From assembly GCF_031760065.1 (NCBI RefSeq), contig NZ_CP134500.1, positions 7,006,001 through 7,070,000 of the forward strand: 64,000 bases of DNA, written 5' to 3'. A program made the translations under genes and the position numbers. Below the pieces are notes generated by a model. That model saw only the letters and a program-made list of their open reading frames with translations. It had not been told where the DNA came from and did no database searches. This document shows, in pieces, positions 1-64,000 of the stretch. Position 1 is the stretch's first letter. The number at the start of each line of letters is the position of its first letter. This DNA comes from Streptomyces durocortorensis (GTDB taxonomy: Bacteria; Actinomycetota; Actinomycetes; Streptomycetales; Streptomycetaceae).

Positions 1-36
1 GCGGTACGGGCGGCCCTTTCGCTGGTGGACGGGCCT

Positions 37-705
37 TCAGTCGGTCCGTGCCCTCTCCCGGACCGTGGCGGCGAGGTCCTGGTCGAGGGCCACCCGGACC
101 AGGGCCGCGGCGAACGCCGCCCCGTCCCGGCCCCTTGCCACCTCCGCCAGCCTGTCAGGGGAGGTGGGCAGACCGATCCGCTCGGCGCCCTGGATTCCCT
201 TCGCGCCGATCCAGGGCCCGGTCTCCGGCCAGACCGCCTGCACCTCGCGCACGAAGATGTCCGCTCCGGCCGGTCCGATGCCGGGGACCCGCTGGAGTCC
301 CTCCCGCAGCTTCTCGCCGTCGCCGTCGGCCTCCCGGCGCAGTCGCCGCAGATCCCCTCCCCACACGTCGAGGATGAGTTCCGCACCCTCCCCGAGTTGG
401 GTGGAGGTCCGTTCGTCGTAGCGCCGGTAGCCGCCCTCGCCCAGCGCGTCGACCCGCTGCTGCCAGGTCGCTTCCGCCATCCGGCGCGGAGTGCGCATGC
501 CGTGCGCGAACAGCGCCTGCGCGGCCGCCACCGCGACCGAGGCGCGGATGCGTGCGCTGAGCAGATGGCTCAGCGCCAGGAGCTGATACAGGGGCTGCGG
601 TGTGTCCCGCAGCCGGATTCCCGCCTCCGCCGCGTACGTCCGCCCGCACTCCGCCAGCAGCGCGTCGGTGGTCCGCCGCGCCGCCGCGGACACCCGGGAG
701 CTCAT
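37..705 (-). CDS. HhH-GPD family DNA glycosylase/endonuclease III-like protein
   Basis: 222-residue protein of the helix-hairpin-helix base-excision-repair superfamily. The hairpin with VPGIGPAGADIFVREVQ lies near residue 145 and is followed by the VWPETGPW segment common in actinobacterial relatives. Classical endonuclease III has a C-terminal four-cysteine iron-sulfur loop; none is present here, and I cannot assign a lyase residue, so substrate and activity are open. The start at 705 is chosen because it overlaps the end of the upstream gene by ATGA, which suggests translational coupling. An in-frame start 72 bases further upstream would run into that gene. The family call is fairly safe; a specific enzyme name is not. 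Confidence 0.75.
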   Translation of the reverse strand: MSSRVSAAARRTTDALLAECGRTYAAEAGIRLRDTPQPLYQLLALSHLLSARIRASVAVAAAQALFAHGMRTPRRMAEATWQQRVDALGEGGYRRYDERTSTQLGEGAELILDVWGGDLRRLRREADGDGEKLREGLQRVPGIGPAGADIFVREVQAVWPETGPWIGAKGIQGAERIGLPTSPDRLAEVARGRDGAAFAAALVRVALDQDLAATVRERARTD

Positions 706-896
706 CCGTAGCCGAAGATCCGGGCGATGAAGAACCCGGCGACCACCAGCGCGCCCACCACGATCAGGCCGGTCCACACGGCCGGGTGCTCCCAGAGGCC
801 GCCGTCCGCGCGTTCCTCGTGGGCCTCGCTGATGGAGCCCTCGGCCGGTGGGGTCTCACCGGGAGGACGCAGTTCTTGGGGGTGCGAAACAGCCAT
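702..896 (-). CDS. Small single-pass membrane protein (DUF6480-like)
   Basis: 64 residues. The N-terminal half is hydrophilic and contains PPGETPPAEGS, a motif I associate with the Streptomyces DUF6480 family. The C-terminal half has one strong membrane segment (AVWTGLIVVGALVVAGFFIA) and ends within a few residues of it. The start at 896 fits the family's length; the longer reading to 962 adds an Arg-rich stretch without support. It is translationally coupled to the downstream glycosylase-like gene (ATGA overlap). Function unknown; the family assignment is from memory of the motif. Confidence 0.6.
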   Translation of the reverse strand: MAVSHPQELRPPGETPPAEGSISEAHEERADGGLWEHPAVWTGLIVVGALVVAGFFIARIFGYG

Positions 897-1012
897 ACCC
901 CCAGGGTCTCTCCGTACGCTTCCGCGCGCACGCCGTCCGGGGGCAGGGCCGTACGGGCGCACCGGCGGGGGAGAAGCGCTGCCGCGCCCGGAGATCGGGG
1001 CACCGTCAAGGA

Positions 1013-2218
1013 ATGCCTGGAGTCTCCGCCCCTGTCGTCAAACTCGTGCAACGCACCACGGAACCCGCCGGGGTACAGACCCTGCGGTCCACGGCGGCCG
1101 CCGTCATCGCCTACTCCGTGGCCGTGTGGACGCTGCCCGAGCCGGCCCCGCTGACCGCGCCCCTCACCGCGCTCCTGGTCGTCCAGGTGACCCTGTACGC
1201 GACCCTCACCACCGGGGTCCGCCGGGTGAACTCCGTCGTCGTCGGCGTGCTCATCGCCATCGCCTTCAGCTCCCTGGTGGGGCTGACCTGGTGGAGCCTC
1301 GGCCTCACCATCTTCACCTCGCTCCTGATCGGGCGGCTGGTGCGGGTCAACGAGTTCGTTCCCGAGGTGGCGATCAGCGCCATGCTCGTGCTCGGTGTCT
1401 CCCAGGTCGCCGACACCGCCTGGGACCGGGTGTGGGAAACGCTGATCGGCGCCGTCGTGGGCCTGCTGTTCAACCTGGTGTTCGCCCCGCCGGTCTGGGT
1501 GAGGACGGCGGGCTCCTCCATCGAGTCGCTGGCCACCCGTATGGGCACGATGCTCCGCAGCATGGGCGAGGAAGTGGTCGGCAACAACCCCGTACCCAGG
1601 GCCGCCGCCCGGCTCCACGAGGCCCGCAGGCTCGACCACGACATCGTCGAGGTCGACGCTTCCCTGCGCCAGGCGGAGGAAAGTCTCACCCTCAATCCCA
1701 GGGTGAGACAAGGGCTGCTCCACCGGGTCGTCCTGCGGTCCGGGCTCGACACCCTGGAGATCTGCGCGGTCGTGCTGCGGGTCCTCTCCCGCACCCTCAC
1801 CGACCTCGCCAAGGCCCGTACGGAGGAGTCGCTGTTCCCGGCCGATGTGGCGGAGCTGCTCCAGGAGCTCTTCGGCCGGCTCGCCGAGGCGATCGAGAGC
1901 TTCGCCGTCCTGGTCACCACCCAGCTCGCCGCCGACGCCGATGTGGCGGAGCAACGCCTCGCCGACGCCCTCGTACGCAGCCGCGCCACCCGCGACCGGG
2001 TCGCGGACCTGCTTCTGGAGGACGTCCAGGAGCACCCTCGGCAGTGGCAGCTGCACGGGGCACTGCTCGCCGAGATCGACCGGGTGCTCGCCGAACTCGA
2101 CATCGACGAGCGCACCAAGCGCCTGGGCGAGGAGCTGGACCGCCGCTCGGCCGAGGCCCACGCGCACCACCCCCGGCTGCGCGCCCTGCTGAAGCGGCTG
2201 GGCAGGCAGCCCGACTGA
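1013..2218 (+). CDS. Aromatic acid exporter (ArAE/FUSC-like) family membrane protein
   Basis: 401 residues. The first ~140 residues hold about five hydrophobic segments, including LTALLVVQVTLYATLTTGVR and a pair around VWETLIGAVVGLLFNLVFAP. The remaining ~250 are a long charged, largely helical cytoplasmic region with heptad-like Leu/Ala/Glu patterns. This layout matches the ArAE (YgaE/DUF939-like) half-size exporters known to move aromatic carboxylates; the substrate here is unknown. The ATG at 1013 begins just before the first membrane segment. Its AAGGA is too close for a good ribosome site, so the start is uncertain. It is divergent from the gene pair ending at 896. Confidence 0.7.
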   Translation: MPGVSAPVVKLVQRTTEPAGVQTLRSTAAAVIAYSVAVWTLPEPAPLTAPLTALLVVQVTLYATLTTGVRRVNSVVVGVLIAIAFSSLVGLTWWSLGLTIFTSLLIGRLVRVNEFVPEVAISAMLVLGVSQVADTAWDRVWETLIGAVVGLLFNLVFAPPVWVRTAGSSIESLATRMGTMLRSMGEEVVGNNPVPRAAARLHEARRLDHDIVEVDASLRQAEESLTLNPRVRQGLLHRVVLRSGLDTLEICAVVLRVLSRTLTDLAKARTEESLFPADVAELLQELFGRLAEAIESFAVLVTTQLAADADVAEQRLADALVRSRATRDRVADLLLEDVQEHPRQWQLHGALLAEIDRVLAELDIDERTKRLGEELDRRSAEAHAHHPRLRALLKRLGRQPD

Positions 2219-2279
2219 CCGCCGCCGGGCCCGGTACCCCGCTTCCGCCGCCGCCGGGCCCGGTACCCCGCTTCCGCCG
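2219..2279. repeat. Two perfect tandem copies of a 29-bp unit
   Basis: The units at 2221-2249 and 2250-2278 are identical and each contains a GGGCCCGGTACCCC core flanked by GCCGCC and CTTCCGCC. The repeat starts directly after the exporter stop codon, in the 145-base gap before the next gene. Each copy could fold weakly, so a terminator role is possible, but no clean stem with a short loop is visible. A recent local duplication is the simplest reading. Confidence 0.75.
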
Positions 2280-2363
2280 TGGCCGGCGGGCGGCGCGGGA
2301 TGCGGATGCGGCCGGTCACTGGTTCGCTTGGGGGCAGTGGTCCCCAGCGTCCAAGGAGTGGTG

Positions 2364-2555
2364 ATGAGCGGTTCGGACGAACCCGCCGACCTGGCTCGGC
2401 AGATGCGTGAGAAGGCCCAGCAGCTCGCCGAGGCCGCGGAGCGCGCGAGCGACCCGCAGGAGAAGGAGCGGCTGGCGAAGAAGTCCCGGACGATCCGGGA
2501 CCGGAGCGAGCAGCAGAGCGCGATGGCGGCGGGCGACATCCACCCGGAGAAGTAG
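2364..2555 (+). CDS. Small hydrophilic protein (DUF6381-like)
   Basis: 63 residues, highly charged and predicted almost entirely helical, with a heptad-like run (residues ~8-45) rich in Glu, Lys, Gln and Ala. It has the layout of the Streptomyces small hydrophilic protein family DUF6381: an ARQMREKAQQL opening, a SDPQEKERL middle and a SAMAAGDIHPEK tail. No signal peptide or membrane segment. The ATG at 2364 opens the conserved part; upstream codons look non-coding. Function unknown; proteins of this type are often considered stress or development related, but nothing here shows that. Confidence 0.65.
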   Translation: MSGSDEPADLARQMREKAQQLAEAAERASDPQEKERLAKKSRTIRDRSEQQSAMAAGDIHPEK

Positions 2556-2735
2556 CCCCGGCCCGTGTGCACGTGTCCCCTTGCGTACGTGTTCCTGTGC
2601 GTACGTGCCGCCCTTGCGTACGCAGTACAGCCATCGCGCGCACCGCATCCCCGTGCACACCCGTCCCGGTCCCGCCCGGGGCGGGTGTCGTCGCTGCCTG
2701 CGCACCGTACGCACCGCACGTGCCGTGCGTACGCG
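2556..2735. repeat. Intergenic stretch with clustered TGCGTACG motifs
   Basis: A 180-base gap between two convergent genes. TGCGTACGT/C occurs at 2582, 2598, 2615 and 2726, with a CCGTACGCAC variant near 2705. Because CGTACG is self-complementary, copies at the two ends can pair, so the transcripts from either side could fold into long hairpins. The likely role is a bidirectional terminator region; a protein-binding array is also possible. Confidence 0.5.
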
Positions 2736-3743
2736 TCACCCGGCCCACTCCAGCAGCCGCTCCGCGCTCCACGTCGTCACCACGCGCTCGGCAGGGATCC
2801 CGCATTCCTCGGCTCGCGCACAGCCCGACAGCTGCCAGTCCAGCTGCCCCGGAGCATGCGCGTCCGTGTCGATCGAGAACAGCACGCCCGCCGTTTCGGC
2901 CTCGCACAGCAGCCGCAGGGGCGGATCCTGCCGTTCCGGGCGGCAGTTGATCTCCACCGCCGTCCCCGCCTCGGCACAGGCGGCGAAAACCCGGCCCGCG
3001 TCGAACCGCGACTCCGGCCTCCCGCGACCGTCCAGGAGCCTGCCCGTGCAGTGGCCGAGCACATTGGCCTGCGGATGACGCACCGCCGCTTCCAGGCGCC
3101 GGGTCATCGGGCCAGGGTCCATGCGCAGCTTGGAGTGGACGGAGACCACTACCACGTCGAGCCGTTCCAGCAGCTCGGGCTCCTGGTCGAGCGAACCGTC
3201 CGGGAGGATGTCGCACTCGATGCCCGTCAGCAGCCGGAACGGAGCCCACTCCTCGTTGAGCCGCTCCACCACCGTGAGCTGCTGCCGCAGCCGATCGGGC
3301 GACAGGCCGCCCGCCACCGTCAGCCGGGGCGAGTGGTCGGTGAGCACCGACCACGCATGCCCCAGTTCCGCCGCCGTCCGGCCCATTTCCTCGATCGGGC
3401 TGCCGCCGTCCGACCAGTCCGAGTGCAGATGGCAGTCGCCGGTCAGCAGGGCGCGGAGTTCCCGGCCGCCCTCGGGGACCGGTTCCGCCGCTGCCTCCCG
3501 CTCCAGCCGGTCCAGATAGGCGGGCACCCCACCGGCCAGGGACTCGCGGATCACCTCGGCCGTACGGGGGCCGATTCCGGCGACCCTCTCCAGGGAGTTC
3601 GCGGCCGCCCGCTCGGCAGCCTCCCCGTCGTCCATCGCGTCCACGACGGCGGCTGCCGTCCGGAAGGCCTTCACCCGGTGGGTGGAGGCTTGCGAGCGTT
3701 CCAGCAGGAAAGCGATCCGCCGCAGAGCGGTGACAGGGTCCAT
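2736..3743 (-). CDS. PHP-domain phosphoesterase with a DNA polymerase X-like N-terminus
   Basis: 335 residues. Residues ~1-95 resemble the helix-hairpin-helix N-terminus of family X polymerases (LRRIAFLLE, then VAGIGPRTAEVI). Residues ~105-335 form a PHP phosphoesterase domain with its metal ligands: DCHLHSDWSDG, LTDHSPR, GIECDILPDG, VVVSVHSKL, LGHCTGR and SIDTDAHAP. The nucleotidyl-transfer palm found between these parts in PolX is missing, so this is a PHP protein related to YcdX or histidinol-phosphatase-like enzymes rather than a polymerase. The start at 3743 has a strong GGAGG 12 bases upstream. Substrate unknown; phosphodiester or phosphomonoester hydrolysis is the family expectation. 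Confidence 0.8.
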   Translation of the reverse strand: MDPVTALRRIAFLLERSQASTHRVKAFRTAAAVVDAMDDGEAAERAAANSLERVAGIGPRTAEVIRESLAGGVPAYLDRLEREAAAEPVPEGGRELRALLTGDCHLHSDWSDGGSPIEEMGRTAAELGHAWSVLTDHSPRLTVAGGLSPDRLRQQLTVVERLNEEWAPFRLLTGIECDILPDGSLDQEPELLERLDVVVVSVHSKLRMDPGPMTRRLEAAVRHPQANVLGHCTGRLLDGRGRPESRFDAGRVFAACAEAGTAVEINCRPERQDPPLRLLCEAETAGVLFSIDTDAHAPGQLDWQLSGCARAEECGIPAERVVTTWSAERLLEWAG

Positions 3744-3832
3744 CCGCACCTCACCTCCAGCCGTGCGCGCGCCGCCTGTCACCAGCATGGCCGCACCCGG
3801 GCCCGTACGCCTCCGCGATCCCGCTCACCGCG

Positions 3833-5383
3833 TCAGGAGGACGGCTCCTCGGCCTCGTCGGCTTCCTCCCGTGTGACCCAGCGCCCGGTGTCCGTGTCGT
3901 AGTCGTGGACGGGCCGCCCCCGCGCCCCGCTCGTACGGAACGGGCGCCCGTCGTCGTCGATGCGCACCGCCCCGGACCGGCCCCCGCTGCTCCACACCAG
4001 CTCGGCGAACCAGTAGCAGTCGCAGCGGACCGTGCGGCCGGTGACGAGGAAGACCTCCGGGTCCGAGGCCGAGACGCGGTACGGGAAGGCGACCGCCTCG
4101 ATCGGCACGCCCGAGTCGTTGCCCGGGACCGATCGCGCCACGGGACGGGGGACGTCGAGGTCGACGTCGAACACCCGCGGGGTCAGCGCCCCGCCGCACC
4201 CGGGGCTCATCCGGTACACCCGGCCCCCGACGGGCGCCCCGCGCTCGACGACCCGGATGCGCAGCGCCTCCAGCACCACGGCCCGCTCGTCCCGGCCCTG
4301 AACGGTGATCCGGACCCCGGTGTCGCCCGCGTGCACCGCGCCCAGAGCCTTCGCCCAGGCTGCCCCGTCGGCCTCGACCGGGGGCGGCGGGACGGCCGCG
4401 GGCGCGCGGTCGACGAGATAGGAGTGGCCGCAGCCGGACTTCCACACCTGGTCGTCGCTGGTCCAGGTGAACGGCACCCGCCCGGCTCCGGTCCCCGGGT
4501 CCGGGTCCGGCTCCGTGGAGGGCCCCGGCGGCCCGGGTACCCCTTCCTGCCGTGCGACCCCGGGCGGCGCTGTTGACCGGGGACCGCGCGACGGAGCGCC
4601 CGACGGTGTCCCGGGTGCGGGTGTGCCGTCCGTGGCGGACGGCTCCGGGACGACCCCCGGGGGGATGCCCGGCCCCTGGGCCGCCGACGGCAGCCGATCC
4701 TGCCCCGGCAGGAACGGCAACCGGGTCCCGCCGAAGCCCGTGACCAGGGCGAGGACGACAACGGCCGCGGCGAGGGCGGCGACCGCCTGCCCGTACCGGC
4801 GCACCCGCCGCGAGCGACCCGGCGCGGCCGGGAGGGCCCGGCCCTCGGCGCCGTACGACGCCCCGGGCCGGGGCCCCTCGCCGTCGCCGGGTCCCGGCGC
4901 GGAGCTCTCACGTGCGGCCTTCGCCACCGTCCCGGGCTCCCCGGCCCGCACCAGCCCCGCGCCGGGAGTCTTTCGTACAGCCTCTGCCTCCCCACCGGCG
5001 GTGGGCTCAGCGCCGGGAGTCTCCCGTGCAGCGTCTGTCTCCCCACCGATGTTCGGCCCCGCGCCGGGAGTCTCCCGTACGGGTTCGGCCGCAGCGTCCC
5101 CCGCCCCCTGCCGGTCGAGGCGCTCCGCGTCCGCCAGGAGCCACAGGCGGTGCAGGGCCTCGCGTTCCCCGCCCGGCGCTCCGCACAGCCGGGCCAGCCG
5201 TTCCACCGCGGCGAACTCCGCCGGCACCGTCCGTCCGGTGCAGTAGCGGTGCAGCGTCGATCCGCTGACCCCGACGCGACGGGCCAGCGAGGCATACGTC
5301 CGGCCCGAGCCCTCCCGCAGCGCGTTCAGCCGCTCCGCCAGTGCGTCACGCGCGCACCCCTCGGCCTCGTCACCGTCACTCAA
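3833..5383 (-). CDS. Membrane-anchored helix-turn-helix regulator with extracytoplasmic C-terminal domain
   Basis: 516 residues from a TTG at 5383 that has GAGGAGG nine bases upstream; longer readings lack a ribosome site. Residues ~12-62 are an XRE-type HTH (TYASLARRVGVSGSTLHRYC). A Pro/Ala/Glu-rich linker follows with three imperfect copies of an ETPGA(G/E)-x-GGE unit, also visible in DNA at ~4960-5080. Next come one membrane segment (around residues 196-218), a Pro/Ser/Gly-rich stalk, and a ~170-residue outer domain with cysteines in SGCGHSY, SPGCGGA and RCDCYWF. The design suggests a one-component sensor whose outer domain controls a cytoplasmic DNA-binding head. It is divergent from the secreted-protein gene at 5584, a plausible partner or target. 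Confidence 0.75.
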   Translation of the reverse strand: MSDGDEAEGCARDALAERLNALREGSGRTYASLARRVGVSGSTLHRYCTGRTVPAEFAAVERLARLCGAPGGEREALHRLWLLADAERLDRQGAGDAAAEPVRETPGAGPNIGGETDAARETPGAEPTAGGEAEAVRKTPGAGLVRAGEPGTVAKAARESSAPGPGDGEGPRPGASYGAEGRALPAAPGRSRRVRRYGQAVAALAAAVVVLALVTGFGGTRLPFLPGQDRLPSAAQGPGIPPGVVPEPSATDGTPAPGTPSGAPSRGPRSTAPPGVARQEGVPGPPGPSTEPDPDPGTGAGRVPFTWTSDDQVWKSGCGHSYLVDRAPAAVPPPPVEADGAAWAKALGAVHAGDTGVRITVQGRDERAVVLEALRIRVVERGAPVGGRVYRMSPGCGGALTPRVFDVDLDVPRPVARSVPGNDSGVPIEAVAFPYRVSASDPEVFLVTGRTVRCDCYWFAELVWSSGGRSGAVRIDDDGRPFRTSGARGRPVHDYDTDTGRWVTREEADEAEEPSS

Positions 5384-5583
5384 GCCGCTCGACCTCCTCA
5401 CAGCCGTCCCAGGGCGTTCCAGCCCTCCGGAAACACCCACGTCACCGGGGGTGGGACGGTTCCAGCCCGGCCGGAAGCAGTGTCGCGCTTGTCCGGAGCC
5501 TGGGCGGCCGCCCAGGCTGGTGCCCGTTCCCCTACGACTCCCGTACGGGAACACGACCGACCGCCCGAACGGGGAGCTTCACC

Positions 5584-6198
5584 ATGCACATGATCCGCAC
5601 CGCACTCCTGACCGCCGCAGCCGCGGGCCTGGCCGCCACCGCGCTGGCTTCCGTGCCCGCCGCCGCGGCTCCCGCCCCCGCCCCCGCTCCGAAGTTCCTC
5701 AGCGCCGAGGAGCTGCCCGCGTCCCACACCCCGTGGACCGCGGGCCCGGTGCGCAAGGGCCTGCCCGAGTACGGGGCCGTGTGCACCGGCGAGACCACCC
5801 CGGCCGCCGGTACCCGCCACCGGGAATTCCGTACCGAGCTGGACACCGGCGCCCGCCAGATCATCACCGTCGCCCCCACCACCGCGAAGGCGAAGGCGCT
5901 CGCGGCGAAGCTGCGGACCTCGTTCGAGACCTGCCTCGACCGGCTCAAGGAGCAGGACCCGGGGCTGGAGGGCGAGTCCTTCTACCACGGCCGCGTGAAC
6001 GTGGCGGACGGCGCGCACGTCTACAGCATCGACACCTCCTACCCGGAGGTCGGCTCCACCGACATCGGCCTCTACTCCGTGGGCCGCGACGGCCGCGCGG
6101 TGACCGTCGTCGAGTGGGGCCAGCTCGGCGATCTGGACGGCGCGCCGTTGGAGGGATTCAGGAAGACGACCCGCACCGCCGTCGCCAAGTTGTACTGA
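5584..6198 (+). CDS. Secreted protein of unknown function (PknH-sensor-like)
   Basis: 204 residues with a Sec signal peptide (two-residue start, MIRTALLTAAAAGLAATALA, then an Ala-Pro-rich cleavage region ending near residue 36). The mature ~168 residues contain two cysteines (GAVCTGE and FETCLDRLK) that probably form a disulfide. The pattern of short strands resembles the extracellular sensor-like domains of mycobacterial PknH proteins, but this is only a resemblance. ATG 5584 has GGGAG seven bases upstream; ATG 5590 is an alternative. It faces away from the membrane-anchored regulator ending at 5383, so the two may share a control region. Confidence 0.65.
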   Translation: MHMIRTALLTAAAAGLAATALASVPAAAAPAPAPAPKFLSAEELPASHTPWTAGPVRKGLPEYGAVCTGETTPAAGTRHREFRTELDTGARQIITVAPTTAKAKALAAKLRTSFETCLDRLKEQDPGLEGESFYHGRVNVADGAHVYSIDTSYPEVGSTDIGLYSVGRDGRAVTVVEWGQLGDLDGAPLEGFRKTTRTAVAKLY

Positions 6199-6209
6199 CC
6201 CCCGCCCCC

Positions 6210-6243
6210 GCGACCGGCCGCCGACGGGGGGGCGGCCGGTCGC
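6210..6243 (+). terminator. Hairpin terminator after the secreted-protein gene
   Basis: An 11-bp perfect stem (6210-6220 with 6233-6243, core GCGACCGGCCG) around a 12-base loop, 11 bases after the stop. No T tract, as is common in Streptomyces. Confidence 0.6.
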
Positions 6244-6286
6244 GCCGGAGGTGCGAGGCCCCCCTGACCGGGAGCATCCTGGCTGT

Positions 6287-8962
6287 GTGACCCGGCACGG
6301 TACGACCCGGCACACCCCGCCCGCCGGAAGCGGGGACACGGACGGGGCGGGCGAGGACGGCCGCGTACCGGACGAGCTGTCCCTCGTCCTCGCGCAGTCC
6401 CTGGTCAGCGCCGTCGAGTCGTCCGACGGCTACGCGGGCGGGGTGTACCTGCGCACGGGGACGCCGGGGCTGCTGCGCCTCGCGGTACTCGCCGGACTGC
6501 CGGGCCCGCTGTTCCGGCCCTGGTGGCGGATGCATGTGAACCGCCCCTTCCCGGTCTCCGAGGCCTACCGCTCGGGGCGGCCCGTACTGCTCGCCGACGC
6601 GGAGGAGGCGATGCGCCGCTTCCCACAGCTGATGGCCGGGCTGCCGTTCCCGTTCGGTTCGCTGTGGGTCCCCGTCACCGGGCCCCTCGGCAGCATGGGC
6701 GTACTGACCGTTCTGCGGGCCTCCACCCCGGGGCGGCCGATCGCCGCGGCCGACGGGGACCGGCTCCACCGGCACGGCCAGCGGCTCGGTGACGCGCTCA
6801 CCGATCTGGAGCGGCGGGGCATCGACTGCGTATGGGAGAGCGAGCCGGTCCCCGTGCAGCTGCCCGCCGCCACCGCGCCCCCGGTGCGGGTCGGCCGCTT
6901 CGACTGGGACCTGCACTCCGGGCAGGTCGCCGCCGACGACGAACTGTGCGCGATCCTCGGCTTCGAGCCCGCAGCCTTTCCCGGCACCGTCGACGCGCTG
7001 GCCGCACGGCTGGTCCCCGAGGACGTGTACGGGCTGTGGGCCCTGGCCCGGCAGACGGTGGAGTCGGCACAACCGGTCGTCCGCCGCATGCGGCTGCGCG
7101 GCCCCGACGGCCGGTCCCATCTGCTGGAGCTCTCCGGCCGCTGGACCCATCCGCAGGGCGACGCGGACTCCAGCCATCTGACCGGGTTCCTGGTGGACCT
7201 GGGCGCGGGCCCCGTCGTGCCGGAGGCCGCCGACCGGCTGCCCCGGGGCGTCCTCTCCCTGGACCGGCTCGGCCGGATCACCTACGCCAACGGCCTCGCC
7301 GAAGAGCTGCTCGGCCACTCCCGCACGGAGCTCGTCGGCCGCCTGGTGTGGCAGGCCCTGCCGTGGTTCGGGCACGAGGCGTACGAGGACCACTACCGGG
7401 CCGCCCTGATCGCCGACGAGCCCGTCCACTTCCTCGCCCGCCGCCCGCCCTCCCGATGGCTGTCCGTCTCCCTGTATCCGGGCCACGACGGGGTGAGCGT
7501 CGTCCTCCAGGCGACCGACCGGCCGGCCTACGCCCCCGGATCCGTCACCGCACCGGGCCTGGGCATCGGCTCCACCGCCGACCGCTCCTCCGCGCTCTAC
7601 CGACCGGTGGCCCTCGCCATCGCGCTGACCGAGGCGGTCACGGCCCGTCAGGTCTCCGCGGTGGTCACGGAGGAACTGCTGCCCGCGTTCGGCGGCCGCC
7701 AGCTCGCCATCTATCTACTGAACGAGCGTCATCTGCACCTGGCGTGGGAGACGGGGTTTCCCAAGGGCTTCCTCGACCGCTTCGACGGGGTCGGGCTCGA
7801 CGTCAGGATTCCCGGGGTGGAGACCCTGACCACCGGCCGCCCGATCTTCTTCGAGTCCATGCAGCGCCTGGCCGAGGCCTACCCGGGCATCCCCATGGAC
7901 GCGGACGTCGGGGCCCGGGCCTTCCTGCCGCTGATCGCCTCGGGGCGGCCGGTGGGCTCCTGCATCCTCGGCTTCGACCGGCCCCGCGGCTTCAGTCCGG
8001 AGGAGCGCACGGTCCTGACCGCGCTGGCCGGGCTCATCGCGCAGGCGCTCCAGCGCGCCCAGCGTTACGACAGTGAGTCGGCCCTCGCCCGCGGACTCCA
8101 GGACGCCCTGCTGCCCCACCGGCTGCCGGAGGTCGACGGGGTGGACACGCTGGGGCGCTATCTCTCCGGCACCCAGGGCATGGAAGTGGGCGGCGACTGG
8201 TACGACGTCATCGAGACCGGTCACGAACTCGCCCTGATCATCGGCGATGTTCAGGGCCACGGCGTCGCCGCCGCCGCGACGATGGGTCAACTCCGCAGTG
8301 CGGTCCGGGCGTTCGCGCTGAGCAACCATGATCCGCAGGAGGTGATGAGCGGGACGAACCGGCTGCTCATCGACCTCGACCCGGGCCAGTTCGCCAGCTG
8401 CTGCTACGTGGCCCTCGACCCGGCGACCGGGGTGGCCCGTGTCGTACGGGCGGGGCATCCGCAGCCCGTGCTGCGACGGCCCGACGGCCGGACGGAGGTG
8501 CTGGACCTGCCCGGCGGCATCGTGCTCGGGATCGACGGGCAGGCGGCCTATCCGGTCACCGAGATGCGGCTCGAACCGGGCGCCATGCTCGCGCTCTTCA
8601 CCGACGGCCTGATCGAACGCCCCGGTACCGACATCGACGAGGGGATCGAGCGGCTGCGCGCCACCGTCGAACGCATCGGCGCCGTCCCGCTGGCCGAAAC
8701 GGCCGACCAGGTCATCGGGGAGGCACGAGCGGCCATCGACCGCCCCGACGACATCGCGATCCTGCTGGCCGCCCGCTGGGCCGGGACCTCGGCGGTCCGT
8801 CGGCCCGCCGAGGCGCACACCCCCGGACCGGACCTGTGGCGGACGTTCCGGGGTGCGGAGCCGGGGCGCACGACCGAGGCCCGGGGCCGGCCCCGCACGG
8901 ATGACGGCACGGCGGCCCCGAGTCCGGCCCGGACGGACGTCAGCCCCGGTCGGGACCGGTGA
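6287..8962 (+). CDS. GAF/PAS-containing SpoIIE-type serine phosphatase
   Basis: About 891 residues. Order of modules: GAF-like (~40-160), PAS (~200-310, RVGRFDWDLHSGQ), PAS (~318-430, LDRLGRITYANGLAEELLGH), GAF (~450-595), and a PP2C/SpoIIE phosphatase (~602-835). The phosphatase shows GGDWYDV, DVQGHGVAAAATM, FTDGLIERPG and RPDDIAILLA, so the metal-binding aspartates are present. A disordered ~55-residue tail follows. Such proteins usually dephosphorylate anti-sigma-factor antagonists in response to small ligands or light; no sigma-factor partner is adjacent. The GTG at 6287 is the likely start, but upstream in-frame codons exist and no strong ribosome site separates them. Confidence 0.85.
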   Translation: MTRHGTTRHTPPAGSGDTDGAGEDGRVPDELSLVLAQSLVSAVESSDGYAGGVYLRTGTPGLLRLAVLAGLPGPLFRPWWRMHVNRPFPVSEAYRSGRPVLLADAEEAMRRFPQLMAGLPFPFGSLWVPVTGPLGSMGVLTVLRASTPGRPIAAADGDRLHRHGQRLGDALTDLERRGIDCVWESEPVPVQLPAATAPPVRVGRFDWDLHSGQVAADDELCAILGFEPAAFPGTVDALAARLVPEDVYGLWALARQTVESAQPVVRRMRLRGPDGRSHLLELSGRWTHPQGDADSSHLTGFLVDLGAGPVVPEAADRLPRGVLSLDRLGRITYANGLAEELLGHSRTELVGRLVWQALPWFGHEAYEDHYRAALIADEPVHFLARRPPSRWLSVSLYPGHDGVSVVLQATDRPAYAPGSVTAPGLGIGSTADRSSALYRPVALAIALTEAVTARQVSAVVTEELLPAFGGRQLAIYLLNERHLHLAWETGFPKGFLDRFDGVGLDVRIPGVETLTTGRPIFFESMQRLAEAYPGIPMDADVGARAFLPLIASGRPVGSCILGFDRPRGFSPEERTVLTALAGLIAQALQRAQRYDSESALARGLQDALLPHRLPEVDGVDTLGRYLSGTQGMEVGGDWYDVIETGHELALIIGDVQGHGVAAAATMGQLRSAVRAFALSNHDPQEVMSGTNRLLIDLDPGQFASCCYVALDPATGVARVVRAGHPQPVLRRPDGRTEVLDLPGGIVLGIDGQAAYPVTEMRLEPGAMLALFTDGLIERPGTDIDEGIERLRATVERIGAVPLAETADQVIGEARAAIDRPDDIAILLAARWAGTSAVRRPAEAHTPGPDLWRTFRGAEPGRTTEARGRPRTDDGTAAPSPARTDVSPGRDR

Positions 8963-9046
8963 GGGCCCCGGCCAGGGCTGGGCGGTGTCCGCCGGGACGT
9001 GCCCGGCCGCCGGTCAGGTCCGGCGCCCGAGGTGCCCGGCCGGCGA

Positions 9047-10408
9047 TCAGGCGCCCGAGGCCTTCAGCATGCCCTCGCGCTCCACGACCTTGATCCGCTC
9101 CCGGCCCTGGGCCGCGCCGAGCGCCTGCTCGTGCGCGTCCAGCCTGTGCCAGCCCTCCCAGGTCGTGTACCGCACGCCCCGGTCCTCCAGGAAGGCCTCG
9201 ACGGCCTCGGGGGCGGGCGTAGCCGGCTCGGGCAGCCGACCGGCGGCGCGGTCCTCCAGGAGGCAGGCCACCGTCTCGTTTGCGTCGCCCTTCGTGTGGC
9301 CGATCAGGCCGATCGGACCGCGCTTGATCCAGCCCGTGACGTAGACCGAGGCCATGTGCTCGTCCCCGGAGATGACCCGGCCCGCCTCGTGCGGGACGGT
9401 GCCGGAGGCCACGTCGAAGGGGAGCTTGGGCAGCTCCTCCGAGTAGTAGCCGACGGCGCGGTAGACGCTCTGGACGTCCCAGTCGGTGAACTCTCCGGTG
9501 CCCCGGACATTGCCGGTGCCGTCCAGCTCGGTGCGCTCGGTGCGCAGCGCCGCGACCTTGCCGTCCTCGCCGAGGATCTCGACGGGGGACTCGAAGAAGT
9601 GCAGGAACAGCTTGTGCGGGCGGTCGCCGACATCGCGGATCGCCCAGTTCTCCAGGGTCTGCGCGACCATGTTGGCCTGCTTGTTCTCCCGGCGGGTCGC
9701 GATGGAGCCCTCGTCGTACTCGATGTCCTCGGGGTTGACGATGACTTCGATGTTGGGGGAGTGGTCCAGCTCCCGCAGCTCCATCGGGCTGAACTTGGCC
9801 TGCGCCGGGCCACGCCGACCGAAGACATGCACCTCCAGCGCCTTGTTCGCCTTGAGGCCCTGGTACACGTTGTCCGGGATCTCGGTGGGCAGCAGCTCGT
9901 CCGCCGTCTTGGCCAGGACCCGGGCCACGTCCAGCGCCACGTTGCCCACGCCGAGGACGGCGACCTTCTCCGCGGTGAGCGGCCAGGTGCGGGGGACCTC
10001 GGGGTGACCGTCGTACCAGGAGACGAACTCGGCCGCGCCGTAGGAGCCGTCCAGTTCGATGCCGGGGATGTCGAGCGCCCGGTCGGCCTCGGCGCCGGTG
10101 GAGAAGATCACGGCGTCGTAGAACGAGCGCAGGTCGTCCAGGCCGATGTCGTTCGGGTAGCTGACGTTCCCGAAGAGGCGGATCTGCGGCTTGTCCAGCA
10201 CCTGGTGGAGGGCCTTGACGATGCCCTTGATCCGGGGGTGGTCGGGGGCGACGCCGTAACGGATCAGGCCGAAGGGCGCGGGCATGCGCTCGAAGAGGTC
10301 GATGGAGACCCCCGGGTCCTGGCAGACCTCGGATTTGAGCAGCGCGTCCGCAGCGTAGATACCGGCGGGGCCGGCTCCGACAATGGCGACGCGGACGGGG
10401 CGTGTCAT
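9047..10408 (-). CDS. fprA: FprA-type ferredoxin/adrenodoxin-NADP+ reductase
   Basis: 453 residues. An N-terminal FAD dinucleotide-binding motif (VAIVGAGPAGIYAADALL) and a second NADP-binding motif (VAVLGVGNVALDVARVL) define the adrenodoxin-reductase-like family. RPAFGLIRYGVAPDHP-type signature (PAPFGLIRYGVAPDHP) and the C-terminal GPIGLIGHTKGDANETV are family marks. The protein passes electrons from NADPH to ferredoxins that feed cytochromes P450 and other monooxygenases; no ferredoxin or P450 lies next to it here. ATG 10408 has AAGGAA 11 bases upstream. It converges on the SpoIIE phosphatase gene. Confidence 0.9.
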   Translation of the reverse strand: MTRPVRVAIVGAGPAGIYAADALLKSEVCQDPGVSIDLFERMPAPFGLIRYGVAPDHPRIKGIVKALHQVLDKPQIRLFGNVSYPNDIGLDDLRSFYDAVIFSTGAEADRALDIPGIELDGSYGAAEFVSWYDGHPEVPRTWPLTAEKVAVLGVGNVALDVARVLAKTADELLPTEIPDNVYQGLKANKALEVHVFGRRGPAQAKFSPMELRELDHSPNIEVIVNPEDIEYDEGSIATRRENKQANMVAQTLENWAIRDVGDRPHKLFLHFFESPVEILGEDGKVAALRTERTELDGTGNVRGTGEFTDWDVQSVYRAVGYYSEELPKLPFDVASGTVPHEAGRVISGDEHMASVYVTGWIKRGPIGLIGHTKGDANETVACLLEDRAAGRLPEPATPAPEAVEAFLEDRGVRYTTWEGWHRLDAHEQALGAAQGRERIKVVEREGMLKASGA

Positions 10409-10867
10409 GGCGTGGTGTTCCTTCGGGGCGGGCGAACGCGGGCAGGTACAGCGTACGTCGGAGGTAAGGGTTGGCTTACTAGTCTCCACCCCACACCGTA
10501 AGCGATCGCCCGGCGAGCCCTTCGACCGGCCCTGGCCAGTGTGCCCGATAAGTCCATTTCGTCATGTCGATATGGTCGATTTACCTCTTTTAGAAACTCT
10601 CATCCATAAAAGGCTCATTGGGGTGCTTGAGGCTTTTGCCTGCCCGTGTTTTCGCCATCTCCGGTGGACGTGGTGAGCGTCACGTCGTGGGGCGCGGACG
10701 GTGATCCGGAGGGTTCGGTTCCCTTCTGCGCGAAGAAAGTTGACGCGGTGACGGTGCGGCCCTCGACGGAAATCCTCTGTTTCGATCATGCGGAAAAACA
10801 GCAATGCGGAATGCGGGGCTTGTTCTGTTCGGCGTTTCTCGCCTACCGTCACCGTCAATCCGGATGG
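10409..10867. other. Gene-free divergent control region, partly AT-rich
   Basis: About 460 bases between the reductase start and the riboswitch. The part at ~10555-10640 is clearly lower in GC than its surroundings (ATTTCGTCATGTCGATATGG, then CATCCATAAAAGG) and probably holds promoters for the LysM/SLT gene. A GTAAGG-N4-GGCTTAC-like inverted repeat at 10474-10489 sits ~65 bases upstream of the reductase start and may be an operator. No convincing coding sequence is present; short open frames here lack ribosome sites. Confidence 0.5.
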
Positions 10868-11036
10868 AACGCCGAATCCTGCCGCCGTCCGGGAATCCGA
10901 AACCCACTCACGTACGGCAGGAGCGGGGGACCCAGGTAAGTCGCCGAACCGTTACCGGAACGGCTTGGGGTGAAGTCGCATGCCCATGCGGCCAGACATC
11001 TCCCGTCTGAACCCGACAGCTCACCTCGCAGGCGCC
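10868..11036 (+). promoter_or_regulatory. ydaO/yuaA-type c-di-AMP riboswitch
   Basis: The leader directly upstream of the LysM/SLT gene carries the conserved blocks of the c-di-AMP riboswitch in order: GCCGAATCCTGCCG near 10871, CGGCAGGAGCGGGGGACCCA near 10914, TTGGGGTGAAG near 10965, and a closing CTGAACCCGACAGCTCACCT near 11007. Streptomyces cell-wall hydrolase genes are known to be controlled this way: c-di-AMP binding lowers expression by promoting termination. The gene's ribosome site (GGAGAGGA) follows immediately. Element boundaries are approximate; a covariance-model search would fix them. Confidence 0.85.
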
Positions 11037-11052
11037 GGAGAGGAAATTCCCC

Positions 11053-11907
11053 ATGCCCGCACAGGGTAAGCACCGCCGTCCCAAGTCCACCTCGCTGAGT
11101 CGCGGCCTCGCCGCCGTGACCACAGGCGGAGCCGTTCTCGCCCTCCCGGTGATCGGCGCCACCACCGCCTTCGCGGCCCCCGCCCCGGCCGCCCAGCAGC
11201 AGGCCGTGGCCCCGGTCTCCGTGGCCGCCCAGGTGAATTCCGCAGCCAAGGCCGCTTCCGGGGCCACCGCGAAGGCCGCGCCCGCCAAGCATTCCGTGGC
11301 GGCCGGGGAAAGCCTTTCCAAGATCGCCCGCGAATACTCCGTCAGTGGCGGCTGGAAGAAGCTCTACGAAGGGAACCGGAAGGTCATCGGCGGTAATCCC
11401 GACCTCATTCACCCGGGTCTCACGCTGACCATCGGCGCCAAGGCTGCCGCCCCGTCGGAGAACAAGCCCGGCAAGGCTTCCGCGAGCGCCGCCCGCGGTG
11501 AGTCGGCTGACCGCGCCGACCGTTCCGAGCGCGCCGAAGCCCCGGTGGCGAAGGCCGCCCCGGCCGCCGAGAAGCCGACCGCGTACACGAACGACCTCGA
11601 CGGCTGGATCAAGGAGTCGCTGGCGATCATGGCCGAGCGCGGCATCCCCGGCAGCTACGACGGCATCCACCGCAACATCATGCGCGAGTCCTCCGGCAAC
11701 CCGAACGCCATCAACAACTGGGACTCCAACGCCGCCAAGGGGACCCCGTCCAAGGGCCTGCTCCAGGTCATCGACCCGACCTTCCAGGCCTACCACGTGC
11801 CCGGCACCTCGACCGACAGCTACGACCCGGTCGCCAACATCACCGCCGCGTGCAACTACGCCGCCGACCGCTACGGCTCGATCGACAACGTCTTCGGCGC
11901 CTACTGA
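11053..11907 (+). CDS. Secreted LysM/SLT-domain peptidoglycan hydrolase
   Basis: 284 residues. The signal peptide (residues ~1-42) has a basic start, a hydrophobic core and an AFAAP cleavage region. An Ala-rich linker follows, then one LysM domain (~79-130, HSVAAGESLSKIAREYSVSG to LIHPGLTLTI) for binding cell-wall glycan. After a charged Ala/Glu/Arg linker comes a C-terminal transglycosylase SLT-like domain (~185-284) with the catalytic glutamate in IMRESSGNPNAINNWDSNA and SKGLLQVIDPTF. It cleaves or remodels peptidoglycan during growth or germination. The upstream c-di-AMP riboswitch links its expression to osmotic or wall stress signalling. Confidence 0.9.
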   Translation: MPAQGKHRRPKSTSLSRGLAAVTTGGAVLALPVIGATTAFAAPAPAAQQQAVAPVSVAAQVNSAAKAASGATAKAAPAKHSVAAGESLSKIAREYSVSGGWKKLYEGNRKVIGGNPDLIHPGLTLTIGAKAAAPSENKPGKASASAARGESADRADRSERAEAPVAKAAPAAEKPTAYTNDLDGWIKESLAIMAERGIPGSYDGIHRNIMRESSGNPNAINNWDSNAAKGTPSKGLLQVIDPTFQAYHVPGTSTDSYDPVANITAACNYAADRYGSIDNVFGAY

Positions 11908-11922
11908 CCGAGGCGCGGAGAC

Positions 11923-11965
11923 CGGAAGGCGGTGCCACCCGTTCGCGGGGTGGCACCGCCTTCCG
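11923..11965. terminator. Strong hairpin terminator between convergent genes
   Basis: A perfect 18-bp stem (11923-11940 with 11948-11965) with a 7-base loop, starting 15 bases after the LysM/SLT stop. It lies between convergent genes and could serve both strands. Confidence 0.85.
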
Positions 11966-11984
11966 CCGTTTCCCGCTCCCGCCG

Positions 11985-13502
11985 TCAGGTACGCCGGTAG
12001 GTGCGGCCGCCGCGCCGGGGCAGGGCCCGCGGGTCGTCCGCGCCGTCGGTGGCCGCGGTGGTTTCGAGAGCCAGGTGGAGCTCGGCGCGGACGGCGGCGT
12101 CATCGAGGTTCCGGTCGAGGTGCTCGGCGCACTGGGCGAGCCAGACCGTCAGAGTGGTGCGGTGGACGTGCAGTTCGGTCGCGGCGGGCGCGGTCTTCGC
12201 GTGGTGGCGCAGCCAGCAGGCCAGCGCGATCCGCAGGTGCGGTTCGAGACCGCCGACCAGAGCGGTGGCCCAGGCGAGGGCGGGGGCGGTGTCGAGGATT
12301 CCGGCGGGCAGGGTCTTCAGCCGGGCCGGACCGTACGGGCCTGCGGTCGCTGGGCTTCCCGGCGGCGTCCGGCCCGAGCCCTCCTGCCCGCCGTCGTGAC
12401 CGTGGCCGGGGTGGTCGCCGGAGGCGGGAGCGCGCAGGGCGAGGAGCAGATGGGCCCGCACGGTGGCGTCGTCGAGGTCCGTGCCGAGCAGGGCGGTCAG
12501 CTCGCGCAGCCGGGTGCGGAGGGTACCGGCGGAGAGGCCGAGCGCGGCGGCGGCGCGCGGGGTGCTGCCGGTGCGCAGCCACACCAGGAGCAGGTGCCGG
12601 TGCTGCGGCGTGAGCGGGCCGAGGACGGCGGCAGCCCACCGGCTGTAGGAGCCGGGGTCCAGGAGGCGCACGAGCTGCGTGGCGCCCACGGCATCGGCGG
12701 GGACGACACGGCGGGCGGGGGTGGCGCTGTGCCGGGCGGCGGCCGCGTCCGCGTGCGCGGTGGGCATGTCCGCGAGCGGGAGCGGTCCGGCGAGGCCCGC
12801 GAGGAGGTGGTGGCGTTCGCTGACCCGGGAGACCAGGCGGAGGATCCGCCCGTTGTCCTGGCCGCGGTGGAGTTCGGCGACCAGGAGCTCGCCGTCCAGC
12901 TCGCCGATCAGGGCGCAGGAGCCGCTGTGCCCGGCGAGGGAGGGGCGGGCGGCGCGCCAGAGGACCTGGTGGGCGGTGGGTACGTCGGGGCCGGTGAGCC
13001 GGTAGACCGTGACATGCGTGAGGCCGTCGGCGCCCAGGGTGTCGGTGACGGCGGTGGTGTGGCCGCCAAGGAGCAGCCGGAGCAGCGTGGAGTGCAGCCG
13101 CATCTGCTCGGCGCGCAGTTCGGCGGCGCGCTGCCCCCGGACCTCCAGCAGGGCCGCGGTGGTGGTGGCGACGAGGGCGGTGTGCTCGGCGCGGACGACG
13201 GGCGCCGGGTGCAGGACGAGGACGGCCCCGGCCGCCGGGCGCAGGACGTGGTGCGGGTGGTCCTGCGGGTGGGACGCGGCCCGGACGCCGGTGGCGGCCG
13301 CGATGGCGGGGGTGCTGTAAACGGCTCCGGCGATCGGGTCGGCCAGCACCGCCGAGCCGTTGATCAGGGTGGCGGCCTCGCTGATCAGGTGCGCACCGGA
13401 GCGCATAGCGGCCCGCAGGAGCCGGTCCGCCGCGGCTTCCCGCGTATCGCGGGGGCGGAACGGATCGGCTTCGAAGGGCTCTGCCGTACCTCTGGTGCTC
13501 AT
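11985..13502 (-). CDS. PucR-type helix-turn-helix transcriptional regulator
   Basis: 505 residues, cytoplasmic. The N-terminal ~140 residues look like a GAF-like ligand domain (VLADPIAGAVYST), followed by a GGDEF-related region typical of PucR/CdaR proteins. Two HTH_30-like segments follow: RAAAALGLSAGTLRTRLREL near residue 330, and a second near the C-terminus (ATELHVHRTTLTVWLAQCAE), separated by a low-complexity Gly/Pro linker. Duplicated C-terminal HTH units are unusual, since most members have one. The ligand and targets are unknown. It faces the LysM/SLT gene and is co-directional with the methyltransferase behind it. Confidence 0.75.
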   Translation of the reverse strand: MSTRGTAEPFEADPFRPRDTREAAADRLLRAAMRSGAHLISEAATLINGSAVLADPIAGAVYSTPAIAAATGVRAASHPQDHPHHVLRPAAGAVLVLHPAPVVRAEHTALVATTTAALLEVRGQRAAELRAEQMRLHSTLLRLLLGGHTTAVTDTLGADGLTHVTVYRLTGPDVPTAHQVLWRAARPSLAGHSGSCALIGELDGELLVAELHRGQDNGRILRLVSRVSERHHLLAGLAGPLPLADMPTAHADAAAARHSATPARRVVPADAVGATQLVRLLDPGSYSRWAAAVLGPLTPQHRHLLLVWLRTGSTPRAAAALGLSAGTLRTRLRELTALLGTDLDDATVRAHLLLALRAPASGDHPGHGHDGGQEGSGRTPPGSPATAGPYGPARLKTLPAGILDTAPALAWATALVGGLEPHLRIALACWLRHHAKTAPAATELHVHRTTLTVWLAQCAEHLDRNLDDAAVRAELHLALETTAATDGADDPRALPRRGGRTYRRT

Positions 13503-13578
13503 GCTGTACGCCTCTGCGGGCCGAGCGCGCCGCGCACCGGCCCATCCCGGTGCGCGGCGCGGCGGTTGCGGACAGGGG

Positions 13579-14385
13579 TTACGGGATGCGGGCGACGGCC
13601 CCCCACCCGGCCCGGGCCGTGGTGGTGCCGGTGTTCGCGTCGGGCCGCCAGTTCGGCCAGGACACCATCCCCGGCTCCACCATCTCCAGCCCGTCGAAGA
13701 ACGCGATCGTCGTCTCCGGCTCCCGGAAGATGTACGGGATGGCGCCGGAGGAGTTGTACTCGTCCTGCACGGCGCGGTGCGCCTCGTCCGAGGCGGTGGA
13801 GTGCGAGAGCGAGAGGTAGCTGCCCGAGGGAAGCCGCTCCACCAGCCGCCGTACCAGGGACAGCGCGTCGTCCCAGTCCACGATGTGCCCGAGCACGTCC
13901 GAGATCACCAGGGCGACCGGCCGTGTCAGGTCCAGGGTCTCGGCGGCCCCGGCCAGGACGGTGTCCGTGTCGCGCATGTCCGCCTCGACGTACGCGGTCG
14001 CGCCTTCGGGACTGGACGTCAGCAGGGCATGGACGTGCAGCAGTACGAGGGGGTCGTGGTCGACGTAGACGATCCGCGACTCCGGGGCGATGCGCTGGGC
14101 GACCTCGTGGGTGTTGTTCGCCGTGGGCAGGCCCGCGCCGACGTCCAGGAACTGCCGTATCCCGGCGTCCCGGGCGAGGTGGGTGACCGTCCGGCGCAGG
14201 AAGTCACGGGACTCCTTCGCGAAGGTTTCGATCAGCGGGTACTTGCTCTTGTACGCGTCGCCCGCCGCCCGGTCCGCCGGGAAGTTGTCCTTCCCGCCGA
14301 GCCAGTAGTTCCACACCCGGGCGCTGTGCGCGACGGACGTGTCGATCTGTGCGGGCAGTTCAAGCCCATTCCCGGTCGTACTCAT
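13579..14385 (-). CDS. SAM-dependent methyltransferase, DUF574 family
   Basis: 268 residues matching the Streptomyces-expanded DUF574 (Methyltransf_19) family: opening IDTSVAHSARVWNYWLGGKD, the SAM-binding QFLDVGAGLPTANNTHEVAQ, then YVDHDPLV, and a C-terminal WGAVARIP. Such genes usually sit beside DUF5753 XRE regulators, as here, where the regulator's last 26 bases overlap this gene's start. Substrate unknown. The ATG at 14385 is preceded by GGGAGA and CAGG. Confidence 0.85.
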   Translation of the reverse strand: MSTTGNGLELPAQIDTSVAHSARVWNYWLGGKDNFPADRAAGDAYKSKYPLIETFAKESRDFLRRTVTHLARDAGIRQFLDVGAGLPTANNTHEVAQRIAPESRIVYVDHDPLVLLHVHALLTSSPEGATAYVEADMRDTDTVLAGAAETLDLTRPVALVISDVLGHIVDWDDALSLVRRLVERLPSGSYLSLSHSTASDEAHRAVQDEYNSSGAIPYIFREPETTIAFFDGLEMVEPGMVSWPNWRPDANTGTTTARAGWGAVARIP

Positions 14386-15229
14386 CCTGCAGAATCTCCC
14401 TAGTTCGGGCCGGGCGTATCGCCATCACGCACGACATGTCCAGCATTGCTTGATATTCCTGTACGGACGGATTGGTGTCCCAGACCTCCGCCGTCCCGGG
14501 CAGCCCGCCCTCGCGGACCACGTGGTCCGCGATCTCCCGGATCTCCACCCGGTACAGACTCAGCGCCGGAACCCCGGTGAGCGGGTGCGGCGGCGCGCCG
14601 TCGGGGTGCAGCTGCACCGTCACCTCCCGCCGCCCGGCGGCCCTCTGAAGCGCGTTCAGCTGCTCGCGCATCACCTCGGGGCCGCCGACCCGGCAGCGCA
14701 GCGCGGTGACCGGCAGTACCGCCCACACCCGCGCCTGCTGTTCACGCAGCCGCTTCTGACGCTCCGCCAGCAGGTCGGCCCGCCGCTGCCGCGCCCCGGC
14801 GTCCAGTTCGGGCCGCAGGGCCGCGTCCACGGCCATGGCGTAGGCCGGGGTCCGGAGCAACAGGGGCACGAGCGCCGGGTCCCAGGTGCGGACGACGCTC
14901 GCGGCGGACTCCACGCTCATCAGGTCCATGAGCCAGGGGTCCATCGCGTCCCGCCACGGGTGCCACCAGCCGGGCATGTTCGCGGCGTTGAGCCGGCCCA
15001 TGATGTCCTCGGCCTCCGCCGCGCCCGCCCCGTAGAGGCCGAGCAGTGCGGAGACCTGCCCGACATCGAGGGAGGTCTGCGCCTGCTCCAGCCGCCGCAG
15101 CGTCGTCGGATGCCAGCCGAGCTGCCTCGCGGCCTGCGGCACGGACAGACCGGCGCCTTCCCGCAGGTGCCGCAGGCGCGCCACCAGGACCAGGTGCTGC
15201 GCCGTCCGGCCCGACCGTTCACGCGCCAC
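14360..15229 (-). CDS. XRE-family HTH regulator with DUF5753 domain
   Basis: 289 residues from a GTG at 15229 with GGAGGGAG six bases upstream. Residues ~10-70 are an XRE HTH (LSVPQAARQLGWHPTTLRRL). The rest is the DUF5753 sensor-like domain (LVPLLLRTPAYAMA, VGGPEVMREQLNAL, then VPALSLYRVEIREIADHVVR). In Streptomyces this family pairs with small DUF397 or similar proteins, BldB/WhiJ-like systems. Here the co-directional partner is a DUF574 methyltransferase, overlapping by 26 bases, and a small uncharacterised gene is divergent at 15367. Confidence 0.85.
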   Translation of the reverse strand: MARERSGRTAQHLVLVARLRHLREGAGLSVPQAARQLGWHPTTLRRLEQAQTSLDVGQVSALLGLYGAGAAEAEDIMGRLNAANMPGWWHPWRDAMDPWLMDLMSVESAASVVRTWDPALVPLLLRTPAYAMAVDAALRPELDAGARQRRADLLAERQKRLREQQARVWAVLPVTALRCRVGGPEVMREQLNALQRAAGRREVTVQLHPDGAPPHPLTGVPALSLYRVEIREIADHVVREGGLPGTAEVWDTNPSVQEYQAMLDMSCVMAIRPARTREILQDEYDREWA

Positions 15230-15366
15230 GTGGTGCTCCCTCCCCGCTCCGGCTCGATCTATTCGACACTCCGCGCAGTCTGAGCGCAATGCATACAACG
15301 CACCTTGCGACGACCGCACGCCGCTCTCATGGTGAGTATCTCCGACGCCACCCTGGAGCCCACCCC

Positions 15367-15738
15367 GTGAACCATCCGAGTCCGCTGCGCGCTGTTCCCG
15401 CCCCGATGCCGGCCCCCGCCCGCCCGCTCGATCTCCGCGTACGCGCGCAGCGGATCCAGATCGACGAACTGATCGTCGACGACCCGCACGAAGTCCTCGC
15501 GCACGCCTGCCGGGCAGCCCGCACCGCCCCGGACACCGCGGCCCTGCTGGGGCACGGCCCCGGCGCCGACCTGACGCTCCCGGCGGCCGCCGCGCTTCTC
15601 TGCGCCCTCTACGAACCCGACGAACTCGCCACCATGGGCCTGCGCTTCACGCGGCACACCACGCACGTCACCGCCCACAACCAGCAGAGCGAACCCGTCT
15701 CGCTGGAGCTGTCCCACGCCCCGGAACAGGGGCGCTGA
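15367..15738 (+). CDS. Small hypothetical protein divergent from the DUF5753 regulator
   Basis: 123 residues from a GTG at 15367 with GGAG eight bases upstream. The protein is soluble: a Pro/Ala-rich start, then a compact helical middle (RAQRIQIDELIVDDPHEVLA; LTLPAAAALLCALYEPDELA) and a polar tail with HTTHVTAHNQQ. I do not recognise the family. Its position opposite an XRE/DUF5753 regulator resembles the place usually taken by DUF397-like partner proteins, so it may act with that regulator; this is inference. Confidence 0.6.
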   Translation: MNHPSPLRAVPAPMPAPARPLDLRVRAQRIQIDELIVDDPHEVLAHACRAARTAPDTAALLGHGPGADLTLPAAAALLCALYEPDELATMGLRFTRHTTHVTAHNQQSEPVSLELSHAPEQGR

Positions 15739-15848
15739 CCTGCCAGGTCGCCTCGCCCGGCAACGGCGCGCGACCCGGCTTCGGATGCCGGAGGGCCGCC
15801 GGAAGTTACCCCTAAGTTTCTAGTGACTTACCACACGATTGACAGTAG

Positions 15849-17528
<1,680 letters not shown>

Positions 17529-17547
17529 AGGAACCGGCGGGCGAAGA

Positions 17548-17582
17548 GCCCGGGGCCGGGAGTGCCAACCCGGCGGCCCCGG
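17548..17582. terminator. Hairpin terminator between convergent genes
   Basis: CCGGGGCCGGG at 17550-17560 pairs with CCCGGCGGCCCCGG at 17569-17582 with one bulge and an 8-base loop, between convergent genes. Confidence 0.65.
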
Positions 17583-17604
17583 ACTCCGTCAGTGACCGGC
17601 TCCC

Positions 17605-18084
17605 TCAGTGACCGGGCAGAACGCACACCGCGTCGATCCCCAGCACATGGTTGAGCCGCCCGAACGCCAGCCACGAGCCGATGCTCATGCTCAGCTCCAC
17701 GATCTCCGCCTGGCTGTAGTGCGCCGCCATCCGTTTCCAGAAGGCGTCGTCCAGACCGTGGTGGTCGAGCGTGTACCGCTCGGCGTACTCGGCCGCGAGC
17801 CTGGTCCGCTCGTCGAAGGACTCGGTCGTACGCCACTGGGTCACCGCCTCGGCGAACTCCTCCTCGACCTTCGCCCCGTCCCGCTCGGTACGCCAGTCCA
17901 GGCAGAACAGACACCCGTTGATCTGCGCCACCCGCAGCCTGGCCGCCTCGAACTCCCGCAGCCCCAGGGTCGTGTGCTCGTACACGGACATCGAGAAGGC
18001 GGCCGCGGCCACGCCGATGCCGGGGACCATCTCCCCCCACACATAGCCGATGGGCTCCTGGCCCTCCGGGATGTCGATGATCAT
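17605..18084 (-). CDS. AhpD-like/carboxymuconolactone decarboxylase family protein
   Basis: 159 residues. Carries the CxxC redox motif (INGCLFCLDWR) near residue 58 that is typical of AhpD-like proteins, in an all-helical fold (FDERTRLAAEYAERYT; QAEIVELSMSIGSWLAFGRL). The His that normally follows in AhpD (ExxxxCxxCxxxH) is replaced here by Arg-Thr, so peroxidase-linked activity is uncertain. The start at 18084 overlaps the stop of the upstream reductase-like gene by four bases (ATGA), so the two are almost surely made together. A longer in-frame reading upstream is only the shadow of that gene. Confidence 0.8.
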   Translation of the reverse strand: MIIDIPEGQEPIGYVWGEMVPGIGVAAAAFSMSVYEHTTLGLREFEAARLRVAQINGCLFCLDWRTERDGAKVEEEFAEAVTQWRTTESFDERTRLAAEYAERYTLDHHGLDDAFWKRMAAHYSQAEIVELSMSIGSWLAFGRLNHVLGIDAVCVLPGH

Positions 18085-19160
18085 GCCGGTCTCCTTCCCA
18101 GCCTGCCGACCGCAGGCCGCAGCGGGACGTCGAGTGCGTCGTACAGGCCCGGCTCCGCCTCCACCAGCCAGTCGATGGCCGAGACGAGCCGCCCGACGGC
18201 CGTGGCGTTCCCGCCCGCCGACCGGTTCTCGCCCTCGTCGGAGGCCTCGACCGTCACCTCGATGCGGGGGCGGCCCTCGATCACCACACGGTGCGCGCCC
18301 ACCCCGTCGGGCGGGGACGGCCAGTCCGGCGCGCACGAGGCGTGGATCCGGGTGATGTGCTCGATGACGATGCGTGGCTCGCCGCCCACGATGCCCTGCA
18401 CCTCGAACCGCACGGCCCCCTGGGTGCCCGCGGCGAACTCGCCCATCGTGCGCGTGCTGACCGTCGCCTCCAGCACCCGGCGGTCCGATGTCTCGCGGAT
18501 CTCGTCGAGTTCGACGCCGAGCGCCCGGGCCATCAGACGTATCTGACCGCCCCACACCATGGTCGGGACGCTCTCCGCCAGCATCAGCGGCTGGTAGTCC
18601 ATCGGGTGCCCCATGCCGATCAGGTGGCGTACCGAATCCTCCTGCTCGTACGTGGAGTAGTCGAAGATCTCCTGGCAGCGGATCACGTCCACCTCGGTGC
18701 CGAGACCGCTGACGAGCAGGGGCAGGACGTCGTTGCCCCAGCCGGGGTCGACCCCGGAGACGAAGAGGGAACCGCCGCCCTCCGCGACGGCGGCCAGGAC
18801 CGGGTCCCGCAGTTCTGGAGGGGCGTTGCGCTGATCGTAGAGCGGATAGAGGGAGGGCGTGACGACCACCGCCCCGGTCCGGATCGCCCTGCCGATGTCG
18901 GCGAGGGCGTCGTCGGGGCGGATGTCGCCGGACGCCGCGTAGACCACTGCCCTCGGCCGCTCGGCCAGGACCGCGGTGATGTCGACGCTCGCCGCCACGC
19001 CGAGCGGGTGCCCGAGCCCGGCCAGTTCGCCCGCGTCGCGGCCGGACTTGGCGGGGTTGTGGACGAGGACGGCGGAGAGTGCCAGTGCCGGATGGGCCGC
19101 GACGGCGCGGATCGCCGCGCGGCCGACGTTGCCGGTACCCCAGACAACCGTGGGAATCAT
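18081..19160 (-). CDS. Dihydrodipicolinate reductase-like NAD(P)-dependent oxidoreductase
   Basis: 359 residues. The N-terminal Rossmann motif VVWGTGNVGRAAIRAV and the following AVLVHNPAKSGRDAGEL match the DapB-like branch that includes 2,4-diaminopentanoate dehydrogenase and many actinobacterial steroid-neighbourhood proteins. The C-terminal ~200 residues form the mixed dimerisation/substrate domain. Substrate unknown. Neighbours are a cholesterol oxidase (convergent) and the coupled AhpD-like gene, so a role in processing a ketone or sterol-derived compound is possible but unproven. No ribosome site is visible before ATG 19160; the message may be leaderless. Confidence 0.75.
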   Translation of the reverse strand: MIPTVVWGTGNVGRAAIRAVAAHPALALSAVLVHNPAKSGRDAGELAGLGHPLGVAASVDITAVLAERPRAVVYAASGDIRPDDALADIGRAIRTGAVVVTPSLYPLYDQRNAPPELRDPVLAAVAEGGGSLFVSGVDPGWGNDVLPLLVSGLGTEVDVIRCQEIFDYSTYEQEDSVRHLIGMGHPMDYQPLMLAESVPTMVWGGQIRLMARALGVELDEIRETSDRRVLEATVSTRTMGEFAAGTQGAVRFEVQGIVGGEPRIVIEHITRIHASCAPDWPSPPDGVGAHRVVIEGRPRIEVTVEASDEGENRSAGGNATAVGRLVSAIDWLVEAEPGLYDALDVPLRPAVGRLGRRPA

Positions 19161-19269
19161 GCGCGGAGGGTAGCGGCCCGGCCATGCACTTCCCAGAGCC
19201 GCGGCGGGACCAAAACAGGCTGGACCAAAGGGTGTTCCCGGGCCGGTGACGAGCCGCCGGCCCGGGAGT

Positions 19270-20175
19270 TCAGCGTGCGGCCGGGCCTCCGGCCAGCAGC
19301 AGCGCCACATCCACCGCCGCCACGGCCACCGCCCCCGCCAGCGCGGCCTTGCGCCACCGGTGGCCGAGGGCGGGTCCCACCAGCGCCGCCGCCCCGGCCA
19401 GGGCGAGCGCGGCCGCGCCCCCGGCATTCGGCGGGCCGGGCGGCCCGAGCGCCAGCACGGCCGTGGCCCCCAGCAGCGGCAGCGGCAGCAGCAGCCGGGT
19501 TCCCGCACCGCCCAGCCGGTGCGGCAGCCCCCGGATGCCGGCCGACCGGTCCGCCGCGATGTCCGGGAGCGTGTCGGCCAGATGCGCCGCGAACCCGAGC
19601 AGCGCCCCGGCCGTGACCGTCCACCACCGGGGCGACGGGCCGCCGGGCTGGGCCAGGGCGACCGCCGCGGGCAGGGCGGCGAACCCGGCCACGTACGGCA
19701 GCCAGGACAGGGCGGTCGCCTTGAGCCACAGGTTGTAGAGCCAGGCCACCGCGACCGCGGCGAGGTGCACCGTACCGGCGAGGACTCCGCAGGCCAGCGA
19801 GAGCGGTACGCACAGGGCGAGCGCGAGCCCCGCCGCCCCCCACACCGCGCGCACCCCGACCGCACCGTCGGCCACCGGCTTCCCCCGGCGCCCCGCGAGG
19901 GCGTCGCGCCCCGCGTCGTGCGCGTCGTTGCACCACCCCACCGACAGCTGACCCGCCAGCACCGCCGCCGCGACCAGCGCCGAACGCGGGCCGCCCAGGC
20001 CCGAGCCGAGAGCCAGGGCGAAGGCGATCGCGGTCACGGCGGCCACCGGCCCCGGATGGCAGGCGAGCGCCAGAGCGGCGGCGAGGTCCGTGACACGCCG
20101 GACCGGCCGGAGGGTGGCCGCCGCCCCGCCCGGCGGCGCTCCGGCGGTGCGCGAGGTCCCGTCCATGGCGTCCAT
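19270..20175 (-). CDS. UbiA-family membrane prenyltransferase
   Basis: 301 residues with about eight membrane segments. Both aspartate-rich motifs of UbiA enzymes are present: NDAHDAGRDALAGRRGKP in the first half, and DTLPDIAADRSAGIRGLP in the second, which bind magnesium and the prenyl diphosphate. The family transfers prenyl chains to aromatic or lipid-like acceptors within the membrane. It is divergent from a type III PKS operon making phenolic lipids 118 bases away, so those phenols or quinones are attractive acceptors; this is inference. Menaquinone-type prenylation cannot be excluded. Confidence 0.85.
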   Translation of the reverse strand: MDAMDGTSRTAGAPPGGAAATLRPVRRVTDLAAALALACHPGPVAAVTAIAFALALGSGLGGPRSALVAAAVLAGQLSVGWCNDAHDAGRDALAGRRGKPVADGAVGVRAVWGAAGLALALCVPLSLACGVLAGTVHLAAVAVAWLYNLWLKATALSWLPYVAGFAALPAAVALAQPGGPSPRWWTVTAGALLGFAAHLADTLPDIAADRSAGIRGLPHRLGGAGTRLLLPLPLLGATAVLALGPPGPPNAGGAAALALAGAAALVGPALGHRWRKAALAGAVAVAAVDVALLLAGGPAAR

Positions 20176-20293
20176 CGGGCGATCGTAGGGACCTGCCGAC
20201 CCGTCAATGCGGCAACCGGGCGGGTCCTTTGCCCCATTTCGTCACTTCTTGTGGGCAGGATGGGGCCATGACGTCCCCGAAGCAGGAGCCAGG

Positions 20294-21346
20294 ATGACCC
20301 GGATCGCCGCGGTCCACGGGGTCCTGCCGCCCCACCGCCACACCCAGTCCGAGGTCACCGACATGGTGGCCCGCACCTGTCTGCCGCCAGGCGCCGACCG
20401 CCGCGTCCTGGACCGGCTCCACGAGAACGCCCGTGTACGCAACCGGCACACCGTGCTCCCCCTGGACGGCTACCGCGAACTGGAGGGATTCGGCGACGCC
20501 AACGACGTGTTCATCCGCTCCGCAGTCGACCTCGGGGCGCAGGCAGTACGCGGCGCGCTGTGCTCGGCCGGGCTGCGCCCCACCGACGTCGACCTGCTGA
20601 TGTTCACCTCCGTCACCGGCATCGCGGCCCCCTCCGTCGACGCCCGGCTCGTGACGCGCCTGGGCATGCGGTCCGACGTCAAACGGCTGCCCGTCTTCGG
20701 CCTCGGCTGCGTCGCCGGGGCCGCCGGGGTGGCCCGGTTGCACGACTACCTCCTCGGCCGTCCCGACGACGTCGCCGTGCTGCTCTCGGTCGAGCTCTGC
20801 TCCCTCACCTTCCAGCGCCGGGACGCGACCCCCGCCAATCTGGTGGCGACCGCGCTGTTCGGCGACGGGGCGGCCGCCGTTGTCGCCCTCGGACAACGCC
20901 GGGCCGTCGCCGGACCCGAGATCGTGGACACCCGCAGCCGGATGTACCCGGACACCGAACACGTCATGGGCTGGGACATCGGCAGCACCGGCTTCACCGT
21001 GGTCCTGGACCCGGCGGTGCCCGACGTCGTCCGCCGCTACCTCGCCGACGACGTCAGGGAGTTCCTCGCCGGACACGGCCTCAAGCCGAAGGACATCGCC
21101 CACTGGGTCTGCCACCCCGGCGGACCCAAGGTGCTGGAGACCGTCACGGAGGTCCTCGGCCTGCCCGACGGCGCGCTCGACGTCACCTGGCGCTCGCTCA
21201 CCGACATCGGCAACCTGTCCTCCGCCTCGGTCCTGCACGTCCTGCGCGACACCATCGAACAGCGCCGGCCGGAGCCCGGCACCCCCGGCCTGCTGCTGGC
21301 CATGGGCCCGGGATTCTGCTGCGAACTGGTGCTGCTGCGCTGGTAG
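20294..21346 (+). CDS. srsA: SrsA-like type III polyketide synthase (alkylresorcinol synthase)
   Basis: 350 residues with the full type III PKS triad: Cys139 (VFGLGCVAGAAG), His274 (CHPGGPKVL) and Asn307 (DIGNLSSASV). Overall layout matches bacterial SrsA/PKS11-like synthases, which extend long acyl starters with malonyl or methylmalonyl units and close them to resorcinols. AGGAG sits six bases before ATG 20294. The methyltransferase follows after 15 bases, and a flavin hydroxylase overlaps that gene. The same A-B-C order occurs in the S. griseus srsABC operon that makes methylated phenolic lipids (resorcinols and quinones) reported to contribute to penicillin tolerance. Confidence 0.9.
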   Translation: MTRIAAVHGVLPPHRHTQSEVTDMVARTCLPPGADRRVLDRLHENARVRNRHTVLPLDGYRELEGFGDANDVFIRSAVDLGAQAVRGALCSAGLRPTDVDLLMFTSVTGIAAPSVDARLVTRLGMRSDVKRLPVFGLGCVAGAAGVARLHDYLLGRPDDVAVLLSVELCSLTFQRRDATPANLVATALFGDGAAAVVALGQRRAVAGPEIVDTRSRMYPDTEHVMGWDIGSTGFTVVLDPAVPDVVRRYLADDVREFLAGHGLKPKDIAHWVCHPGGPKVLETVTEVLGLPDGALDVTWRSLTDIGNLSSASVLHVLRDTIEQRRPEPGTPGLLLAMGPGFCCELVLLRW

Positions 21347-21361
21347 AAAGAGAGGGACAGG

Positions 21362-21889
21362 ATGATCTGGTACACCGCCCTGGTGCTGGCCGTCGCCGCC
21401 GAGCGCCTGGCCGAACTCGTCGTGGCCCGCCGCAACACCCGCTGGAGCCTCGCCCGCGGCGGTACGGAATCGGGCCGGGGGCACTACCCGGCGATGGTCG
21501 CCCTGCACACCGCGCTCCTGGTCGGCTGCCTCGCGGAGGTCCGGCTGGCCGAACGCCCTTTCCTGCCCGCCATCGGCTGGGCCATGGCCGCCCTCGTCGT
21601 GGCCGCACAGGCGCTGCGCTGGTGGTGCATCCGCACGCTCGGCCCCCGCTGGAACACCCGCGTCATCGTCGTACCCGGCCTGCCCCGCGTCACCGGCGGC
21701 CCCTACCGGTGGCTGAGCCACCCCAACTACGTCGCCGTCGCCGCCGAGGGCGTGGCGCTGCCCCTGGTCCACGGTGCCTGGGTGACCGCCCTCGTCTTCA
21801 CCGTGCTCAACGCCGCCCTGATGGCCGTCCGGATCCGCTGCGAGGACGGGGCACTGGCCCGCCTCCCGGCAGCGGACGCCCGGGCATGA
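21362..21889 (+). CDS. srsB: SrsB-like membrane O-methyltransferase (ICMT family)
   Basis: 175 residues, four to five membrane segments. Carries the isoprenylcysteine carboxyl methyltransferase signature GGPYRWLSHPNYVAVAAEG, whose His/Pro/Asn and Glu residues contact SAM. In the srs pathway this enzyme O-methylates the alkylresorcinol made by the type III PKS. It starts 15 bases after that gene and its stop overlaps the hydroxylase start (ATGA). Confidence 0.85.
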   Translation: MIWYTALVLAVAAERLAELVVARRNTRWSLARGGTESGRGHYPAMVALHTALLVGCLAEVRLAERPFLPAIGWAMAALVVAAQALRWWCIRTLGPRWNTRVIVVPGLPRVTGGPYRWLSHPNYVAVAAEGVALPLVHGAWVTALVFTVLNAALMAVRIRCEDGALARLPAADARA

Positions 21890-22902
21890 TCGACGTCCTG
21901 GTCGCGGGCGGCGGCCCGGCCGGACTCGCGGCCGCGATCCGGGCCGCGTCGGCGGGCCTGGAGGCGGTGGTCGTCGAGCCGCGCACCGCCCCCGTCGACA
22001 AGGCGTGCGGCGAGGGAATCATGCCCGGTGGCGTCGCGGCGCTGCGCGGCCTCGGCGTCCGGGTGAACGGCCACGAACTCCGGGGCATCCGGTACACCGA
22101 CGGCCGGCGCAGCGCGGAGGCGGCGTTCCGGGGCGGCCCCGGGGCGGGCGTACGCCGCACCGAACTCCACGCCGCCCTGCACGAACGGGCCGCCGCCCTC
22201 GGCGTACGCGTCGTCACGGGAAAGGCGGGGGAGATCCGCCAGGACGAGCACACCGTCCGGGCCGCCGGGCTCACCGCCCGCTGGCTCATCGCGGCCGACG
22301 GCCTGCACTCGCCGCTGCGCCGAGCCCTGGGCCTGGACCGGCCGGTCCCCGGGCCCGGCCGCTACGGGCTGCGCCGCCACTACGCCATCGCCCCCTGGAC
22401 CGACCACGTCGAGGTGCACTGGTCGCGGCACGGTGAGGCGTACGTGACCCCGGTCGGCGAACGCCTCGTCGGCGTGGCCGTCCTGAGCCGCGACCGCCGC
22501 CCCTACGAACGCCACCTGGCCGCCTTCCCGGCCCTCGCCGCCCGGCTGGGGGGCGGCCCCGACGCCACCCCCGTACGCGGGGCAGGTCCGCTGCGGCAAC
22601 GGGCGCTGGGGCAGCGGGCCGGGCGGGTCCTGCTGGTCGGCGACGCCGCGGGCTACGTCGACGCCCTGACCGGGGAGGGCATCGCCCTCGCGGTGGCCAC
22701 CGCGAGCGCCGCCGTCGACTGCCTGAGCGCCGGGCGGCCCGAGGACTACCCGCGCCGCTGGGCCGGGGTCACGCGACGGTACCGGCTGCTGACCCTCGCC
22801 CTGCTGAGCGCCGCAGGGCATCCGTCCTCGGGCCGGCTGATCGTCGCGGCCGCCCACCGGGCCCCCGCCGTCTTCCGCACGGCGGTCCACGCGCTCCAGT
22901 GA
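21886..22902 (+). CDS. srsC: SrsC-like FAD-dependent phenolic-lipid hydroxylase
   Basis: 338 residues. FAD-binding [14 protein letters not shown] motif (VAGGGPAGLAAAIRAA), a CGEGIMPGG segment typical of this subgroup, and the second FAD motif RVLLVGDAAGYVDALTGEG. In the srs pathway the hydroxylase converts methylated resorcinols to hydroquinone/quinone lipids. Translation is coupled to the methyltransferase by a four-base overlap, confirming one operon. Geranylgeranyl-reductase-like enzymes share the fold, so the assignment rests largely on context. Confidence 0.85.
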   Translation: MIDVLVAGGGPAGLAAAIRAASAGLEAVVVEPRTAPVDKACGEGIMPGGVAALRGLGVRVNGHELRGIRYTDGRRSAEAAFRGGPGAGVRRTELHAALHERAAALGVRVVTGKAGEIRQDEHTVRAAGLTARWLIAADGLHSPLRRALGLDRPVPGPGRYGLRRHYAIAPWTDHVEVHWSRHGEAYVTPVGERLVGVAVLSRDRRPYERHLAAFPALAARLGGGPDATPVRGAGPLRQRALGQRAGRVLLVGDAAGYVDALTGEGIALAVATASAAVDCLSAGRPEDYPRRWAGVTRRYRLLTLALLSAAGHPSSGRLIVAAAHRAPAVFRTAVHALQ

Positions 22903-23058
22903 AACGACCCCGCGGGAGCGCCCGGTGATCGATTGGCGGGGCCCGGGGTTCCGTCATAACGTCGGTCGGGTGAACGCCCGCGGTCACCGTTCACCGGACC
23001 GGCGGAGACCGGACGCCCCACGCGGCGCACTGCCTCGGCACGAGAGACGGACCCCACC

Positions 23059-24678
23059 ATGACGGGCTCCCACGCGACACCCGCGCACCCGGCCAAGAAC
23101 TCCGAACGGCACCGGGGCGGCGCGATGGCGCTGCTGGTCATCGCCTCGTGCCAGCTGATGGTGGTGCTCGACATCACCATCGTCAACATCGCGCTTCCGC
23201 ACATGCAGAAGTCCCTGGGGTTCTCCACCGAGAACCTCTCCTGGGTGATCAACGCCTACACGCTGACCTTCGGCGGGCTGCTGCTGCTCGGCGGACGCCT
23301 CGGCGACATCCTCGGCCGCCGCCGGGTCTTCATCTTCGGCGTGCTCCTCTTCGTCTTCGCCTCGCTGCTCGGCGGACTGTCCCAGGAGTCCTGGCAGTTG
23401 CTGGCGGCCCGATCGCTCCAGGGCGTCGGCGGCGCGATCGCCTCGCCCACCGCCCTGTCGCTGATCACCACCACCTTCCGCGAGGGCCCCGAACGCAACC
23501 GGGCGTTCGGGGTGTTCGCCGCCGTGTCGGCGGGCGGCAGCGCGATCGGGCTGCTGGCGGGCGGGCTCCTCGTGGAGTGGCTCGACTGGCGCTGGGTCCT
23601 GTTCGTCAACGTCCCCATCGGCCTGCTGATCGCGCTGGCCACCCCCCGCTACATCGCCGAGTCCGAACGCCGTCCCGGCCACTTCGACGTCGCGGGCGCC
23701 CTCACCTCCACGGTGGGCATGGTGCTGCTCGTCTACGGCTTCATCCGCGCGTCCGAGGACGGCTGGAGCGACGCCCTGACCCTCGGGTCGTTCGCCGCCG
23801 CCGTGGTGCTCCTGACCGGGTTCATCGCCATCGAACGCGGCTCCAGACAGCCCATCACCCCCCTGTGGATGTTCCGCGACCGCAACCGTGCCGGGGTCTA
23901 CGGCATGATGCTCAGCCTGGCCGCGGCCATGTTCGGGATGTTCTTCTTCCTGACCCTCTTCGTGCAGAACGTCCTCGACTTCAGCCCGCTGCGGGCCGGA
24001 CTCGCGTTCCTGCCGGTGAGCGCCATCATCGCGGTCGGCGCGGGACTCGCCTCCCAGCTGCTGCCCAGGTGGGGGCCCAAACCCTTCATGGTGGCCGGTG
24101 CGCTGTTCGCCGCGACCGGCCTCGGCTGGCTCACCCTGACCGACGTCCACAGCTCCTACCTCGGCTCCATCCTCGGGCCGATGCTCGTCTTCGGATTCGG
24201 CATGGGCATGCAGTTCGTGTCGCTGACCCTGATGGCCGTCTCGGGTGTCGCCCCGAAGGAGGCGGGCGCCGCATCCGGCATCCTCAACGCCACCCAGCAG
24301 GTCGGCGGATCCCTCGGCCTGTCGATCCTGGTGACGATGTTCGGCACGGCCAGCCGCAACGAAGCCACCGACCAGGTGCCCGAATTCCTCCAGGAGGCCA
24401 CCCCGGCCCAGCTGCTGGAGTTCCGCAGAACCGGTGAACTGCCACCGCCCTGGGCCGACCAGGTCCTGACCTCGGGGGTGTCCAGCGCCTTCGTCGTCGC
24501 GGCCTGCTTCGCCGTGTTCGCCGCCCTGATCGCCCTGCTGGTCATCCAGGTGCGGCCCGCGGACCTGGCCCGCCTCCAGGGCGGCGCGACCCCGCTCGCC
24601 GGTGAGGAGACCGTCGACAGCGGGCAGGATGAACCCCGGGCCGACCCGGACACCGACCGCCCCGCGAAAGGGAGCTGA
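23059..24678 (+). CDS. DHA2-family (EmrB/QacA) multidrug exporter
   Basis: 539 residues with about 14 membrane segments. Family marks: VVLDITIVNIALPHMQ in helix 1, GRLGDILGRRR loop, and a motif-C-like SAGGSAIGLLAGG in helix 5. A hydrophilic 50-residue tail ends the protein. It is a proton-driven exporter of drugs or metabolites. It lies 156 bases after the srs-type operon on the same strand; whether it exports that product is unknown. A glyoxalase-fold gene follows after only three bases, so those two form an operon. Confidence 0.88.
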   Translation: MTGSHATPAHPAKNSERHRGGAMALLVIASCQLMVVLDITIVNIALPHMQKSLGFSTENLSWVINAYTLTFGGLLLLGGRLGDILGRRRVFIFGVLLFVFASLLGGLSQESWQLLAARSLQGVGGAIASPTALSLITTTFREGPERNRAFGVFAAVSAGGSAIGLLAGGLLVEWLDWRWVLFVNVPIGLLIALATPRYIAESERRPGHFDVAGALTSTVGMVLLVYGFIRASEDGWSDALTLGSFAAAVVLLTGFIAIERGSRQPITPLWMFRDRNRAGVYGMMLSLAAAMFGMFFFLTLFVQNVLDFSPLRAGLAFLPVSAIIAVGAGLASQLLPRWGPKPFMVAGALFAATGLGWLTLTDVHSSYLGSILGPMLVFGFGMGMQFVSLTLMAVSGVAPKEAGAASGILNATQQVGGSLGLSILVTMFGTASRNEATDQVPEFLQEATPAQLLEFRRTGELPPPWADQVLTSGVSSAFVVAACFAVFAALIALLVIQVRPADLARLQGGATPLAGEETVDSGQDEPRADPDTDRPAKGS

Positions 24679-24681
24679 ACC

Positions 24682-25137
24682 ATGGACTGGACCCTCGAAG
24701 TGATCATCCTTCCCGTCACCGACATCGACCGGGCCCGGGACTTCTACCGGGACAAACTGGGCTTCCACCTCGACATCGACGCCGAAGTGATGGCGGGCGC
24801 CCGGGTCGTGCAGCTGACCCCGCCCGGCTCCGGCTGCTCGATCGCCCTCACCGACGGCCTGCCCAACCCGACGGGAACCCCGAAGCCGGGCACGTACCAC
24901 GGCCTCCAGCTCTGCGTCACCGACATCGACGCCGCCCACGCCGAGCTCGTCGGCCGGGGCGTCGAGGTGTCCGAGCCCCAGCGGTACACCGACGAGGACG
25001 GCGCGACCTTCATGTACTTCACCGACCCGGACGGCAACGGCTGGGCGGTGCAGGAATACCGCCGCCGCAAGACCGAGCCGCTGCACCGGCTCCTCACCGA
25101 CCTGGCCGCGCGGAGCACGGGCGACACGGCGGGGTGA
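24682..25137 (+). CDS. VOC-superfamily (glyoxalase-like) protein
   Basis: 151 residues, two beta-alpha-beta-beta-beta modules. Visible marks are PVTDIDRARDFYRDKLGF, a GLQLCVTDIDAAHAEL repeat half, and FTDPDGNGWAVQE at the end, where His/Glu metal ligands normally lie. Members act as glyoxalases, dioxygenases or metal-free drug-binding proteins. Starting three bases after a drug exporter, it may be a drug-sequestering or drug-modifying partner; that is inference. Confidence 0.85.
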   Translation: MDWTLEVIILPVTDIDRARDFYRDKLGFHLDIDAEVMAGARVVQLTPPGSGCSIALTDGLPNPTGTPKPGTYHGLQLCVTDIDAAHAELVGRGVEVSEPQRYTDEDGATFMYFTDPDGNGWAVQEYRRRKTEPLHRLLTDLAARSTGDTAG

Positions 25138-25233
25138 ACCGGCCGGAGTCGGATCGTGCCCCGCCCGGCCCATCCATCAGAATGCTCCCCGTATCGAGTG
25201 CGGAGATCCAACAGCGCAAGGGAGCAGCATCCA

Positions 25234-25632
25234 ATGGGCGGCAACGCAGACATGGTGGCCTTCGTCCGGGCGCGGCTCGCCGACGAGGAACAGGTCGCCC
25301 GGGCCGCCGGCGGGGACCGATGGCGGTGCCCGGCCGATGTGCCGGGCGAGGTCCACGACCGCACCGGCGGGGTGGCGTTCACCGTGCGTGGCCGAGGGTT
25401 CGACCAGCACATCGCCTTCCAGGACCCGGCGCGCTCCCTGGAGCGCATCGAGACCCACCGGGTCCTGCTGGGTGAGTACGTCGAGGTCGCCGACCTCGAC
25501 ACCGACCGCCCCGCGCAGGACTTCCCCTCCGGCCGCGCGGTGGGCCTCGGCTTCGCCGTACGCCAACTGGCCGCCGAGTACGCCGGACACCCCGACTACC
25601 AGGCGCGCTGGCTGCCCCGCTTCATCCAGTAG
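25234..25632 (+). CDS. DUF6221-like hypothetical protein
   Basis: 132 residues, soluble. It follows the pattern of the Streptomyces DUF6221 family: FVRARLADEEQVARAA at the start, FDQHIAFQDPARSLERIETH in the middle, and a C-terminal LAAEYAGHPDYQARWLP. ATG 25234 is preceded by GGGAG. Function unknown; no neighbour gives a clue. The family name is recalled from the motif pattern. Confidence 0.7.
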   Translation: MGGNADMVAFVRARLADEEQVARAAGGDRWRCPADVPGEVHDRTGGVAFTVRGRGFDQHIAFQDPARSLERIETHRVLLGEYVEVADLDTDRPAQDFPSGRAVGLGFAVRQLAAEYAGHPDYQARWLPRFIQ

Positions 25633-25748
25633 CGGCCCCCGGGGGCGGGAGACTCTCCGCCGGACCATGATTCCGGGAAGTCCGCCTGCACGGAGTGCAG
25701 TTGATCGATAGCATCTCCCCATCGGCCGACACCGGGGGAGTTGCACGC

Positions 25749-26618
25749 GTGCCCGACGTCTGGGAGAACACTCGATCGCGGTGGGAGAGCGTCCGGCACG
25801 CCGTCGAGGGCGGCGGTCCGGCCCCCGGGCCGGAAGCGGCGACCCTCCACGGCAGGATCGGACTCTCCGTCAATCCCGTCGCCATCACCGGCGAGGCGGG
25901 GGCGGGCAAGACCGTCCTGTACGACGCCCTGACGCAGTCGATCCGCAGCGGCGACAGCGACAGCGCCCGCAGCCCCGACATCGAGAAGCACGCCACCGTC
26001 CTGCGCTCCGGCAGCCGCCGCACCCGGGCAGCCGTCACCGTCATCCCGGGCCAGCTCTCCGCCCAGCGCGAACGCGCCCTGACCGACACGATGCGCGGGG
26101 ACGCCTCCCCGCACGGCATCGTTCACGTCGTCTGCTGGGGGCACAACAGGATCTGGCAGCGGGGCGCCCAGCGCGACGTCCACGAGGCGCTCGCCGCCCA
26201 GGGCGGCCCCGTCGACCAGGAAGCCGTACGGAACTGGCACCGGCGCAAGGAGGCGGCGGACTTCCGGCTGCTCGTCGACGCGATCATCGACGGGCAACTG
26301 GCCCAACGGCTGCGGTGGCTGATCGTCGCCGTGTCCAAGAGCGATCTGTACTGGGACCGCCTCGGCGAGGCACGCGACCACTACATCCCCGGCGGCTCCC
26401 GCCGGGAGTCCCCGTTCGCCGCCCTGATGCGGGACCTGCAGAACGAGACGTCGCTGCGCCTGTCCGTCCTCCCCATGGCCTCCCGCCTCATCCGGCACCA
26501 GTTCCTGCCGGGACTGCCCGCGCAGACCTCCCAGCTGGACGATGCGCAGATCGGCGCGCTGCGCACCCACTTCGGCCAGGAACTCCAGGCGTTCATCACG
26601 CAGCGGAACGGGGGCTGA
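25749..26618 (+). CDS. P-loop GTPase-like protein, first gene of a three-gene membrane operon
   Basis: 289 residues from a GTG at 25749 with GGGGGAG eight bases upstream. Walker A is AITGEAGAGKTVLYDAL (near residue 43), a DxxG-type strand is unclear, and VAVSKSDLYWD (near 200) is a good G4 (NKxD-like) guanine-specificity motif. A VIPGQLSAQRERAL stretch may play the switch role. There is no membrane segment. The next two genes encode small membrane proteins and follow with 1-base spacing and a 4-base overlap, so a membrane complex driven by this switch is plausible. I do not recognise the family beyond a P-loop GTPase-like fold. Confidence 0.7.
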   Translation: MPDVWENTRSRWESVRHAVEGGGPAPGPEAATLHGRIGLSVNPVAITGEAGAGKTVLYDALTQSIRSGDSDSARSPDIEKHATVLRSGSRRTRAAVTVIPGQLSAQRERALTDTMRGDASPHGIVHVVCWGHNRIWQRGAQRDVHEALAAQGGPVDQEAVRNWHRRKEAADFRLLVDAIIDGQLAQRLRWLIVAVSKSDLYWDRLGEARDHYIPGGSRRESPFAALMRDLQNETSLRLSVLPMASRLIRHQFLPGLPAQTSQLDDAQIGALRTHFGQELQAFITQRNGG

Positions 26619-26619
26619 C

Positions 26620-27060
26620 ATGGCCGCGATCGACAGCGGAGCGGCGTTCCTTCGGACACTGGCGGCCGCGGAACGACGGCTGGCCGCCGTCCAGGCGCTC
26701 AGCGCGCGGCGACGGCGGGTCCGTCGGCCCCGGATCGCCGCGGCCTCCCTCGCCGCGCTGATCCCGGCGGTGCTGCTGCTCGCCGCCGCGGCGGGCGACG
26801 GCCCCGGCGGTGCGGCAGTGGCGGTGGGTCTGGCCGTGGCGGCGCTCGCGCTCGCCGCGTACATCGCCCTCGGCCTCATGATCGAGCGGCCACTCGGCCG
26901 ACGTATGGCGCAGGAGGAGCACACCATGATCGAGGAGGTGAACCGGATGCGGGAGCTGTTCACCCATATCGCCGAGCGGGAGCGGTGGGAGGCACGACTG
27001 ACCCGGTCGGTCCGGGAGCGCCTCTCCCGCTTCCCCGTCGAAGGAGGGTCCCTGCGGTGA
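26620..27060 (+). CDS. Two-helix membrane protein with coiled-coil, GTPase operon
   Basis: 146 residues. An N-terminal ~38-residue basic helix leads to two membrane segments (~42-60 and ~65-88; RIAAASLAALIPAVLLLAAA is the first). A cytoplasmic amphipathic helix with strong heptads follows (MIEEVNRMRELFTHIAERE). It starts one base after the GTPase stop and overlaps the following gene by GTGA. No known domain recognised. Confidence 0.65.
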   Translation: MAAIDSGAAFLRTLAAAERRLAAVQALSARRRRVRRPRIAAASLAALIPAVLLLAAAAGDGPGGAAVAVGLAVAALALAAYIALGLMIERPLGRRMAQEEHTMIEEVNRMRELFTHIAERERWEARLTRSVRERLSRFPVEGGSLR

Positions 27061-27374
27061 TCCGACGCCTGGCAGTCGTCTTCGGACTGGTGGCCTTCCC
27101 CGCCGCCCTGTTCACCTCGGCCGGATATGTCCTGGCCACCCGGGACCAGGGCCCCTACCAGCGGGTGTTCGAGGACCAGTGGGACGCCATCGCGGCCGGG
27201 TTCGCCGTCACGGCCTGCGGGGCGCTCGTGGTGGCGTACGGCGCCCGGCTCTGCTTCAGCGTGCTCGGCGGCTTCCAGCCGGACAACGTACGCCGGGGAG
27301 CGCTGGCCCTGCTGGGCGGTGCGCTCGTCTGCGGAGTGGGCCTCCTGCTGCTCTGGCGGCTGCTGGAGGTCTGA
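27057..27374 (+). CDS. Three-helix membrane protein, GTPase operon
   Basis: 105 residues from a GTG at 27057 with AAGGAGGG upstream. Three membrane segments (LAVVFGLVAFPAALFTSAGY; a middle helix around VTACGALVVAYGA; ALLGGALVCGVGLLLLW) with a short polar loop (TRDQGPYQRVFEDQWDA) between the first two. Third gene of the operon; no recognised family. Confidence 0.65.
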   Translation: MIRRLAVVFGLVAFPAALFTSAGYVLATRDQGPYQRVFEDQWDAIAAGFAVTACGALVVAYGARLCFSVLGGFQPDNVRRGALALLGGALVCGVGLLLLWRLLEV

Positions 27375-27514
27375 AGAGGCGCGCGGCGACACCTGCGGAA
27401 TCTCTCCGTCCGGGTCGCCGACGGCCCCTGAACGGAACGTGATCGGCAGACTACGGAGCGGTGGCTGTGACACTGATCGTCAGCAAAATGGCGTTGCTCT
27501 CTGGTGAGGAGTGA

Positions 27515-27868
<354 letters not shown>

Positions 27869-27884
27869 TCCGGGTTGACCGACT

Positions 27885-27925
27885 CTCGGGCCCCGAAGCG
27901 CACGCACCGCGCTCCGGGGCCCGAG
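27885..27925 (+). terminator. Hairpin terminator after the cold-shock gene
   Basis: CTCGGGCCCCG (27885-27895) pairs perfectly with CGGGGCCCGAG (27915-27925) across a 19-base loop, 16 bases after the stop. Confidence 0.75.
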
Positions 27926-27975
27926 GGCGTTCCCGGGCCCTGCGGCCCGACCTTCCTCGGCTCCGGCCCGGACTC

Positions 27976-28221
27976 CTAGTCCGGCGACTCGTCCGGAGTC
28001 GGATCCTCGGGGTGCGCGCCGGCGTTGCGCGGGGTGTCCGGGCCGGAGCCCGCCTCGTCCGGATCGGGCTCGCCGCTCTCGCGGGCCACCCGCTCGGGCA
28101 CCGGTATGTCGAGCGGGTCCTCGTCCTCCCCGGTCTGCTGGTCCGGCAGGTCCGCCGGTATGGGGGGCGGGCTGCCGGAAGCCCCGTTGTGGGCGGCGCC
28201 TTCGGGCCTGCGGTCGGTCAT
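27976..28221 (-). CDS. Small acidic, proline-rich hypothetical protein
   Basis: 81 residues, very rich in Pro, Asp, Glu and Gly (e.g. PDQQTGEDEDPLDIPVPERV), no membrane segment or signal peptide, probably disordered. The ATG at 28221 has GGAAG upstream. Similar short acidic proteins are common in Streptomyces; no function can be given. Confidence 0.55.
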   Translation of the reverse strand: MTDRRPEGAAHNGASGSPPPIPADLPDQQTGEDEDPLDIPVPERVARESGEPDPDEAGSGPDTPRNAGAHPEDPTPDESPD

Positions 28222-28662
28222 GAGAGCTTCCTTCCGTGCTGACCCCGGTGGGACCGGGGACGACTGGTCCGCCCTGCTGGGTACCCCTTTCCGCGCGGAG
28301 CGCTCCTCCCGGATCCGGCCTCCGGCCTCCGGCCTCCGGCCGAAGACGCGGGGTGCCGACGGCTCGGCCGTCTCGGGAGCCCCGGCCCATCGGCCCGGAC
28401 CGCACGCGCGGTGCGACGGTGTGACCCGCCCGGGTGCGGGTACCCGGTGCGTGGCTCCCCCTCCACAGTAGGGGCCCGACCGCGGAAGGGGAGGCGCAGA
28501 GGACGGTCCACTTCGACGCGCGCCTCTCGTACCGCTGCGCCACAGTGGAGATCAGGATCGCGGGCGTCTGACCGGGCCCGGCCGACATGGTGCCGCCGGC
28601 CACGCTCGTACGGGGCGCAGAGGGAACAGGAGCATCGGAAGACCGGAAGAGAGGAGCAGTCC
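28222..28662. other. Gene-free divergent region with a 7-bp tandem repeat
   Basis: 441 bases between divergent genes. A CCGGCCT unit is repeated nearly four times at 28315-28341. The rest is GC-rich with no open frame that has a ribosome site, so it presumably carries the promoters for both flanking genes. Confidence 0.5.
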
Positions 28663-29226
28663 ATGTCCACCACCGATCTCGGCGACCGCCGGATCCTGGT
28701 CATCGTCACCAACTACGGGGTCGAGCAGGACGAACTCGTCGTCCCCGTCCGGCACCTGCGCGACCGAGGCGCCCAGGTCGGCGTGGCGGCGGTCTCCGGC
28801 GACGAGATCCGCACCCTCGTCGGCGACCGCGATCCCGGCGAGAGTGTGCGGCCCGACCTCACGCTCGCCGACGTCGACCCCGCCGCGTACGACCTCCTGC
28901 TGGTACCTGGCGGCACGCTGAACGCCGACTCGCTGCGCCTGGAGGACGCCACCACCCGGATCGTCAGCTCGTTCGCCGCATCCGGCAGGCCGGTGGCCGC
29001 GATCTGCCACGGCCCGTGGGCGCTCGTGGAGGGCGGCTACGTCCGAGGTAAGACGCTGACCTCGTACGCCTCCCTGCGCACCGACATCACCAACGCGGGC
29101 GGCACCTGGGTCGACAAGTCGGTCGTCCGCGACGACGCCTCCGGCTGGCCGCTGATCACCTCGCGGAACCCCGGTGACCTGGACGACTTCCTCGGCGAGA
29201 TCGACGCCGTGCTCACCGGGGCCTGA
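28663..29226 (+). CDS. DJ-1/PfpI family protein
   Basis: 187 residues, single domain. The nucleophile elbow AAICHGPWALVEGG carries Cys115 followed by His, and an acidic residue lies in the preceding LLVPGGTLNAD strand loop. The family includes glyoxalase III/deglycase-like stress proteins and PfpI-type proteases; GKTLTSYASLRTDITNAGGTWVD near the end (quoted in part as TLTSYASLRTDI) is typical of the stress-protein branch. ATG 28663 has GAGGAG six bases upstream. It converges with the beta-lactamase gene at eight bases. Confidence 0.85.
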   Translation: MSTTDLGDRRILVIVTNYGVEQDELVVPVRHLRDRGAQVGVAAVSGDEIRTLVGDRDPGESVRPDLTLADVDPAAYDLLLVPGGTLNADSLRLEDATTRIVSSFAASGRPVAAICHGPWALVEGGYVRGKTLTSYASLRTDITNAGGTWVDKSVVRDDASGWPLITSRNPGDLDDFLGEIDAVLTGA

Positions 29227-29234
29227 CCCACCTG

Positions 29235-30182
29235 TCAGGGAGTGTCCTGCCCGGTCAGCGCGCCGACGGCGACGGACGCCGCCTTCGCGATCAGCGTGTT
29301 GTCGAAGGCGGCTTCCGCGTCCTTCCGGTTGGACAGCACCGCCAGCACGAGCGGGGCGGCGTCTGGCGGCCACACCACGGCGATGTCGTTGCGCGTTCCG
29401 TACGTACCGCCCGCCCCGGTCTTGTCGCCGACGGTCCACCCCTTCGGGACCCCGGCCCGGATCAGCTCGTCGCCGGTGGTGTTGGTCCGCAGCCACTGGG
29501 TGAGCCGGGCCCGCTCGGGCCTGCCGAGGACATCGCCCAGGACGAACGCGCGCAGATCCTCGGCCAGGGCCCGGGGCGTGCTGGTGTCGCGTGTCGCGCC
29601 CGGGCTCCACTCGTTGAGCTCCGTCTCGCGCCGCTCCATTCGCGTCACGTCGTCCCCGAGCCCCGCCAGCACCGTCTGAAGCCCCCGGGGCCCGCCGAGC
29701 GCGTCGAACAGCAGGTTCCCGGCCGTGTTGTCGCTGTAGCGGACGGCGGCGTCGCACAGGTCGCCCAGGCTCATTCCGGTGGCCACATGCTTCTCGGTGA
29801 CGGGGGAGTAGTCGACGAGATCCTCGCGGCGGTACGTCACGACGCGCTCCAGCCCGCTCAGCCCGTGCTTGTGCAGCACCGCCCCCGCCGCCAGCGCCTT
29901 GAACGTGGAGGTGTAAGGGAACCGCTCCCCATCACGATGGGCGACCGTACGCCCGCTCCCGGTGTCGACGGCGTACACGCCGAGCCGGGCCGTGTACTCC
30001 TTCTCCAGCGCCGCGAACGCGCGGGTCGGGTCCTTTGCCGCCGACGGCGATCCCGCCGCCTCCCCGGGGAACGCTGAAGCGCTGTCCGGGCCCCCGCAGG
30101 CGACGAGCGGTACGGAAACCAGCGCGCCGCCCATCATGCGGAGTACGGAACGTCGGGTGTGGGGGTTGGGCAGTCGGCTCAT
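29235..30182 (-). CDS. Class A beta-lactamase (lipoprotein or Tat-exported)
   Basis: 315 residues. The signal segment has twin arginines ([11 protein letters not shown]) and ends at a possible lipobox (VPLVACGG), so export by Tat and lipid anchoring are both plausible. All four catalytic motifs are intact: STFK (SxxK with the acylated Ser), YSDN, ETELN (general-base Glu) and DKTGAGG. It hydrolyses penicillins or cephalosporins; the spectrum is unknown. Length and motif spacing look complete, so the gene should be active. No BlaR/BlaI-type regulator lies next to it. Confidence 0.92.
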
Positions 30183-30241
30183 CCCGCCATGCTAGGCACG
30201 CCCGGGGACGGACCATCACTTACCTGATCGAATCAGGCCAC

Positions 30242-30466
30242 GTGCAGGTGCACGGCGACTGCGAGGGCGAGCCCGTCGCCTGCGTACCGCCGGACCCCGC
30301 CGACGCGGTCCTGGAAGCGATGCGCGCCCGCCCGTTGGGCAAGGAGGCGGTACGGATCGGCAGCTGTGTCGAGGACCATTCTGGCAGGTGCGTGGCCGCC
30401 ACCGGGCTCGGCGGAAAACGGGTGGCCGACGTGCCGCTGGGCGAGCAACTGCCGCGCGTCTGCTGA
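30242..30466 (+). CDS. Small cysteine-containing hypothetical protein
   Basis: Codons in this frame show the strong third-position G/C preference of real genes. Starting at GTG 30242 gives 74 residues with five cysteines (HGDCEGEPVACVPPDPADAV; IGSCVEDHSGRCVAATG; final PRVC). No signal peptide, no domain recognised, and only a weak ribosome site, so the start may lie upstream or the gene may be a remnant. It fills the gap between the beta-lactamase and LD-carboxypeptidase genes. Confidence 0.4.
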   Translation: MQVHGDCEGEPVACVPPDPADAVLEAMRARPLGKEAVRIGSCVEDHSGRCVAATGLGGKRVADVPLGEQLPRVC

Positions 30467-30486
30467 CAGGGAGGGCTTCCCGCCGC

Positions 30487-31515
30487 TCAGTCCAGCGTCT
30501 GCGTGATCTCACTGCGCGTCGCGGTGTGCACGACCCGGGCGCGCGCGCCGTTGACGAGCGGCATGTACGGGGGCACGTGCCCGCACTCGACGTCGGCGAG
30601 GATCGGCACGTTCAGAGGACCGAGCGCGTCGAGCACCGCCTCGTGCTGACCGAGCGACGGTGTGCCCGGCGCCGAGGTCCGGCCGACCAGCACCGCCCGC
30701 GCCGTGTCGAAGAATCCGGCCATGCGCATCCCGTGCAGGTAGCGGCAGATGGCGAGCGCGTCCTCGCCCGCCGCCTCCACGTACACGAGCAGACCGTCCG
30801 GGGCGTGCGCCCGGGCGAAGGAGGAGGAGTCGAGATACGGGGTCCCCGTGAGGTTGCACAGCATTTCGGTGCAGCCGCCGATGAGCCGCCCCTCCACGTC
30901 CACGTCCCCGTCGCCGTCCAGCCGGGTCCACCGCCCCGGGGTGTCGAGCGCGAGCGTACGGGCGTCGGGGTGCTCCGCCCAGTCGTCCCAGCCCGAGGCC
31001 CGGTGCCGTTCCGGCGGGATCTGGGTGAACCGGTGGCCCGGCGGGGCTGCGACGATGTCGAACCAGGACACCAGCCCCTCCGGCACCCGGTAGGGGGTGT
31101 CCATGAGGTTGTTCCCGTGCACGGTCGCCACCCCGGTGAGCAGGGTCAGCGGTGTCATCACGGTGGACATGTCCGAGTAGCCCACCAGCCAGGTCGGCTC
31201 AGCCGCCCGCACGGCGTCCCAGTCGATCAGCGGCAGCAGATCGAGCGCGGTCTCCCCGCCCCACGGCGGCACCACGGCCCGGATCGCGGGATCCGTCAAC
31301 ATCTCCGTCAACTCGGCCGCCCGGTGGGCCGCGGGCGCGCTGACATGCCCCGAACCGTCCATGCAACGGCCGGTCACGACCTCGTACCCCCGTGCCTCCA
31401 CATCGCGCACCGCCACGGCGAGCCGCTCGCGCAGCTCCTTGGGCACTCCGCTGGAAGGGGAGGTGATTCCGATGCGGTCACCGGGGTGGAGGGGGCGCGG
31501 GTATCGAACTGACAT
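30487..31515 (-). CDS. LD-carboxypeptidase, S66 family (MccF-like)
   Basis: 342 residues. S66 marks are visible: an N-terminal [33 protein letters not shown], the Ser nucleophile in [10 protein letters not shown], Glu in VEGRLIGG and His in [13 protein letters not shown] near the end. The family covers murein-tripeptide LD-carboxypeptidases and MccF enzymes that cleave microcin C-like toxic aminoacyl-nucleotides, giving self-immunity. This length and the sequence around the Ser fit the MccF branch. Cytoplasmic; no signal peptide. Confidence 0.85.
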
Positions 31516-31763
31516 GCGCTGGATTCTGGCACAACACCCCGCGCGGGCGGCGGGTCGCCGGGTGCCGTCGGGCGCCGGACCGGACCGGTGTGGCGGATGG
31601 CGAAGCCGCCACGGGCGGCCGGAGCGTGGCCCGGGAGTCCCAGCGCAACAACCTGCTTCCGGTCGGTGTCACCACGGTCGTGCCGGCGGTGTGCAACGGA
31701 AGGGAGTTGTGAGATTCGGTGGGTCAACCGAGAAAGAGATGGGTAGGATTGCCGACATCCAAG

Positions 31764-31782
31764 TAAAGAGAGCCTTGCCTAA
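31764..31782. promoter_or_regulatory. Iron-box-like operator (IdeR/DmdR1 type) before mbtH
   Basis: On the minus strand the 19 bases read TTAGGCAAGGCTCTCTTTA. By eye this matches the actinobacterial iron box TTAGGTTAGGCTAACCTAA at 13 of 19 positions, best in its first half. It lies 16 bases before the mbtH start and just after a TAGGAT (-10-like) at 31744, where a repressor would block transcription when iron is plentiful. Confidence 0.55.
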
Positions 31783-31798
31783 GTTGACGGAGGATGCG

Positions 31799-32017
31799 GT
31801 GGCCAACCCGTTCGAGGACGAGAACGGCACCTATCTGGTGCTCGTCAACGACGAGGGACAGCACTCCTTGTGGCCCGCCTTCGCCGAGGTGCCCGCCGGG
31901 TGGGCCGTGGCCCACCCCGAGGACACGCGCCAGGCCTGCCTGGACTACGTGGAGCGGAACTGGACCGACCTGCGGCCCAAGAGCCTGATAGAGAGCACGG
32001 CGGCCGATCCCGCGTGA
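31799..32017 (+). CDS. mbtH: MbtH-like protein (NRPS adenylation-domain partner)
   Basis: 72 residues from a GTG at 31799 with GGAGG five bases upstream. The conserved [20 protein letters not shown] opening, [13 protein letters not shown] with its Trp, and [17 protein letters not shown] are all present. MbtH proteins bind adenylation domains of nonribosomal peptide synthetases and help them fold and work. No NRPS gene is within this window, so it is an orphan acting at a distance. The iron-box-like site upstream suggests it serves a siderophore synthetase. Confidence 0.93.
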
Positions 32018-32169
32018 GCGCATCCCCCAAGCTGCCCGACCTGGTCGGCCGATGGGGCTTCCTCGTCGGAGCCGGAGTGGCGGGCGCGGCAGCGGCTCTC
32101 TGTGTCGGCCTCGCCGACGGAGCCGGGCGTTCACCGCTGTCGCTGTCGCTGTCGCTGTCGCTGCCCTGA
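32014..32169 (+). CDS. Possible tiny membrane protein coupled to mbtH
   Basis: 51 residues from a GTG overlapping the mbtH stop by GTGA. One membrane segment ([20 protein letters not shown]) and a C-terminal run of Leu-Ser pairs encoded by a CGCTGT hexanucleotide repeat (32135-32163). Coupling and the clean helix support a gene; the simple repeat tail and tiny size argue for caution. Confidence 0.4.
32135..32163. repeat. CGCTGT hexanucleotide repeat, nearly five copies
   Basis: Perfect six-base tandem repeat at the end of the tiny ORF behind mbtH. Because the unit is two codons, slippage would lengthen or shorten a Leu-Ser tail without changing frame. Confidence 0.8.
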
Positions 32170-32287
32170 CCGTCGTCGGAGGGTGTAGATCTCCCTGCTC
32201 CGGCCTCGCCCGGCTGCTGGAACTCCTCTCAGGCCCGCACGACCGATGGCACCGTCCCGCCCCGACCGCCCCAGGAGCGCACACCCC

Positions 32288-32854
32288 ATGCACCACCCCC
32301 TCCGCCCCGCCCGCGAACTCCCGTTCCCCGACGCCCTCGGCCCCCACGAGTCACCGGCCCCGCACCCCCTGCTCGCCCCGGTCACCGGTTACCTCGGCAC
32401 CTGGTCCGGTACCGGCCGCGGCGGATACCCGACGCTCGACGAGGGGTTCACGTACGCCCAGGAAGTGACGTTCAGCCATGACGGGCGGCCCTTCCTCGCG
32501 TACGAGGCGCGGGCCTGGCTGCTCGGCCCCGACGGGCTGCCCGTGCGGCCGTCCGCAAGGGAGACCGGATGGTGGCGGCTCCAGCCCGACGGGCGGGTGG
32601 AGGCGCTGATCACCCAGCCCACCGGCGTCGCGGAGATCTCGGTCGGTCAGGCTCACGACGGTACGGTCGACCTCGCCACCCATCACGTGGGGCTCGCCCC
32701 CACCGCCAAGACGGTCGAGGCCACCCGGCGTCGCTACACCTTGACGGACGGGGACACCCTCACCTTCGTCCATGAGCTCGCGGCCGTCGGACAGCCGCTC
32801 CAGCACCACCTGTCGGCAGAGCTTCGCCGGGCGGCGCCCGGCGAAGGCCTTTAG
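32288..32854 (+). CDS. Nitrobindin-like heme-binding beta-barrel protein
   Basis: 188 residues. The family signature [14 protein letters not shown] is followed by strands ending in the usual [11 protein letters not shown] and [18 protein letters not shown]. Nitrobindins (FABP-like ten-stranded barrels; THAP4 C-terminal domain relatives) bind ferric heme in the open and can isomerise peroxynitrite to nitrate. The proximal His would be in [11 protein letters not shown] near the C-terminus. ATG 32288 follows AGGAG. Cytoplasmic, monocistronic. Confidence 0.85.
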
Positions 32855-32940
32855 TTGCCCGAGCGTGACCAAGAGGGCGCATAGGGGACGGTTCTTCGGG
32901 CATATGCTCGGATGACCAGGAGAACAGGAGCCCTCACCCG

Positions 32941-33369
32941 ATGTCCCTTCCCTCTTACCCGGACCCCTCGTACACGGGCCCGCCCGCAGCCGGGCAGGAA
33001 CCCTACGGCAGTCACGGGCCCGCCCCGACGAACGGCTTCGCGGTCGCCGCCCTCGTCCTCGGCCTCAGCGCCTGTGTGTTCTTCTGGACCGTGGTCGGCG
33101 GGGTTCTCCTCGGACTGCTCGCCATCGTCTTCGGGATCATCGCAGCGCTCCGCACCCGTCAGGGCCGGGCCCCGCGCCGGGTGATGGCGATAGTCGGCGC
33201 CTCGTTCGGGGCGCTCGGTCTCATCGGTTCCGCGGTCCTCCTCGTGTGGGTGGTCAACCTGGTCGACTCCGAGGAGTTCAGGAACTTCGAACGGTGCATG
33301 GACCGCGCGGTCGGCCAGACGGCGCAGGACCGCTGCACCGAGGACTTCCTCGACGAGCTGACCAACTGA
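32941..33369 (+). CDS. DUF4190-type small membrane protein
   Basis: 142 residues. A Pro/Gly/Tyr-rich cytoplasmic start (residues 1-30) leads to two close membrane segments (AALVLGLSACVFFWTVVGGV; LLGLLAIVFGIIAAL), a basic loop, and a third (GASFGALGLIGSAVLLVWVV). The DUF4190 pattern NGFAVAALVLGL is clear. The outer C-terminus has two Cys (ERCMDRAVG; DRCTEDF). Function unknown. Confidence 0.75.
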   Translation: MSLPSYPDPSYTGPPAAGQEPYGSHGPAPTNGFAVAALVLGLSACVFFWTVVGGVLLGLLAIVFGIIAALRTRQGRAPRRVMAIVGASFGALGLIGSAVLLVWVVNLVDSEEFRNFERCMDRAVGQTAQDRCTEDFLDELTN

Positions 33370-33397
33370 CGGACCGCGCACGGCGTACGCTCGGGGC

Positions 33398-33784
33398 ATG
33401 GTGCACGTACTGGGCAGCAGGATTCTGCTCCACCCCACCGATCCCGAGCGTTCGCGTGCCTTCTACGGCGAGGCCCTGGGCCTCGCCGTCTACCGCGAGT
33501 TCGGCACCGGCCCCGAGCGCGGCACGGTCTACTTCCTGGGCGGCGGATTCCTGGAGGTCTCCGGGCGCGGCGAGGGTCCGCCCTCGTCCTCCGTGCAGAT
33601 CTGGCTCCAGGTCGACGACGCCGGGGCCGCCCACGAGGATTTGCGGGCCAAGGGCGTCGACGTGCTGCGTCCGCCGCGGCGGGAGCCCTGGGGGCTGGTC
33701 GAGATGTGGATCGCCGACCCCGACGGGGTGCGGATCGCCGTGGTCGAGGTCCCGGAGGACCATCCGCTGCGCTACCGGGCCTGA
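33398..33784 (+). CDS. VOC-superfamily (glyoxalase/bleomycin-resistance-like) protein
   Basis: 128 residues with the two-module VOC pattern: RILLHPTDPERSRAFYGEAL in the first half, VQIWLQVDDAGAAHEDL opening the second, and MWIADPDGVRIAVVEVPE near the end with the last Glu ligand. Substrate unknown. Its 3' end overlaps the convergent NmrA-like gene by 13 bases. Confidence 0.8.
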   Translation: MVHVLGSRILLHPTDPERSRAFYGEALGLAVYREFGTGPERGTVYFLGGGFLEVSGRGEGPPSSSVQIWLQVDDAGAAHEDLRAKGVDVLRPPRREPWGLVEMWIADPDGVRIAVVEVPEDHPLRYRA

Positions 33785-34659
33785 GCGTCCGGACGGCTGT
33801 CTGCCGCGCCCGCCGTCCTGCCCAACTCCCGTGCCGCGAAGTCGTCGAAGTCGCCCGGCGGCCGACCCGTGAGCCGTAGCACGGTGTCCGTGACCCGGTC
33901 CTCGGCTCCACCGGCGATGGCGCGGTCCATTCCGGCGAGCATCTCCGCGAACAGGACGGGTATCCCGGAGGCGGCGAGCCGGTCGCGCATGGTCTCGTAC
34001 GTCAGGCGCTCATGGCGGACGTCCCGCCCGGTGGCCCGGCCGACCGCCGAGGCGACCTCGTCGTAACTCAGCGGCCGGGGACCGGTGAGGACCAGGTCGG
34101 TGTCGGGTGCCCGCTCGTCGGTCAGGGCGTGCACGGCGACCGCGGCGATGTCCTCCGCGTCCACGAAGCCGACCCGCCCCTCGCCCGCCGCGGTCCGGAT
34201 GACGCCTGCCTCCCGGATGCTCAGGGCATGCGTGTGGTCACCCGTGAAGTTCTGCATGAACCAGGACGGCCGCAGCACCGCCCACTCCTCGAAGAGGCTG
34301 GGCAGGGCCCGGTGGACACGGCCGGTCGCGGGCCCGCCCGCCGGGATCGCGGAGGAGCTGAGCAGCACCGCACGGCGAACCCCGGCATCGCGGGCCCGCT
34401 CCAGGAAGGGCAGCATCACCTCGGCCGGATCCGGGTGGCCGATCGGCGGCACCAGATAGACCCGGTCCGCCCCGGTCAGTGCCTCGCCGTGGCTGGAGGG
34501 GTCCTCCCAGTCGAAGCGGACCGCCTCGGCGCCGGGTACCGGACGGGCGGCACGGGAGGCGGCCCGCGCACGGTGCCCGGCTGCGGCGAGGCGGGCGACG
34601 ACACGGCTGCCGGTGGTGCCGGTCGCGCCGATGACGAGGGTTGCGGCGGAGGTCTGCAT
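33772..34659 (-). CDS. NmrA-like NAD(P)-binding protein
   Basis: 295 residues, atypical SDR of the NmrA/quinone-oxidoreductase-like group. The Rossmann motif is LVIGATGTTGSRVVARLAAA; later marks are VYLVPPIGHPDP, RAVLLSSSAIPAG and WFMQNF. No YxxxK is evident, so it may be a redox sensor or an NADPH-quinone reductase. It is divergent from a TetR gene, with two palindromes in the shared 124-base region, so that TetR probably represses it. Confidence 0.8.
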   Translation of the reverse strand: MQTSAATLVIGATGTTGSRVVARLAAAGHRARAASRAARPVPGAEAVRFDWEDPSSHGEALTGADRVYLVPPIGHPDPAEVMLPFLERARDAGVRRAVLLSSSAIPAGGPATGRVHRALPSLFEEWAVLRPSWFMQNFTGDHTHALSIREAGVIRTAAGEGRVGFVDAEDIAAVAVHALTDERAPDTDLVLTGPRPLSYDEVASAVGRATGRDVRHERLTYETMRDRLAASGIPVLFAEMLAGMDRAIAGGAEDRVTDTVLRLTGRPPGDFDDFAARELGRTAGAADSRPDAQAR

Positions 34660-34715
34660 CGGCTGCTCCCGGTGAAGTCGTTCGACGGCCCCGAAGGTTC
34701 CGTCACCTAGAATGT

Positions 34716-34761
34716 GGACCGTCGGTCCGTTTCAGTGGCGACGATACGGACCATGGGTCCG
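34716..34761. promoter_or_regulatory. Two palindromic operator-like sites for the adjacent TetR
   Basis: GGACC-GTC-GGTCC at 34716-34728 and CGGACC-ATG-GGTCCG at 34747-34761. Both are followed by a GTTT run and both lie in the divergent region between the NmrA-like and TetR genes. Paired sites here fit autorepression plus repression of the divergent gene. Confidence 0.7.
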
Positions 34762-34783
34762 TTTTGCAATCGGAGGAGACCCC

Positions 34784-35377
34784 ATGACCGCCCGCACGCC
34801 TCGCAAGGACGCCGCCCGCAACCGTGCGGCCGTCCTCGCGGCGGCCGATGACCTCTTCGCCCGCTGCGAGAGCCCCGCCGCCGTCACCATGGCCGATATC
34901 GCGGCGGCGGCCGGTGTCGGCAAGGCGACCCTCTTCCGCGGTTTCGGTGACCGCACCGGGTTGATCCGTGCCTTGTTCGAAGCGCGCCTCGAACCGATCC
35001 GGGCCGCCGTCGAGTCCGGCCCGCCGCCACTGGGCCCCGCGGCCCCGCCGCTGCGTCGCGTACCCGCCCTGCTGGACGCCGTCCTGTGCTTCAAGCTCGA
35101 CAACCGGCACCTCGCCCTCGCTCTGGAGGACACCGGCGGAGACAGCCCGTACCGCACAGAGCACTACGAACGCTGGCACCGCACCCTCCAGGGCCTCCTG
35201 GACCGGATCGAGGGCTTCACCGGCAGCGCCTACGCCGCACATGCCCTGCTGGCGGCCACACGCGCCGATCTCGTCGAGCACCTGGTCGTCCAGCAGGGCA
35301 TGGGCCGTGAGGAACTGCGTGCGAACCTGGCCGACTACGCCGCCACGGTCCTCGCATCCCGCCCTTCCCCGGGCTGA
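34784..35377 (+). CDS. TetR/AcrR-family transcriptional repressor
   Basis: 197 residues. The N-terminal HTH is clear (AAVLAAADDLFARC then TMADIAAAAGVGKATLFRGF). The C-terminal ligand-binding half is helical with no assignable inducer. ATG 34784 has CGGAGGAG upstream. The two palindromes in the divergent promoter region are its probable operators, and the divergent NmrA-like oxidoreductase its target. Confidence 0.88.
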   Translation: MTARTPRKDAARNRAAVLAAADDLFARCESPAAVTMADIAAAAGVGKATLFRGFGDRTGLIRALFEARLEPIRAAVESGPPPLGPAAPPLRRVPALLDAVLCFKLDNRHLALALEDTGGDSPYRTEHYERWHRTLQGLLDRIEGFTGSAYAAHALLAATRADLVEHLVVQQGMGREELRANLADYAATVLASRPSPG

Positions 35378-35554
35378 GCGGCTGCCCCCGTCGCCTCCCC
35401 CGGGTCACCGCCCGGACTTTTGTGCGCCGTGTCGCCGGTTGCACCCGCACCGGGTGTTTGCCACGGTGTCCCTCGGCAGGTGGCACAGTGATCGCCGGGG
35501 TTCATCGCCCCGCACACCGTCCGCACGGAACGCAGAGCAGAGAAGGAGGGTTCG

Positions 35555-35632
35555 ATGTCCTCGAAGCGACGTCGGAAGAAGAAGGCCCGCCGCAAGAACG
35601 GCGCCAACCACGGCAAGCGCCCTCAGTGCTGA
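35555..35632 (+). CDS. Ribosomal protein bL37
   Basis: Only 25 residues, very basic: MSSKRRRKKKARRKN, then GANHGKRPQC. The C-terminal ANHGKRP block and the size match the actinobacterial 50S protein bL37 first seen in mycobacterial ribosome structures (~24 residues). The ribosome site is excellent (AAGGAGGG, four bases before ATG). It sits alone with its own leader (35378-35554) and a strong terminator. Genes of this size are easily missed by automatic callers. Regulation is unknown; the final Cys is unusual compared with the homologues I recall. Confidence 0.85.
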   Translation: MSSKRRRKKKARRKNGANHGKRPQC

Positions 35633-35657
35633 TCGGCCGTAACTGAGCCAAGCGCCC

Positions 35658-35697
35658 CGCCCGGGGTCCGGCACCGTGGGGTGCCGGACCCCGGGCG
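35658..35697 (+). terminator. Strong hairpin terminator after bL37
   Basis: An 18-bp perfect stem (35658-35675 with 35680-35697) and a GTGG loop, 25 bases after the bL37 stop. Confidence 0.85.
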
Positions 35698-35740
35698 GTG
35701 TGCTGTCCGCTCGCCGAACGCCGTAGCGGTCCGCCGGGCA

Positions 35741-35784
35741 CACCGCGGCCCCACCCCGCGGGGGAGCCGGGTGGGGCCGCGGTG
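35741..35784. terminator. Hairpin terminator, probably of the sugar operon
   Basis: A 16-bp stem (35741-35756 with 35769-35784) and 12-base loop. It lies 70 bases past the last gene of the minus-strand sugar operon; together with the bL37 terminator it separates convergent units. Confidence 0.75.
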
Positions 35785-35853
35785 GTTTCCGTGGACCGGG
35801 GGAGGGCCTTCGGGAACTCGGGTCCCGGTGTTGATGCCCGGTGTGCGGGTCCC

Positions 35854-36798
35854 TCACACCGCAAGCGGGGCCGTGGGTTCCGTGCCCGCCCGGGCGCAGA
35901 CCGACGCGGCGGTTCCGGCCGCGTACTCCAGCATCGCCCGCGTTTCCTCGGCGGACAGGTCGGTCCGCCACCCCGCCTCCGCCCCGAGCCAGGACAGCAT
36001 CCCCGCCATGAACGCGTCGCCCGCGCCGATCGTGTTGACCACCCGCACCGGCAGGGCCGGGACGGAGACCGCCGGTGCGCCGTGGGCGTACGCGACGGCC
36101 CCGCGCGGGCCCCGGGTCAGCACGACCAGCCGCTCCTGTGCGGCCAGCCTGCGGCAGCTGGCCTCCGGCTCCGCGTCCGGCCACAGGCGTACCAGGTCCT
36201 CGTCGCTCGCCTTGACGACGCGGGCGAGGCCGCACAGCTCGCGCAGCCGCCCGAGGCTCCGTACGGGGTCGAGGGTGCGGTCCTCGCGGACATTCGGGTC
36301 CACCGCCAGCAGCCCGTCGCGGGCGGCCGCCCGCGCGGTGGCGGCGACGGCCCGGGCCGCGGGCTCCACGACCGCGGCGAGCCCGCCCACGTACACCGCG
36401 CCGAAGCGGGACGCCTCCGTGCTGCGGTCCGGCAGCTGGAAGGTCGCCGTGTCCCGCAGGTGGAAGCGGTAGCTGTTCCCACCGCGGCCCGGGTCCGCGA
36501 CCGCGAGCGCAGTGGGCAGCGCCGGGCGGGCGCTCAGCGAGAGATCCACGCCCGCCCCGCCCAGCCACGCCTCGATGGTGCCCGCGAAGGCGTCGTCCCC
36601 GATCCCGCCCACGAAGGACGGCCGCCCGCCGAGCCGGGCGAGGCCCACCGCGACATTGGCGGGCGCGCCACCCGGCTGGGCTGCCCGGAACCCGGGATCT
36701 CCGTCCACCGGGACCAGATCCACCAGCGCCTCACCGACCACGAGCACGGAGCCGGAGCCGGGGACCGGCGCGGAGGCGGGGGTCTGGGGGCCCGTCAC
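35854..36798 (-). CDS. PfkB-family carbohydrate kinase (fructokinase-like)
   Basis: 314 residues from a GTG at 36798 overlapping the dehydrogenase stop (GTGA). PfkB marks: GGAPANVAVGLARLGG and VGGIGDDAFAG in the N-terminal half, and the anion-hole/ATP signature VNTIGAGDAFMAGML with its catalytic Asp near residue 255. In this operon it likely phosphorylates the ketose formed when the neighbouring dehydrogenase oxidises an imported polyol, for example fructose from mannitol or sorbitol. Last gene of a five-gene operon; a strong hairpin follows. The exact sugar is inferred from context. Confidence 0.88.
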   Translation of the reverse strand: MTGPQTPASAPVPGSGSVLVVGEALVDLVPVDGDPGFRAAQPGGAPANVAVGLARLGGRPSFVGGIGDDAFAGTIEAWLGGAGVDLSLSARPALPTALAVADPGRGGNSYRFHLRDTATFQLPDRSTEASRFGAVYVGGLAAVVEPAARAVAATARAAARDGLLAVDPNVREDRTLDPVRSLGRLRELCGLARVVKASDEDLVRLWPDAEPEASCRRLAAQERLVVLTRGPRGAVAYAHGAPAVSVPALPVRVVNTIGAGDAFMAGMLSWLGAEAGWRTDLSAEETRAMLEYAAGTAASVCARAGTEPTAPLAV

Positions 36799-37784
36799 GG
36801 CTCCACCACGGTCTTGCGGCCGATGCCCGCCCCGAATCGCTCGACCGCCTGCGGATACCGCTCCAGCGGCAGCCGGTCGCTGATGAACACCGACGCGTCC
36901 AGCACCCCGCTCGCGAACAGCGCGGCGGCCCGCTCGAAACTGTGCAGGACCGCCATCGAACCGGTGATGGTGATCTCCTGGTTGTAGATCCGGTACGGCT
37001 CGATCACCGCCGTCGTCGCGTAGTCGGCGACCCCGAACTGGAGGAACGTACCGCCCTTGGCGACCCGCCCGAGACCGTCCTGGATGGCCCCCGCGTTGCC
37101 CGTGGCGTCGATCACCACGTCCCAGCCGCGCGGGCGGTCCAGCTCCTCGGCGCGGGCGGCCGAAGCGCTGCACCCCAGGAGCGCCGCCGTGGCCAGCCGC
37201 TGGGCGTTGACGTCCAGCACGTCCACCGACGCCGCGCCGGTGCGCTTGGCCAGCTCCAGCATCATCAGGCCCATGGTGCCCGAGCCGTAGATCAGCACCT
37301 CCGCACCCAGGTTGCCCCGGAGCACGTCATAACCCCGCACCGCGCACGACAGCGGCTCGATCAGCGCCGCGTCCCGCACGTCGACATGCTCGGGCAGCCG
37401 TACGCAGTTGGCGACGGGCGCCACCGCGAACTCGGCCGCGCCGCCCGGCACGGTGACACCGATCGCCGCCCAGTCGTCGCAGAGATTCCCCCGCCCCGAA
37501 CGGCAGTACCGGCACTCGTGGCAGTGCAGCGAGGGGTCCACGGCCACCCGGTCGCCGACGGACAGCTCCGTGACGTCAGCGCCGAGGCCGACGACCTCCC
37601 CGGCGAACTCATGACCGGGCACGATCGGCAGGGTCGGGGCGAACTCGCCCTGGAGAATGTGCAGATCGGTGCCGCACAGTCCGCACGACGCCACCTTGAC
37701 GACCACGTCGCGGGGGCCCGGCGCGGGGTCCGGGACGGTGGTCACGGAGACCTTGCCGGGGGCTTCGACGATGGCTGCCCTCAT
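36795..37784 (-). CDS. Zinc-dependent alcohol (polyol-type) dehydrogenase
   Basis: 329 residues of the medium-chain dehydrogenase family. Catalytic zinc site: CGLCGTDLHIL and GHEFAGEVVG. The structural zinc loop has four Cys (HCHECRYCRSGRGNLC). The NAD motif is VLIYGSGTMGLMMLELAK. The family is close to sorbitol/threonine dehydrogenases. Both ends overlap neighbours by four bases (ATGA and GTGA), so it is translated with the permease before it and the kinase after it. Oxidation of an imported polyol to a ketose is the likely job. Confidence 0.88.
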   Translation of the reverse strand: MRAAIVEAPGKVSVTTVPDPAPGPRDVVVKVASCGLCGTDLHILQGEFAPTLPIVPGHEFAGEVVGLGADVTELSVGDRVAVDPSLHCHECRYCRSGRGNLCDDWAAIGVTVPGGAAEFAVAPVANCVRLPEHVDVRDAALIEPLSCAVRGYDVLRGNLGAEVLIYGSGTMGLMMLELAKRTGAASVDVLDVNAQRLATAALLGCSASAARAEELDRPRGWDVVIDATGNAGAIQDGLGRVAKGGTFLQFGVADYATTAVIEPYRIYNQEITITGSMAVLHSFERAAALFASGVLDASVFISDRLPLERYPQAVERFGAGIGRKTVVEP

Positions 37785-38653
37785 TTGACTGCTCCCAGGG
37801 AGAGGCCCTGGACGAGTTTGTCCTGGGCGGCGTAACCGGCGACCAGCACCGGCAGGGACACGACCACCGACGCCGCGCACAGCTGGGCGAGGAAGAGGCC
37901 CTGGCTGGTGACGAAGGTGGTCAGATGGACGGGTGCGGTCCCGGCGACGACACCGGTCAGCACCCGCGCGAACAACAGCTCGTTCCAGCTGAAGATGAAA
38001 CAGATCAGGGCGGTCGCCGCGATGCCCGGCCCGGCGACCGGGGCGACGACCCGGCGCAGCACCGTGGGCAGCCGGGCCCCGTCGACCTGCGCGGCCTCGA
38101 TGATGGAGACGGGCACGTCCGCGAGGAAGGACTGCATCATCCACACCGCGATAGGCAGGTTCATCGAGGTGTAGAGCAGAACGAGCAGCCAGATGTTGTC
38201 CAGCAGCCCGGTGTTCTTCGCGAACAGATACACCGGCAGCAGCCCGGCGACCACCGGCAGCATCTTCGTGGACAGGAAGAAGAACATCACGTCAGTCCAC
38301 TTGCGCACCCGCCGGATGGACAGTGCGTACGCGGCGGGCAGAGCGAGAAGCAGCACCAGCACGGTCGAGAAGAACGAGGCCGCCAGCGAGTTGACCAGCG
38401 GGGGCCACGGCGTCGGACCGCCTCCACCGCCGAAGAACGTCCGGTAGCCGTCGAGCGTCAGCGCGGCCGCCAGGGAAGGCGGGTTGGTCGCCGCGTCGGC
38501 CTCCGCGTGGAAGGACGTCAGCACCATCCACAGGGCGGGCAGACAGAAGCCGACGCCCACCGCCCAGGCGGCCGCACCGAGCGCCGCGGAGCGCCGACGG
38601 GCCCTGCGGGAAAGGGTGTTGGCGGAACGGGGAATCGCGGTCGAGGCGCTCAT
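37781..38653 (-). CDS. Sugar/polyol ABC transporter permease (MalG-like)
   Basis: 290 residues with six membrane segments. The EAA loop that docks the ATPase reads SIIEAAQVDGARLPTVLRRV. The long first periplasmic region and position after the other permease fit the MalG type. Part of the binding-protein, MalF, MalG, dehydrogenase, kinase operon, with four-base overlaps on both sides. Confidence 0.9.
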   Translation of the reverse strand: MSASTAIPRSANTLSRRARRRSAALGAAAWAVGVGFCLPALWMVLTSFHAEADAATNPPSLAAALTLDGYRTFFGGGGGPTPWPPLVNSLAASFFSTVLVLLLALPAAYALSIRRVRKWTDVMFFFLSTKMLPVVAGLLPVYLFAKNTGLLDNIWLLVLLYTSMNLPIAVWMMQSFLADVPVSIIEAAQVDGARLPTVLRRVVAPVAGPGIAATALICFIFSWNELLFARVLTGVVAGTAPVHLTTFVTSQGLFLAQLCAASVVVSLPVLVAGYAAQDKLVQGLSLGAVK

Positions 38654-39612
38654 GCGCGGCTCGCCTCCTCACGGAAGAGCGACGAGACCACCCGGAGCGC
38701 GAAGGTGGCGATGATGATCGTGCCGACCACCACGACCACACCCGCCGCGGACGCCAGCCCGTACTCATGGGCCCGGTAGAAGGTCTCGTAGACGGTGTAC
38801 GGCAGGTTCGCGGTGCCCAGACCGCCGGAGGTGATCGTGAACACCGCGTCGAAGTTCTGCACGATGTACACCGACCCCAGCAGGATGCCCAGTTCGAGGT
38901 AGCGGCGCAGATGCGGCAGGGTCAGATACCGGAAGGTCTGCCAGGGCCCGGCCCCGTCCAGCCGCGCGGCCTCCATGATCTCGGCGGGCCGGCTCTGGAG
39001 TCCGGCGAGCAGGATCAGCATCATGAACGGCGTCCACTGCCACACGAGTGCCGCCTCGATCGCGATCAGCGGCATCTGGGACGTCCACTCCGGCTGCGCG
39101 ACGCTCTCGATGCCGAACAGGTCGCCGAACCAGGTGAGCGCCCCGTTGAACAGCCCGTATTCGGGGTTGTAGAGCGCGTGTTTCCACAGCAGAGCGGCGG
39201 AGACCGGCACCAGCAGGAACGGGGTGATCAGCAGCGTACGGACGAACCCCCGGCCGAAGAAGGTGCGGTCCAGCAGCAGGGCGAACGCCAACCCCAGAAT
39301 GACGCTGACGAGCACCACGGACGCGGTGAGGACGACGGTCGTCACCACGGACTCGCGCAGGGCCTCGTCGGTGAAGACGGAAGCGTAGTTGGACAACCCG
39401 GTGAAGTGGCGCTTCTCCGGCTTGAGGGAGTTCCAGTCGAACAGGGATATCACCAGCGTGGCCACGAAGGGCAGTTGGGTGACGGCGATGAGGAAGACGA
39501 GGGCGGGCAGCAGCGGGGCACGGGTGGCCCAGGCGCGCCTGCGGCCGCTGCCGCCGGGCTTCCTCGCCGGGGCGGGAGGCGCGGGTGTCTCTCTGGTGGC
39601 GGTGACGGTCAT
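38650..39612 (-). CDS. Sugar/polyol ABC transporter permease (MalF-like)
   Basis: 320 residues, six to seven membrane segments after a Pro/Arg-rich cytoplasmic start. EAA loop: EIMEAARLDGAGPWQTFRYL. Pairs with the MalG-like permease that overlaps it by four bases. No ATPase is encoded in the operon; Streptomyces sugar importers of this class usually share the multitask ATPase MsiK encoded elsewhere. Confidence 0.9.
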   Translation of the reverse strand: MTVTATRETPAPPAPARKPGGSGRRRAWATRAPLLPALVFLIAVTQLPFVATLVISLFDWNSLKPEKRHFTGLSNYASVFTDEALRESVVTTVVLTASVVLVSVILGLAFALLLDRTFFGRGFVRTLLITPFLLVPVSAALLWKHALYNPEYGLFNGALTWFGDLFGIESVAQPEWTSQMPLIAIEAALVWQWTPFMMLILLAGLQSRPAEIMEAARLDGAGPWQTFRYLTLPHLRRYLELGILLGSVYIVQNFDAVFTITSGGLGTANLPYTVYETFYRAHEYGLASAAGVVVVVGTIIIATFALRVVSSLFREEASRA

Positions 39613-40973
39613 CGGTACTCCTCGGCGACCTTCTCAGCCAGCTTCTGGGAGGCGGCGAGCGCGGCGTCCACCGACTGGCGGCCCGCGATGGCGGCACTGA
39701 TCTCCTGCGCCACCTTGGTGCCCAGATCAGTGAACTCCGGTACGCCGACGAACTGGATGCCCGCCGTGGGACGGGGCTGGGTCCCGGGGTTCCACGGGTC
39801 GGCCTCGGAGATGGCCCGCTCGGTGACATCGGCGAACGCGCCCGCCTCGGCCCGGTAGTCGGGGTGGGCGTAGGTGGAAGCCCGTTTGCCCGCAGGTACG
39901 TTGGACCAGCCGCTGGTGGAACCGACCAGCTCCTCGTACTCCTTGCTCGACGCCCAGGACACGAACTTCCAGGCGTCGTCGGACTTCTTGGACGCCTTCT
40001 GCAGGCCCCACGCCCACGTATAGAGCCACCCGGAGCTCTCGGTCCGATCTACGGGGGCGGGGACGTAACCGATCTTCCCCTTCACCGGGGAGCCCTTGGC
40101 CTCCAGCGAACCGGCGCCCGCCGTGGCGTCGTACCACATGGCGGTCTTGCCCTGGGTCATGTTGTTGAGGCACTCGGCATACCCGGACTGCGGGGCGCCG
40201 AGCTCGCCGTGCTTGCGTACCAGGTCGACATAGAACTTCGTCGCCTTCCTGAACTCCGGTGCGGTGAGCCGTGGTTCCCAGTCCTTCGTGAACCAGGTGC
40301 CGCCCATCGTGTTGACCACCGTGGTGAGCGGGGCGATCACCTCGCCCCAGCCGGGCAGTCCGCGCAGACAGATGCCCTTCATCCCGCGCTCCGCACCGTC
40401 CGTCCGCGCGGCGAGGTCTGCCACCTGCTGCCAGGTGGGCTTCGGGGGCATGGTGAGCCCCTGCTTCTCGAAGACGTCCCTGCGGTACATCAGGAAGGAC
40501 GACTCACCGTAGAACGGCTGCGCGTAGAGCTTGCCGTCCTCGGCGGTCAGCGATTCCCGCAGCGGTTCCAGGATGTCCTCCTGGTCGAAGGCGGCGTCGG
40601 CGTCCGCGTAGTCGTCCAGGGGGTGCAGCCAGCCGTTCTTCGCGAAGAACGGCAGCTCGAAGTTGCTGATGGTGGCGATGTCGTACTGACCGGCCTGGTT
40701 GGAGAAGTCCTGACTGATCTTGTCCCGTACGTCGTTCTCGGGCAGGACCGTGAAGTGGACCTTGATTCCGGTCCTCCTCGTGAAGTGCTTCGCCGTGAGC
40801 TTCTGCAACTCGACCATCTGCGGGTTGTTCACCATCAGGACGTTCAGCGCGTCTCCGCCCCCGAAGGAGGTCCCGCCCGCCCCGGCACAGCCGGTGGCGA
40901 GCAGGGCGAGGGCGGCCGTCGCGGCGCAGGCCCGACCGCGCAGAGGTGGTCGACGGCGGCGTGGGTGGGGCAT
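39609..40973 (-). CDS. Sugar/polyol-binding lipoprotein of an ABC importer
   Basis: 454 residues. A basic start and hydrophobic core end in the lipobox LLATGCAG, so the protein is lipid-anchored outside the membrane. The body follows family 1 solute-binding proteins, resembling the sorbitol/mannitol-binding SmoE group (YDIATISNFELPFFAKNGWL; GKTAMWYDATAGAGSLEAKG). First gene of the operon; its start at 40973 leaves a 141-base region to the regulator gene that contains TGATCA-like half-sites. The substrate is inferred from operon content. Confidence 0.9.
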   Translation of the reverse strand: MPHPRRRRPPLRGRACAATAALALLATGCAGAGGTSFGGGDALNVLMVNNPQMVELQKLTAKHFTRRTGIKVHFTVLPENDVRDKISQDFSNQAGQYDIATISNFELPFFAKNGWLHPLDDYADADAAFDQEDILEPLRESLTAEDGKLYAQPFYGESSFLMYRRDVFEKQGLTMPPKPTWQQVADLAARTDGAERGMKGICLRGLPGWGEVIAPLTTVVNTMGGTWFTKDWEPRLTAPEFRKATKFYVDLVRKHGELGAPQSGYAECLNNMTQGKTAMWYDATAGAGSLEAKGSPVKGKIGYVPAPVDRTESSGWLYTWAWGLQKASKKSDDAWKFVSWASSKEYEELVGSTSGWSNVPAGKRASTYAHPDYRAEAGAFADVTERAISEADPWNPGTQPRPTAGIQFVGVPEFTDLGTKVAQEISAAIAGRQSVDAALAASQKLAEKVAEEYR

Positions 40974-41114
40974 GGGGGACTCCTGATCAGTCGTAGCGGC
41001 TCGGTGATCGGGTCAGTTGCGGGCATGGCGGACCAGGCCCCGGCGGACAGGGGGGCGAGCAGTGCGAAACGGGCAGGGGCGCGGAGACGGGGGCGGCGTG
41101 CGCAGCCGTACGGG

Positions 41115-41876
41115 TCAGACGCGGATGACCTGGGGGCCGAGGAGGGAGTAGCGCTGCGCCTCGGCCGAGGGGAGTCCCGCGTCGGTGACGATCGCTTCAA
41201 AGTCTCCGACACCGGCGAACCGGCAGAAGCTCACCGCCCCGAACTTGCTGTGGATCCCGGCGAAGACCCGCCGCCGGGAACTGCGCAGGGCCTGCGCCTT
41301 GACCTCGGCGACGGCGGGGTCCGGGGTGGTCAGGCCGTACTCGCGGGAGATGCCGTTCGCCCCGAGGAACGCCAGGTCGATGACGAAGTCCGCGAGCATC
41401 CGGCTGGCCCAGTGATCGACCGTCGCCATGGTCGAACCGCGTACCCGGCCGCCCAGCAGGAGCACCGCCGTCCTCTCCGCCCCGGCCAGCGCGGTCGCGA
41501 CGGTCAGCGAAGCGGTGACCACGGTCAGCGGCCGGTCCTTCGGCAGTGCCTCGGCGACGAGCTGCGGGGTGAAGCCCTCGTCGACGAAGACCGTCTCGGC
41601 GTCGCCGAGCAGATCCGCGGCGGCCGCCGCGATCCGTGACTTCTGCGGAACATTACGGGTGGTGCGGACAGCGAGCGTGGTCTCGAAGCCCGCCGACTCC
41701 ACGGGATAGGCGCCCCCGTGGGTACGGCGGACGAGGCCGTGCTCCTCCAGCACGTGCAGATCCCGGCGGACGGTCTCCTTGGCCACCTTGAACAGGTCCG
41801 CGAGGGCGTTCACTCCGACCGACCCGTCCCGTCGCGCCGTGTCCAGAATTCCCCGACGGCGTTCTTCGGTGTCCAC
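41115..41876 (-). CDS. DeoR-family transcriptional regulator of the sugar operon
   Basis: 253 residues from a GTG at 41876 with AGGGAAG upstream. The DeoR HTH (VNALADLFKVAKETVRRDLH then LVRRTHGGA) is followed by the sugar-phosphate sensor domain (GLTTPDPAVAEVKAQALRSS; the C-terminal VSFCRFAGVGDFEAIVTD). These repressors release DNA on binding a phosphorylated sugar, which fits the kinase encoded at the operon's end. It lies directly upstream of, and on the same strand as, the binding-protein gene. Confidence 0.9.
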   Translation of the reverse strand: MDTEERRRGILDTARRDGSVGVNALADLFKVAKETVRRDLHVLEEHGLVRRTHGGAYPVESAGFETTLAVRTTRNVPQKSRIAAAAADLLGDAETVFVDEGFTPQLVAEALPKDRPLTVVTASLTVATALAGAERTAVLLLGGRVRGSTMATVDHWASRMLADFVIDLAFLGANGISREYGLTTPDPAVAEVKAQALRSSRRRVFAGIHSKFGAVSFCRFAGVGDFEAIVTDAGLPSAEAQRYSLLGPQVIRV

Positions 41877-42116
41877 GGCGCACTTCCCTGATCGCTGCTG
41901 GGCCCGGTCGGGCGGAGCCCGCTGTCCGTTCGGGCTCATGTGTCGTTTCTACAAGCACTTCCCCTGCTTCGACCAGCCGCTCCACCGAATCCCCTGGGCC
42001 CGTTCGTGTCCGTTTCCCCGGGTACGCCGGTGCTGGTCACGCCCACGGCGACCGCAGGTCCGGCAGCCCGGCGTGCCCGCTTCCCGCCGACCGGCGCCCG
42101 AATCCTGACCGAAGGC

Positions 42117-43292
42117 TCAGCGGCAGGGCACGGGCGCTCCACGCCCGAGCGTGGTGAGCGCCGCGAACGAGGTGGAAACGGCGATGAGCTCGTGGGCCTC
42201 GGCGTCCATGTCGTTGCCCGACGGGGAGGCGACGCGCACGGCCGGATGCGTCGTGTCCGGGTCCTCGACGAGCGGTTTCCGGGCCAGCGCCGCACGGATG
42301 TGCAGGGCGAGCTGATCGGGCCCGCAGCGGGCGAGGTCGGTGCCGGGCGCCACGCGGACAAGGTGGGGACTCAACCGCACCAGCCCGTCCCGGCATTCGA
42401 TGAGGCGGCGGTAGAAGCGTGCGTGGGTGTGGCGCAGCCGCAGCCGGCCCCACCGGGACGTGGGCGGCTCCCGGTTGAGGACGACGTCCGGGTACGCCGT
42501 GACTAGCGCTGTCCACAGGGGAGTGAGCTGGTGGTGCATCCGCCGGTGGCGCGCGACCGATCGCAGGTGGGTCACCAGCTGCACTCCGGCGGAGAGGGTG
42601 ATGCCGATGAGCACGGCCCCCAGGGCCACATCGGTGAGGGCTCGGTTGACCGTGTCGAGCACCGGGTGCGCGCCGGGTGAGACGGCCCGCACGATCACCC
42701 AGAGAACCCGCACGGCCGAGGTGACCGCCAAGCCGAAGAGCCCGATCGACATGGTCCGCAGGCTGGGGGCCAGGGAACGGGACGCCAGGCGCGTGTAGCG
42801 CAGCGCCCAGCGGCCCGAGGTGAGGTGCGCGTAGAAGAAGTAGGCGTTGCCGATGAGGTAGAAGGAGGCGATGGCCGGCTCGGCCATGTGCGGGGTGGAG
42901 AGCGTATGGCCGCGCAGGGCGGGCGGGGTGGCGAGCATGGTGACGACCAGAGCCCCCAGGACCGCGGCCAGCAGGCCGGTGTGCAGACGGACGTGGCGTC
43001 GGTGAAGGGAGGGGGCGTCACTGGTCGAGGCGGTGAAGAAGAGTACGAGAACGCCCAGGCCGCACATGTAGACCCAGTTGAAGGCGATCTTGCCGACACC
43101 GACGGCCGTCAACTCGTCCACCTGGCCGCTGACTTCCTCGAATCCCAGGAGGTCGCCCACCGTGAGCAGGAACAGCGAGGCGACGAGCAGGCGCAGGACT
43201 CGGTCGTGCGGGGCGCGGACGAGATCGATGGTTTTCCACGCGAAGCCGATGACCAGCATGACGGTCACCGGCACATGGAGGATCACCTCCAC
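42117..43292 (-). CDS. MAB_1171c-family (DUF6545) membrane protein
   Basis: 391 residues. About seven membrane segments fill the first ~235 residues (e.g. LGALVVTMLATPPALRGHTL region, and IGLFGLAVTSAVRVLWVIV). The cytoplasmic C-terminal ~155 residues hold the DUF6545-type domain (HHQLTPLWTALVTAYPDVVL; RFYRRLIECRDGLVRLSPHL). Annotated as a putative transporter in databases, with no proven function. The GTG start at 43292 overlaps the ImmA gene end by 10 bases, and an HTH gene precedes that: the three form the recurrent actinobacterial HTH/ImmA/DUF6545 module. Confidence 0.8.
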   Translation of the reverse strand: MEVILHVPVTVMLVIGFAWKTIDLVRAPHDRVLRLLVASLFLLTVGDLLGFEEVSGQVDELTAVGVGKIAFNWVYMCGLGVLVLFFTASTSDAPSLHRRHVRLHTGLLAAVLGALVVTMLATPPALRGHTLSTPHMAEPAIASFYLIGNAYFFYAHLTSGRWALRYTRLASRSLAPSLRTMSIGLFGLAVTSAVRVLWVIVRAVSPGAHPVLDTVNRALTDVALGAVLIGITLSAGVQLVTHLRSVARHRRMHHQLTPLWTALVTAYPDVVLNREPPTSRWGRLRLRHTHARFYRRLIECRDGLVRLSPHLVRVAPGTDLARCGPDQLALHIRAALARKPLVEDPDTTHPAVRVASPSGNDMDAEAHELIAVSTSFAALTTLGRGAPVPCR

Positions 43293-43807
43293 CCCCAGCG
43301 CGAACCCAGCGCGGAACGCAGCGGATCGAGGGACGGGTCCTCGCAGCCGCGCGCCGTGGTGTGGTCGATGACGACGGCCCACTCCTGGATGATGGTCGCG
43401 ACCAGCTCCGCCTCGCGTTCGTAGTCCTCGGAGTAGGAGGTGCGGTGGAGCCTCCGGGTGATCAGACCGCGGGGGTGATCGGTGCCGCTCATCCCCAGAA
43501 CCTCCTCCTCCGCGCGTGCGTCGGCCTCGTGATCGGCGAGGATGTGGCCGACCTCATGGAGGATGATGTGGTCCTGGTGTACCCGGGTCGTCTCCTTCTG
43601 GTAAAAAATGTGCTCCTCGTCCGTGCGGGATATCCACACGCCGAAGGGGCCGGGAGCGGGCAGCTCCCAGGGGATCAGCCGGATGGGCTTTCCGCGGTGC
43701 AGGCCGAGCCGGTGGCACAGTTCGTCCACGCGGAGCGGTGGCCGGATGTCGAGTTGGCGCAACAGGCGTTTGCAGTAGCGGCGGAGCTCGCGCTCGCGTA
43801 TGGCCAC
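43283..43807 (-). CDS. ImmA/IrrE-family zinc metallopeptidase
   Basis: 174 residues from a GTG at 43807 with GAGGAAG upstream. The HExxH zinc motif is intact in ILHEVGHILADHE, near residue 80. ImmA peptidases cleave or release cognate XRE repressors, in mobile elements, stress regulators and toxin-antitoxin-like pairs. Here the candidate partner is the HTH protein 11 bases upstream. The longer in-frame reading to 44269 is only the shadow of that HTH gene. Confidence 0.85.
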   Translation of the reverse strand: MAIRERELRRYCKRLLRQLDIRPPLRVDELCHRLGLHRGKPIRLIPWELPAPGPFGVWISRTDEEHIFYQKETTRVHQDHIILHEVGHILADHEADARAEEEVLGMSGTDHPRGLITRRLHRTSYSEDYEREAELVATIIQEWAVVIDHTTARGCEDPSLDPLRSALGSRWGWR

Positions 43808-43818
43808 GAGGTTCTTCC

Positions 43819-44289
43819 TCAGTGCTGGGCGCCGGGGTCGGCGGGGGCGTCCTGATCGAAGGTCTCGATCATCTTGAGCAGCTGTTCCCGCATCGTAGGC
43901 GTCATCGCGCCAGCCCTCATGGCGATCATCCGGACCTGCCGGCTGGCCAACTGCTCGCGGAGCAGGTCGTCTTCGGGGTCCCTGCCCGCCACCAGCGACT
44001 GGATCGTGATCGGAGCGGCCCCCGGCTCGCGGTGGTCGTCGAAGAACTTCACCAGGCCGTCGAGGACGCCCAGCGTCGGGTTCGTGTGCGAGCCGTTGCG
44101 CAGCATCGCGAGGTAGCTCCTCGACAACGTCGCTGGGTGGGACGGATCGGCGGTCACCGCCTTGGCCACCTCGGCCGTCGAATACTCCCGTTGACGCCCA
44201 TGGGCGTCGCGCCATCGCACCATGGCGAACAACGCGTTCAACCGCTCGGCCAACGACTGGCCGCGACACTGGTCCCTACCTGCTGACAA
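43819..44289 (-). CDS. XRE-like HTH regulator of the ImmA/DUF6545 module
   Basis: 156 residues from a TTG at 44289 with GGGAG eight bases upstream. The HTH (YSTAEVAKAVTADPSHPATL then LSRSYLAMLRNGSHTNPT) resembles EspR/XRE proteins of Streptomyces. A C-terminal helical tail (QLASRQVRMIAMRAGAM; MREQLLKMIETFDQD) probably dimerises. It is the likely substrate or partner of the adjacent ImmA peptidase and is divergent from the ParB-like regulator gene. Confidence 0.8.
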   Translation of the reverse strand: MSAGRDQCRGQSLAERLNALFAMVRWRDAHGRQREYSTAEVAKAVTADPSHPATLSRSYLAMLRNGSHTNPTLGVLDGLVKFFDDHREPGAAPITIQSLVAGRDPEDDLLREQLASRQVRMIAMRAGAMTPTMREQLLKMIETFDQDAPADPGAQH

Positions 44290-44472
44290 GGTTCACGCTC
44301 CCCGGTCGGATCGCCCGACGTTCCTGCTCGTCCTGCTCGTCCCGCTGTCTGTGCGTTGTACGGAGAGTAGCCAACACCGCTGGCTGAGTGGAGACTTGGG
44401 TGATAATATCTTGGACACTTCGCTTACTTCATTGACATCCGCCCGGGCAGGAGCGCGCTAAGAGGAGCATCG

Positions 44473-45591
44473 ATGTCCGATGGGTTGGCCGACGCCGTCG
44501 AGGACAGTGAGTACGGGCGCGGCACGGAGCTGGTATCCGTCGACGCCCTGCGTGTCTCGGATCGTCCACGTGTCGCGGCGGAGGACACTCGGCACACCCG
44601 GGCCCTCGCCGATTCGGACGTCCCGCTGCCGCCCATCGTCGTCCACCGGCCCACGATGCGTGTCGTGGACGGCTTCCACCGTCTGCGGGCCACGGTGCTG
44701 CGGGGAGAAGAGCGTATCCGTGTCAGCTTCGTCGAGGGCACCCTCGACGAGGCATTCGTCCTGGCGGTAAGGATCAACACACGGCAGGGGATGCCTCTTT
44801 CGCACGCCGACCGGACGGCGGCAGCCGCCCGTCTCGTCGAGAGCCACCCCCAGTGGTCCGACCGCCGCATCGCCGAGATCGCCTGCCTGTCGCCCACCAC
44901 CGTGGCCGCGCTGCGGAGCCGTTCAACCGGCCGTCGTGGGCAGTTGAACGCACGGGCGGGCCGCGACGGACGGGTCCGCCCGCTCGACGCCGACGCCGCG
45001 CGGGGGCGTCGGCGCGCGGAGCTATTCATCCGAGCCAGGCCCGACGCGTCCCTGCGCGAGGTGGCGGCCGTGGCCGGCGTCGCGGTCGCCACGGCCAGAG
45101 ACGTACGGGCCAGGCTGCGGGCCGGTGAGAGTCCGCTGCCCCCGAAGCTGCGGGCCGCCGAACAGGAGGGCGTCCCCGATGACGGTGCGGCGGCCCCGGC
45201 GTCCGCTCGTGATGCGGAGGGGGCGCCCGCTCGCGGTACGGAGGAGGCGCTCGCTCGCGGTACGGAGGAGCGGTCGCCGACCGCCGACGGTCCGCCGCCG
45301 ACGGGGGACGGCAGATGTGTGGTGCAGATGCCGCAGCGCTTCGCGCACCCGGCCGTCCCCAATCTGCGCAAGGACCCCTCGCTGCGCTTCACCGAGGCCG
45401 GTCGCACGCTGCTGAGGCTGTGGAGTGCGCACTCGATGGACGCCCAACGATGGCGGTGGCTGGCCGGAGGTGTGCCCGTCCACCGGCTGGGCGATGCCGT
45501 CTGGGCCGCACAGCAGTGCGCCGACCAGTGGCGTCGCTTCGCCAGAGACCTCGAAATCCGAGCGGCGGAAGGCCGTGACCGGACCGGCTGA
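44473..45591 (+). CDS. ParB/StrR-like DNA-binding regulator
   Basis: 372 residues. N-terminal ParB/Srx-like fold (VSVDALRVSD; LPPIVVHRPTMRVVDGFHR), then an HTH-like region (WSDRRIAEIACLSPTTVAAL) and a second (LREVAAVAGVAVATARDVRA), and a Pro/Glu-rich linker with two copies of ARGTEEALARGTEE-type units. A conserved C-terminal helical part follows (MDAQRWRWLAGGVPVHRLG). Proteins of this build act as activators in many Streptomyces antibiotic clusters. It lacks the partner ParA and is followed by LuxR and MarR genes and the PKS run, so a cluster role is likely. GAGGAG precedes ATG 44473. Confidence 0.75.
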   Translation: MSDGLADAVEDSEYGRGTELVSVDALRVSDRPRVAAEDTRHTRALADSDVPLPPIVVHRPTMRVVDGFHRLRATVLRGEERIRVSFVEGTLDEAFVLAVRINTRQGMPLSHADRTAAAARLVESHPQWSDRRIAEIACLSPTTVAALRSRSTGRRGQLNARAGRDGRVRPLDADAARGRRRAELFIRARPDASLREVAAVAGVAVATARDVRARLRAGESPLPPKLRAAEQEGVPDDGAAAPASARDAEGAPARGTEEALARGTEERSPTADGPPPTGDGRCVVQMPQRFAHPAVPNLRKDPSLRFTEAGRTLLRLWSAHSMDAQRWRWLAGGVPVHRLGDAVWAAQQCADQWRRFARDLEIRAAEGRDRTG

Positions 45592-46064
45592 CACCCGAAA
45601 TTAATGTCGCCCGTGCATAGGGGGCGTCGTAAACATGCGGTGGATGAGACGGACTTCACGGCGAGCGGTCTTGAAGAGTGCCGAAGTGACTCGTGTACGT
45701 TGAAGTAATTGTCGGCGTGCTGCTTCCCGGCTTTGTGGTGGTAACGAAGCCCGGTGTGCGTCGCGGGATTACTGAAGGGATGCTGGGATGCCTCATTGCA
45801 TGGCGTGCACAGTTCCGGTAGTTCCTCGGGTCTGCGAGGCTGGGTACACGCGAGGCGGTCCGTCCTCGCGATGTTTGCCGGTTTCCGGCGGCCGGTGAGC
45901 CGCGCACCAGAAGAAGGGCGCCGGCCGGGCCCGCTGTCGTGCCCGCCGGTCCTGTACTTTGCCCGAAGTGCTTCCCTTCCGCGGTGGGCATCGGGAATTC
46001 TCGATGCTGTTGCCCGCGCCCGTGTGCCGACACCTTGGTACGTATCGCCAGTTATGGGGGAAAG
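45592..46064. other. Control region upstream of the LuxR cluster regulator
   Basis: 473 bases, noticeably less GC-rich than the genes around it (e.g. CGAAATTAATGTCGCCC at the start), with no open frame having a ribosome site and gene-like codon use. It presumably carries the promoter and long leader of the LuxR gene. Confidence 0.5.
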
Positions 46065-47468
46065 ATGAATGCGACGGAGTGCGAAAACAATCGGACAGCG
46101 GATGTTTTCGCCGGGCGGCACGCGTGGCGCACAGATCCGGTTGCGCCAGGGTGGCGCAACGCAGCCGTTCACACGGCATGGGAGGGAAGGGGACAGGAGA
46201 GCGCCCCTGCCTTAGCCAGGCCGTCGGCGCCGTCCCGGTCCGCGGTCACCTACACGCCGGGGATCGTGCTCCGTGGTGAGGTCGATGGTATGCGGCCCGA
46301 ATTGCGCGCCGCCGTGCAGAGCATCGGACTGGCCAATCTCGGGGTGGGCCGTGCGGTGGTCACCGAACAGACCGAGTGGGTGCTGGAATCGGACGCGGCC
46401 AGGTCCGAGGCGCACTGCGCCTGGCTGGCGATCCTGGCGCTGCACTACACCGGTGACCTCGTCTCGGCGGACGCGCAGTGCGAGCGGCTCGCCCGTGATC
46501 CCGTGTGGGCCGGGTCGGACCGGCACCAGGAACTGCTGACGCTCCTGAGGGCCCGCAGCAGTCTGATGTCGGGCGATGTGGCGCGGGCCGCGGAGCTGCT
46601 GAAGGCGCTTCTCGCCCGCCGCGCGCCGACGTTGCCCCTCTGCCTCACGGTCGCCTGGCTGATCGAGGCGCTGGTCCACCTGGGCGAGTTCGACCAGGCG
46701 CACCAAGTGCTCCTCGAACACGGGCTGGTCGGCCGGCTCGGCTCCCACCTGCCCGACCGGGTGCACGTGCTGGCGGCCAGGGGCGCCCTGCACATGGCCG
46801 CCGGTCAGTTCCGGCACGCCATCGACGACTACACCGCCTGCGGCCGGATTCTGGCCACGCTCAACGTGGTCAACTCCGCTGTCGTTCCCTGGCGGTCCAG
46901 GGCGGCCCTCGGGGCGCTGGCCGTACAGCGGTACGACCTGGCACTCGCGCTGGCCGAGGACGAGCTGATCGCGGCCCGGAAGTGGGGATCGGCCAGGGGT
47001 GTGGGCACGGCGCTGCACGCGGTGGCCATGGCGCGCCGGGACGGGACGTCCCCGGCCCTGCTGGAGGAGGCCGTCCAGCTGCTCGAACTCGGGCACGCCA
47101 GGTCCGAGCTGATGCAGGCGCTCTACGACCTCGGGATGATGCAGGCCGAACGCAAGGACGTGGTGGGCGGGCGCAGCCGGCTGGAGGAGGTCGACGAGGT
47201 GGCCCACGCGTGCGGCAACGCCTTCTGGGCGCGGCGCGTGAAGCCGGCTCTGGCCCGCCTGAACGACCCCGACGGCAGTCGTGTGCTCACCCGGCAGGAG
47301 AACAAGATCGCCCAGCTGGCCCGGGCCGGATACAGCAACCGGAGGATAGCGGAGACGCTCTTCCTGGCGGTTCGGACGGTTGAATTCCACTTGTCCAGTG
47401 TGTACCGGAAGCTGGATATCTCAGGCCGACAGGAGCTGGTCACCGCCCTGGGGGTCGTGGCCCCTTAG
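46065..47468 (+). CDS. LuxR-type (LAL-like) pathway regulator lacking the ATPase half; has a TTA codon
   Basis: 467 residues from ATG 46065 (GGGGGAAAG upstream). The middle ~300 residues are helical TPR-like repeats (e.g. LSGDVARAAELL-like MSGDVARAAELLKALLARR). The C-terminal LuxR HTH is complete (LTRQENKIAQLARAGYSNRR to RKLDISGRQELVTALGV). It equals the C-terminal half of large LAL regulators; the AAA ATPase half is missing. Leu50 is encoded by TTA (46212-46214), the rare codon read by the bldA tRNA, so translation should wait for development. Probable activator of the downstream angucycline-type cluster. Confidence 0.85.
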   Translation: MNATECENNRTADVFAGRHAWRTDPVAPGWRNAAVHTAWEGRGQESAPALARPSAPSRSAVTYTPGIVLRGEVDGMRPELRAAVQSIGLANLGVGRAVVTEQTEWVLESDAARSEAHCAWLAILALHYTGDLVSADAQCERLARDPVWAGSDRHQELLTLLRARSSLMSGDVARAAELLKALLARRAPTLPLCLTVAWLIEALVHLGEFDQAHQVLLEHGLVGRLGSHLPDRVHVLAARGALHMAAGQFRHAIDDYTACGRILATLNVVNSAVVPWRSRAALGALAVQRYDLALALAEDELIAARKWGSARGVGTALHAVAMARRDGTSPALLEEAVQLLELGHARSELMQALYDLGMMQAERKDVVGGRSRLEEVDEVAHACGNAFWARRVKPALARLNDPDGSRVLTRQENKIAQLARAGYSNRRIAETLFLAVRTVEFHLSSVYRKLDISGRQELVTALGVVAP

Positions 47469-47486
47469 GGAACACTGCGTCGCGGC

Positions 47487-47513
47487 GCCGCCCATCTCTC
47501 CGAGATGGGCGGC
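47487..47513 (+). terminator. Intrinsic terminator after the LuxR gene
   Basis: A 12-bp stem (47487-47498 with 47502-47513), three-base loop, then ATTTTCG; 19 bases after the stop codon. A rare case here with a T tract. Confidence 0.85.
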
Positions 47514-47579
47514 ATTTTCGTGTTCTGTTCGGCGGATTTTCCCCGGTTGAAATAAAGGCGTGCTGCTGCGAGGGGGAAT

Positions 47580-47644
47580 CTGCGGGTGGGCCGCAGAGAC
47601 CCTGCGGGTGCCCCGTAATGGAACCTGCGGGTGCCCCGCAGGTT
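47580..47644. repeat. Three CTGCGGGTGssCCG repeats, two forming hairpins
   Basis: Copies at 47580-47596, 47601-47615 and 47624-47642. The first and third each fold (CTGCGG/CCGCAG; AACCTGCGGG/CCCGCAGGTT at 47622-47644). They lie between the LuxR terminator and the MarR gene, 115 bases before its start, so they may be binding sites for a cluster regulator or leader structures. Confidence 0.65.
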
Positions 47645-47758
47645 CCCCTCGGTTCCCTTGTGTGCCAGTCGGTTCGGATGACAGGCTCGAAATCAATTCA
47701 GCGAGATTCACTCACCGGGCTGCGGCCGCAACCGACGCACACCGAGGCAGGAATTCGC

Positions 47759-48184
47759 ATGCTTCAGCAGAACACGACCAAGCGCATCGGATATTGGCTG
47801 CTGCACTTGCATCAGCTCTTCGACGAAGCCACTCGGCGGGCACTGTCGGAACAGGACCTGAATCGGCGTCAGTGGCAGGTGCTGCACGCGATCAGTATCC
47901 AGGTGAATACCGTCGCCGGAATCGATGAGGCGTTCTCCCCCTTCCTGGCGGTGGACCGGGCGGGGACGTACGGCCCCATCGTGAAGGAGTTCGAGGCCCG
48001 TGGCTGGGTGACAACGGACGGCACGGCCATTTCCCTCACCGAGGACGGGGAGGCGGCGCATACACGGGCCGAGGCCGCGGTGAACGCGCATGCGGCCCAA
48101 TCGCTCGCGGGGATATCCGAGGCCGAGTTCCTCGCCGCCAACGACGTACTGGCGCGCATCGCCCACAACCTTGAGACCGAATAG
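47759..48184 (+). CDS. MarR-family winged-helix regulator
   Basis: 141 residues. MarR layout: dimerisation helix (YWLLHLHQLFDEATRRAL), then RRQWQVLHAISIQ, recognition region around LAVDRAGTYGPIVKEFEARG, wing WVTTDGTAISLTEDGEAA. ATG 47759 has GGCAGGA upstream. It is the gene immediately before the PgaE-like hydroxylase (25 bases), so it is probably co-transcribed with the biosynthetic genes and may sense the product or an intermediate. Confidence 0.85.
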   Translation: MLQQNTTKRIGYWLLHLHQLFDEATRRALSEQDLNRRQWQVLHAISIQVNTVAGIDEAFSPFLAVDRAGTYGPIVKEFEARGWVTTDGTAISLTEDGEAAHTRAEAAVNAHAAQSLAGISEAEFLAANDVLARIAHNLETE

Positions 48185-48209
48185 CGCCGGTTCTCCTCGG
48201 GAGGTACGT

Positions 48210-49694
48210 ATGGATGCTTCAGTCATTGTCGTGGGAGCCGGGCCCGCGGGGCTCGCGCTGGCCGGGGAACTGCGTCTCGCCGGTGTCGACGTCATCGTGC
48301 TGGACCGGCTGGCCGCACCGTCCGGAGAGTCGCGCGGCATCGGGTTCACCATCCGGACCATGGAAGTCTTCGACCAGCGGGGACTTCTCTCCCGCTTAGG
48401 GGAGATCGAGACCAGCGAGGCCGGGCACTTCGGCGGCCTGCCCCTCGATCTGGGGGCGCTGGGCGCCGCCCACGCATCCGCGAGGACCGTTCCCCAGTCC
48501 GTGACCGAGGGAGTCCTGGAGCGCTGGGCCCGCGACCTGGGCGCCGACATCAGGCGCGGACACGAGGTCACAGGCCATGTCGAGGACGGCGACGGGGTGA
48601 CCGTCACCGTCTCGGGCGACGGGGCCAATCTGCGCGCCCGCTACCTGGTCGGCTGTGACGGAGGGCGCAGCGGCGTTCGCCGGGCCGCCGGCTTCGACTT
48701 CCCCGGAACTCCCGCCACCACCGAACTCTTCCTCGCCGACATCAAAGGCGCGGATCTGTCGCCCCGCATGGTGATCGACCGGACCGACGACGGCCTGGTC
48801 ATGGTCGCGCAACTGCCGGGCGGCATCCACCGCGTCATCGTGGGCGAGCGAGGCACGACGCCCCCCGAGCGGCGCACCGCACCGCCCGCCTTCAGCGAGG
48901 TCGCCGATGTCTGGAAGCGCCTGACGGGCGGTGACATCTCCGGGGCGGAGCCAGTCTGGGTCAGCGCGTTCACCGACGCCGCCCGGCAGGTCACCGCGTA
49001 CCGGCGCGGCCGGGTGCTGCTGGCCGGGGACGCCGCGCACGTCCATCTGCCCGCCGGTGGGCAGGGGATGAACACCAGCATCCAGGACTCGGTGAACCTC
49101 GGCTGGAAGCTCGCGGCGGTGGTGCGCGGCACCGCCCCCGACACGCTCCTCGACTCCTACCACGACGAACGTCACGAGGTCGGCCGCAGGCTCCTCGCGA
49201 ACACCCGGGCCCAGAGCTCCCTCATCCTCGGCGGCGCCGACGCCGGGCCGGTTCGCGAGATCCTCGGCGAACTCCTCACCCTGCCCGAGGTGGAACGCCA
49301 TCTGGCGGCCCGGGTCAGCGGCCTGGACATCCGCTACGACGTGGGCGGCGGCGCGCACCCCCTGCTCGGGGCCCGCATGCCGCGGCTCCGGCTCGCTCAC
49401 GAGGGCAAGGAGACCAGCAGCGGCGAACTCCTGCGGACGGGGCGCGGGGTGCTGCTGGACCTGGCGGACAACGCCACGCTGCGCGGCCGTGCCCGGGAAT
49501 GGACCGACCGGATCGACGTGGTGACAGCCGTCCCGCACGACCCCACGGCCGACCATCTGCCGGCCGGCACCACCGCACTCCTGCTGCGTCCCGACGGCCA
49601 TGTGGCCTGGGCCGCTCCGGGCTCCCACTCCGACCTGCCGATGGCGCTGGCCCGCTGGTTCGGGCCGGCCCGACGAACACGAGAAGGGGAATGA
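48210..49694 (+). CDS. pgaE: PgaE/JadH/UrdE-like angucycline C-12 flavin hydroxylase; has a TTA codon
   Basis: 494 residues, class A flavoprotein aromatic hydroxylase. FAD motifs: [40 protein letters not shown] and [20 protein letters not shown]. Stretches such as [23 protein letters not shown] and [16 protein letters not shown] [12 protein letters not shown] closely follow my memory of PgaE from the gaudimycin/angucycline pathway. It also has the C-terminal thioredoxin-like domain ([20 protein letters not shown]). It is expected to hydroxylate the tetracyclic intermediate at C-12 to give the quinone. Leu63 is a TTA codon (48396-48398). Its end overlaps the cyclase gene by ATGA. Confidence 0.9.
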
Positions 49695-50017
49695 TGCACA
49701 GCACGCTGATCGTGGCCAGGATGGCATCCGGCTCGGCCGAGGAAGTCGCCGAACTCTTCGGAGCCTTCGACCGTACGGATGTTCCCGGCCGCATGGGCAC
49801 CCGCCGCCGCCGGCTCTTCGAGTTCCGCGGCCTCTACTTCCACCTCCAGGACTTCGACGAGGACAACGGCGAGGACCTGATCGAGGAGGCCAAGACCGAC
49901 CCCCGCTTCGTCCGCATCAGCCAGGACCTGAAGCCGCACATCCAGGCGTACGACCCCGCCACCTGGCGGTCGCCCAAGGACGCCATGGCCCGACGCTTCT
50001 ACGACTGGAGGGCCTGA
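49691..50017 (+). CDS. pgaF: TcmI-family polyketide cyclase (PgaF/LanF-like)
   Basis: 108 residues, the usual size. Family marks: [40 protein letters not shown] and an ending [12 protein letters not shown]. In angucycline clusters (pgaF, lanF, urdF, jadI) this protein closes the fourth ring and sets the bent tetracycle. It is coupled on both sides: ATGA with the hydroxylase and TGATG with KS-alpha. ATG 49694 is an alternative start. Confidence 0.92.
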
Positions 50018-51297
50018 TGAGCGGGGTGTACGGACGCCGGGTCGTGATCACCGGGATCGGAGTCACCGCCCCCGGCGGAAAGAGCCCCAAGGAGTTCTGG
50101 AAGCTTCTCACCGACGGACGTACGGCCACCCGCCGTATCTCCTTCTTCGACCCCTCGCCGTTCCGCTCGCAGATCGCCGCCGAGGTCGACTTCGACGCCG
50201 AACTCTCCGGACTCGGCCCGCAGGAGATCCGCAGGATGGACCGGGCCGCCCAGTTCGCGGTGGTCACCGCCCGCGACGCGGTCGCCGACAGCGGACTGGA
50301 GTTCGCCGCCCTCGTCCCGCAGCGGACCGGGGTGACGATCGGCAGCGCGGTCGGCGCGACCACCGGCCTGGACCAGGAGTACCGCACGGTCAGCGACGGC
50401 GGCCGACTGGAACTGGTGGACCACGCCTACGCGGTCCCGCATCTGTACAACCACATGGTCCCCAGCTCCTTCGCGACCGAGGTCGCGTGGGCGGTGGGCG
50501 CGGAGGGGCCGAGCACGGTGGTGTCCACCGGCTGCACCTCCGGTCTGGACGCGGTGGGGTACGCCGCGGACGTCATCAGGGAAGGCTCGGCCGATGTGAT
50601 GATCGCGGGCGCGACCGACGCGCCCATCTCGCCGATCACCGTGGCCTGCTTCGACGCGATCAAGGCCACCACGCCCCGCAACGACGACCCCGAGCACGCC
50701 TCACGGCCCTTCGACGCCAGCCGCAACGGCTTCGTCATGGGTGAGGGATCGGCCGTGTTCGTCCTGGAGGAACTGGACAGCGCCCGTGCCCGCGGGGCGC
50801 GGATCTACGCCGAGGTCGCCGGATTCGCGACACGCTCGAACGCGTTCCACATGACCGGACTCCGCCCCGACGGCGCCGAGATGGCCGAGGCCATCAGGGT
50901 CGCCCTGGACGAGGCCCGGCTCAACCCCGAGGACATCGACTACATCAACGCCCACGGTTCCGGGACCAAGCAGAACGACCGGCACGAGACGGCGGCGTTC
51001 AAGCGCAGCCTGGGGGAGCACGCGCACCGGACCCCGGTCAGCTCCATCAAGTCGATGGTCGGCCACTCGCTCGGCGCCATCGGCTCGATCGAGATCGCGG
51101 CGTCCGTCCTCGCCATGACCCACGACGTGGTGCCACCGACGGCGAATCTCCACAACCCCGACCCGGAGTGCGACCTGGACTACGTGCCGCTGACCGCACG
51201 CGACTGGAAGACCGACAGCGTGCTCTCCGTGGGCAGCGGCTTCGGCGGATTCCAGAGCGCGATGGTGCTGGCCAAGCCCGAGCGGGGCGCCCGATGA
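50017..51297 (+). CDS. pgaA: Type II PKS ketosynthase alpha (PgaA-like)
   Basis: 426 residues, full length. Active-site Cys173 in [16 protein letters not shown]; the two His are in [16 protein letters not shown] and [12 protein letters not shown]. With the KS-beta it condenses one starter and extender malonyl units; a decaketide is expected for angucyclines. [20 protein letters not shown] is typical of KS-alpha. Translation coupled to KS-beta (ATGA overlap). Confidence 0.97.
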
Positions 51298-52547
51298 GCG
51301 CGCGTGCACTGGTCACCGGGCTCGGGATCGTCGCGCCGACCGGACTCGGCATCGAGGACTACTGGTCGGCCACCCTCGCGGGCCGCAGCGCGATCGGACG
51401 GGTGACGCACTTCGACCCCACGCCCTACCCGTCCCGGCTGGCGGGCCAGGTCAGCGGGTTCGACGCCGCGGAGCACCTGCCCAGCCGGCTCCTGCCGCAG
51501 ACCGACCGGATGACCCGGCTCGCCCTGGTCGGCGCCGACTGGGCGTTCGAGGACGCCGGTGTGGTCCCCGCCGATCTGCCCACGTACGACATCGGAGTGA
51601 TCACCGCGAGCCACTCCGGGGGCTTCGAGTTCGGCCAGAACGAGCTGCGGGCGCTGTGGAGCAAGGGCGGCCAGTACGTCAGCGCGTACCAGTCCTTCGC
51701 CTGGTTCTACGCGGTCAACAGCGGGCAGATCTCCATCCGCAGCGGCCTCCGCGGCCCCAGCAGCGTCGTGGTCAGTGACCAGGCGGGAGGGCTCGACGCG
51801 GTCGCCCAGGCCCGCCGGCAGATCCGCAAGGGGACCAGCATGGTCATCTCGGGCGCGGTCGACGCGTCGATCTGCCCCTGGGGGTGGGTCGCCCAGATGG
51901 CCGGAGGCCGCCTCAGCACCTCCGACGACCCGGAGCGGGCCTACCTCCCCTTCGACGACCGGGCCGCCGGGCACGTACCGGGTGAGGGCGGCGCGCTGCT
52001 GGTCGTCGAGGACGCCGGACACGCGAAGCGGCGTGCGGCGCCCCGGGTGTACGGCGAGATCGCCGGGCACGCGTCGACGGTGGACCCCAGGCCCGGCAGC
52101 GACCGTGCGCCCACCCTGCAGAACGCCATCCAACTCGCCCTGGCCGACGCGGACATGGTCGCCGACGACATCGGCGTCGTGTTCGCCGACGCCGCGGGCC
52201 TGCCGGACCTGGACCGGGCCGAGGCCGAGGCGATCACCAAGGTCTTCGGGCCCCGCGGGGTGCCGGTGACCGCGCCCAAGACCACGACAGGACGGCTGTA
52301 CTCCGGCGCCGCCCCTCTGGACCTCGCCGCCGCGTTCCTCTCGATGCGCGACCAGGTCGTGCCGCCGACGGCCGCCTCCACCCCGGCCAGGTCCTACGAG
52401 ATCGACCTCGTGACCGGCGCCCCCCGTCCCGCCGAACTGCGCAGCGCGCTCGTGCTCGCCCGCGGTCACGGCGGCTTCAACTCGGCGATGGTCGTGCGCG
52501 GAGCCGACCACGCCGCTCTGCGACCCGTAGGGAAGGACATCCCATGA
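51294..52547 (+). CDS. pgaB: Type II PKS chain-length factor / ketosynthase beta (PgaB-like)
   Basis: 417 residues, KS fold but the nucleophile is Gln163 ([13 protein letters not shown]), the mark of a chain-length factor that decarboxylates malonyl-ACP to start the chain. Ends overlap KS-alpha and ACP genes by four bases each, so the minimal PKS is made in step. Chain length cannot be read safely by eye; pathway context says 20 carbons. Confidence 0.96.
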
Positions 52548-52813
52548 CCACCAGTGAATTCACCCTCCAGGCACTCAGGACCACGCTCCTGGAAGGCGCC
52601 GGAACCGACGAGAACGTGGATCTGAACGGCGACATCGCCGACACCACCTTCGAGGACCTCGGCTACGAGTCGCTGGCGATGCTGGAGACCGTCGGCCGCA
52701 TCGAGCGCGAGTACGGCATCGACCTGGACGAGGAGGAGGTCGCCCTGGCGAACACCCCCCGCGCACTCATCCGCCTCGTCAACGACCGGCTGTCCGCCGC
52801 CCAGTCCGCCTGA
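52544..52813 (+). CDS. pgaC: Acyl carrier protein of the minimal type II PKS (PgaC-like)
   Basis: 89 residues. The phosphopantetheine attachment Ser43 is in EDLGYESLAMLETVGRIE. Acidic four-helix carrier; it overlaps the KS-beta gene by ATGA. No phosphopantetheinyl transferase gene is in the window. Confidence 0.96.
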   Translation: MTTSEFTLQALRTTLLEGAGTDENVDLNGDIADTTFEDLGYESLAMLETVGRIEREYGIDLDEEEVALANTPRALIRLVNDRLSAAQSA

Positions 52814-52825
52814 TCGGAGACCCTG

Positions 52826-53611
52826 ATGACCGACAACACGGCCAAAGTCGCGCTGGTCACCGGCGCCACCAGCGGAATCGGCCTGGCTTCCGCCCGGCTC
52901 CTCGCCGAGCAGGGACACCGGGTGTTCCTCTGCGCCAGGGACGCGAGCGCGGTCGCCGAGACCGTCAAAGCCCTGCAGAACGAGAACCTCGACGTGGACG
53001 GCGCGGCCGCCGACGTCCGCTCCAAGGACGACATCGAGGCCGTCGTACGGGCGGCGGTGGCCCGGTTCGGGCCGATCGACGTCCTGGTCAACAACGCGGG
53101 CCGCAGCGGGGGAGGGGTCACCGCGGACATCGCCGACGACCTGTGGGACGACGTCATCGCCACCAACCTCACCAGTGTGTTCCAGGTGACCCGGGAAGTC
53201 CTCAACACCGGTGGCATGCGCGAGAAGAAGCGCGGCCGCATCATCAGCATCGCCTCCACGGCGGGCAAGCAGGGCGTGGTGCTCGGCGCCCCGTACTCCG
53301 CCTCGAAGCACGGGGTGGTCGGATTCACCAAGGCGCTGGGCAACGAGCTGGCGCCGACCGGGATCACCGTCAACGCGGTGTGCCCCGGCTACGTCGAGAC
53401 GCCGATGGCGCAGCGTGTGCGGCAGGGGTACGCGGCCGCCTACGAGACGTCCGAGGACGCGATCCTGGAGAAGTTCCGGGCGAAGATCCCCCTGGGCCGG
53501 TACTCCACCCCGCAGGAGGTCGCCGGACTCGTCGGCTACCTCGCCTCCGACCCGGCGGCCTCCATCACCGCGCAGGCGCTGAACGTCTGCGGAGGTCTGG
53601 GCAACTTCTGA
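52826..53611 (+). CDS. pgaD: C-9 polyketide ketoreductase (PgaD/ActIII-like)
   Basis: 261 residues. SDR motifs: TGATSGIG, NNAGRSGGG, catalytic Ser in ISIASTAGK, and YSASK. PGYVETPMA and a 261-residue length match ActIII-type ketoreductases, which reduce the C-9 carbonyl and fix the first-ring folding. It starts 12 bases after the ACP stop, with GGAG upstream. Confidence 0.95.
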   Translation: MTDNTAKVALVTGATSGIGLASARLLAEQGHRVFLCARDASAVAETVKALQNENLDVDGAAADVRSKDDIEAVVRAAVARFGPIDVLVNNAGRSGGGVTADIADDLWDDVIATNLTSVFQVTREVLNTGGMREKKRGRIISIASTAGKQGVVLGAPYSASKHGVVGFTKALGNELAPTGITVNAVCPGYVETPMAQRVRQGYAAAYETSEDAILEKFRAKIPLGRYSTPQEVAGLVGYLASDPAASITAQALNVCGGLGNF

Positions 53612-53673
53612 CGGCCCGCCACACCCCGTGGCGACTTCCCTGCCCACCGGGCACGTCGAGTGAGGAGACAGCT

Positions 53674-54621
53674 GTGTCCGTACAAGCCGGCCGCGAGGTC
53701 GAGCACGAGATCACCGTCCTGGCCGCCGCCGAGGACGTCTACCGACTGCTTGCCGAGGTGGAGAACTGGCCGAGGCTCTTCCCGCCGTCGGTGTACGTCG
53801 ACGTCCTGGAGCGTGAGGGAAACCTGGAGCGGATACGTATCTGGGCCACCGCGAACGGCGAGGCCAAGAACTGGACCTCGATCCGGGACCTCGATCCGGA
53901 CGGGCTGCGCATCACGTTCCGGCAGGAGATCTCCGCCCCGCCCGTGGCGTCGATGAGCGGCACCTGGATCGTGGAGCCGCTGGGGGAGGAGGAATCCCGG
54001 CTCCGGCTGCTACACGAGTACCGCGCGATCGACGACGACCCCGAAGGCCTCGCCTGGATCGACGAGGCCGTCGACCGCAACAGCCGCGCCGAACTCCCCT
54101 CGGTCAAGGCCGGACTCGAAGAAGCCACCCGGACCGACGAGCTGACGCTGTCCTTCGTGGACAGCGTCACGGTCGAAGGCTCCGCGAAGGACCTCTTCGA
54201 CTTCGTCAACGAGGCCGACCGCTGGACCGAGCGGCTGCCGCACGTCAACGACGTCAAGCTCACCGAGGAGACCCCCGGCCTCCAAGTCCTGCGGATGGAG
54301 ACCCTCACCAAGGACGGCTCGGCACACACGACCGAGTCGGTACGGGTCTGCTTCCCGCACCACCGCATCGCCTACAAGCAGACCACGCTGCCCGCCCTGA
54401 TGAACCTCCACACCGGGTACTGGCTCTTCGAGGAGGCCCCCGACGGCACCACCACCGCGAGCTCGCAGCACACGGTGGTCCTCAACGCCGCGAACATCAC
54501 CAAGATCCTCGGAGCGGACGCGGGCGTCCCCGAAGCCAGGGAGTTCATCCGCAACGCCCTCGGCAACAACAGCCGCGCCACGCTGGAGCACGCCAGGAAG
54601 TACGCGGAAGCGCGGCGCTGA
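53674..54621 (+). CDS. pgaL: Didomain aromatase/cyclase (PgaL/ActVII-like)
   Basis: 315 residues from a GTG at 53674 with GAGGAG upstream. Two START-like halves: residues ~1-150 (REVEHEITVLAAAEDVYRLL; NWPRLFPPSVYVDVLE) and ~160-315 (LSFVDSVTVEGSAKDLFDFV; ADRWTERLPHVNDV). These enzymes aromatise the first ring in reducing systems such as actinorhodin and angucyclines. It precedes the PgaM-like gene by three bases. Confidence 0.93.
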   Translation: MSVQAGREVEHEITVLAAAEDVYRLLAEVENWPRLFPPSVYVDVLEREGNLERIRIWATANGEAKNWTSIRDLDPDGLRITFRQEISAPPVASMSGTWIVEPLGEEESRLRLLHEYRAIDDDPEGLAWIDEAVDRNSRAELPSVKAGLEEATRTDELTLSFVDSVTVEGSAKDLFDFVNEADRWTERLPHVNDVKLTEETPGLQVLRMETLTKDGSAHTTESVRVCFPHHRIAYKQTTLPALMNLHTGYWLFEEAPDGTTTASSQHTVVLNAANITKILGADAGVPEAREFIRNALGNNSRATLEHARKYAEARR

Positions 54622-54624
54622 CCG

Positions 54625-56655
54625 ATGCCCGTGCAAACACCCCGGAGCACGGTGGACACCGACGTGGTCGTGGTCGGCGCCGGGCCGGTCGGGCTGCTCC
54701 TCGCCGGAGACCTGCGCGCCCATGGGGTGCGGGTCACCGTGGTGGAGCAGCTGACCACGCCGATGACCGAATCACGCGCGTCCACCCTGCACGCCCGCAC
54801 GATGGAGACGCTCGCCGAACGCGGCGTCCTCGACCGGCTCGGCCCGCTCCCGGACGGCGGCCCGGGGCACTTCGGCGGCATCCGGCTCGACTTGGCCGAG
54901 GCCGAGCCGGGCCATCCGTACGCGGGACAGTGGAAGTGTCCCCAGACCAGGATGGAGGCGGTGCTCCAGGAGCGGGCCGTCGAGCTGGGGGCGCGGATAC
55001 TGCGAGGGCGACAGCTCGTCGCCCTGGCGGACCGCGGCGACCGCGTGCTGGTCGCGACCGCCGCGACGGAACCGGCCGGCGGCCCGGCCGAGGAGCTGAC
55101 CGGGTCGTATGTCGTCGGCTGCGACGGCTGGCGGTCCGCCGTACGGGACCTGGCGGGCTTCACGTTCCCCGGCCGGCCGGCGGGCCGCGAGATGCTGCGG
55201 GCCGACGTCGCCGGAATCCGTGTCCCCGACCGGCGGTTCGAGCGCCTGCCCGACGGACTGGCCACCGCCCACCGCTGGCCGGACGGCAGCACCCGGGTCA
55301 TGGTGCACGTCTTCGGCACGGAGCCCCGGCGCCACGCCGGGGAGCCGGAGTTCGACGAGATCGTGCGGGCCTGGGCGCACGTCACCGGTGAGGACATCGG
55401 CCACGGGACCCCCCGGTGGCTGAACGCCTTCGACGACACCCGACGCCAGGCCGCCCGCTACCGCCGGGGCCGGGTCCTGCTCGCCGGAGACGCCGCCCAC
55501 GTACAGATGCCGGTCGGCGGGCAGGCCCTCAACCTCGGCCTCCAGGACGCCGCTGCGCTCGGCGCACGGCTCGCCGAGCAGCTCAGGGCCCCGACGGGCG
55601 GCGGCCCCGGGGCCGACGGGGACGCCCTGGACGCGTACCACCGTGAGCGCCACCCCGTGGGGGCCGCCACGCTCACCAACATCCAGGCGCAGTCGACGCT
55701 GCTGCTCGGCGGGCACGAGGTGGAGCCGCTGCGCGAGCTCTTCGCCGAGCTCATGCGCCTCGGGCCGGTACGCCGACGGCTCGCCCGCATGATCAGCGGC
55801 CTCGGCGCGCCGCCTACCGCCCGCGCGGGGGCCGACGGGCTCCCCGCTTTTCCTTCCCGGACGACTTCACAGGACAGGACTCCCACGATGGCCAAGCTCA
55901 CGAACAAGACCGCGCTGGTGACCGGCTCCAGCCGGGGAATCGGCCGCGCCACCGCCCAGCGGCTGGCCGCCGAGGGCGCACTCGTCGCGGTGCACTACGC
56001 GTCCAACGACGACGCGGCGCGCGAAACCGTCGAACTGATCGAGAAGGACGGGGGACGGGCCTTCACGGTCCGGGCCGAACTCGGTGTCCCCGGAGACGTG
56101 CACGAACTCTTCCTCGGCCTGGAGCGCGGCCTCAAGGAGCGCACCGGCGCCACGACCCTCGACATCGTGGTCAACAACGCGGCGGTGACCACCCCCGCCG
56201 GGGTGCTGCCGGAGGATGTCACGCCCGAGGAGTTCGAGCGTCTCTTCGCGGTGAACGCCAAGGCCCCGTTCTTCATCGTGCAGCGCGCTCTCGCCCTGCT
56301 CCGCGATGGCGGCCGCATCATCAACATCTCCTCCGGCCTCACCCGCTGCGCCAACCCGGACCAGGTCGCGTACTCCATGACCAAGGGCGCGGTCGAGCAG
56401 ATCACCCTGCACTTCGCGCGCCACCTGGCGCCGCGCGGCATCACCGTCAACAGCGTGGCGCCCGGCATCACCAACAACGGCGGCCCGGTCTTCGACATCC
56501 CCGAGGCCGTGGAGCAGATGGCCCAGCTGTCGGCGTTCAAACGTGTCGGCGAGGCCGTGGACGTCGCGGACGTGGTGACCTTCCTCGCCACCCACGAGGC
56601 CCGGTGGATCACCGGAGCCTTCATCGACGCAAGCGGTGGCACCCTGCTGGGCTGA
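54625..56655 (+). CDS. pgaM: PgaM/UrdM-like oxygenase-reductase fusion with candidate internal start
   Basis: 676 residues, two enzymes in one frame. Residues ~1-405 are a flavin monooxygenase ([58 protein letters not shown]) without the C-terminal thioredoxin-like domain. Residues ~422-676 are an SDR (LVTGSSRGIGRATAQRL; NNAAVTT; ISSGLTRC; YSMTKG). In the pga pathway this fusion acts with the C-12 hydroxylase and its SDR half reduces at C-6. PgaM is known to give a separate reductase from an internal start. Here ATG 55888 (residue 422) is preceded by AGGACAGGA and falls exactly before the SDR domain, so the same may happen. Confidence 0.92.
   Translation: MPVQTPRSTVDTDVVVVGAGPVGLLLAGDLRAHGVRVTVVEQLTTPMTESRASTLHARTMETLAERGVLDRLGPLPDGGPGHFGGIRLDLAEAEPGHPYAGQWKCPQTRMEAVLQERAVELGARILRGRQLVALADRGDRVLVATAATEPAGGPAEELTGSYVVGCDGWRSAVRDLAGFTFPGRPAGREMLRADVAGIRVPDRRFERLPDGLATAHRWPDGSTRVMVHVFGTEPRRHAGEPEFDEIVRAWAHVTGEDIGHGTPRWLNAFDDTRRQAARYRRGRVLLAGDAAHVQMPVGGQALNLGLQDAAALGARLAEQLRAPTGGGPGADGDALDAYHRERHPVGAATLTNIQAQSTLLLGGHEVEPLRELFAELMRLGPVRRRLARMISGLGAPPTARAGADGLPAFPSRTTSQDRTPTMAKLTNKTALVTGSSRGIGRATAQRLAAEGALVAVHYASNDDAARETVELIEKDGGRAFTVRAELGVPGDVHELFLGLERGLKERTGATTLDIVVNNAAVTTPAGVLPEDVTPEEFERLFAVNAKAPFFIVQRALALLRDGGRIINISSGLTRCANPDQVAYSMTKGAVEQITLHFARHLAPRGITVNSVAPGITNNGGPVFDIPEAVEQMAQLSAFKRVGEAVDVADVVTFLATHEARWITGAFIDASGGTLLG
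55872..55890 (+). promoter_or_regulatory. Internal ribosome site and start for a free reductase domain
   Basis: AGGACAGGA ends 7-8 bases before ATG 55888, in the linker between oxygenase and SDR domains. It would allow a 255-residue free reductase from the same message, as reported for PgaM-type genes. Confidence 0.6.
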
Positions 56656-56688
56656 CCGCCGCGGCATCCGAGACGAGCAGGAGGACCG

Positions 56689-58260
56689 GTGACGACCGTA
56701 CAAGCAACGCCGAGCATCGCTGAACACCTCGGTGAACTCATCGAGTTGAAGAAGGCCGCCCGGGTCGGACCCGATCCCGCGGCAACGGAGCGCCAGCACG
56801 CCAAGGGCAAGCTCACCGCGTACGAACGCATCGATCTCCTGCTGGATCCGGGCAGCTTCACCGAGGTCGAGCCACTGCGGCGGCACCGGGCCACGGGATT
56901 CGGTCTTGAGGCCAAACGGCCGCACTCCGACGGTGTGGTCACCGGCTGGGGAACCGTCGAGGGACGCACCGTATTCGTGTACGCGCACGACTTCCGGATC
57001 TTCGGGGGCGCGCTGGGAGAGGCGCACGCACAGAAGATCCAGAAGATCATGGACATGGCCATCGCTTCGGGCGGTCCGCTGGTGTCCCTGAACGACGGCG
57101 CGGGCGCCCGTATCCAGGAAGGCGTCTCGGCACTGGCCGGATACGGCGGCATCTTCCAGCGCAACACCCGGGCATCCGGGGTCATCCCGCAGATCAGCGT
57201 GATGCTCGGCCCCTGCGCGGGGGGAGCCGCCTACTCCCCGGCGCTGACCGACTTCGTCTTCGCGGTCCGCGGGATAGCGCAGATGTTCATCACCGGCCCC
57301 GACGTGGTCCGCACGGTCACCGGGGAGGAGGTCTCACAGGACGGGCTGGGCGGGGCCGACGTGCACGGCTCCACGTCGGGCGTCGCGCACTTCGTCCACG
57401 ACGACGAGGAGACCTGCCTGGCCGAGGTGCGCTGGCTCCTGTCGCTGCTGCCCGCCAACAACCGTGAACTGCCGCCCGCCGTCGTCACCGGCGATCCGGC
57501 GGACCGCAGGGTGGACCGCCTCCTCGAACTGGTCCCGGCCGACGGCAACCGCTCCTACGACATCCGCGACGTCATCGCCGAACTCGTCGACGACGAGGAG
57601 TACATGGAGGTCCACGCCCAGTGGGGTACCAATCTGGTCTGCGCACTGGCCCGGCTCGACGGCCGGGTCGTCGGCGTGGTCGGGAGCCAGCCCGCCGCCC
57701 TGGCCGGTGTCCTGGACATCACCGCGAGCGAGAAGGGCGCCAGATTCGTCCAGTTCTGCGACGCCTTCAACATCCCCCTCCTGACGCTCGTGGACGTGCC
57801 GGGCTTCCTGCCCGGCGTGGACCAGGAGCACGGTGGCATCATCCGGCGCGGCGCCAAGCTGCTGTACGCCTACTGCAACGCCACCGTGCCGCGGATCTCC
57901 GTGGTGCTCCGCAAGGCGTACGGCGGTGCGTACATCGTGATGGACTCGCGCTCCATCGGCACGGACCTCGCCCTGGCCTGGCCCACCAACGAGATCGCGG
58001 TGATGGGTGCGGAAGCAGCCGCGGACGTGGTCTTCCGGCGCGAGATCGCCGCCTCCGACGACCCGGCGACCACCCGCGAGCAGAAGATCAAGGAATACCG
58101 GCGGGAGCTCGTACACCCCTACTACGCGGCCGAACGCGGCCTGGTCGACGATGTGATCGACCCGGGCGACACGCGGGCCGTCCTCATCCGATCCTTCGCG
58201 ATGCTCCAGCGCAAGGACGCCGACCTGCCGCGCCGCAAGCACGGCAACCCGCCCCAGTGA
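56689..58260 (+). CDS. Acyl-CoA carboxylase beta subunit (malonyl-CoA supply)
   Basis: 523 residues from a GTG at 56689 with AGGAGGA upstream. Carboxyltransferase marks: NDGAGARIQEGVSALAGYG, GPCAGGAAYSPALTDF and LRKAYGGAYIVMDSRSIG. Transfers a carboxyl group from biotin to acetyl- or propionyl-CoA; beside an aromatic PKS the use is probably malonyl-CoA for chain extension. No biotin-carboxylase/carrier alpha subunit is encoded in the window, so a general one must serve. The epsilon subunit gene overlaps its end by GTGA. Confidence 0.92.
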   Translation: MTTVQATPSIAEHLGELIELKKAARVGPDPAATERQHAKGKLTAYERIDLLLDPGSFTEVEPLRRHRATGFGLEAKRPHSDGVVTGWGTVEGRTVFVYAHDFRIFGGALGEAHAQKIQKIMDMAIASGGPLVSLNDGAGARIQEGVSALAGYGGIFQRNTRASGVIPQISVMLGPCAGGAAYSPALTDFVFAVRGIAQMFITGPDVVRTVTGEEVSQDGLGGADVHGSTSGVAHFVHDDEETCLAEVRWLLSLLPANNRELPPAVVTGDPADRRVDRLLELVPADGNRSYDIRDVIAELVDDEEYMEVHAQWGTNLVCALARLDGRVVGVVGSQPAALAGVLDITASEKGARFVQFCDAFNIPLLTLVDVPGFLPGVDQEHGGIIRRGAKLLYAYCNATVPRISVVLRKAYGGAYIVMDSRSIGTDLALAWPTNEIAVMGAEAAADVVFRREIAASDDPATTREQKIKEYRRELVHPYYAAERGLVDDVIDPGDTRAVLIRSFAMLQRKDADLPRRKHGNPPQ

Positions 58261-58478
58261 GCGCCGATCCCGGCCGGGAGGAGCCGCTGCTCCTGCGGAT
58301 CGAGAAGGGCTCGCCCGACGCGGCGGAGCTCGCCGCCGTCACCACCGCCCTGTTCACCCGCCTCACCGCCCCACCACCGGAGTCCGGCCACCCCGGGCGT
58401 ACCGCCGCCTCGTGGCGCCGCCCCGAACGGTCGTCCGGCTTCGAGGGCCCCAGAAGCTGGCAGGACACCCTCAGTTGA
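58257..58478 (+). CDS. Acyl-CoA carboxylase epsilon subunit
   Basis: 73 residues from a GTG overlapping the beta-subunit stop. Layout of the Streptomyces epsilon subunits: LLLRIEKGSPDAAELAAVTT, then a Pro-rich linker and ASWRRPERSSGF at the end. It stabilises the alpha-beta complex. Position right after the beta gene makes the assignment firm despite short length. Confidence 0.85.
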   Translation: MSADPGREEPLLLRIEKGSPDAAELAAVTTALFTRLTAPPPESGHPGRTAASWRRPERSSGFEGPRSWQDTLS

Positions 58479-58507
58479 GCACGCCGATCATGAACGGAGA
58501 ACAGAGC

Positions 58508-59491
58508 ATGGACATGGGACTCCTCTTCGACCTGCGCAACCCGGACGCCTGGCACCGGCCGTGGGCCGACCACTACGCGCACGCGCTGGAGCTCTGTGAG
58601 GAAGCGGACCGGCGAGGCGTCGGCGGTCTCTGGTTCACCGAGCACCACCTCTTCGAGGACGGCTATCTGCCGCAGCCGCTGGTGTTCGCCGCGGCCGCCG
58701 CCGCCCGTACCCGCGACTGCCGCATCGGAACCGCGGTCGTGCTCCCCAACCTGCGCAGGCCCGCACAACTCGCCGAGGACGCCGCGGTCGTCGACCTGAT
58801 CAGCGGCGGCCGGCTGGAGCTTGGCGTCGGGGCCGGATACCGGGTGCCCGAATACCAGCTGTTCGACGCCGAGTTCGAGGGCCGCATCGGGCGGGTCGAG
58901 AAGAACATCGCCGAGGTCCGGCGCCTGTGGGCCGAGGGCGGCATCACCCCCGGGCCGATCCAGCGCCCGGTACCCGTGTGGGGCGGCTTCTACGGGCCGC
59001 GCGGCGCACGGATCGCGGGCCGCCTCGGCATCGGTCTGCTCCATATCAACCACGCCATGTACGAGCACTACCGTACGGGCCTGGAGGAGGGCGGCCACGA
59101 CCCGTCCATAGCCCGGGTCTCCGACCTGCTGCCGGTGATCCTGGCCGACGACCCCGAGGCCGCCTGGCCCCGGATCGCCCCGCACCTGGTCCATCAGATG
59201 AACTCCTACCGCACCGGGTCCGTGGAAGGCACCGATCACCCCGCTCCGCCGCTGCTGAAGGCGGAGGACTTCCCCGAGAAGCGCGCCGACGACGGGTCCT
59301 GGTCGACCCTGGAGGTCCTCACCCCCGAAGAAGCAGCGGTACGCATCCACGAGCGCACCGAGGGACTCCCGGTCAAGCACCTCATCTTCTGGGCGAGCAT
59401 CGCGGGGATGCCCGACGACCTGGTGACCCGGCACATCGAACTGGTCAGTGAACGACTGCCGAAGCTGCTCGCCGAGGTGCGGGGCCGGTGA
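58508..59491 (+). CDS. Luciferase-like (LLM) flavin-dependent oxidoreductase
   Basis: 327 residues, TIM-barrel bacterial-luciferase fold. Opening MGLLFDLRNP, FTEHHLFEDGYLPQPL with the usual His pair, RIGTAVVLPNLRRPAQLAED and GRLELGVGAGYRVPEYQLF. Members use FMNH2 with oxygen, or F420, to oxidise or reduce. No flavin reductase partner lies next to it. It is not part of the standard angucycline core and may do a late oxidation or ring opening; this is inference from position. ATG 58508 has GGAG nine bases upstream; ATG 58490 is possible. Confidence 0.85.
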   Translation: MDMGLLFDLRNPDAWHRPWADHYAHALELCEEADRRGVGGLWFTEHHLFEDGYLPQPLVFAAAAAARTRDCRIGTAVVLPNLRRPAQLAEDAAVVDLISGGRLELGVGAGYRVPEYQLFDAEFEGRIGRVEKNIAEVRRLWAEGGITPGPIQRPVPVWGGFYGPRGARIAGRLGIGLLHINHAMYEHYRTGLEEGGHDPSIARVSDLLPVILADDPEAAWPRIAPHLVHQMNSYRTGSVEGTDHPAPPLLKAEDFPEKRADDGSWSTLEVLTPEEAAVRIHERTEGLPVKHLIFWASIAGMPDDLVTRHIELVSERLPKLLAEVRGR

Positions 59492-60687
59492 GCGGTAGGA
59501 CCGCCACCGAGGCGGCCGCGGGACGGGCGGGCATACGGCAGCACCGGCCGCTGCTCGTCGTCCTGTCGGGGAACATGCTCCTCGATGCGGTCGAGGTCTC
59601 CGTGGTCCTGGTGGCCCTGCCGACGATCGCCGCCGACCTGGGACTGACCCTGTGGTCGGTGCAGTGGCTGATGAGCGGCTTCGCCCTCGGCTTCGCCGCG
59701 ATGCTGCTCCTGGGGCCCGTGCTCTCGGGCCGGTGGGGGCTGCGCCGCGTCTACCTCGCCGCGATGCTGGTCTTCGCGCTCGCCTCCCTCGTCGGCGGTC
59801 TCGGCGACAGTACGGAGCTGCTGATCGCCTCACGTGTCGTCAAGGGGGCGTGCGCGGCGCTGACCGCTCCGGCCGGGCTCGCGCTCATCGGCAGGACCTT
59901 CCCGGGTGGACCGGCGCAGCGCCGGGCGGTGTCGGTCTACTCGTTGTTCGGTGCGGCCGGGTTCACCGCGGGTCTGCTGCTCTCCGGGGCTCTGGTCGCC
60001 GCCGACTGGCGCTGGACGTTCCTGCTCCCGGCCCCGGTGGCCCTGGTGCTCCTGGTGTGGGGGCTGAAGGTGATCCCCGGCTCCGCCCGGCAGGCCTCAC
60101 GCCGACCGGTCGCGGCGGTCCTGCGGAACGGGCCTTTGGTTAGGGCGACCCTGGGCGCCTCCGCCCTCAACGGCTCCTACATCGGACTGCTTCTGCTCGT
60201 GACGTTCCGGGCCGGGGACGGCTGGGGCTGGGAGCCCTGGCAGATCGCGCTGGCCCTGCTGCCCGCGAGCGTTCCACTGGCCCTTTCGGTGCCGTACGCG
60301 GGGCTTCTGGTCCACCGATTCGGCACGGCACGACTGATCGCCGCAGGCGCGCTGTGCGCCCTCGCCGGACAGCTCTACGCTCTGCTGAGCCCGGAGCCCC
60401 ACACGTACGCGACCGGGCTGCTGCCCGCGCTGATCCTGGTGGAGGCCGCGTTCGTGCTCTCCTTCGCGGCCCTGAACCTCCAGGCGACGCAGAGCGTGGA
60501 ACCCGCGCTGCGGTCCACGGCCGTGCCGGTCTACCAGACCGGGGTACAGATCGGCAGCGTCCTCATGCTGCCGCTGGTCGCCGGGCTCGCCACCGTCACC
60601 GACGGCTACCGGGCACCGCTGCTGGCGACGGCGCTGACCGCCGCCCTGGGGGTGGGGACGGCGGCCGGGGGGCTGCGCGGGAGGTGA
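59488..60687 (+). CDS. MFS transporter, cluster-associated
   Basis: 399 residues from a GTG overlapping the luciferase-like gene's stop by GTGA. About 12 membrane segments; MFS marks include VSVVLVALPTIAADLGLTLW, SGRWGLRRVYLAAM and a motif-C-like FGAAGFTAGLLLSG. The coupling to a tailoring gene suggests export of the product or an intermediate. It differs clearly from the 14-helix exporter at 62161, so the cluster has two exporters. Confidence 0.85.
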   Translation: MSGRTATEAAAGRAGIRQHRPLLVVLSGNMLLDAVEVSVVLVALPTIAADLGLTLWSVQWLMSGFALGFAAMLLLGPVLSGRWGLRRVYLAAMLVFALASLVGGLGDSTELLIASRVVKGACAALTAPAGLALIGRTFPGGPAQRRAVSVYSLFGAAGFTAGLLLSGALVAADWRWTFLLPAPVALVLLVWGLKVIPGSARQASRRPVAAVLRNGPLVRATLGASALNGSYIGLLLLVTFRAGDGWGWEPWQIALALLPASVPLALSVPYAGLLVHRFGTARLIAAGALCALAGQLYALLSPEPHTYATGLLPALILVEAAFVLSFAALNLQATQSVEPALRSTAVPVYQTGVQIGSVLMLPLVAGLATVTDGYRAPLLATALTAALGVGTAAGGLRGR

Positions 60688-60707
60688 CCGGGTCCGGGGC
60701 GGTGGTC

Positions 60708-61532
60708 TCAGCGTGCGAGCAGTTCCCGGGTGAGGGCGTCGAGCCGCAGCGCCTCCTGCTGGTCGAAGGACGGGAGTCGTGTGCTGAGCCGTCGGCCCTC
60801 GAAGAAGGCGCTCAGGGGCTCGGCCGGCGGGGCGTCGATGGCCGCGACGATCGGCGCGATGCCCACCTCCACCGGATTCGCGTACCGCAGCATCTCCTGG
60901 ATGCGGGCAGCGGTGGCCGGATCGAACTCGCCGGCGAACCCGGTCGCCGTACCGCCGGGGAAGTTGAGGACGTACCGGGTGCGGTAGCCGCGGTGTTCGG
61001 CGGCGAACGAGGCGCCGAGGAGGTCATTGAGCTTTCCGCCCTGGAACATCGCCGCCCAGCCGTCGTAGCCGTGCTCGAAACCGAGGTCGTTCCAGTGGAT
61101 CCCGCCCGCGTCGACGCCCGGGCCCGCCACGTTCATGATGACCGGCGAGGGCGCCTTCTCCAGGAGGCCGACCAGTCCGTACCCGAGCAGGAAGCGGCTC
61201 AGGTAGTACAGCGCGAAGTTGTGTTCGAACCCTTCGGATGTCACACGCCGGTACGAACGGAAGAACCGCGCGCACAGCACCAGCGCGTCCACGACAGGAA
61301 AGCGCTCCTCGATCTCCTGGACGACACGCTCGTTCTCGCTGACGAGACTCAGGTCCGCCCGGATGAAGAAGGCCCGCTCCTCGGCGCCCAGGTCGGCCGC
61401 GGCGGCGAGGAAACTCTTCCCCTTGTCCGGGTTGGGGCCGATGACGGCGACGCGGTCCCCGCGCTTCAGATAGGTGTGGGCGAGGGCCTCCCCGATTCCG
61501 GAGGTGCCGCCTGAAACAACCATGGTTTTCAT
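60708..61532 (-). CDS. Degenerate short-chain dehydrogenase lacking the catalytic Tyr
   Basis: 274 residues from ATG 61532 with GGGAGAA upstream. The cofactor motif VVSGGTSGIGEALAHTYLK is intact. At the catalytic centre the family YxxxK reads F163-Q-G-G-K167 (AMFQGGKLNDLL), and the expected Ser is Ala/Gly (VIMNVAGPGVD). So Tyr and Ser are missing while Lys stays. Other SDRs without the Tyr, such as SimC7 of simocyclinone biosynthesis, still reduce ketones by a different mechanism; alternatively the protein may be non-redox. It is divergent from the SnoaL-like gene with a 45-base gap. Confidence 0.8.
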   Translation of the reverse strand: MKTMVVSGGTSGIGEALAHTYLKRGDRVAVIGPNPDKGKSFLAAAADLGAEERAFFIRADLSLVSENERVVQEIEERFPVVDALVLCARFFRSYRRVTSEGFEHNFALYYLSRFLLGYGLVGLLEKAPSPVIMNVAGPGVDAGGIHWNDLGFEHGYDGWAAMFQGGKLNDLLGASFAAEHRGYRTRYVLNFPGGTATGFAGEFDPATAARIQEMLRYANPVEVGIAPIVAAIDAPPAEPLSAFFEGRRLSTRLPSFDQQEALRLDALTRELLAR

Positions 61533-61577
61533 CGTCGTTCTCCCTGAACGGTGGTGTTCTGAGTGAAAGGAAACGTC

Positions 61578-62087
61578 ATGGGCAACGAATCGGATCTCGT
61601 CCGTACGGTGGCACAGCTCTCCGAGCGCGTGCGGGAGCTGGAGAGCATTCATGAACTGCAGAGGCTGCGGGCGGAGTTCCACCGCTGTCTGAACAACGCC
61701 GAATGGGATGCCCTGGGCGGCCTGTTCGCGGATGACGCACATCTTGACTACGGGGATTTCGGGCAGGCGCACGGCGGTGCGGGCGTCCGTGACTTCTACA
61801 GCGCGCTGCCGAAGAAGATCCTGGAATTCCAGCGCGGTGCTTCCGAGATCTCGTTCAAGAACTTCATACAGGGGCACCAGGTGGAGATTCTCGGCCCGGA
61901 CGAGGCGAAGGGCGTGTCGTTCTTCGCGGAGAAGATCCGTTTCGACCGGGCGAGCGAGATCCACCAGAGCATCGGCCAGTTCACCGACACCTATGTCCGG
62001 CAGGGCGGCCGCTGGTACTTCGCCGGGGTCGAGCTCGACCACTACTGGGTGGTGCCCGACAACCAGGACTGGCGCTGGCCCTGGTGA
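61578..62087 (+). CDS. SnoaL-like (NTF2-fold) polyketide-modifying protein
   Basis: 169 residues. SnoaL-like pattern: LQRLRAEFHRCLNNAEWDAL, GLFADDAHLDYGDFG, then strands to a C-terminal WYFAGVELDHYW. The fold hosts polyketide cyclases (SnoaL), hydroxylases (SnoaL2/AclR) and dehydratases. Which it is cannot be told by eye. A coiled N-terminal helix (SERVRELESIHELQ) may mediate pairing. ATG 61578 has AAAGGAA upstream. Confidence 0.8.
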   Translation: MGNESDLVRTVAQLSERVRELESIHELQRLRAEFHRCLNNAEWDALGGLFADDAHLDYGDFGQAHGGAGVRDFYSALPKKILEFQRGASEISFKNFIQGHQVEILGPDEAKGVSFFAEKIRFDRASEIHQSIGQFTDTYVRQGGRWYFAGVELDHYWVVPDNQDWRWPW

Positions 62088-62123
62088 TCCGCCGGAGTGC
62101 GCCGCCCCCGCCCTGATCCCGTA

Positions 62124-62149
62124 GGCCCCCGAGGCGCGTCCCGGGGGCC
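62124..62149. terminator. Hairpin terminator between convergent cluster genes
   Basis: GGCCCCCG (62124-62131) pairs with CGGGGGCC (62142-62149) around a 10-base loop, between the SnoaL-like gene and the convergent exporter. Confidence 0.7.
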
Positions 62150-62160
62150 GTGCCGTGCGC

Positions 62161-63618
62161 TCACCCGTGTGCGGTCTCCTGCTGCGGTACGGGAGCCGCC
62201 GCTGGAGACGGCTTGCGCCGGCGCAGCGCGGGCAGCATGGTGACCACTCCGATCAGGGCGAAGACCAGCGGCACCACCAGTGAGAGACGCAGGCCGTGCA
62301 GGAACGCGTCCGGGGTGTCTCCGGTATTCGCGGCGTTGACCGCGGTCACCACGCTCAGACCGAGCGCCGGCCCGATCTGGAACGAGGTGTTCACCAGGCC
62401 GCCGGCCACGCCCTGGTCCTGCACCGAGACGCTGTCGGCCGCTGCCATGGTCAGCGGCCCGTACGCCAGCGAGAATCCGAGGCCGATCAGGAGGAAGGAG
62501 GGCAGCAGCAGGGCGGTGTAGCTGGAGTCGGCGGAGAGGAACTGGAGCAGGGCGTACGCCAGGGCGGCCGACGTCAGCCCCGCGAGGATCACCCGGTCCA
62601 CCCCGAAGCGGCCGACCAGCGGCGCGGCGATCCGGGTCGAGAGCACGGCGGCGACCAGTCCGACGGGGCTCACCGCGAAGCCGGCCTCCATCGCCGACCA
62701 GCCGCGGAAGTCCTGGAGGTACAGCGTCATGGTGAACAGGACACCGATCCAGGCGCCGATCAGCGCCATGGCGCCGATGTTGGCGCGAATCAGCGCGGGG
62801 GAGCGCAGAATGTCCAGCCGCACGAGCGGCGAGGGGACCCTTCGCTGGATGGTGGTGAAGAGGACGAGCAACGCCAGCGCGACCAGCAATGACACCAGGG
62901 TGCGAGCCGACGTCCAGCCCACCTCCGGCGCCTGGACCAGGGTGAACACCACGAGCAGCATGGTCGCGGTGATGGTGACGGCTCCGGCGATGTCGAAGTC
63001 CTTCGCGCCGCCCTGGGGGTGGGGCGAGCGCGGGATGAAGGAGAGACCGGCGAGGAACGCGATGAGACCGACCGCGGCCGGGGCGAAGAACACCCAGCGC
63101 CAGTGCAGATCGGTGAGGAGGCCGCCGATGACCATGCCGAGGGCCATGCCCGTGGCGCCGGTCGCGGTGAAGATCGACAGGGCCTTGTTGCGCATGTGGC
63201 CCTCGGCGAAGCTCGTGGTGATGATCGAGAAGCCCGCCGGGGCACTGAACGCGGCGCCGACACCGGTGACGAAACGCGCCGCGATCAGCACATCCCCGTT
63301 CGGGGCGGCGCCGCCGACGGCGGAGCCGACGACGAACACCATGAGCGAGACGAGCAGCATCCGGCGGCGCCCGAAGAGGTCGGCGGCGCGCCCGCCGAGC
63401 AGGAGGAAGCCGCCGAATCCGACCACGTATCCGGTGATCACCCACTGCAGGGCACTGGTCGACATGTCGAGCGCGGAACCGATGGCAGGGAGGGCCACGC
63501 CCTTCATCGAGACGTCGAGGGCGTCGAGGAATAACGCGCCGCACAGGACGCTCAGCATCGCGTAGGCCTTGGGGGTCATCGAGGTGAACAAGGCGTTCGA
63601 GGGGGGCGGGGCGGACAT
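62161..63618 (-). CDS. DHA2-type exporter of the cluster (LanJ/UrdJ-like); has a TTA codon
   Basis: 485 residues, about 14 membrane segments. Marks: LFLDALDVSMKGVALPAIG in helix 1, GGRAADLFGRRRM, and GATGMALGMVIGG as motif C. Such exporters give self-resistance in angucycline clusters and are repressed by a linked TetR protein until product builds up. Leu29 is encoded by TTA (complement of 63532-63534). Three TetR-type palindromes fill the 177-base gap to the divergent TetR gene. Confidence 0.88.
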   Translation of the reverse strand: MSAPPPSNALFTSMTPKAYAMLSVLCGALFLDALDVSMKGVALPAIGSALDMSTSALQWVITGYVVGFGGFLLLGGRAADLFGRRRMLLVSLMVFVVGSAVGGAAPNGDVLIAARFVTGVGAAFSAPAGFSIITTSFAEGHMRNKALSIFTATGATGMALGMVIGGLLTDLHWRWVFFAPAAVGLIAFLAGLSFIPRSPHPQGGAKDFDIAGAVTITATMLLVVFTLVQAPEVGWTSARTLVSLLVALALLVLFTTIQRRVPSPLVRLDILRSPALIRANIGAMALIGAWIGVLFTMTLYLQDFRGWSAMEAGFAVSPVGLVAAVLSTRIAAPLVGRFGVDRVILAGLTSAALAYALLQFLSADSSYTALLLPSFLLIGLGFSLAYGPLTMAAADSVSVQDQGVAGGLVNTSFQIGPALGLSVVTAVNAANTGDTPDAFLHGLRLSLVVPLVFALIGVVTMLPALRRRKPSPAAAPVPQQETAHG

Positions 63619-63652
63619 GGAACCTCCAGGGGAGCCGACCGGTCACCACGAG

Positions 63653-63780
63653 CGGACCGATCGGTCTGAAACGCGGACGGCCACAGCATGGCCATGCCCG
63701 GAGTGGGATGTCAACGGGCGTCGCCCACAAGGCGGACCGATCGGTCCGTCGGGGAACTCCCGTTCGGACCGATCGGTCTG
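63653..63780. promoter_or_regulatory. Three TetR-type palindromic operators
   Basis: CGGACCGATCGGTCTG at 63653-63668 and 63765-63780, and the perfect palindrome CGGACCGATCGGTCCG at 63733-63748. All share ACCGATCGGT and lie between the exporter and the divergent TetR gene: one near the exporter start, two near the TetR start. Confidence 0.85.
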
Positions 63781-63795
63781 ATAGTCTGTGAACTC

Positions 63796-64000
63796 ATGGC
63801 GCGCAAACCCACGTCCGACGCACACGACCGCATCCTGGATGCCGCGGCCGACCTCTTCGACCGCTACGGCGTGCACGCTGTCGGAATGCAGCAGATCATC
63901 GACGAGCTCGGCTACGGCAAGCAGCTCCTCTACCGGGAATTCGCCAGCAAGGACAAGCTGGTCGTGGCATATCTCCAGCGCTGTACGCAGGACTGGGACA
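63796..64000 (+). CDS. TetR-family repressor, 3' end beyond the window
   Basis: The first 68 codons are present. They encode a full Tet[24 protein letters not shown], then [20 protein letters not shown]. Divergent from the exporter gene, with three palindromes between; the likely role is repression of the exporter and of itself until the polyketide binds, like LanK of the landomycin cluster. Confidence 0.88.

Follow-up and report, generated by a model that had tools for sequence, protein, structure and literature searches.

Few groups of aromatic polyketides are as large as the angucyclines, and the gene content of the pga, lan and urd clusters includes sugar genes. The rub cluster of Streptomyces sp. 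CB02414 directs the production of rubiginones (PMC8487521, in the sections available), and the lug cluster of Streptomyces sp. QL37 that of lugdunomycin (PMC10728087, likewise from part of the article). SimC7, an extended short-chain dehydrogenase/reductase (SDR) with Ser-Ile-His, is an angucyclinone 7-ketoreductase according to the accessible text of PMC5039031.

The window analysed here, a stretch of 64,000 nucleotides from Streptomyces durocortorensis, very probably carries a complete, compact type II polyketide synthase cluster for a non-glycosylated angucyclinone (Table 1). The eight genes that the initial annotation had placed at 48210-56655 are indeed found there in E-F-A-B-C-D-L-M order by open frames and Pfam domains, and the catalytic residues that it had listed for KS, CLF, ACP and KR are all intact. 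Its description of these genes as mostly translationally coupled is fair, since four of the seven core junctions overlap (E/F -4, F/A -1, A/B -4, B/C -4); the other junctions are gaps of 3 nt (L/M), 12 nt (C/D) and about 62 nt (D/L, using the proposed GTG start of L). Chance is excluded for the domain calls of the core because the lowest Pfam E-value obtained for each protein lies between 5.3e-10 (the 89-aa ACP) and 7.6e-88. Among the best 25 NCBIfam matches of each core protein, no equivalog model reached its cut-off, which was reached by two broad subfamily models, beta-ketoacyl synthase (A) and FabG (D).

Table 1. Features of the cluster (positions in the window, unless given for L009, which continues it to the right; the L query compared with BexL started 6 nt upstream of the proposed GTG)
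Feature	Position	Strand	Evidence
LuxR-type regulator, TPR-like middle	46056..47468 (start approximate; ORF opens 45939)	+	PF00196 GerE E 3.6e-14
Small winged-helix, MarR-like regulator (tentative family name)	47654..48184 (start approximate)	+	only HTH_67, E 0.00053, below cut-off
E, PgaE-like FAD monooxygenase	48210..49694	+	FAD_binding_3 + Rng_hyd_C; best solved match PgaE 2qa1, E 7.8e-212
F, polyketide cyclase (Cyclase_polyket)	49691..50017	+	PF04673 E 2.3e-41
A, ketosynthase KS-alpha, Cys173	50017..51297	+	Pfam KS; actinorhodin KS 1tqy_A E 2.1e-192; trees
B, chain length factor (CLF), Gln163	51294..52547	+	1tqy_B E 5.4e-154
C, acyl carrier protein (ACP), Ser43	52544..52813	+	PP-binding PF00550 E 5.3e-10
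D, polyketide ketoreductase (KR), YSASK (Tyr157)	52826..53611	+	adh_short PF00106 E 2.2e-66
L, di-domain aromatase/cyclase, BexL-like	53674..54621 (GTG start proposed)	+	two Polyketide_cyc2 stretches; BexL 4xrw E 4.8e-134
M, PgaM/UrdM-like oxygenase-reductase fusion	54625..56655	+	FAD_binding_3 + SDR fusion
JadN-like acyl-CoA carboxylase/decarboxylase beta subunit	56689..58260	+	PF01039 E 2.1e-193; NCBIfam mmdA below cut-off
LLM, luciferase-like flavin enzyme	58514..59491 (start could be 58508)	+	PF00296 E 4.1e-45
MFS exporter 1	59488..60687	+	PF07690 E 1.4e-39
SDR without catalytic Ser and Tyr	60708..61532	-	PF00106 E 2.9e-14; column counts in 120 homologues
SnoaL-like protein, divergent from SDR	61578..62087	+	PF13577 E 6.4e-15
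MFS exporter 2	62161..63618	-	PF07690 E 7.2e-59
TetR regulator, start only in window	63796..64000 (whole gene L009:796-1374)	+	PF00440 E 4.9e-14
SDR2	L009:1562-2257, right of window		PF13561 E 4.1e-38

The assignment to the angucyclines, already made in the initial annotation, is supported by the KS-alpha clade and by the best solved matches, namely PgaE, BexL and angucycline C-6 ketoreductase domains. Among solved proteins, E matches PgaE at 708 bits, 4x4j (which we take to be BexE) at 702, CabE at 625, FlsO1 at 523 and 6j0z at 503, the next match scoring 369. L scores 450 bits with BexL and 169 with StfQ. Residues 422-676 of M score 430 bits with 6ypz, 398 with 4osp and 366 with 4kwh, presumably LugOII, UrdM and LanV, respectively. 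The core thus combines, by sequence, a PgaE-like oxygenase and a PgaM-like fusion having a C-6-ketoreductase-type domain with a BexL-type di-domain aromatase and a PF04673 cyclase, a family that we take to be 'TcmI-type'. In CLFs, by the usual gate residue numbering and chain-length rule, a roomier tunnel goes with longer chains; the residues of B that align to F109/T112/F116 of actinorhodin are F/G/L, in keeping with such a tunnel.

In a tree of 45 KS-alpha rows, the KS-alpha of the window and 18 other rows form an angucycline clade (98/97), within which it groups more narrowly with clusters that have a PgaM fusion (100/99). In 15 of the 18 fellow rows, the stretch examined includes PgaE-, PgaM- or aromatase-like genes. 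The loci of the three remaining rows (L089, L090 and L092) span about 4 kb, in which only F and CLF are seen; M-like matches lie a few kb from L089 and L090 in the respective genomes. Outside the clade are found a 40% outgroup and, at 62-77% identity, KSs from further type II clusters, of unassigned product, in related genomes. Placement in a non-angucycline family, which the initial annotation had named as the result that would overturn its reading, is found neither in this tree nor in the oxygenase matches, and a non-angucycline origin is rejected on the best matches of E and L together with the tree.

The gene unit continues past 56655 with genes for the JadN-like protein, LLM, an MFS exporter, the SDR, the SnoaL-like protein, a second MFS exporter, the TetR regulator and SDR2, TetR lying partly and SDR2 wholly beyond the right edge of the window. 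The name JadN-like is proposed by analogy, from gene position and RubJ. The whole array from LuxR to SDR2 recurs in two relatives, L011 and G112 (Streptomyces sp. WZ.A104 and one congener), with 69-92% protein identity in G112. Identities in L011 and G112 are 99% and 69% for the LuxR-type regulator, which is kept at the same place, 97% and 69% for the MarR-like regulator, 100% and 75% for the SnoaL-like protein and 99% and 83% for MFS exporter 2; TetR and SDR2 are also conserved in both. No product or description of this cluster came to light among the papers listed by full-text searches of the open literature.

Among described clusters, rub shares the core order, followed after the fusion oxygenase by a JadN-like gene, an oxygenase of about 322 aa and a transporter (PMC8487521, available sections). 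The cassette M, JadN-like, LLM, MFS of the window matches the order published there, with RubD2/HrbH taken, by length and place, as a putative LLM protein. The rub order differs by two small extra genes; nothing in the window stands where RubB2 and RubK would be expected. Furthermore, the sections of PMC8487521 at hand describe two P450s along with methyltransferases, an ABM gene and further genes, whereas no homologue of relatives' P450, O-methyltransferase or ABM genes was found in the window and 39 kb rightward.

The lug cluster is alike in encoding a PgaE-like LugOI and a PgaM-like LugOII, as E and M here, and differs by its ABM enzymes of the LugOIII/LugOV class and its O-methyltransferase (cf. 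LugN), of which homology searches with relatives' genes found no counterpart in the window and 39 kb rightward (PMC10728087, in part). The most serious rival reading is a C-ring-cleaved or rearranged product like lugdunomycin, for which either LLM or the SnoaL-like protein would stand in for LugOIII/LugOV or ABM enzymes would be encoded outside the cluster. The genome of Streptomyces sp. QL37, which makes lugdunomycin, does contain a relative of the tyrosine-less SDR at 62% (P0186), and two ABM-type genes stand next to a similar core in five relatives (L015, L016, L018, L019 and L020). Yet two ABM-type proteins of relatives, ABM1 and ABM2, used in place of LugOIII/LugOV, to which they presumably correspond, gave no tblastn match at E 0.01 in the window, L009 and L010 (39 kb rightward), nor any at E 1e-8 in the stretches of L011 and G112 examined. 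One distant ABM-like match (35% identity) lies at 1.33 Mb of the genome, a candidate but far from the cluster; two closer FMN reductases (56% and 46%) are encoded elsewhere in the genome. With no ABM-type enzyme found in the window or within 39 kb to its right, C-ring cleavage of lug type was set aside and judged unlikely, and an unrearranged angucyclinone is most likely. From the initial proposal of a UWM6/rabelomycin-derived angucycline or a rearranged relative, the angucycline part is retained and the rearranged part becomes less likely.

The likeness to pga, lan and urd that had also been put forward holds for the type of core order and for the PgaE/PgaM pair, in a comparison made through PDB chains only and through gene content as generally known. 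It does not extend to the downstream order, which is rub-like, or to deoxysugar and glycosyltransferase genes. Inspection by eye of the genes called between 35 kb in the window and the end of L010, some 38 kb beyond the right side of the cluster, brought up none of the latter, and neither did the remaining window genes that were submitted to Pfam, a search covering part of the genes. A glycosylated product of pga/lan/urd type, with sugar genes elsewhere, would fit the close resemblance of E and M to PgaE and 4osp, but the array in L011 and G112 also runs from LuxR to SDR2 without such genes in between, and this subtype, set aside for want of a recognisable sugar gene in the set examined, appears very improbable. 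A silent or decaying cluster is just as improbable, given the open frames, the intact residues and an array kept at 69-92% in G112.

For the preferred non-glycosylated angucyclinone, KS-alpha, CLF and ACP would build a decaketide, D would reduce C-9, and L and F would fold and aromatise the chain into a benz[a]anthracene of UWM6/prejadomycin type. If functions are carried over from PgaE and LugOI, E would oxidise C-12; if carried over from PgaM and LugOII (for LugOI and LugOII, as given in the part of PMC10728087 available), the oxygenase part of M would dehydrate C-2/C-3 and its reductase part would reduce C-6. The JadN-like protein may serve in malonyl-CoA supply or in decarboxylation, and LLM, the tyrosine-less SDR, the SnoaL-like protein and SDR2 may introduce pathway-specific changes. 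The two MFS pumps would export the product, and the LuxR, MarR-like and TetR-like regulators would control the pathway. At a guess, the cluster yields a tetracyclic angucyclinone, reduced at C-6, with a quinone ring altered by LLM and SDR and an uncleaved C-ring.

Beside a conventional, well-understood core stand a few unusual tailoring genes, and the tyrosine-less SDR among them is the single uncommon part of the cluster, which otherwise adds one more unremarkable member to a well-populated family. Alignment column counts show the catalytic tyrosine in none of 120 homologues; the serine is mostly replaced by Ala, and Lys is kept in 59 of the 120. The predicted model (pLDDT 93.9) has LPOR and classical SDRs as nearest folds. 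Like SimC7, this is an SDR of an angucyclinone pathway without the triad Tyr, but SimC7 is an extended SDR, whereas the SDR of the window models nearest to LPOR and classical SDRs (PMC5039031, text seen in part). SimC7 is absent from its sequence matches and from the best 50 folds listed, on which grounds a SimC7 homologue or an extended fold of SimC7 type is rejected.

It may be suggested, tentatively and with a rather modest chance of being right, that this family abandoned both catalytic residues, Ser as well as Tyr, and acts on a peri-hydroxylated quinone carbonyl of the angucyclinone (C-7 or C-12), reducing it by means of the phenol proton of the substrate, a SimC7-like chemistry on a separate, LPOR-like scaffold; with LLM and the SnoaL-like protein, this would make a compact pathway with a new modification of the quinone ring. 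If true, substrate-assisted catalysis arose twice, independently, in the same chemistry. The core and its four tailoring genes offer a convenient setting for the roles of the widely conserved LLM and of the tyrosine-less SDR, free of sugar, P450 and methylation steps in the background.

Concerning LLM, its length and place suggest orthology to RubD2/HrbH; the consulted portion of PMC9260717 mentions no luciferase or LLM. Foldseek matches of its predicted model (pLDDT 91.8) include RslO1, luciferases and F420 enzymes. RslO1 (7bip), a luciferase-like monooxygenase of rishirilide biosynthesis, is its best sequence match among solved proteins and fifth among folds; at about 24% identity this is a family resemblance only (PMC7221717, in part). 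Wherever LLM comes after M in a named relative (15 of them), MFS exporter 1 is found behind LLM.

Finally, a plasmid search with M gave identities of at most 62.5% among the 20 matches listed of at least 5000. The reductase domain of M carries YSMTK (Tyr583), and an in-frame ATG lies at 55888 inside the gene, preceded by AGGACAGGA, from which a free reductase could be translated.

The eight core genes, which the initial annotation had read as an angucycline-type type II polyketide synthase (PKS) in the order E-F-A-B-C-D-L-M, are borne out in coordinates and order, all on a single strand, by open frames and Pfam, and residue inspection confirmed the numbering of their catalytic residues (KS Cys173, CLF Gln163, ACP Ser43, YSASK of the KR). 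Four of the seven junctions overlap, the others being C/D (12 nt), L/M (3 nt) and D/L, whose spacing of about 62 nt presupposes the GTG start proposed for L. M encodes an oxygenase-reductase fusion and carries an in-frame internal ATG just preceded by AGGACAGGA.

Features of the window and of its right flank (L009)
Feature	Coordinates	Strand
Core PKS genes E to M	48210-56655	single strand
Proposed GTG start of L	53674	
Internal ATG within M	55888	
SDR	60708-61532	minus
Type III PKS-like gene (chalcone/stilbene synthase domains)	20207-21346	
MFS transporter gene	23059-24678	
Sugar ABC transporter set	36795-41939	minus
DUF6545 protein and neighbour without Pfam match	42117-44269	minus
Second LLM gene	L009:2259-3080	
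Second LLM gene with adjoining erythromycin-esterase-family gene	L009:2259-4427	

Judged by its sequence, the cluster is ordinary, intact and, by predicted product, of angucyclinone type. Against solved structures, E matches PgaE (708 bits), 4x4j (702), CabE (625), FlsO1 (523) and 6j0z (503), after which the next oxygenase drops to 369 bits; L matches BexL (450) and StfQ (169), and the reductase half of M matches 6ypz (433), 4osp (399) and 4kwh (368), presumably LugOII, UrdM and LanV, respectively. For KS and CLF, the actinorhodin pair are the sole close solved relatives.

The gene order is also that of the rub cluster, whose table lists RubD1 489, RubE 108, RubF1 424, RubF2 406, RubF3 85, RubG 261, RubH 361, RubI1 678, RubB2 256, RubJ 522, RubK 71, RubD2 322 and RubL 414; RubB2 and RubK have no counterparts at the corresponding places in the window (PMC8487521). 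In the lug pathway, C-12 oxidation requires LugOI, C-6 reduction LugOII, and C-ring cleavage both LugOIII and LugOV (PMC10728087). Relatives' proteins used as tblastn queries (E 0.01) gave no match in the window or in the adjoining 39 kb to its right for ABM1 and ABM2 (class of LugOIII/LugOV; the ABM1 query itself scores under the Pfam ABM cut-off), FMN reductase, acyl-CoA-dehydrogenase-like enzyme, biotin carboxylase, acyltransferase, O-methyltransferase or P450.

A KS tree of 35 rows places the window and Streptomyces sp. WZ.A104 (L011) together in a 7-row group (support 99/97), and a separate 13-row group (100/100) contains S. neyagawaensis, for which the title of a paper mentions ovmZ/ovmW regulators and angucyclinones (PMC11264864). 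In a 45-row tree including KSs drawn from related genomes, the window belongs to a 19-row group (98/97) and, within it, to a 10-row subgroup (100/99) in which all nine other rows have E, F, L and both parts of M nearby. Among the remaining nine rows, the loci L089, L090 and L092 each span about 4 kb and showed only F and CLF, M-like matches lying a few kb from the first two in their genomes (G015 and G001), and L091 has E, F, CLF and an oxygenase-like match. Rows outside the 19-row group show KS identities of 62-77% (one outgroup, 40%). The window's own genome holds no second KS above 40% identity to its KS-alpha, and therefore no spore-pigment-type KS-alpha was seen there; by contrast, one or more matches at E 1e-120 or better are present in 25 of 30 relatives.

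The core is preceded by LuxR-like and MarR-like genes and followed, past 56655, by genes for a JadN-like carboxyltransferase, a luciferase-like enzyme (LLM), MFS1, SDR, SnoaL-like, MFS2 (minus strand), TetR, which starts inside the window, and SDR2, wholly outside. This LuxR-to-SDR2 array recurs in WZ.A104 (97-100%) and in a congener, G112 (69-92%). The second LLM gene and its esterase-like neighbour, immediately right of the window, are present in WZ.A104; as neither was seen in the G112 stretch, they were left out of the unit. Xanthine-dehydrogenase-type genes come next.

M is matched at E 1e-150 or better in 18 of 392 evenly sampled genus genomes, the window's own counted. All 42 named-genome loci were scanned (33 again with more queries), and in 15 of them LLM lies between M and MFS1, whether or not a JadN-like gene is there as well (L011-L017, L021-L026, L041, L042). 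Of these, six have ABM1-like (L015, L016, L025, L026, L041, L042), three ABM2-like (L015-L017), two SDR (L011, L016) and four SnoaL-like genes (L011, L013, L023, L024), absences being provisional because the loci reach no further than about 10 kb from M. Among five further genome stretches, G187 matches ABM1 and ABM2, G168 matches ABM1, and G112, G165 and G192 (apparently the genome of L023) match neither; since several relatives also lack ABM matches, this lack is not peculiar to the window. In the loci and stretches scanned, SDR, SnoaL-like, MFS2, TetR and SDR2 occur together only in the window, WZ.A104 and G112; S. rectiverticillatus, which has close relatives of LLM and SDR (P0003, P0124) on contigs of equal length, may hold this combination too. 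The PKS core with JadN-like, LLM and MFS genes is also found in Nocardia, Rhodococcus rhodnii and Frankia (L012, L013, L015, L021, L022, L017), the four Nocardia loci additionally carrying acyltransferase and biotin carboxylase genes.

The SDR family lacks the catalytic tyrosine. Among the best 120 of 425 homologues found, none has Tyr at this position (F 48, M 33, G 11, A 8, L 7, T 4, S 3, R 3, V 2, E 1) or in the ten columns around the Lys position, which is K in 59, R in 48, T in 7, P in 2 and other residues in four; the presumed Ser position is A in 98, S in 17, C in 4 and G in 1. SimC7, an angucyclinone ketoreductase without this Tyr, relies on the C-8 phenol of its substrate (PMC5039031), and we hypothesise that the SDR works likewise. 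SimC7 is, however, an extended SDR (PMC5039031), whereas the SDR model (pLDDT 93.9) is nearest to light-dependent protochlorophyllide oxidoreductases and classical SDRs among 50 listed folds (TM by query length 0.55-0.81); SimC7 is absent from these and from 36 sequence matches. Furthermore, given that half of the 120 homologues keep the Lys and 17 the Ser, reductase activity may be missing altogether in part of the family, which would count against a SimC7-like mode.

The LLM model (pLDDT 91.8) has among its best fold matches both FMN enzymes (luciferases, RslO1, monooxygenase 2i7g) and F420 enzymes. In rishirilide biosynthesis, RslO1 acts at a late step and the flavin reductase RslO2 is assigned as its supplier (PMC7221717). 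Near LLM, tblastn (E 0.01) against the window and the 39 kb to its right revealed no homologue of a flavin reductase; homologues of 56% and 46% identity lie elsewhere in the genome.

Upstream of the cluster, the DUF6545 pair resembles, by eye, a pair upstream in G112. The sugar transporter set comprises a solute-binding protein, two permeases, a zinc alcohol dehydrogenase and a DeoR regulator. The type III PKS-like gene and the MFS gene 1.7 kb downstream (20207-24678) are possibly another small biosynthetic locus.
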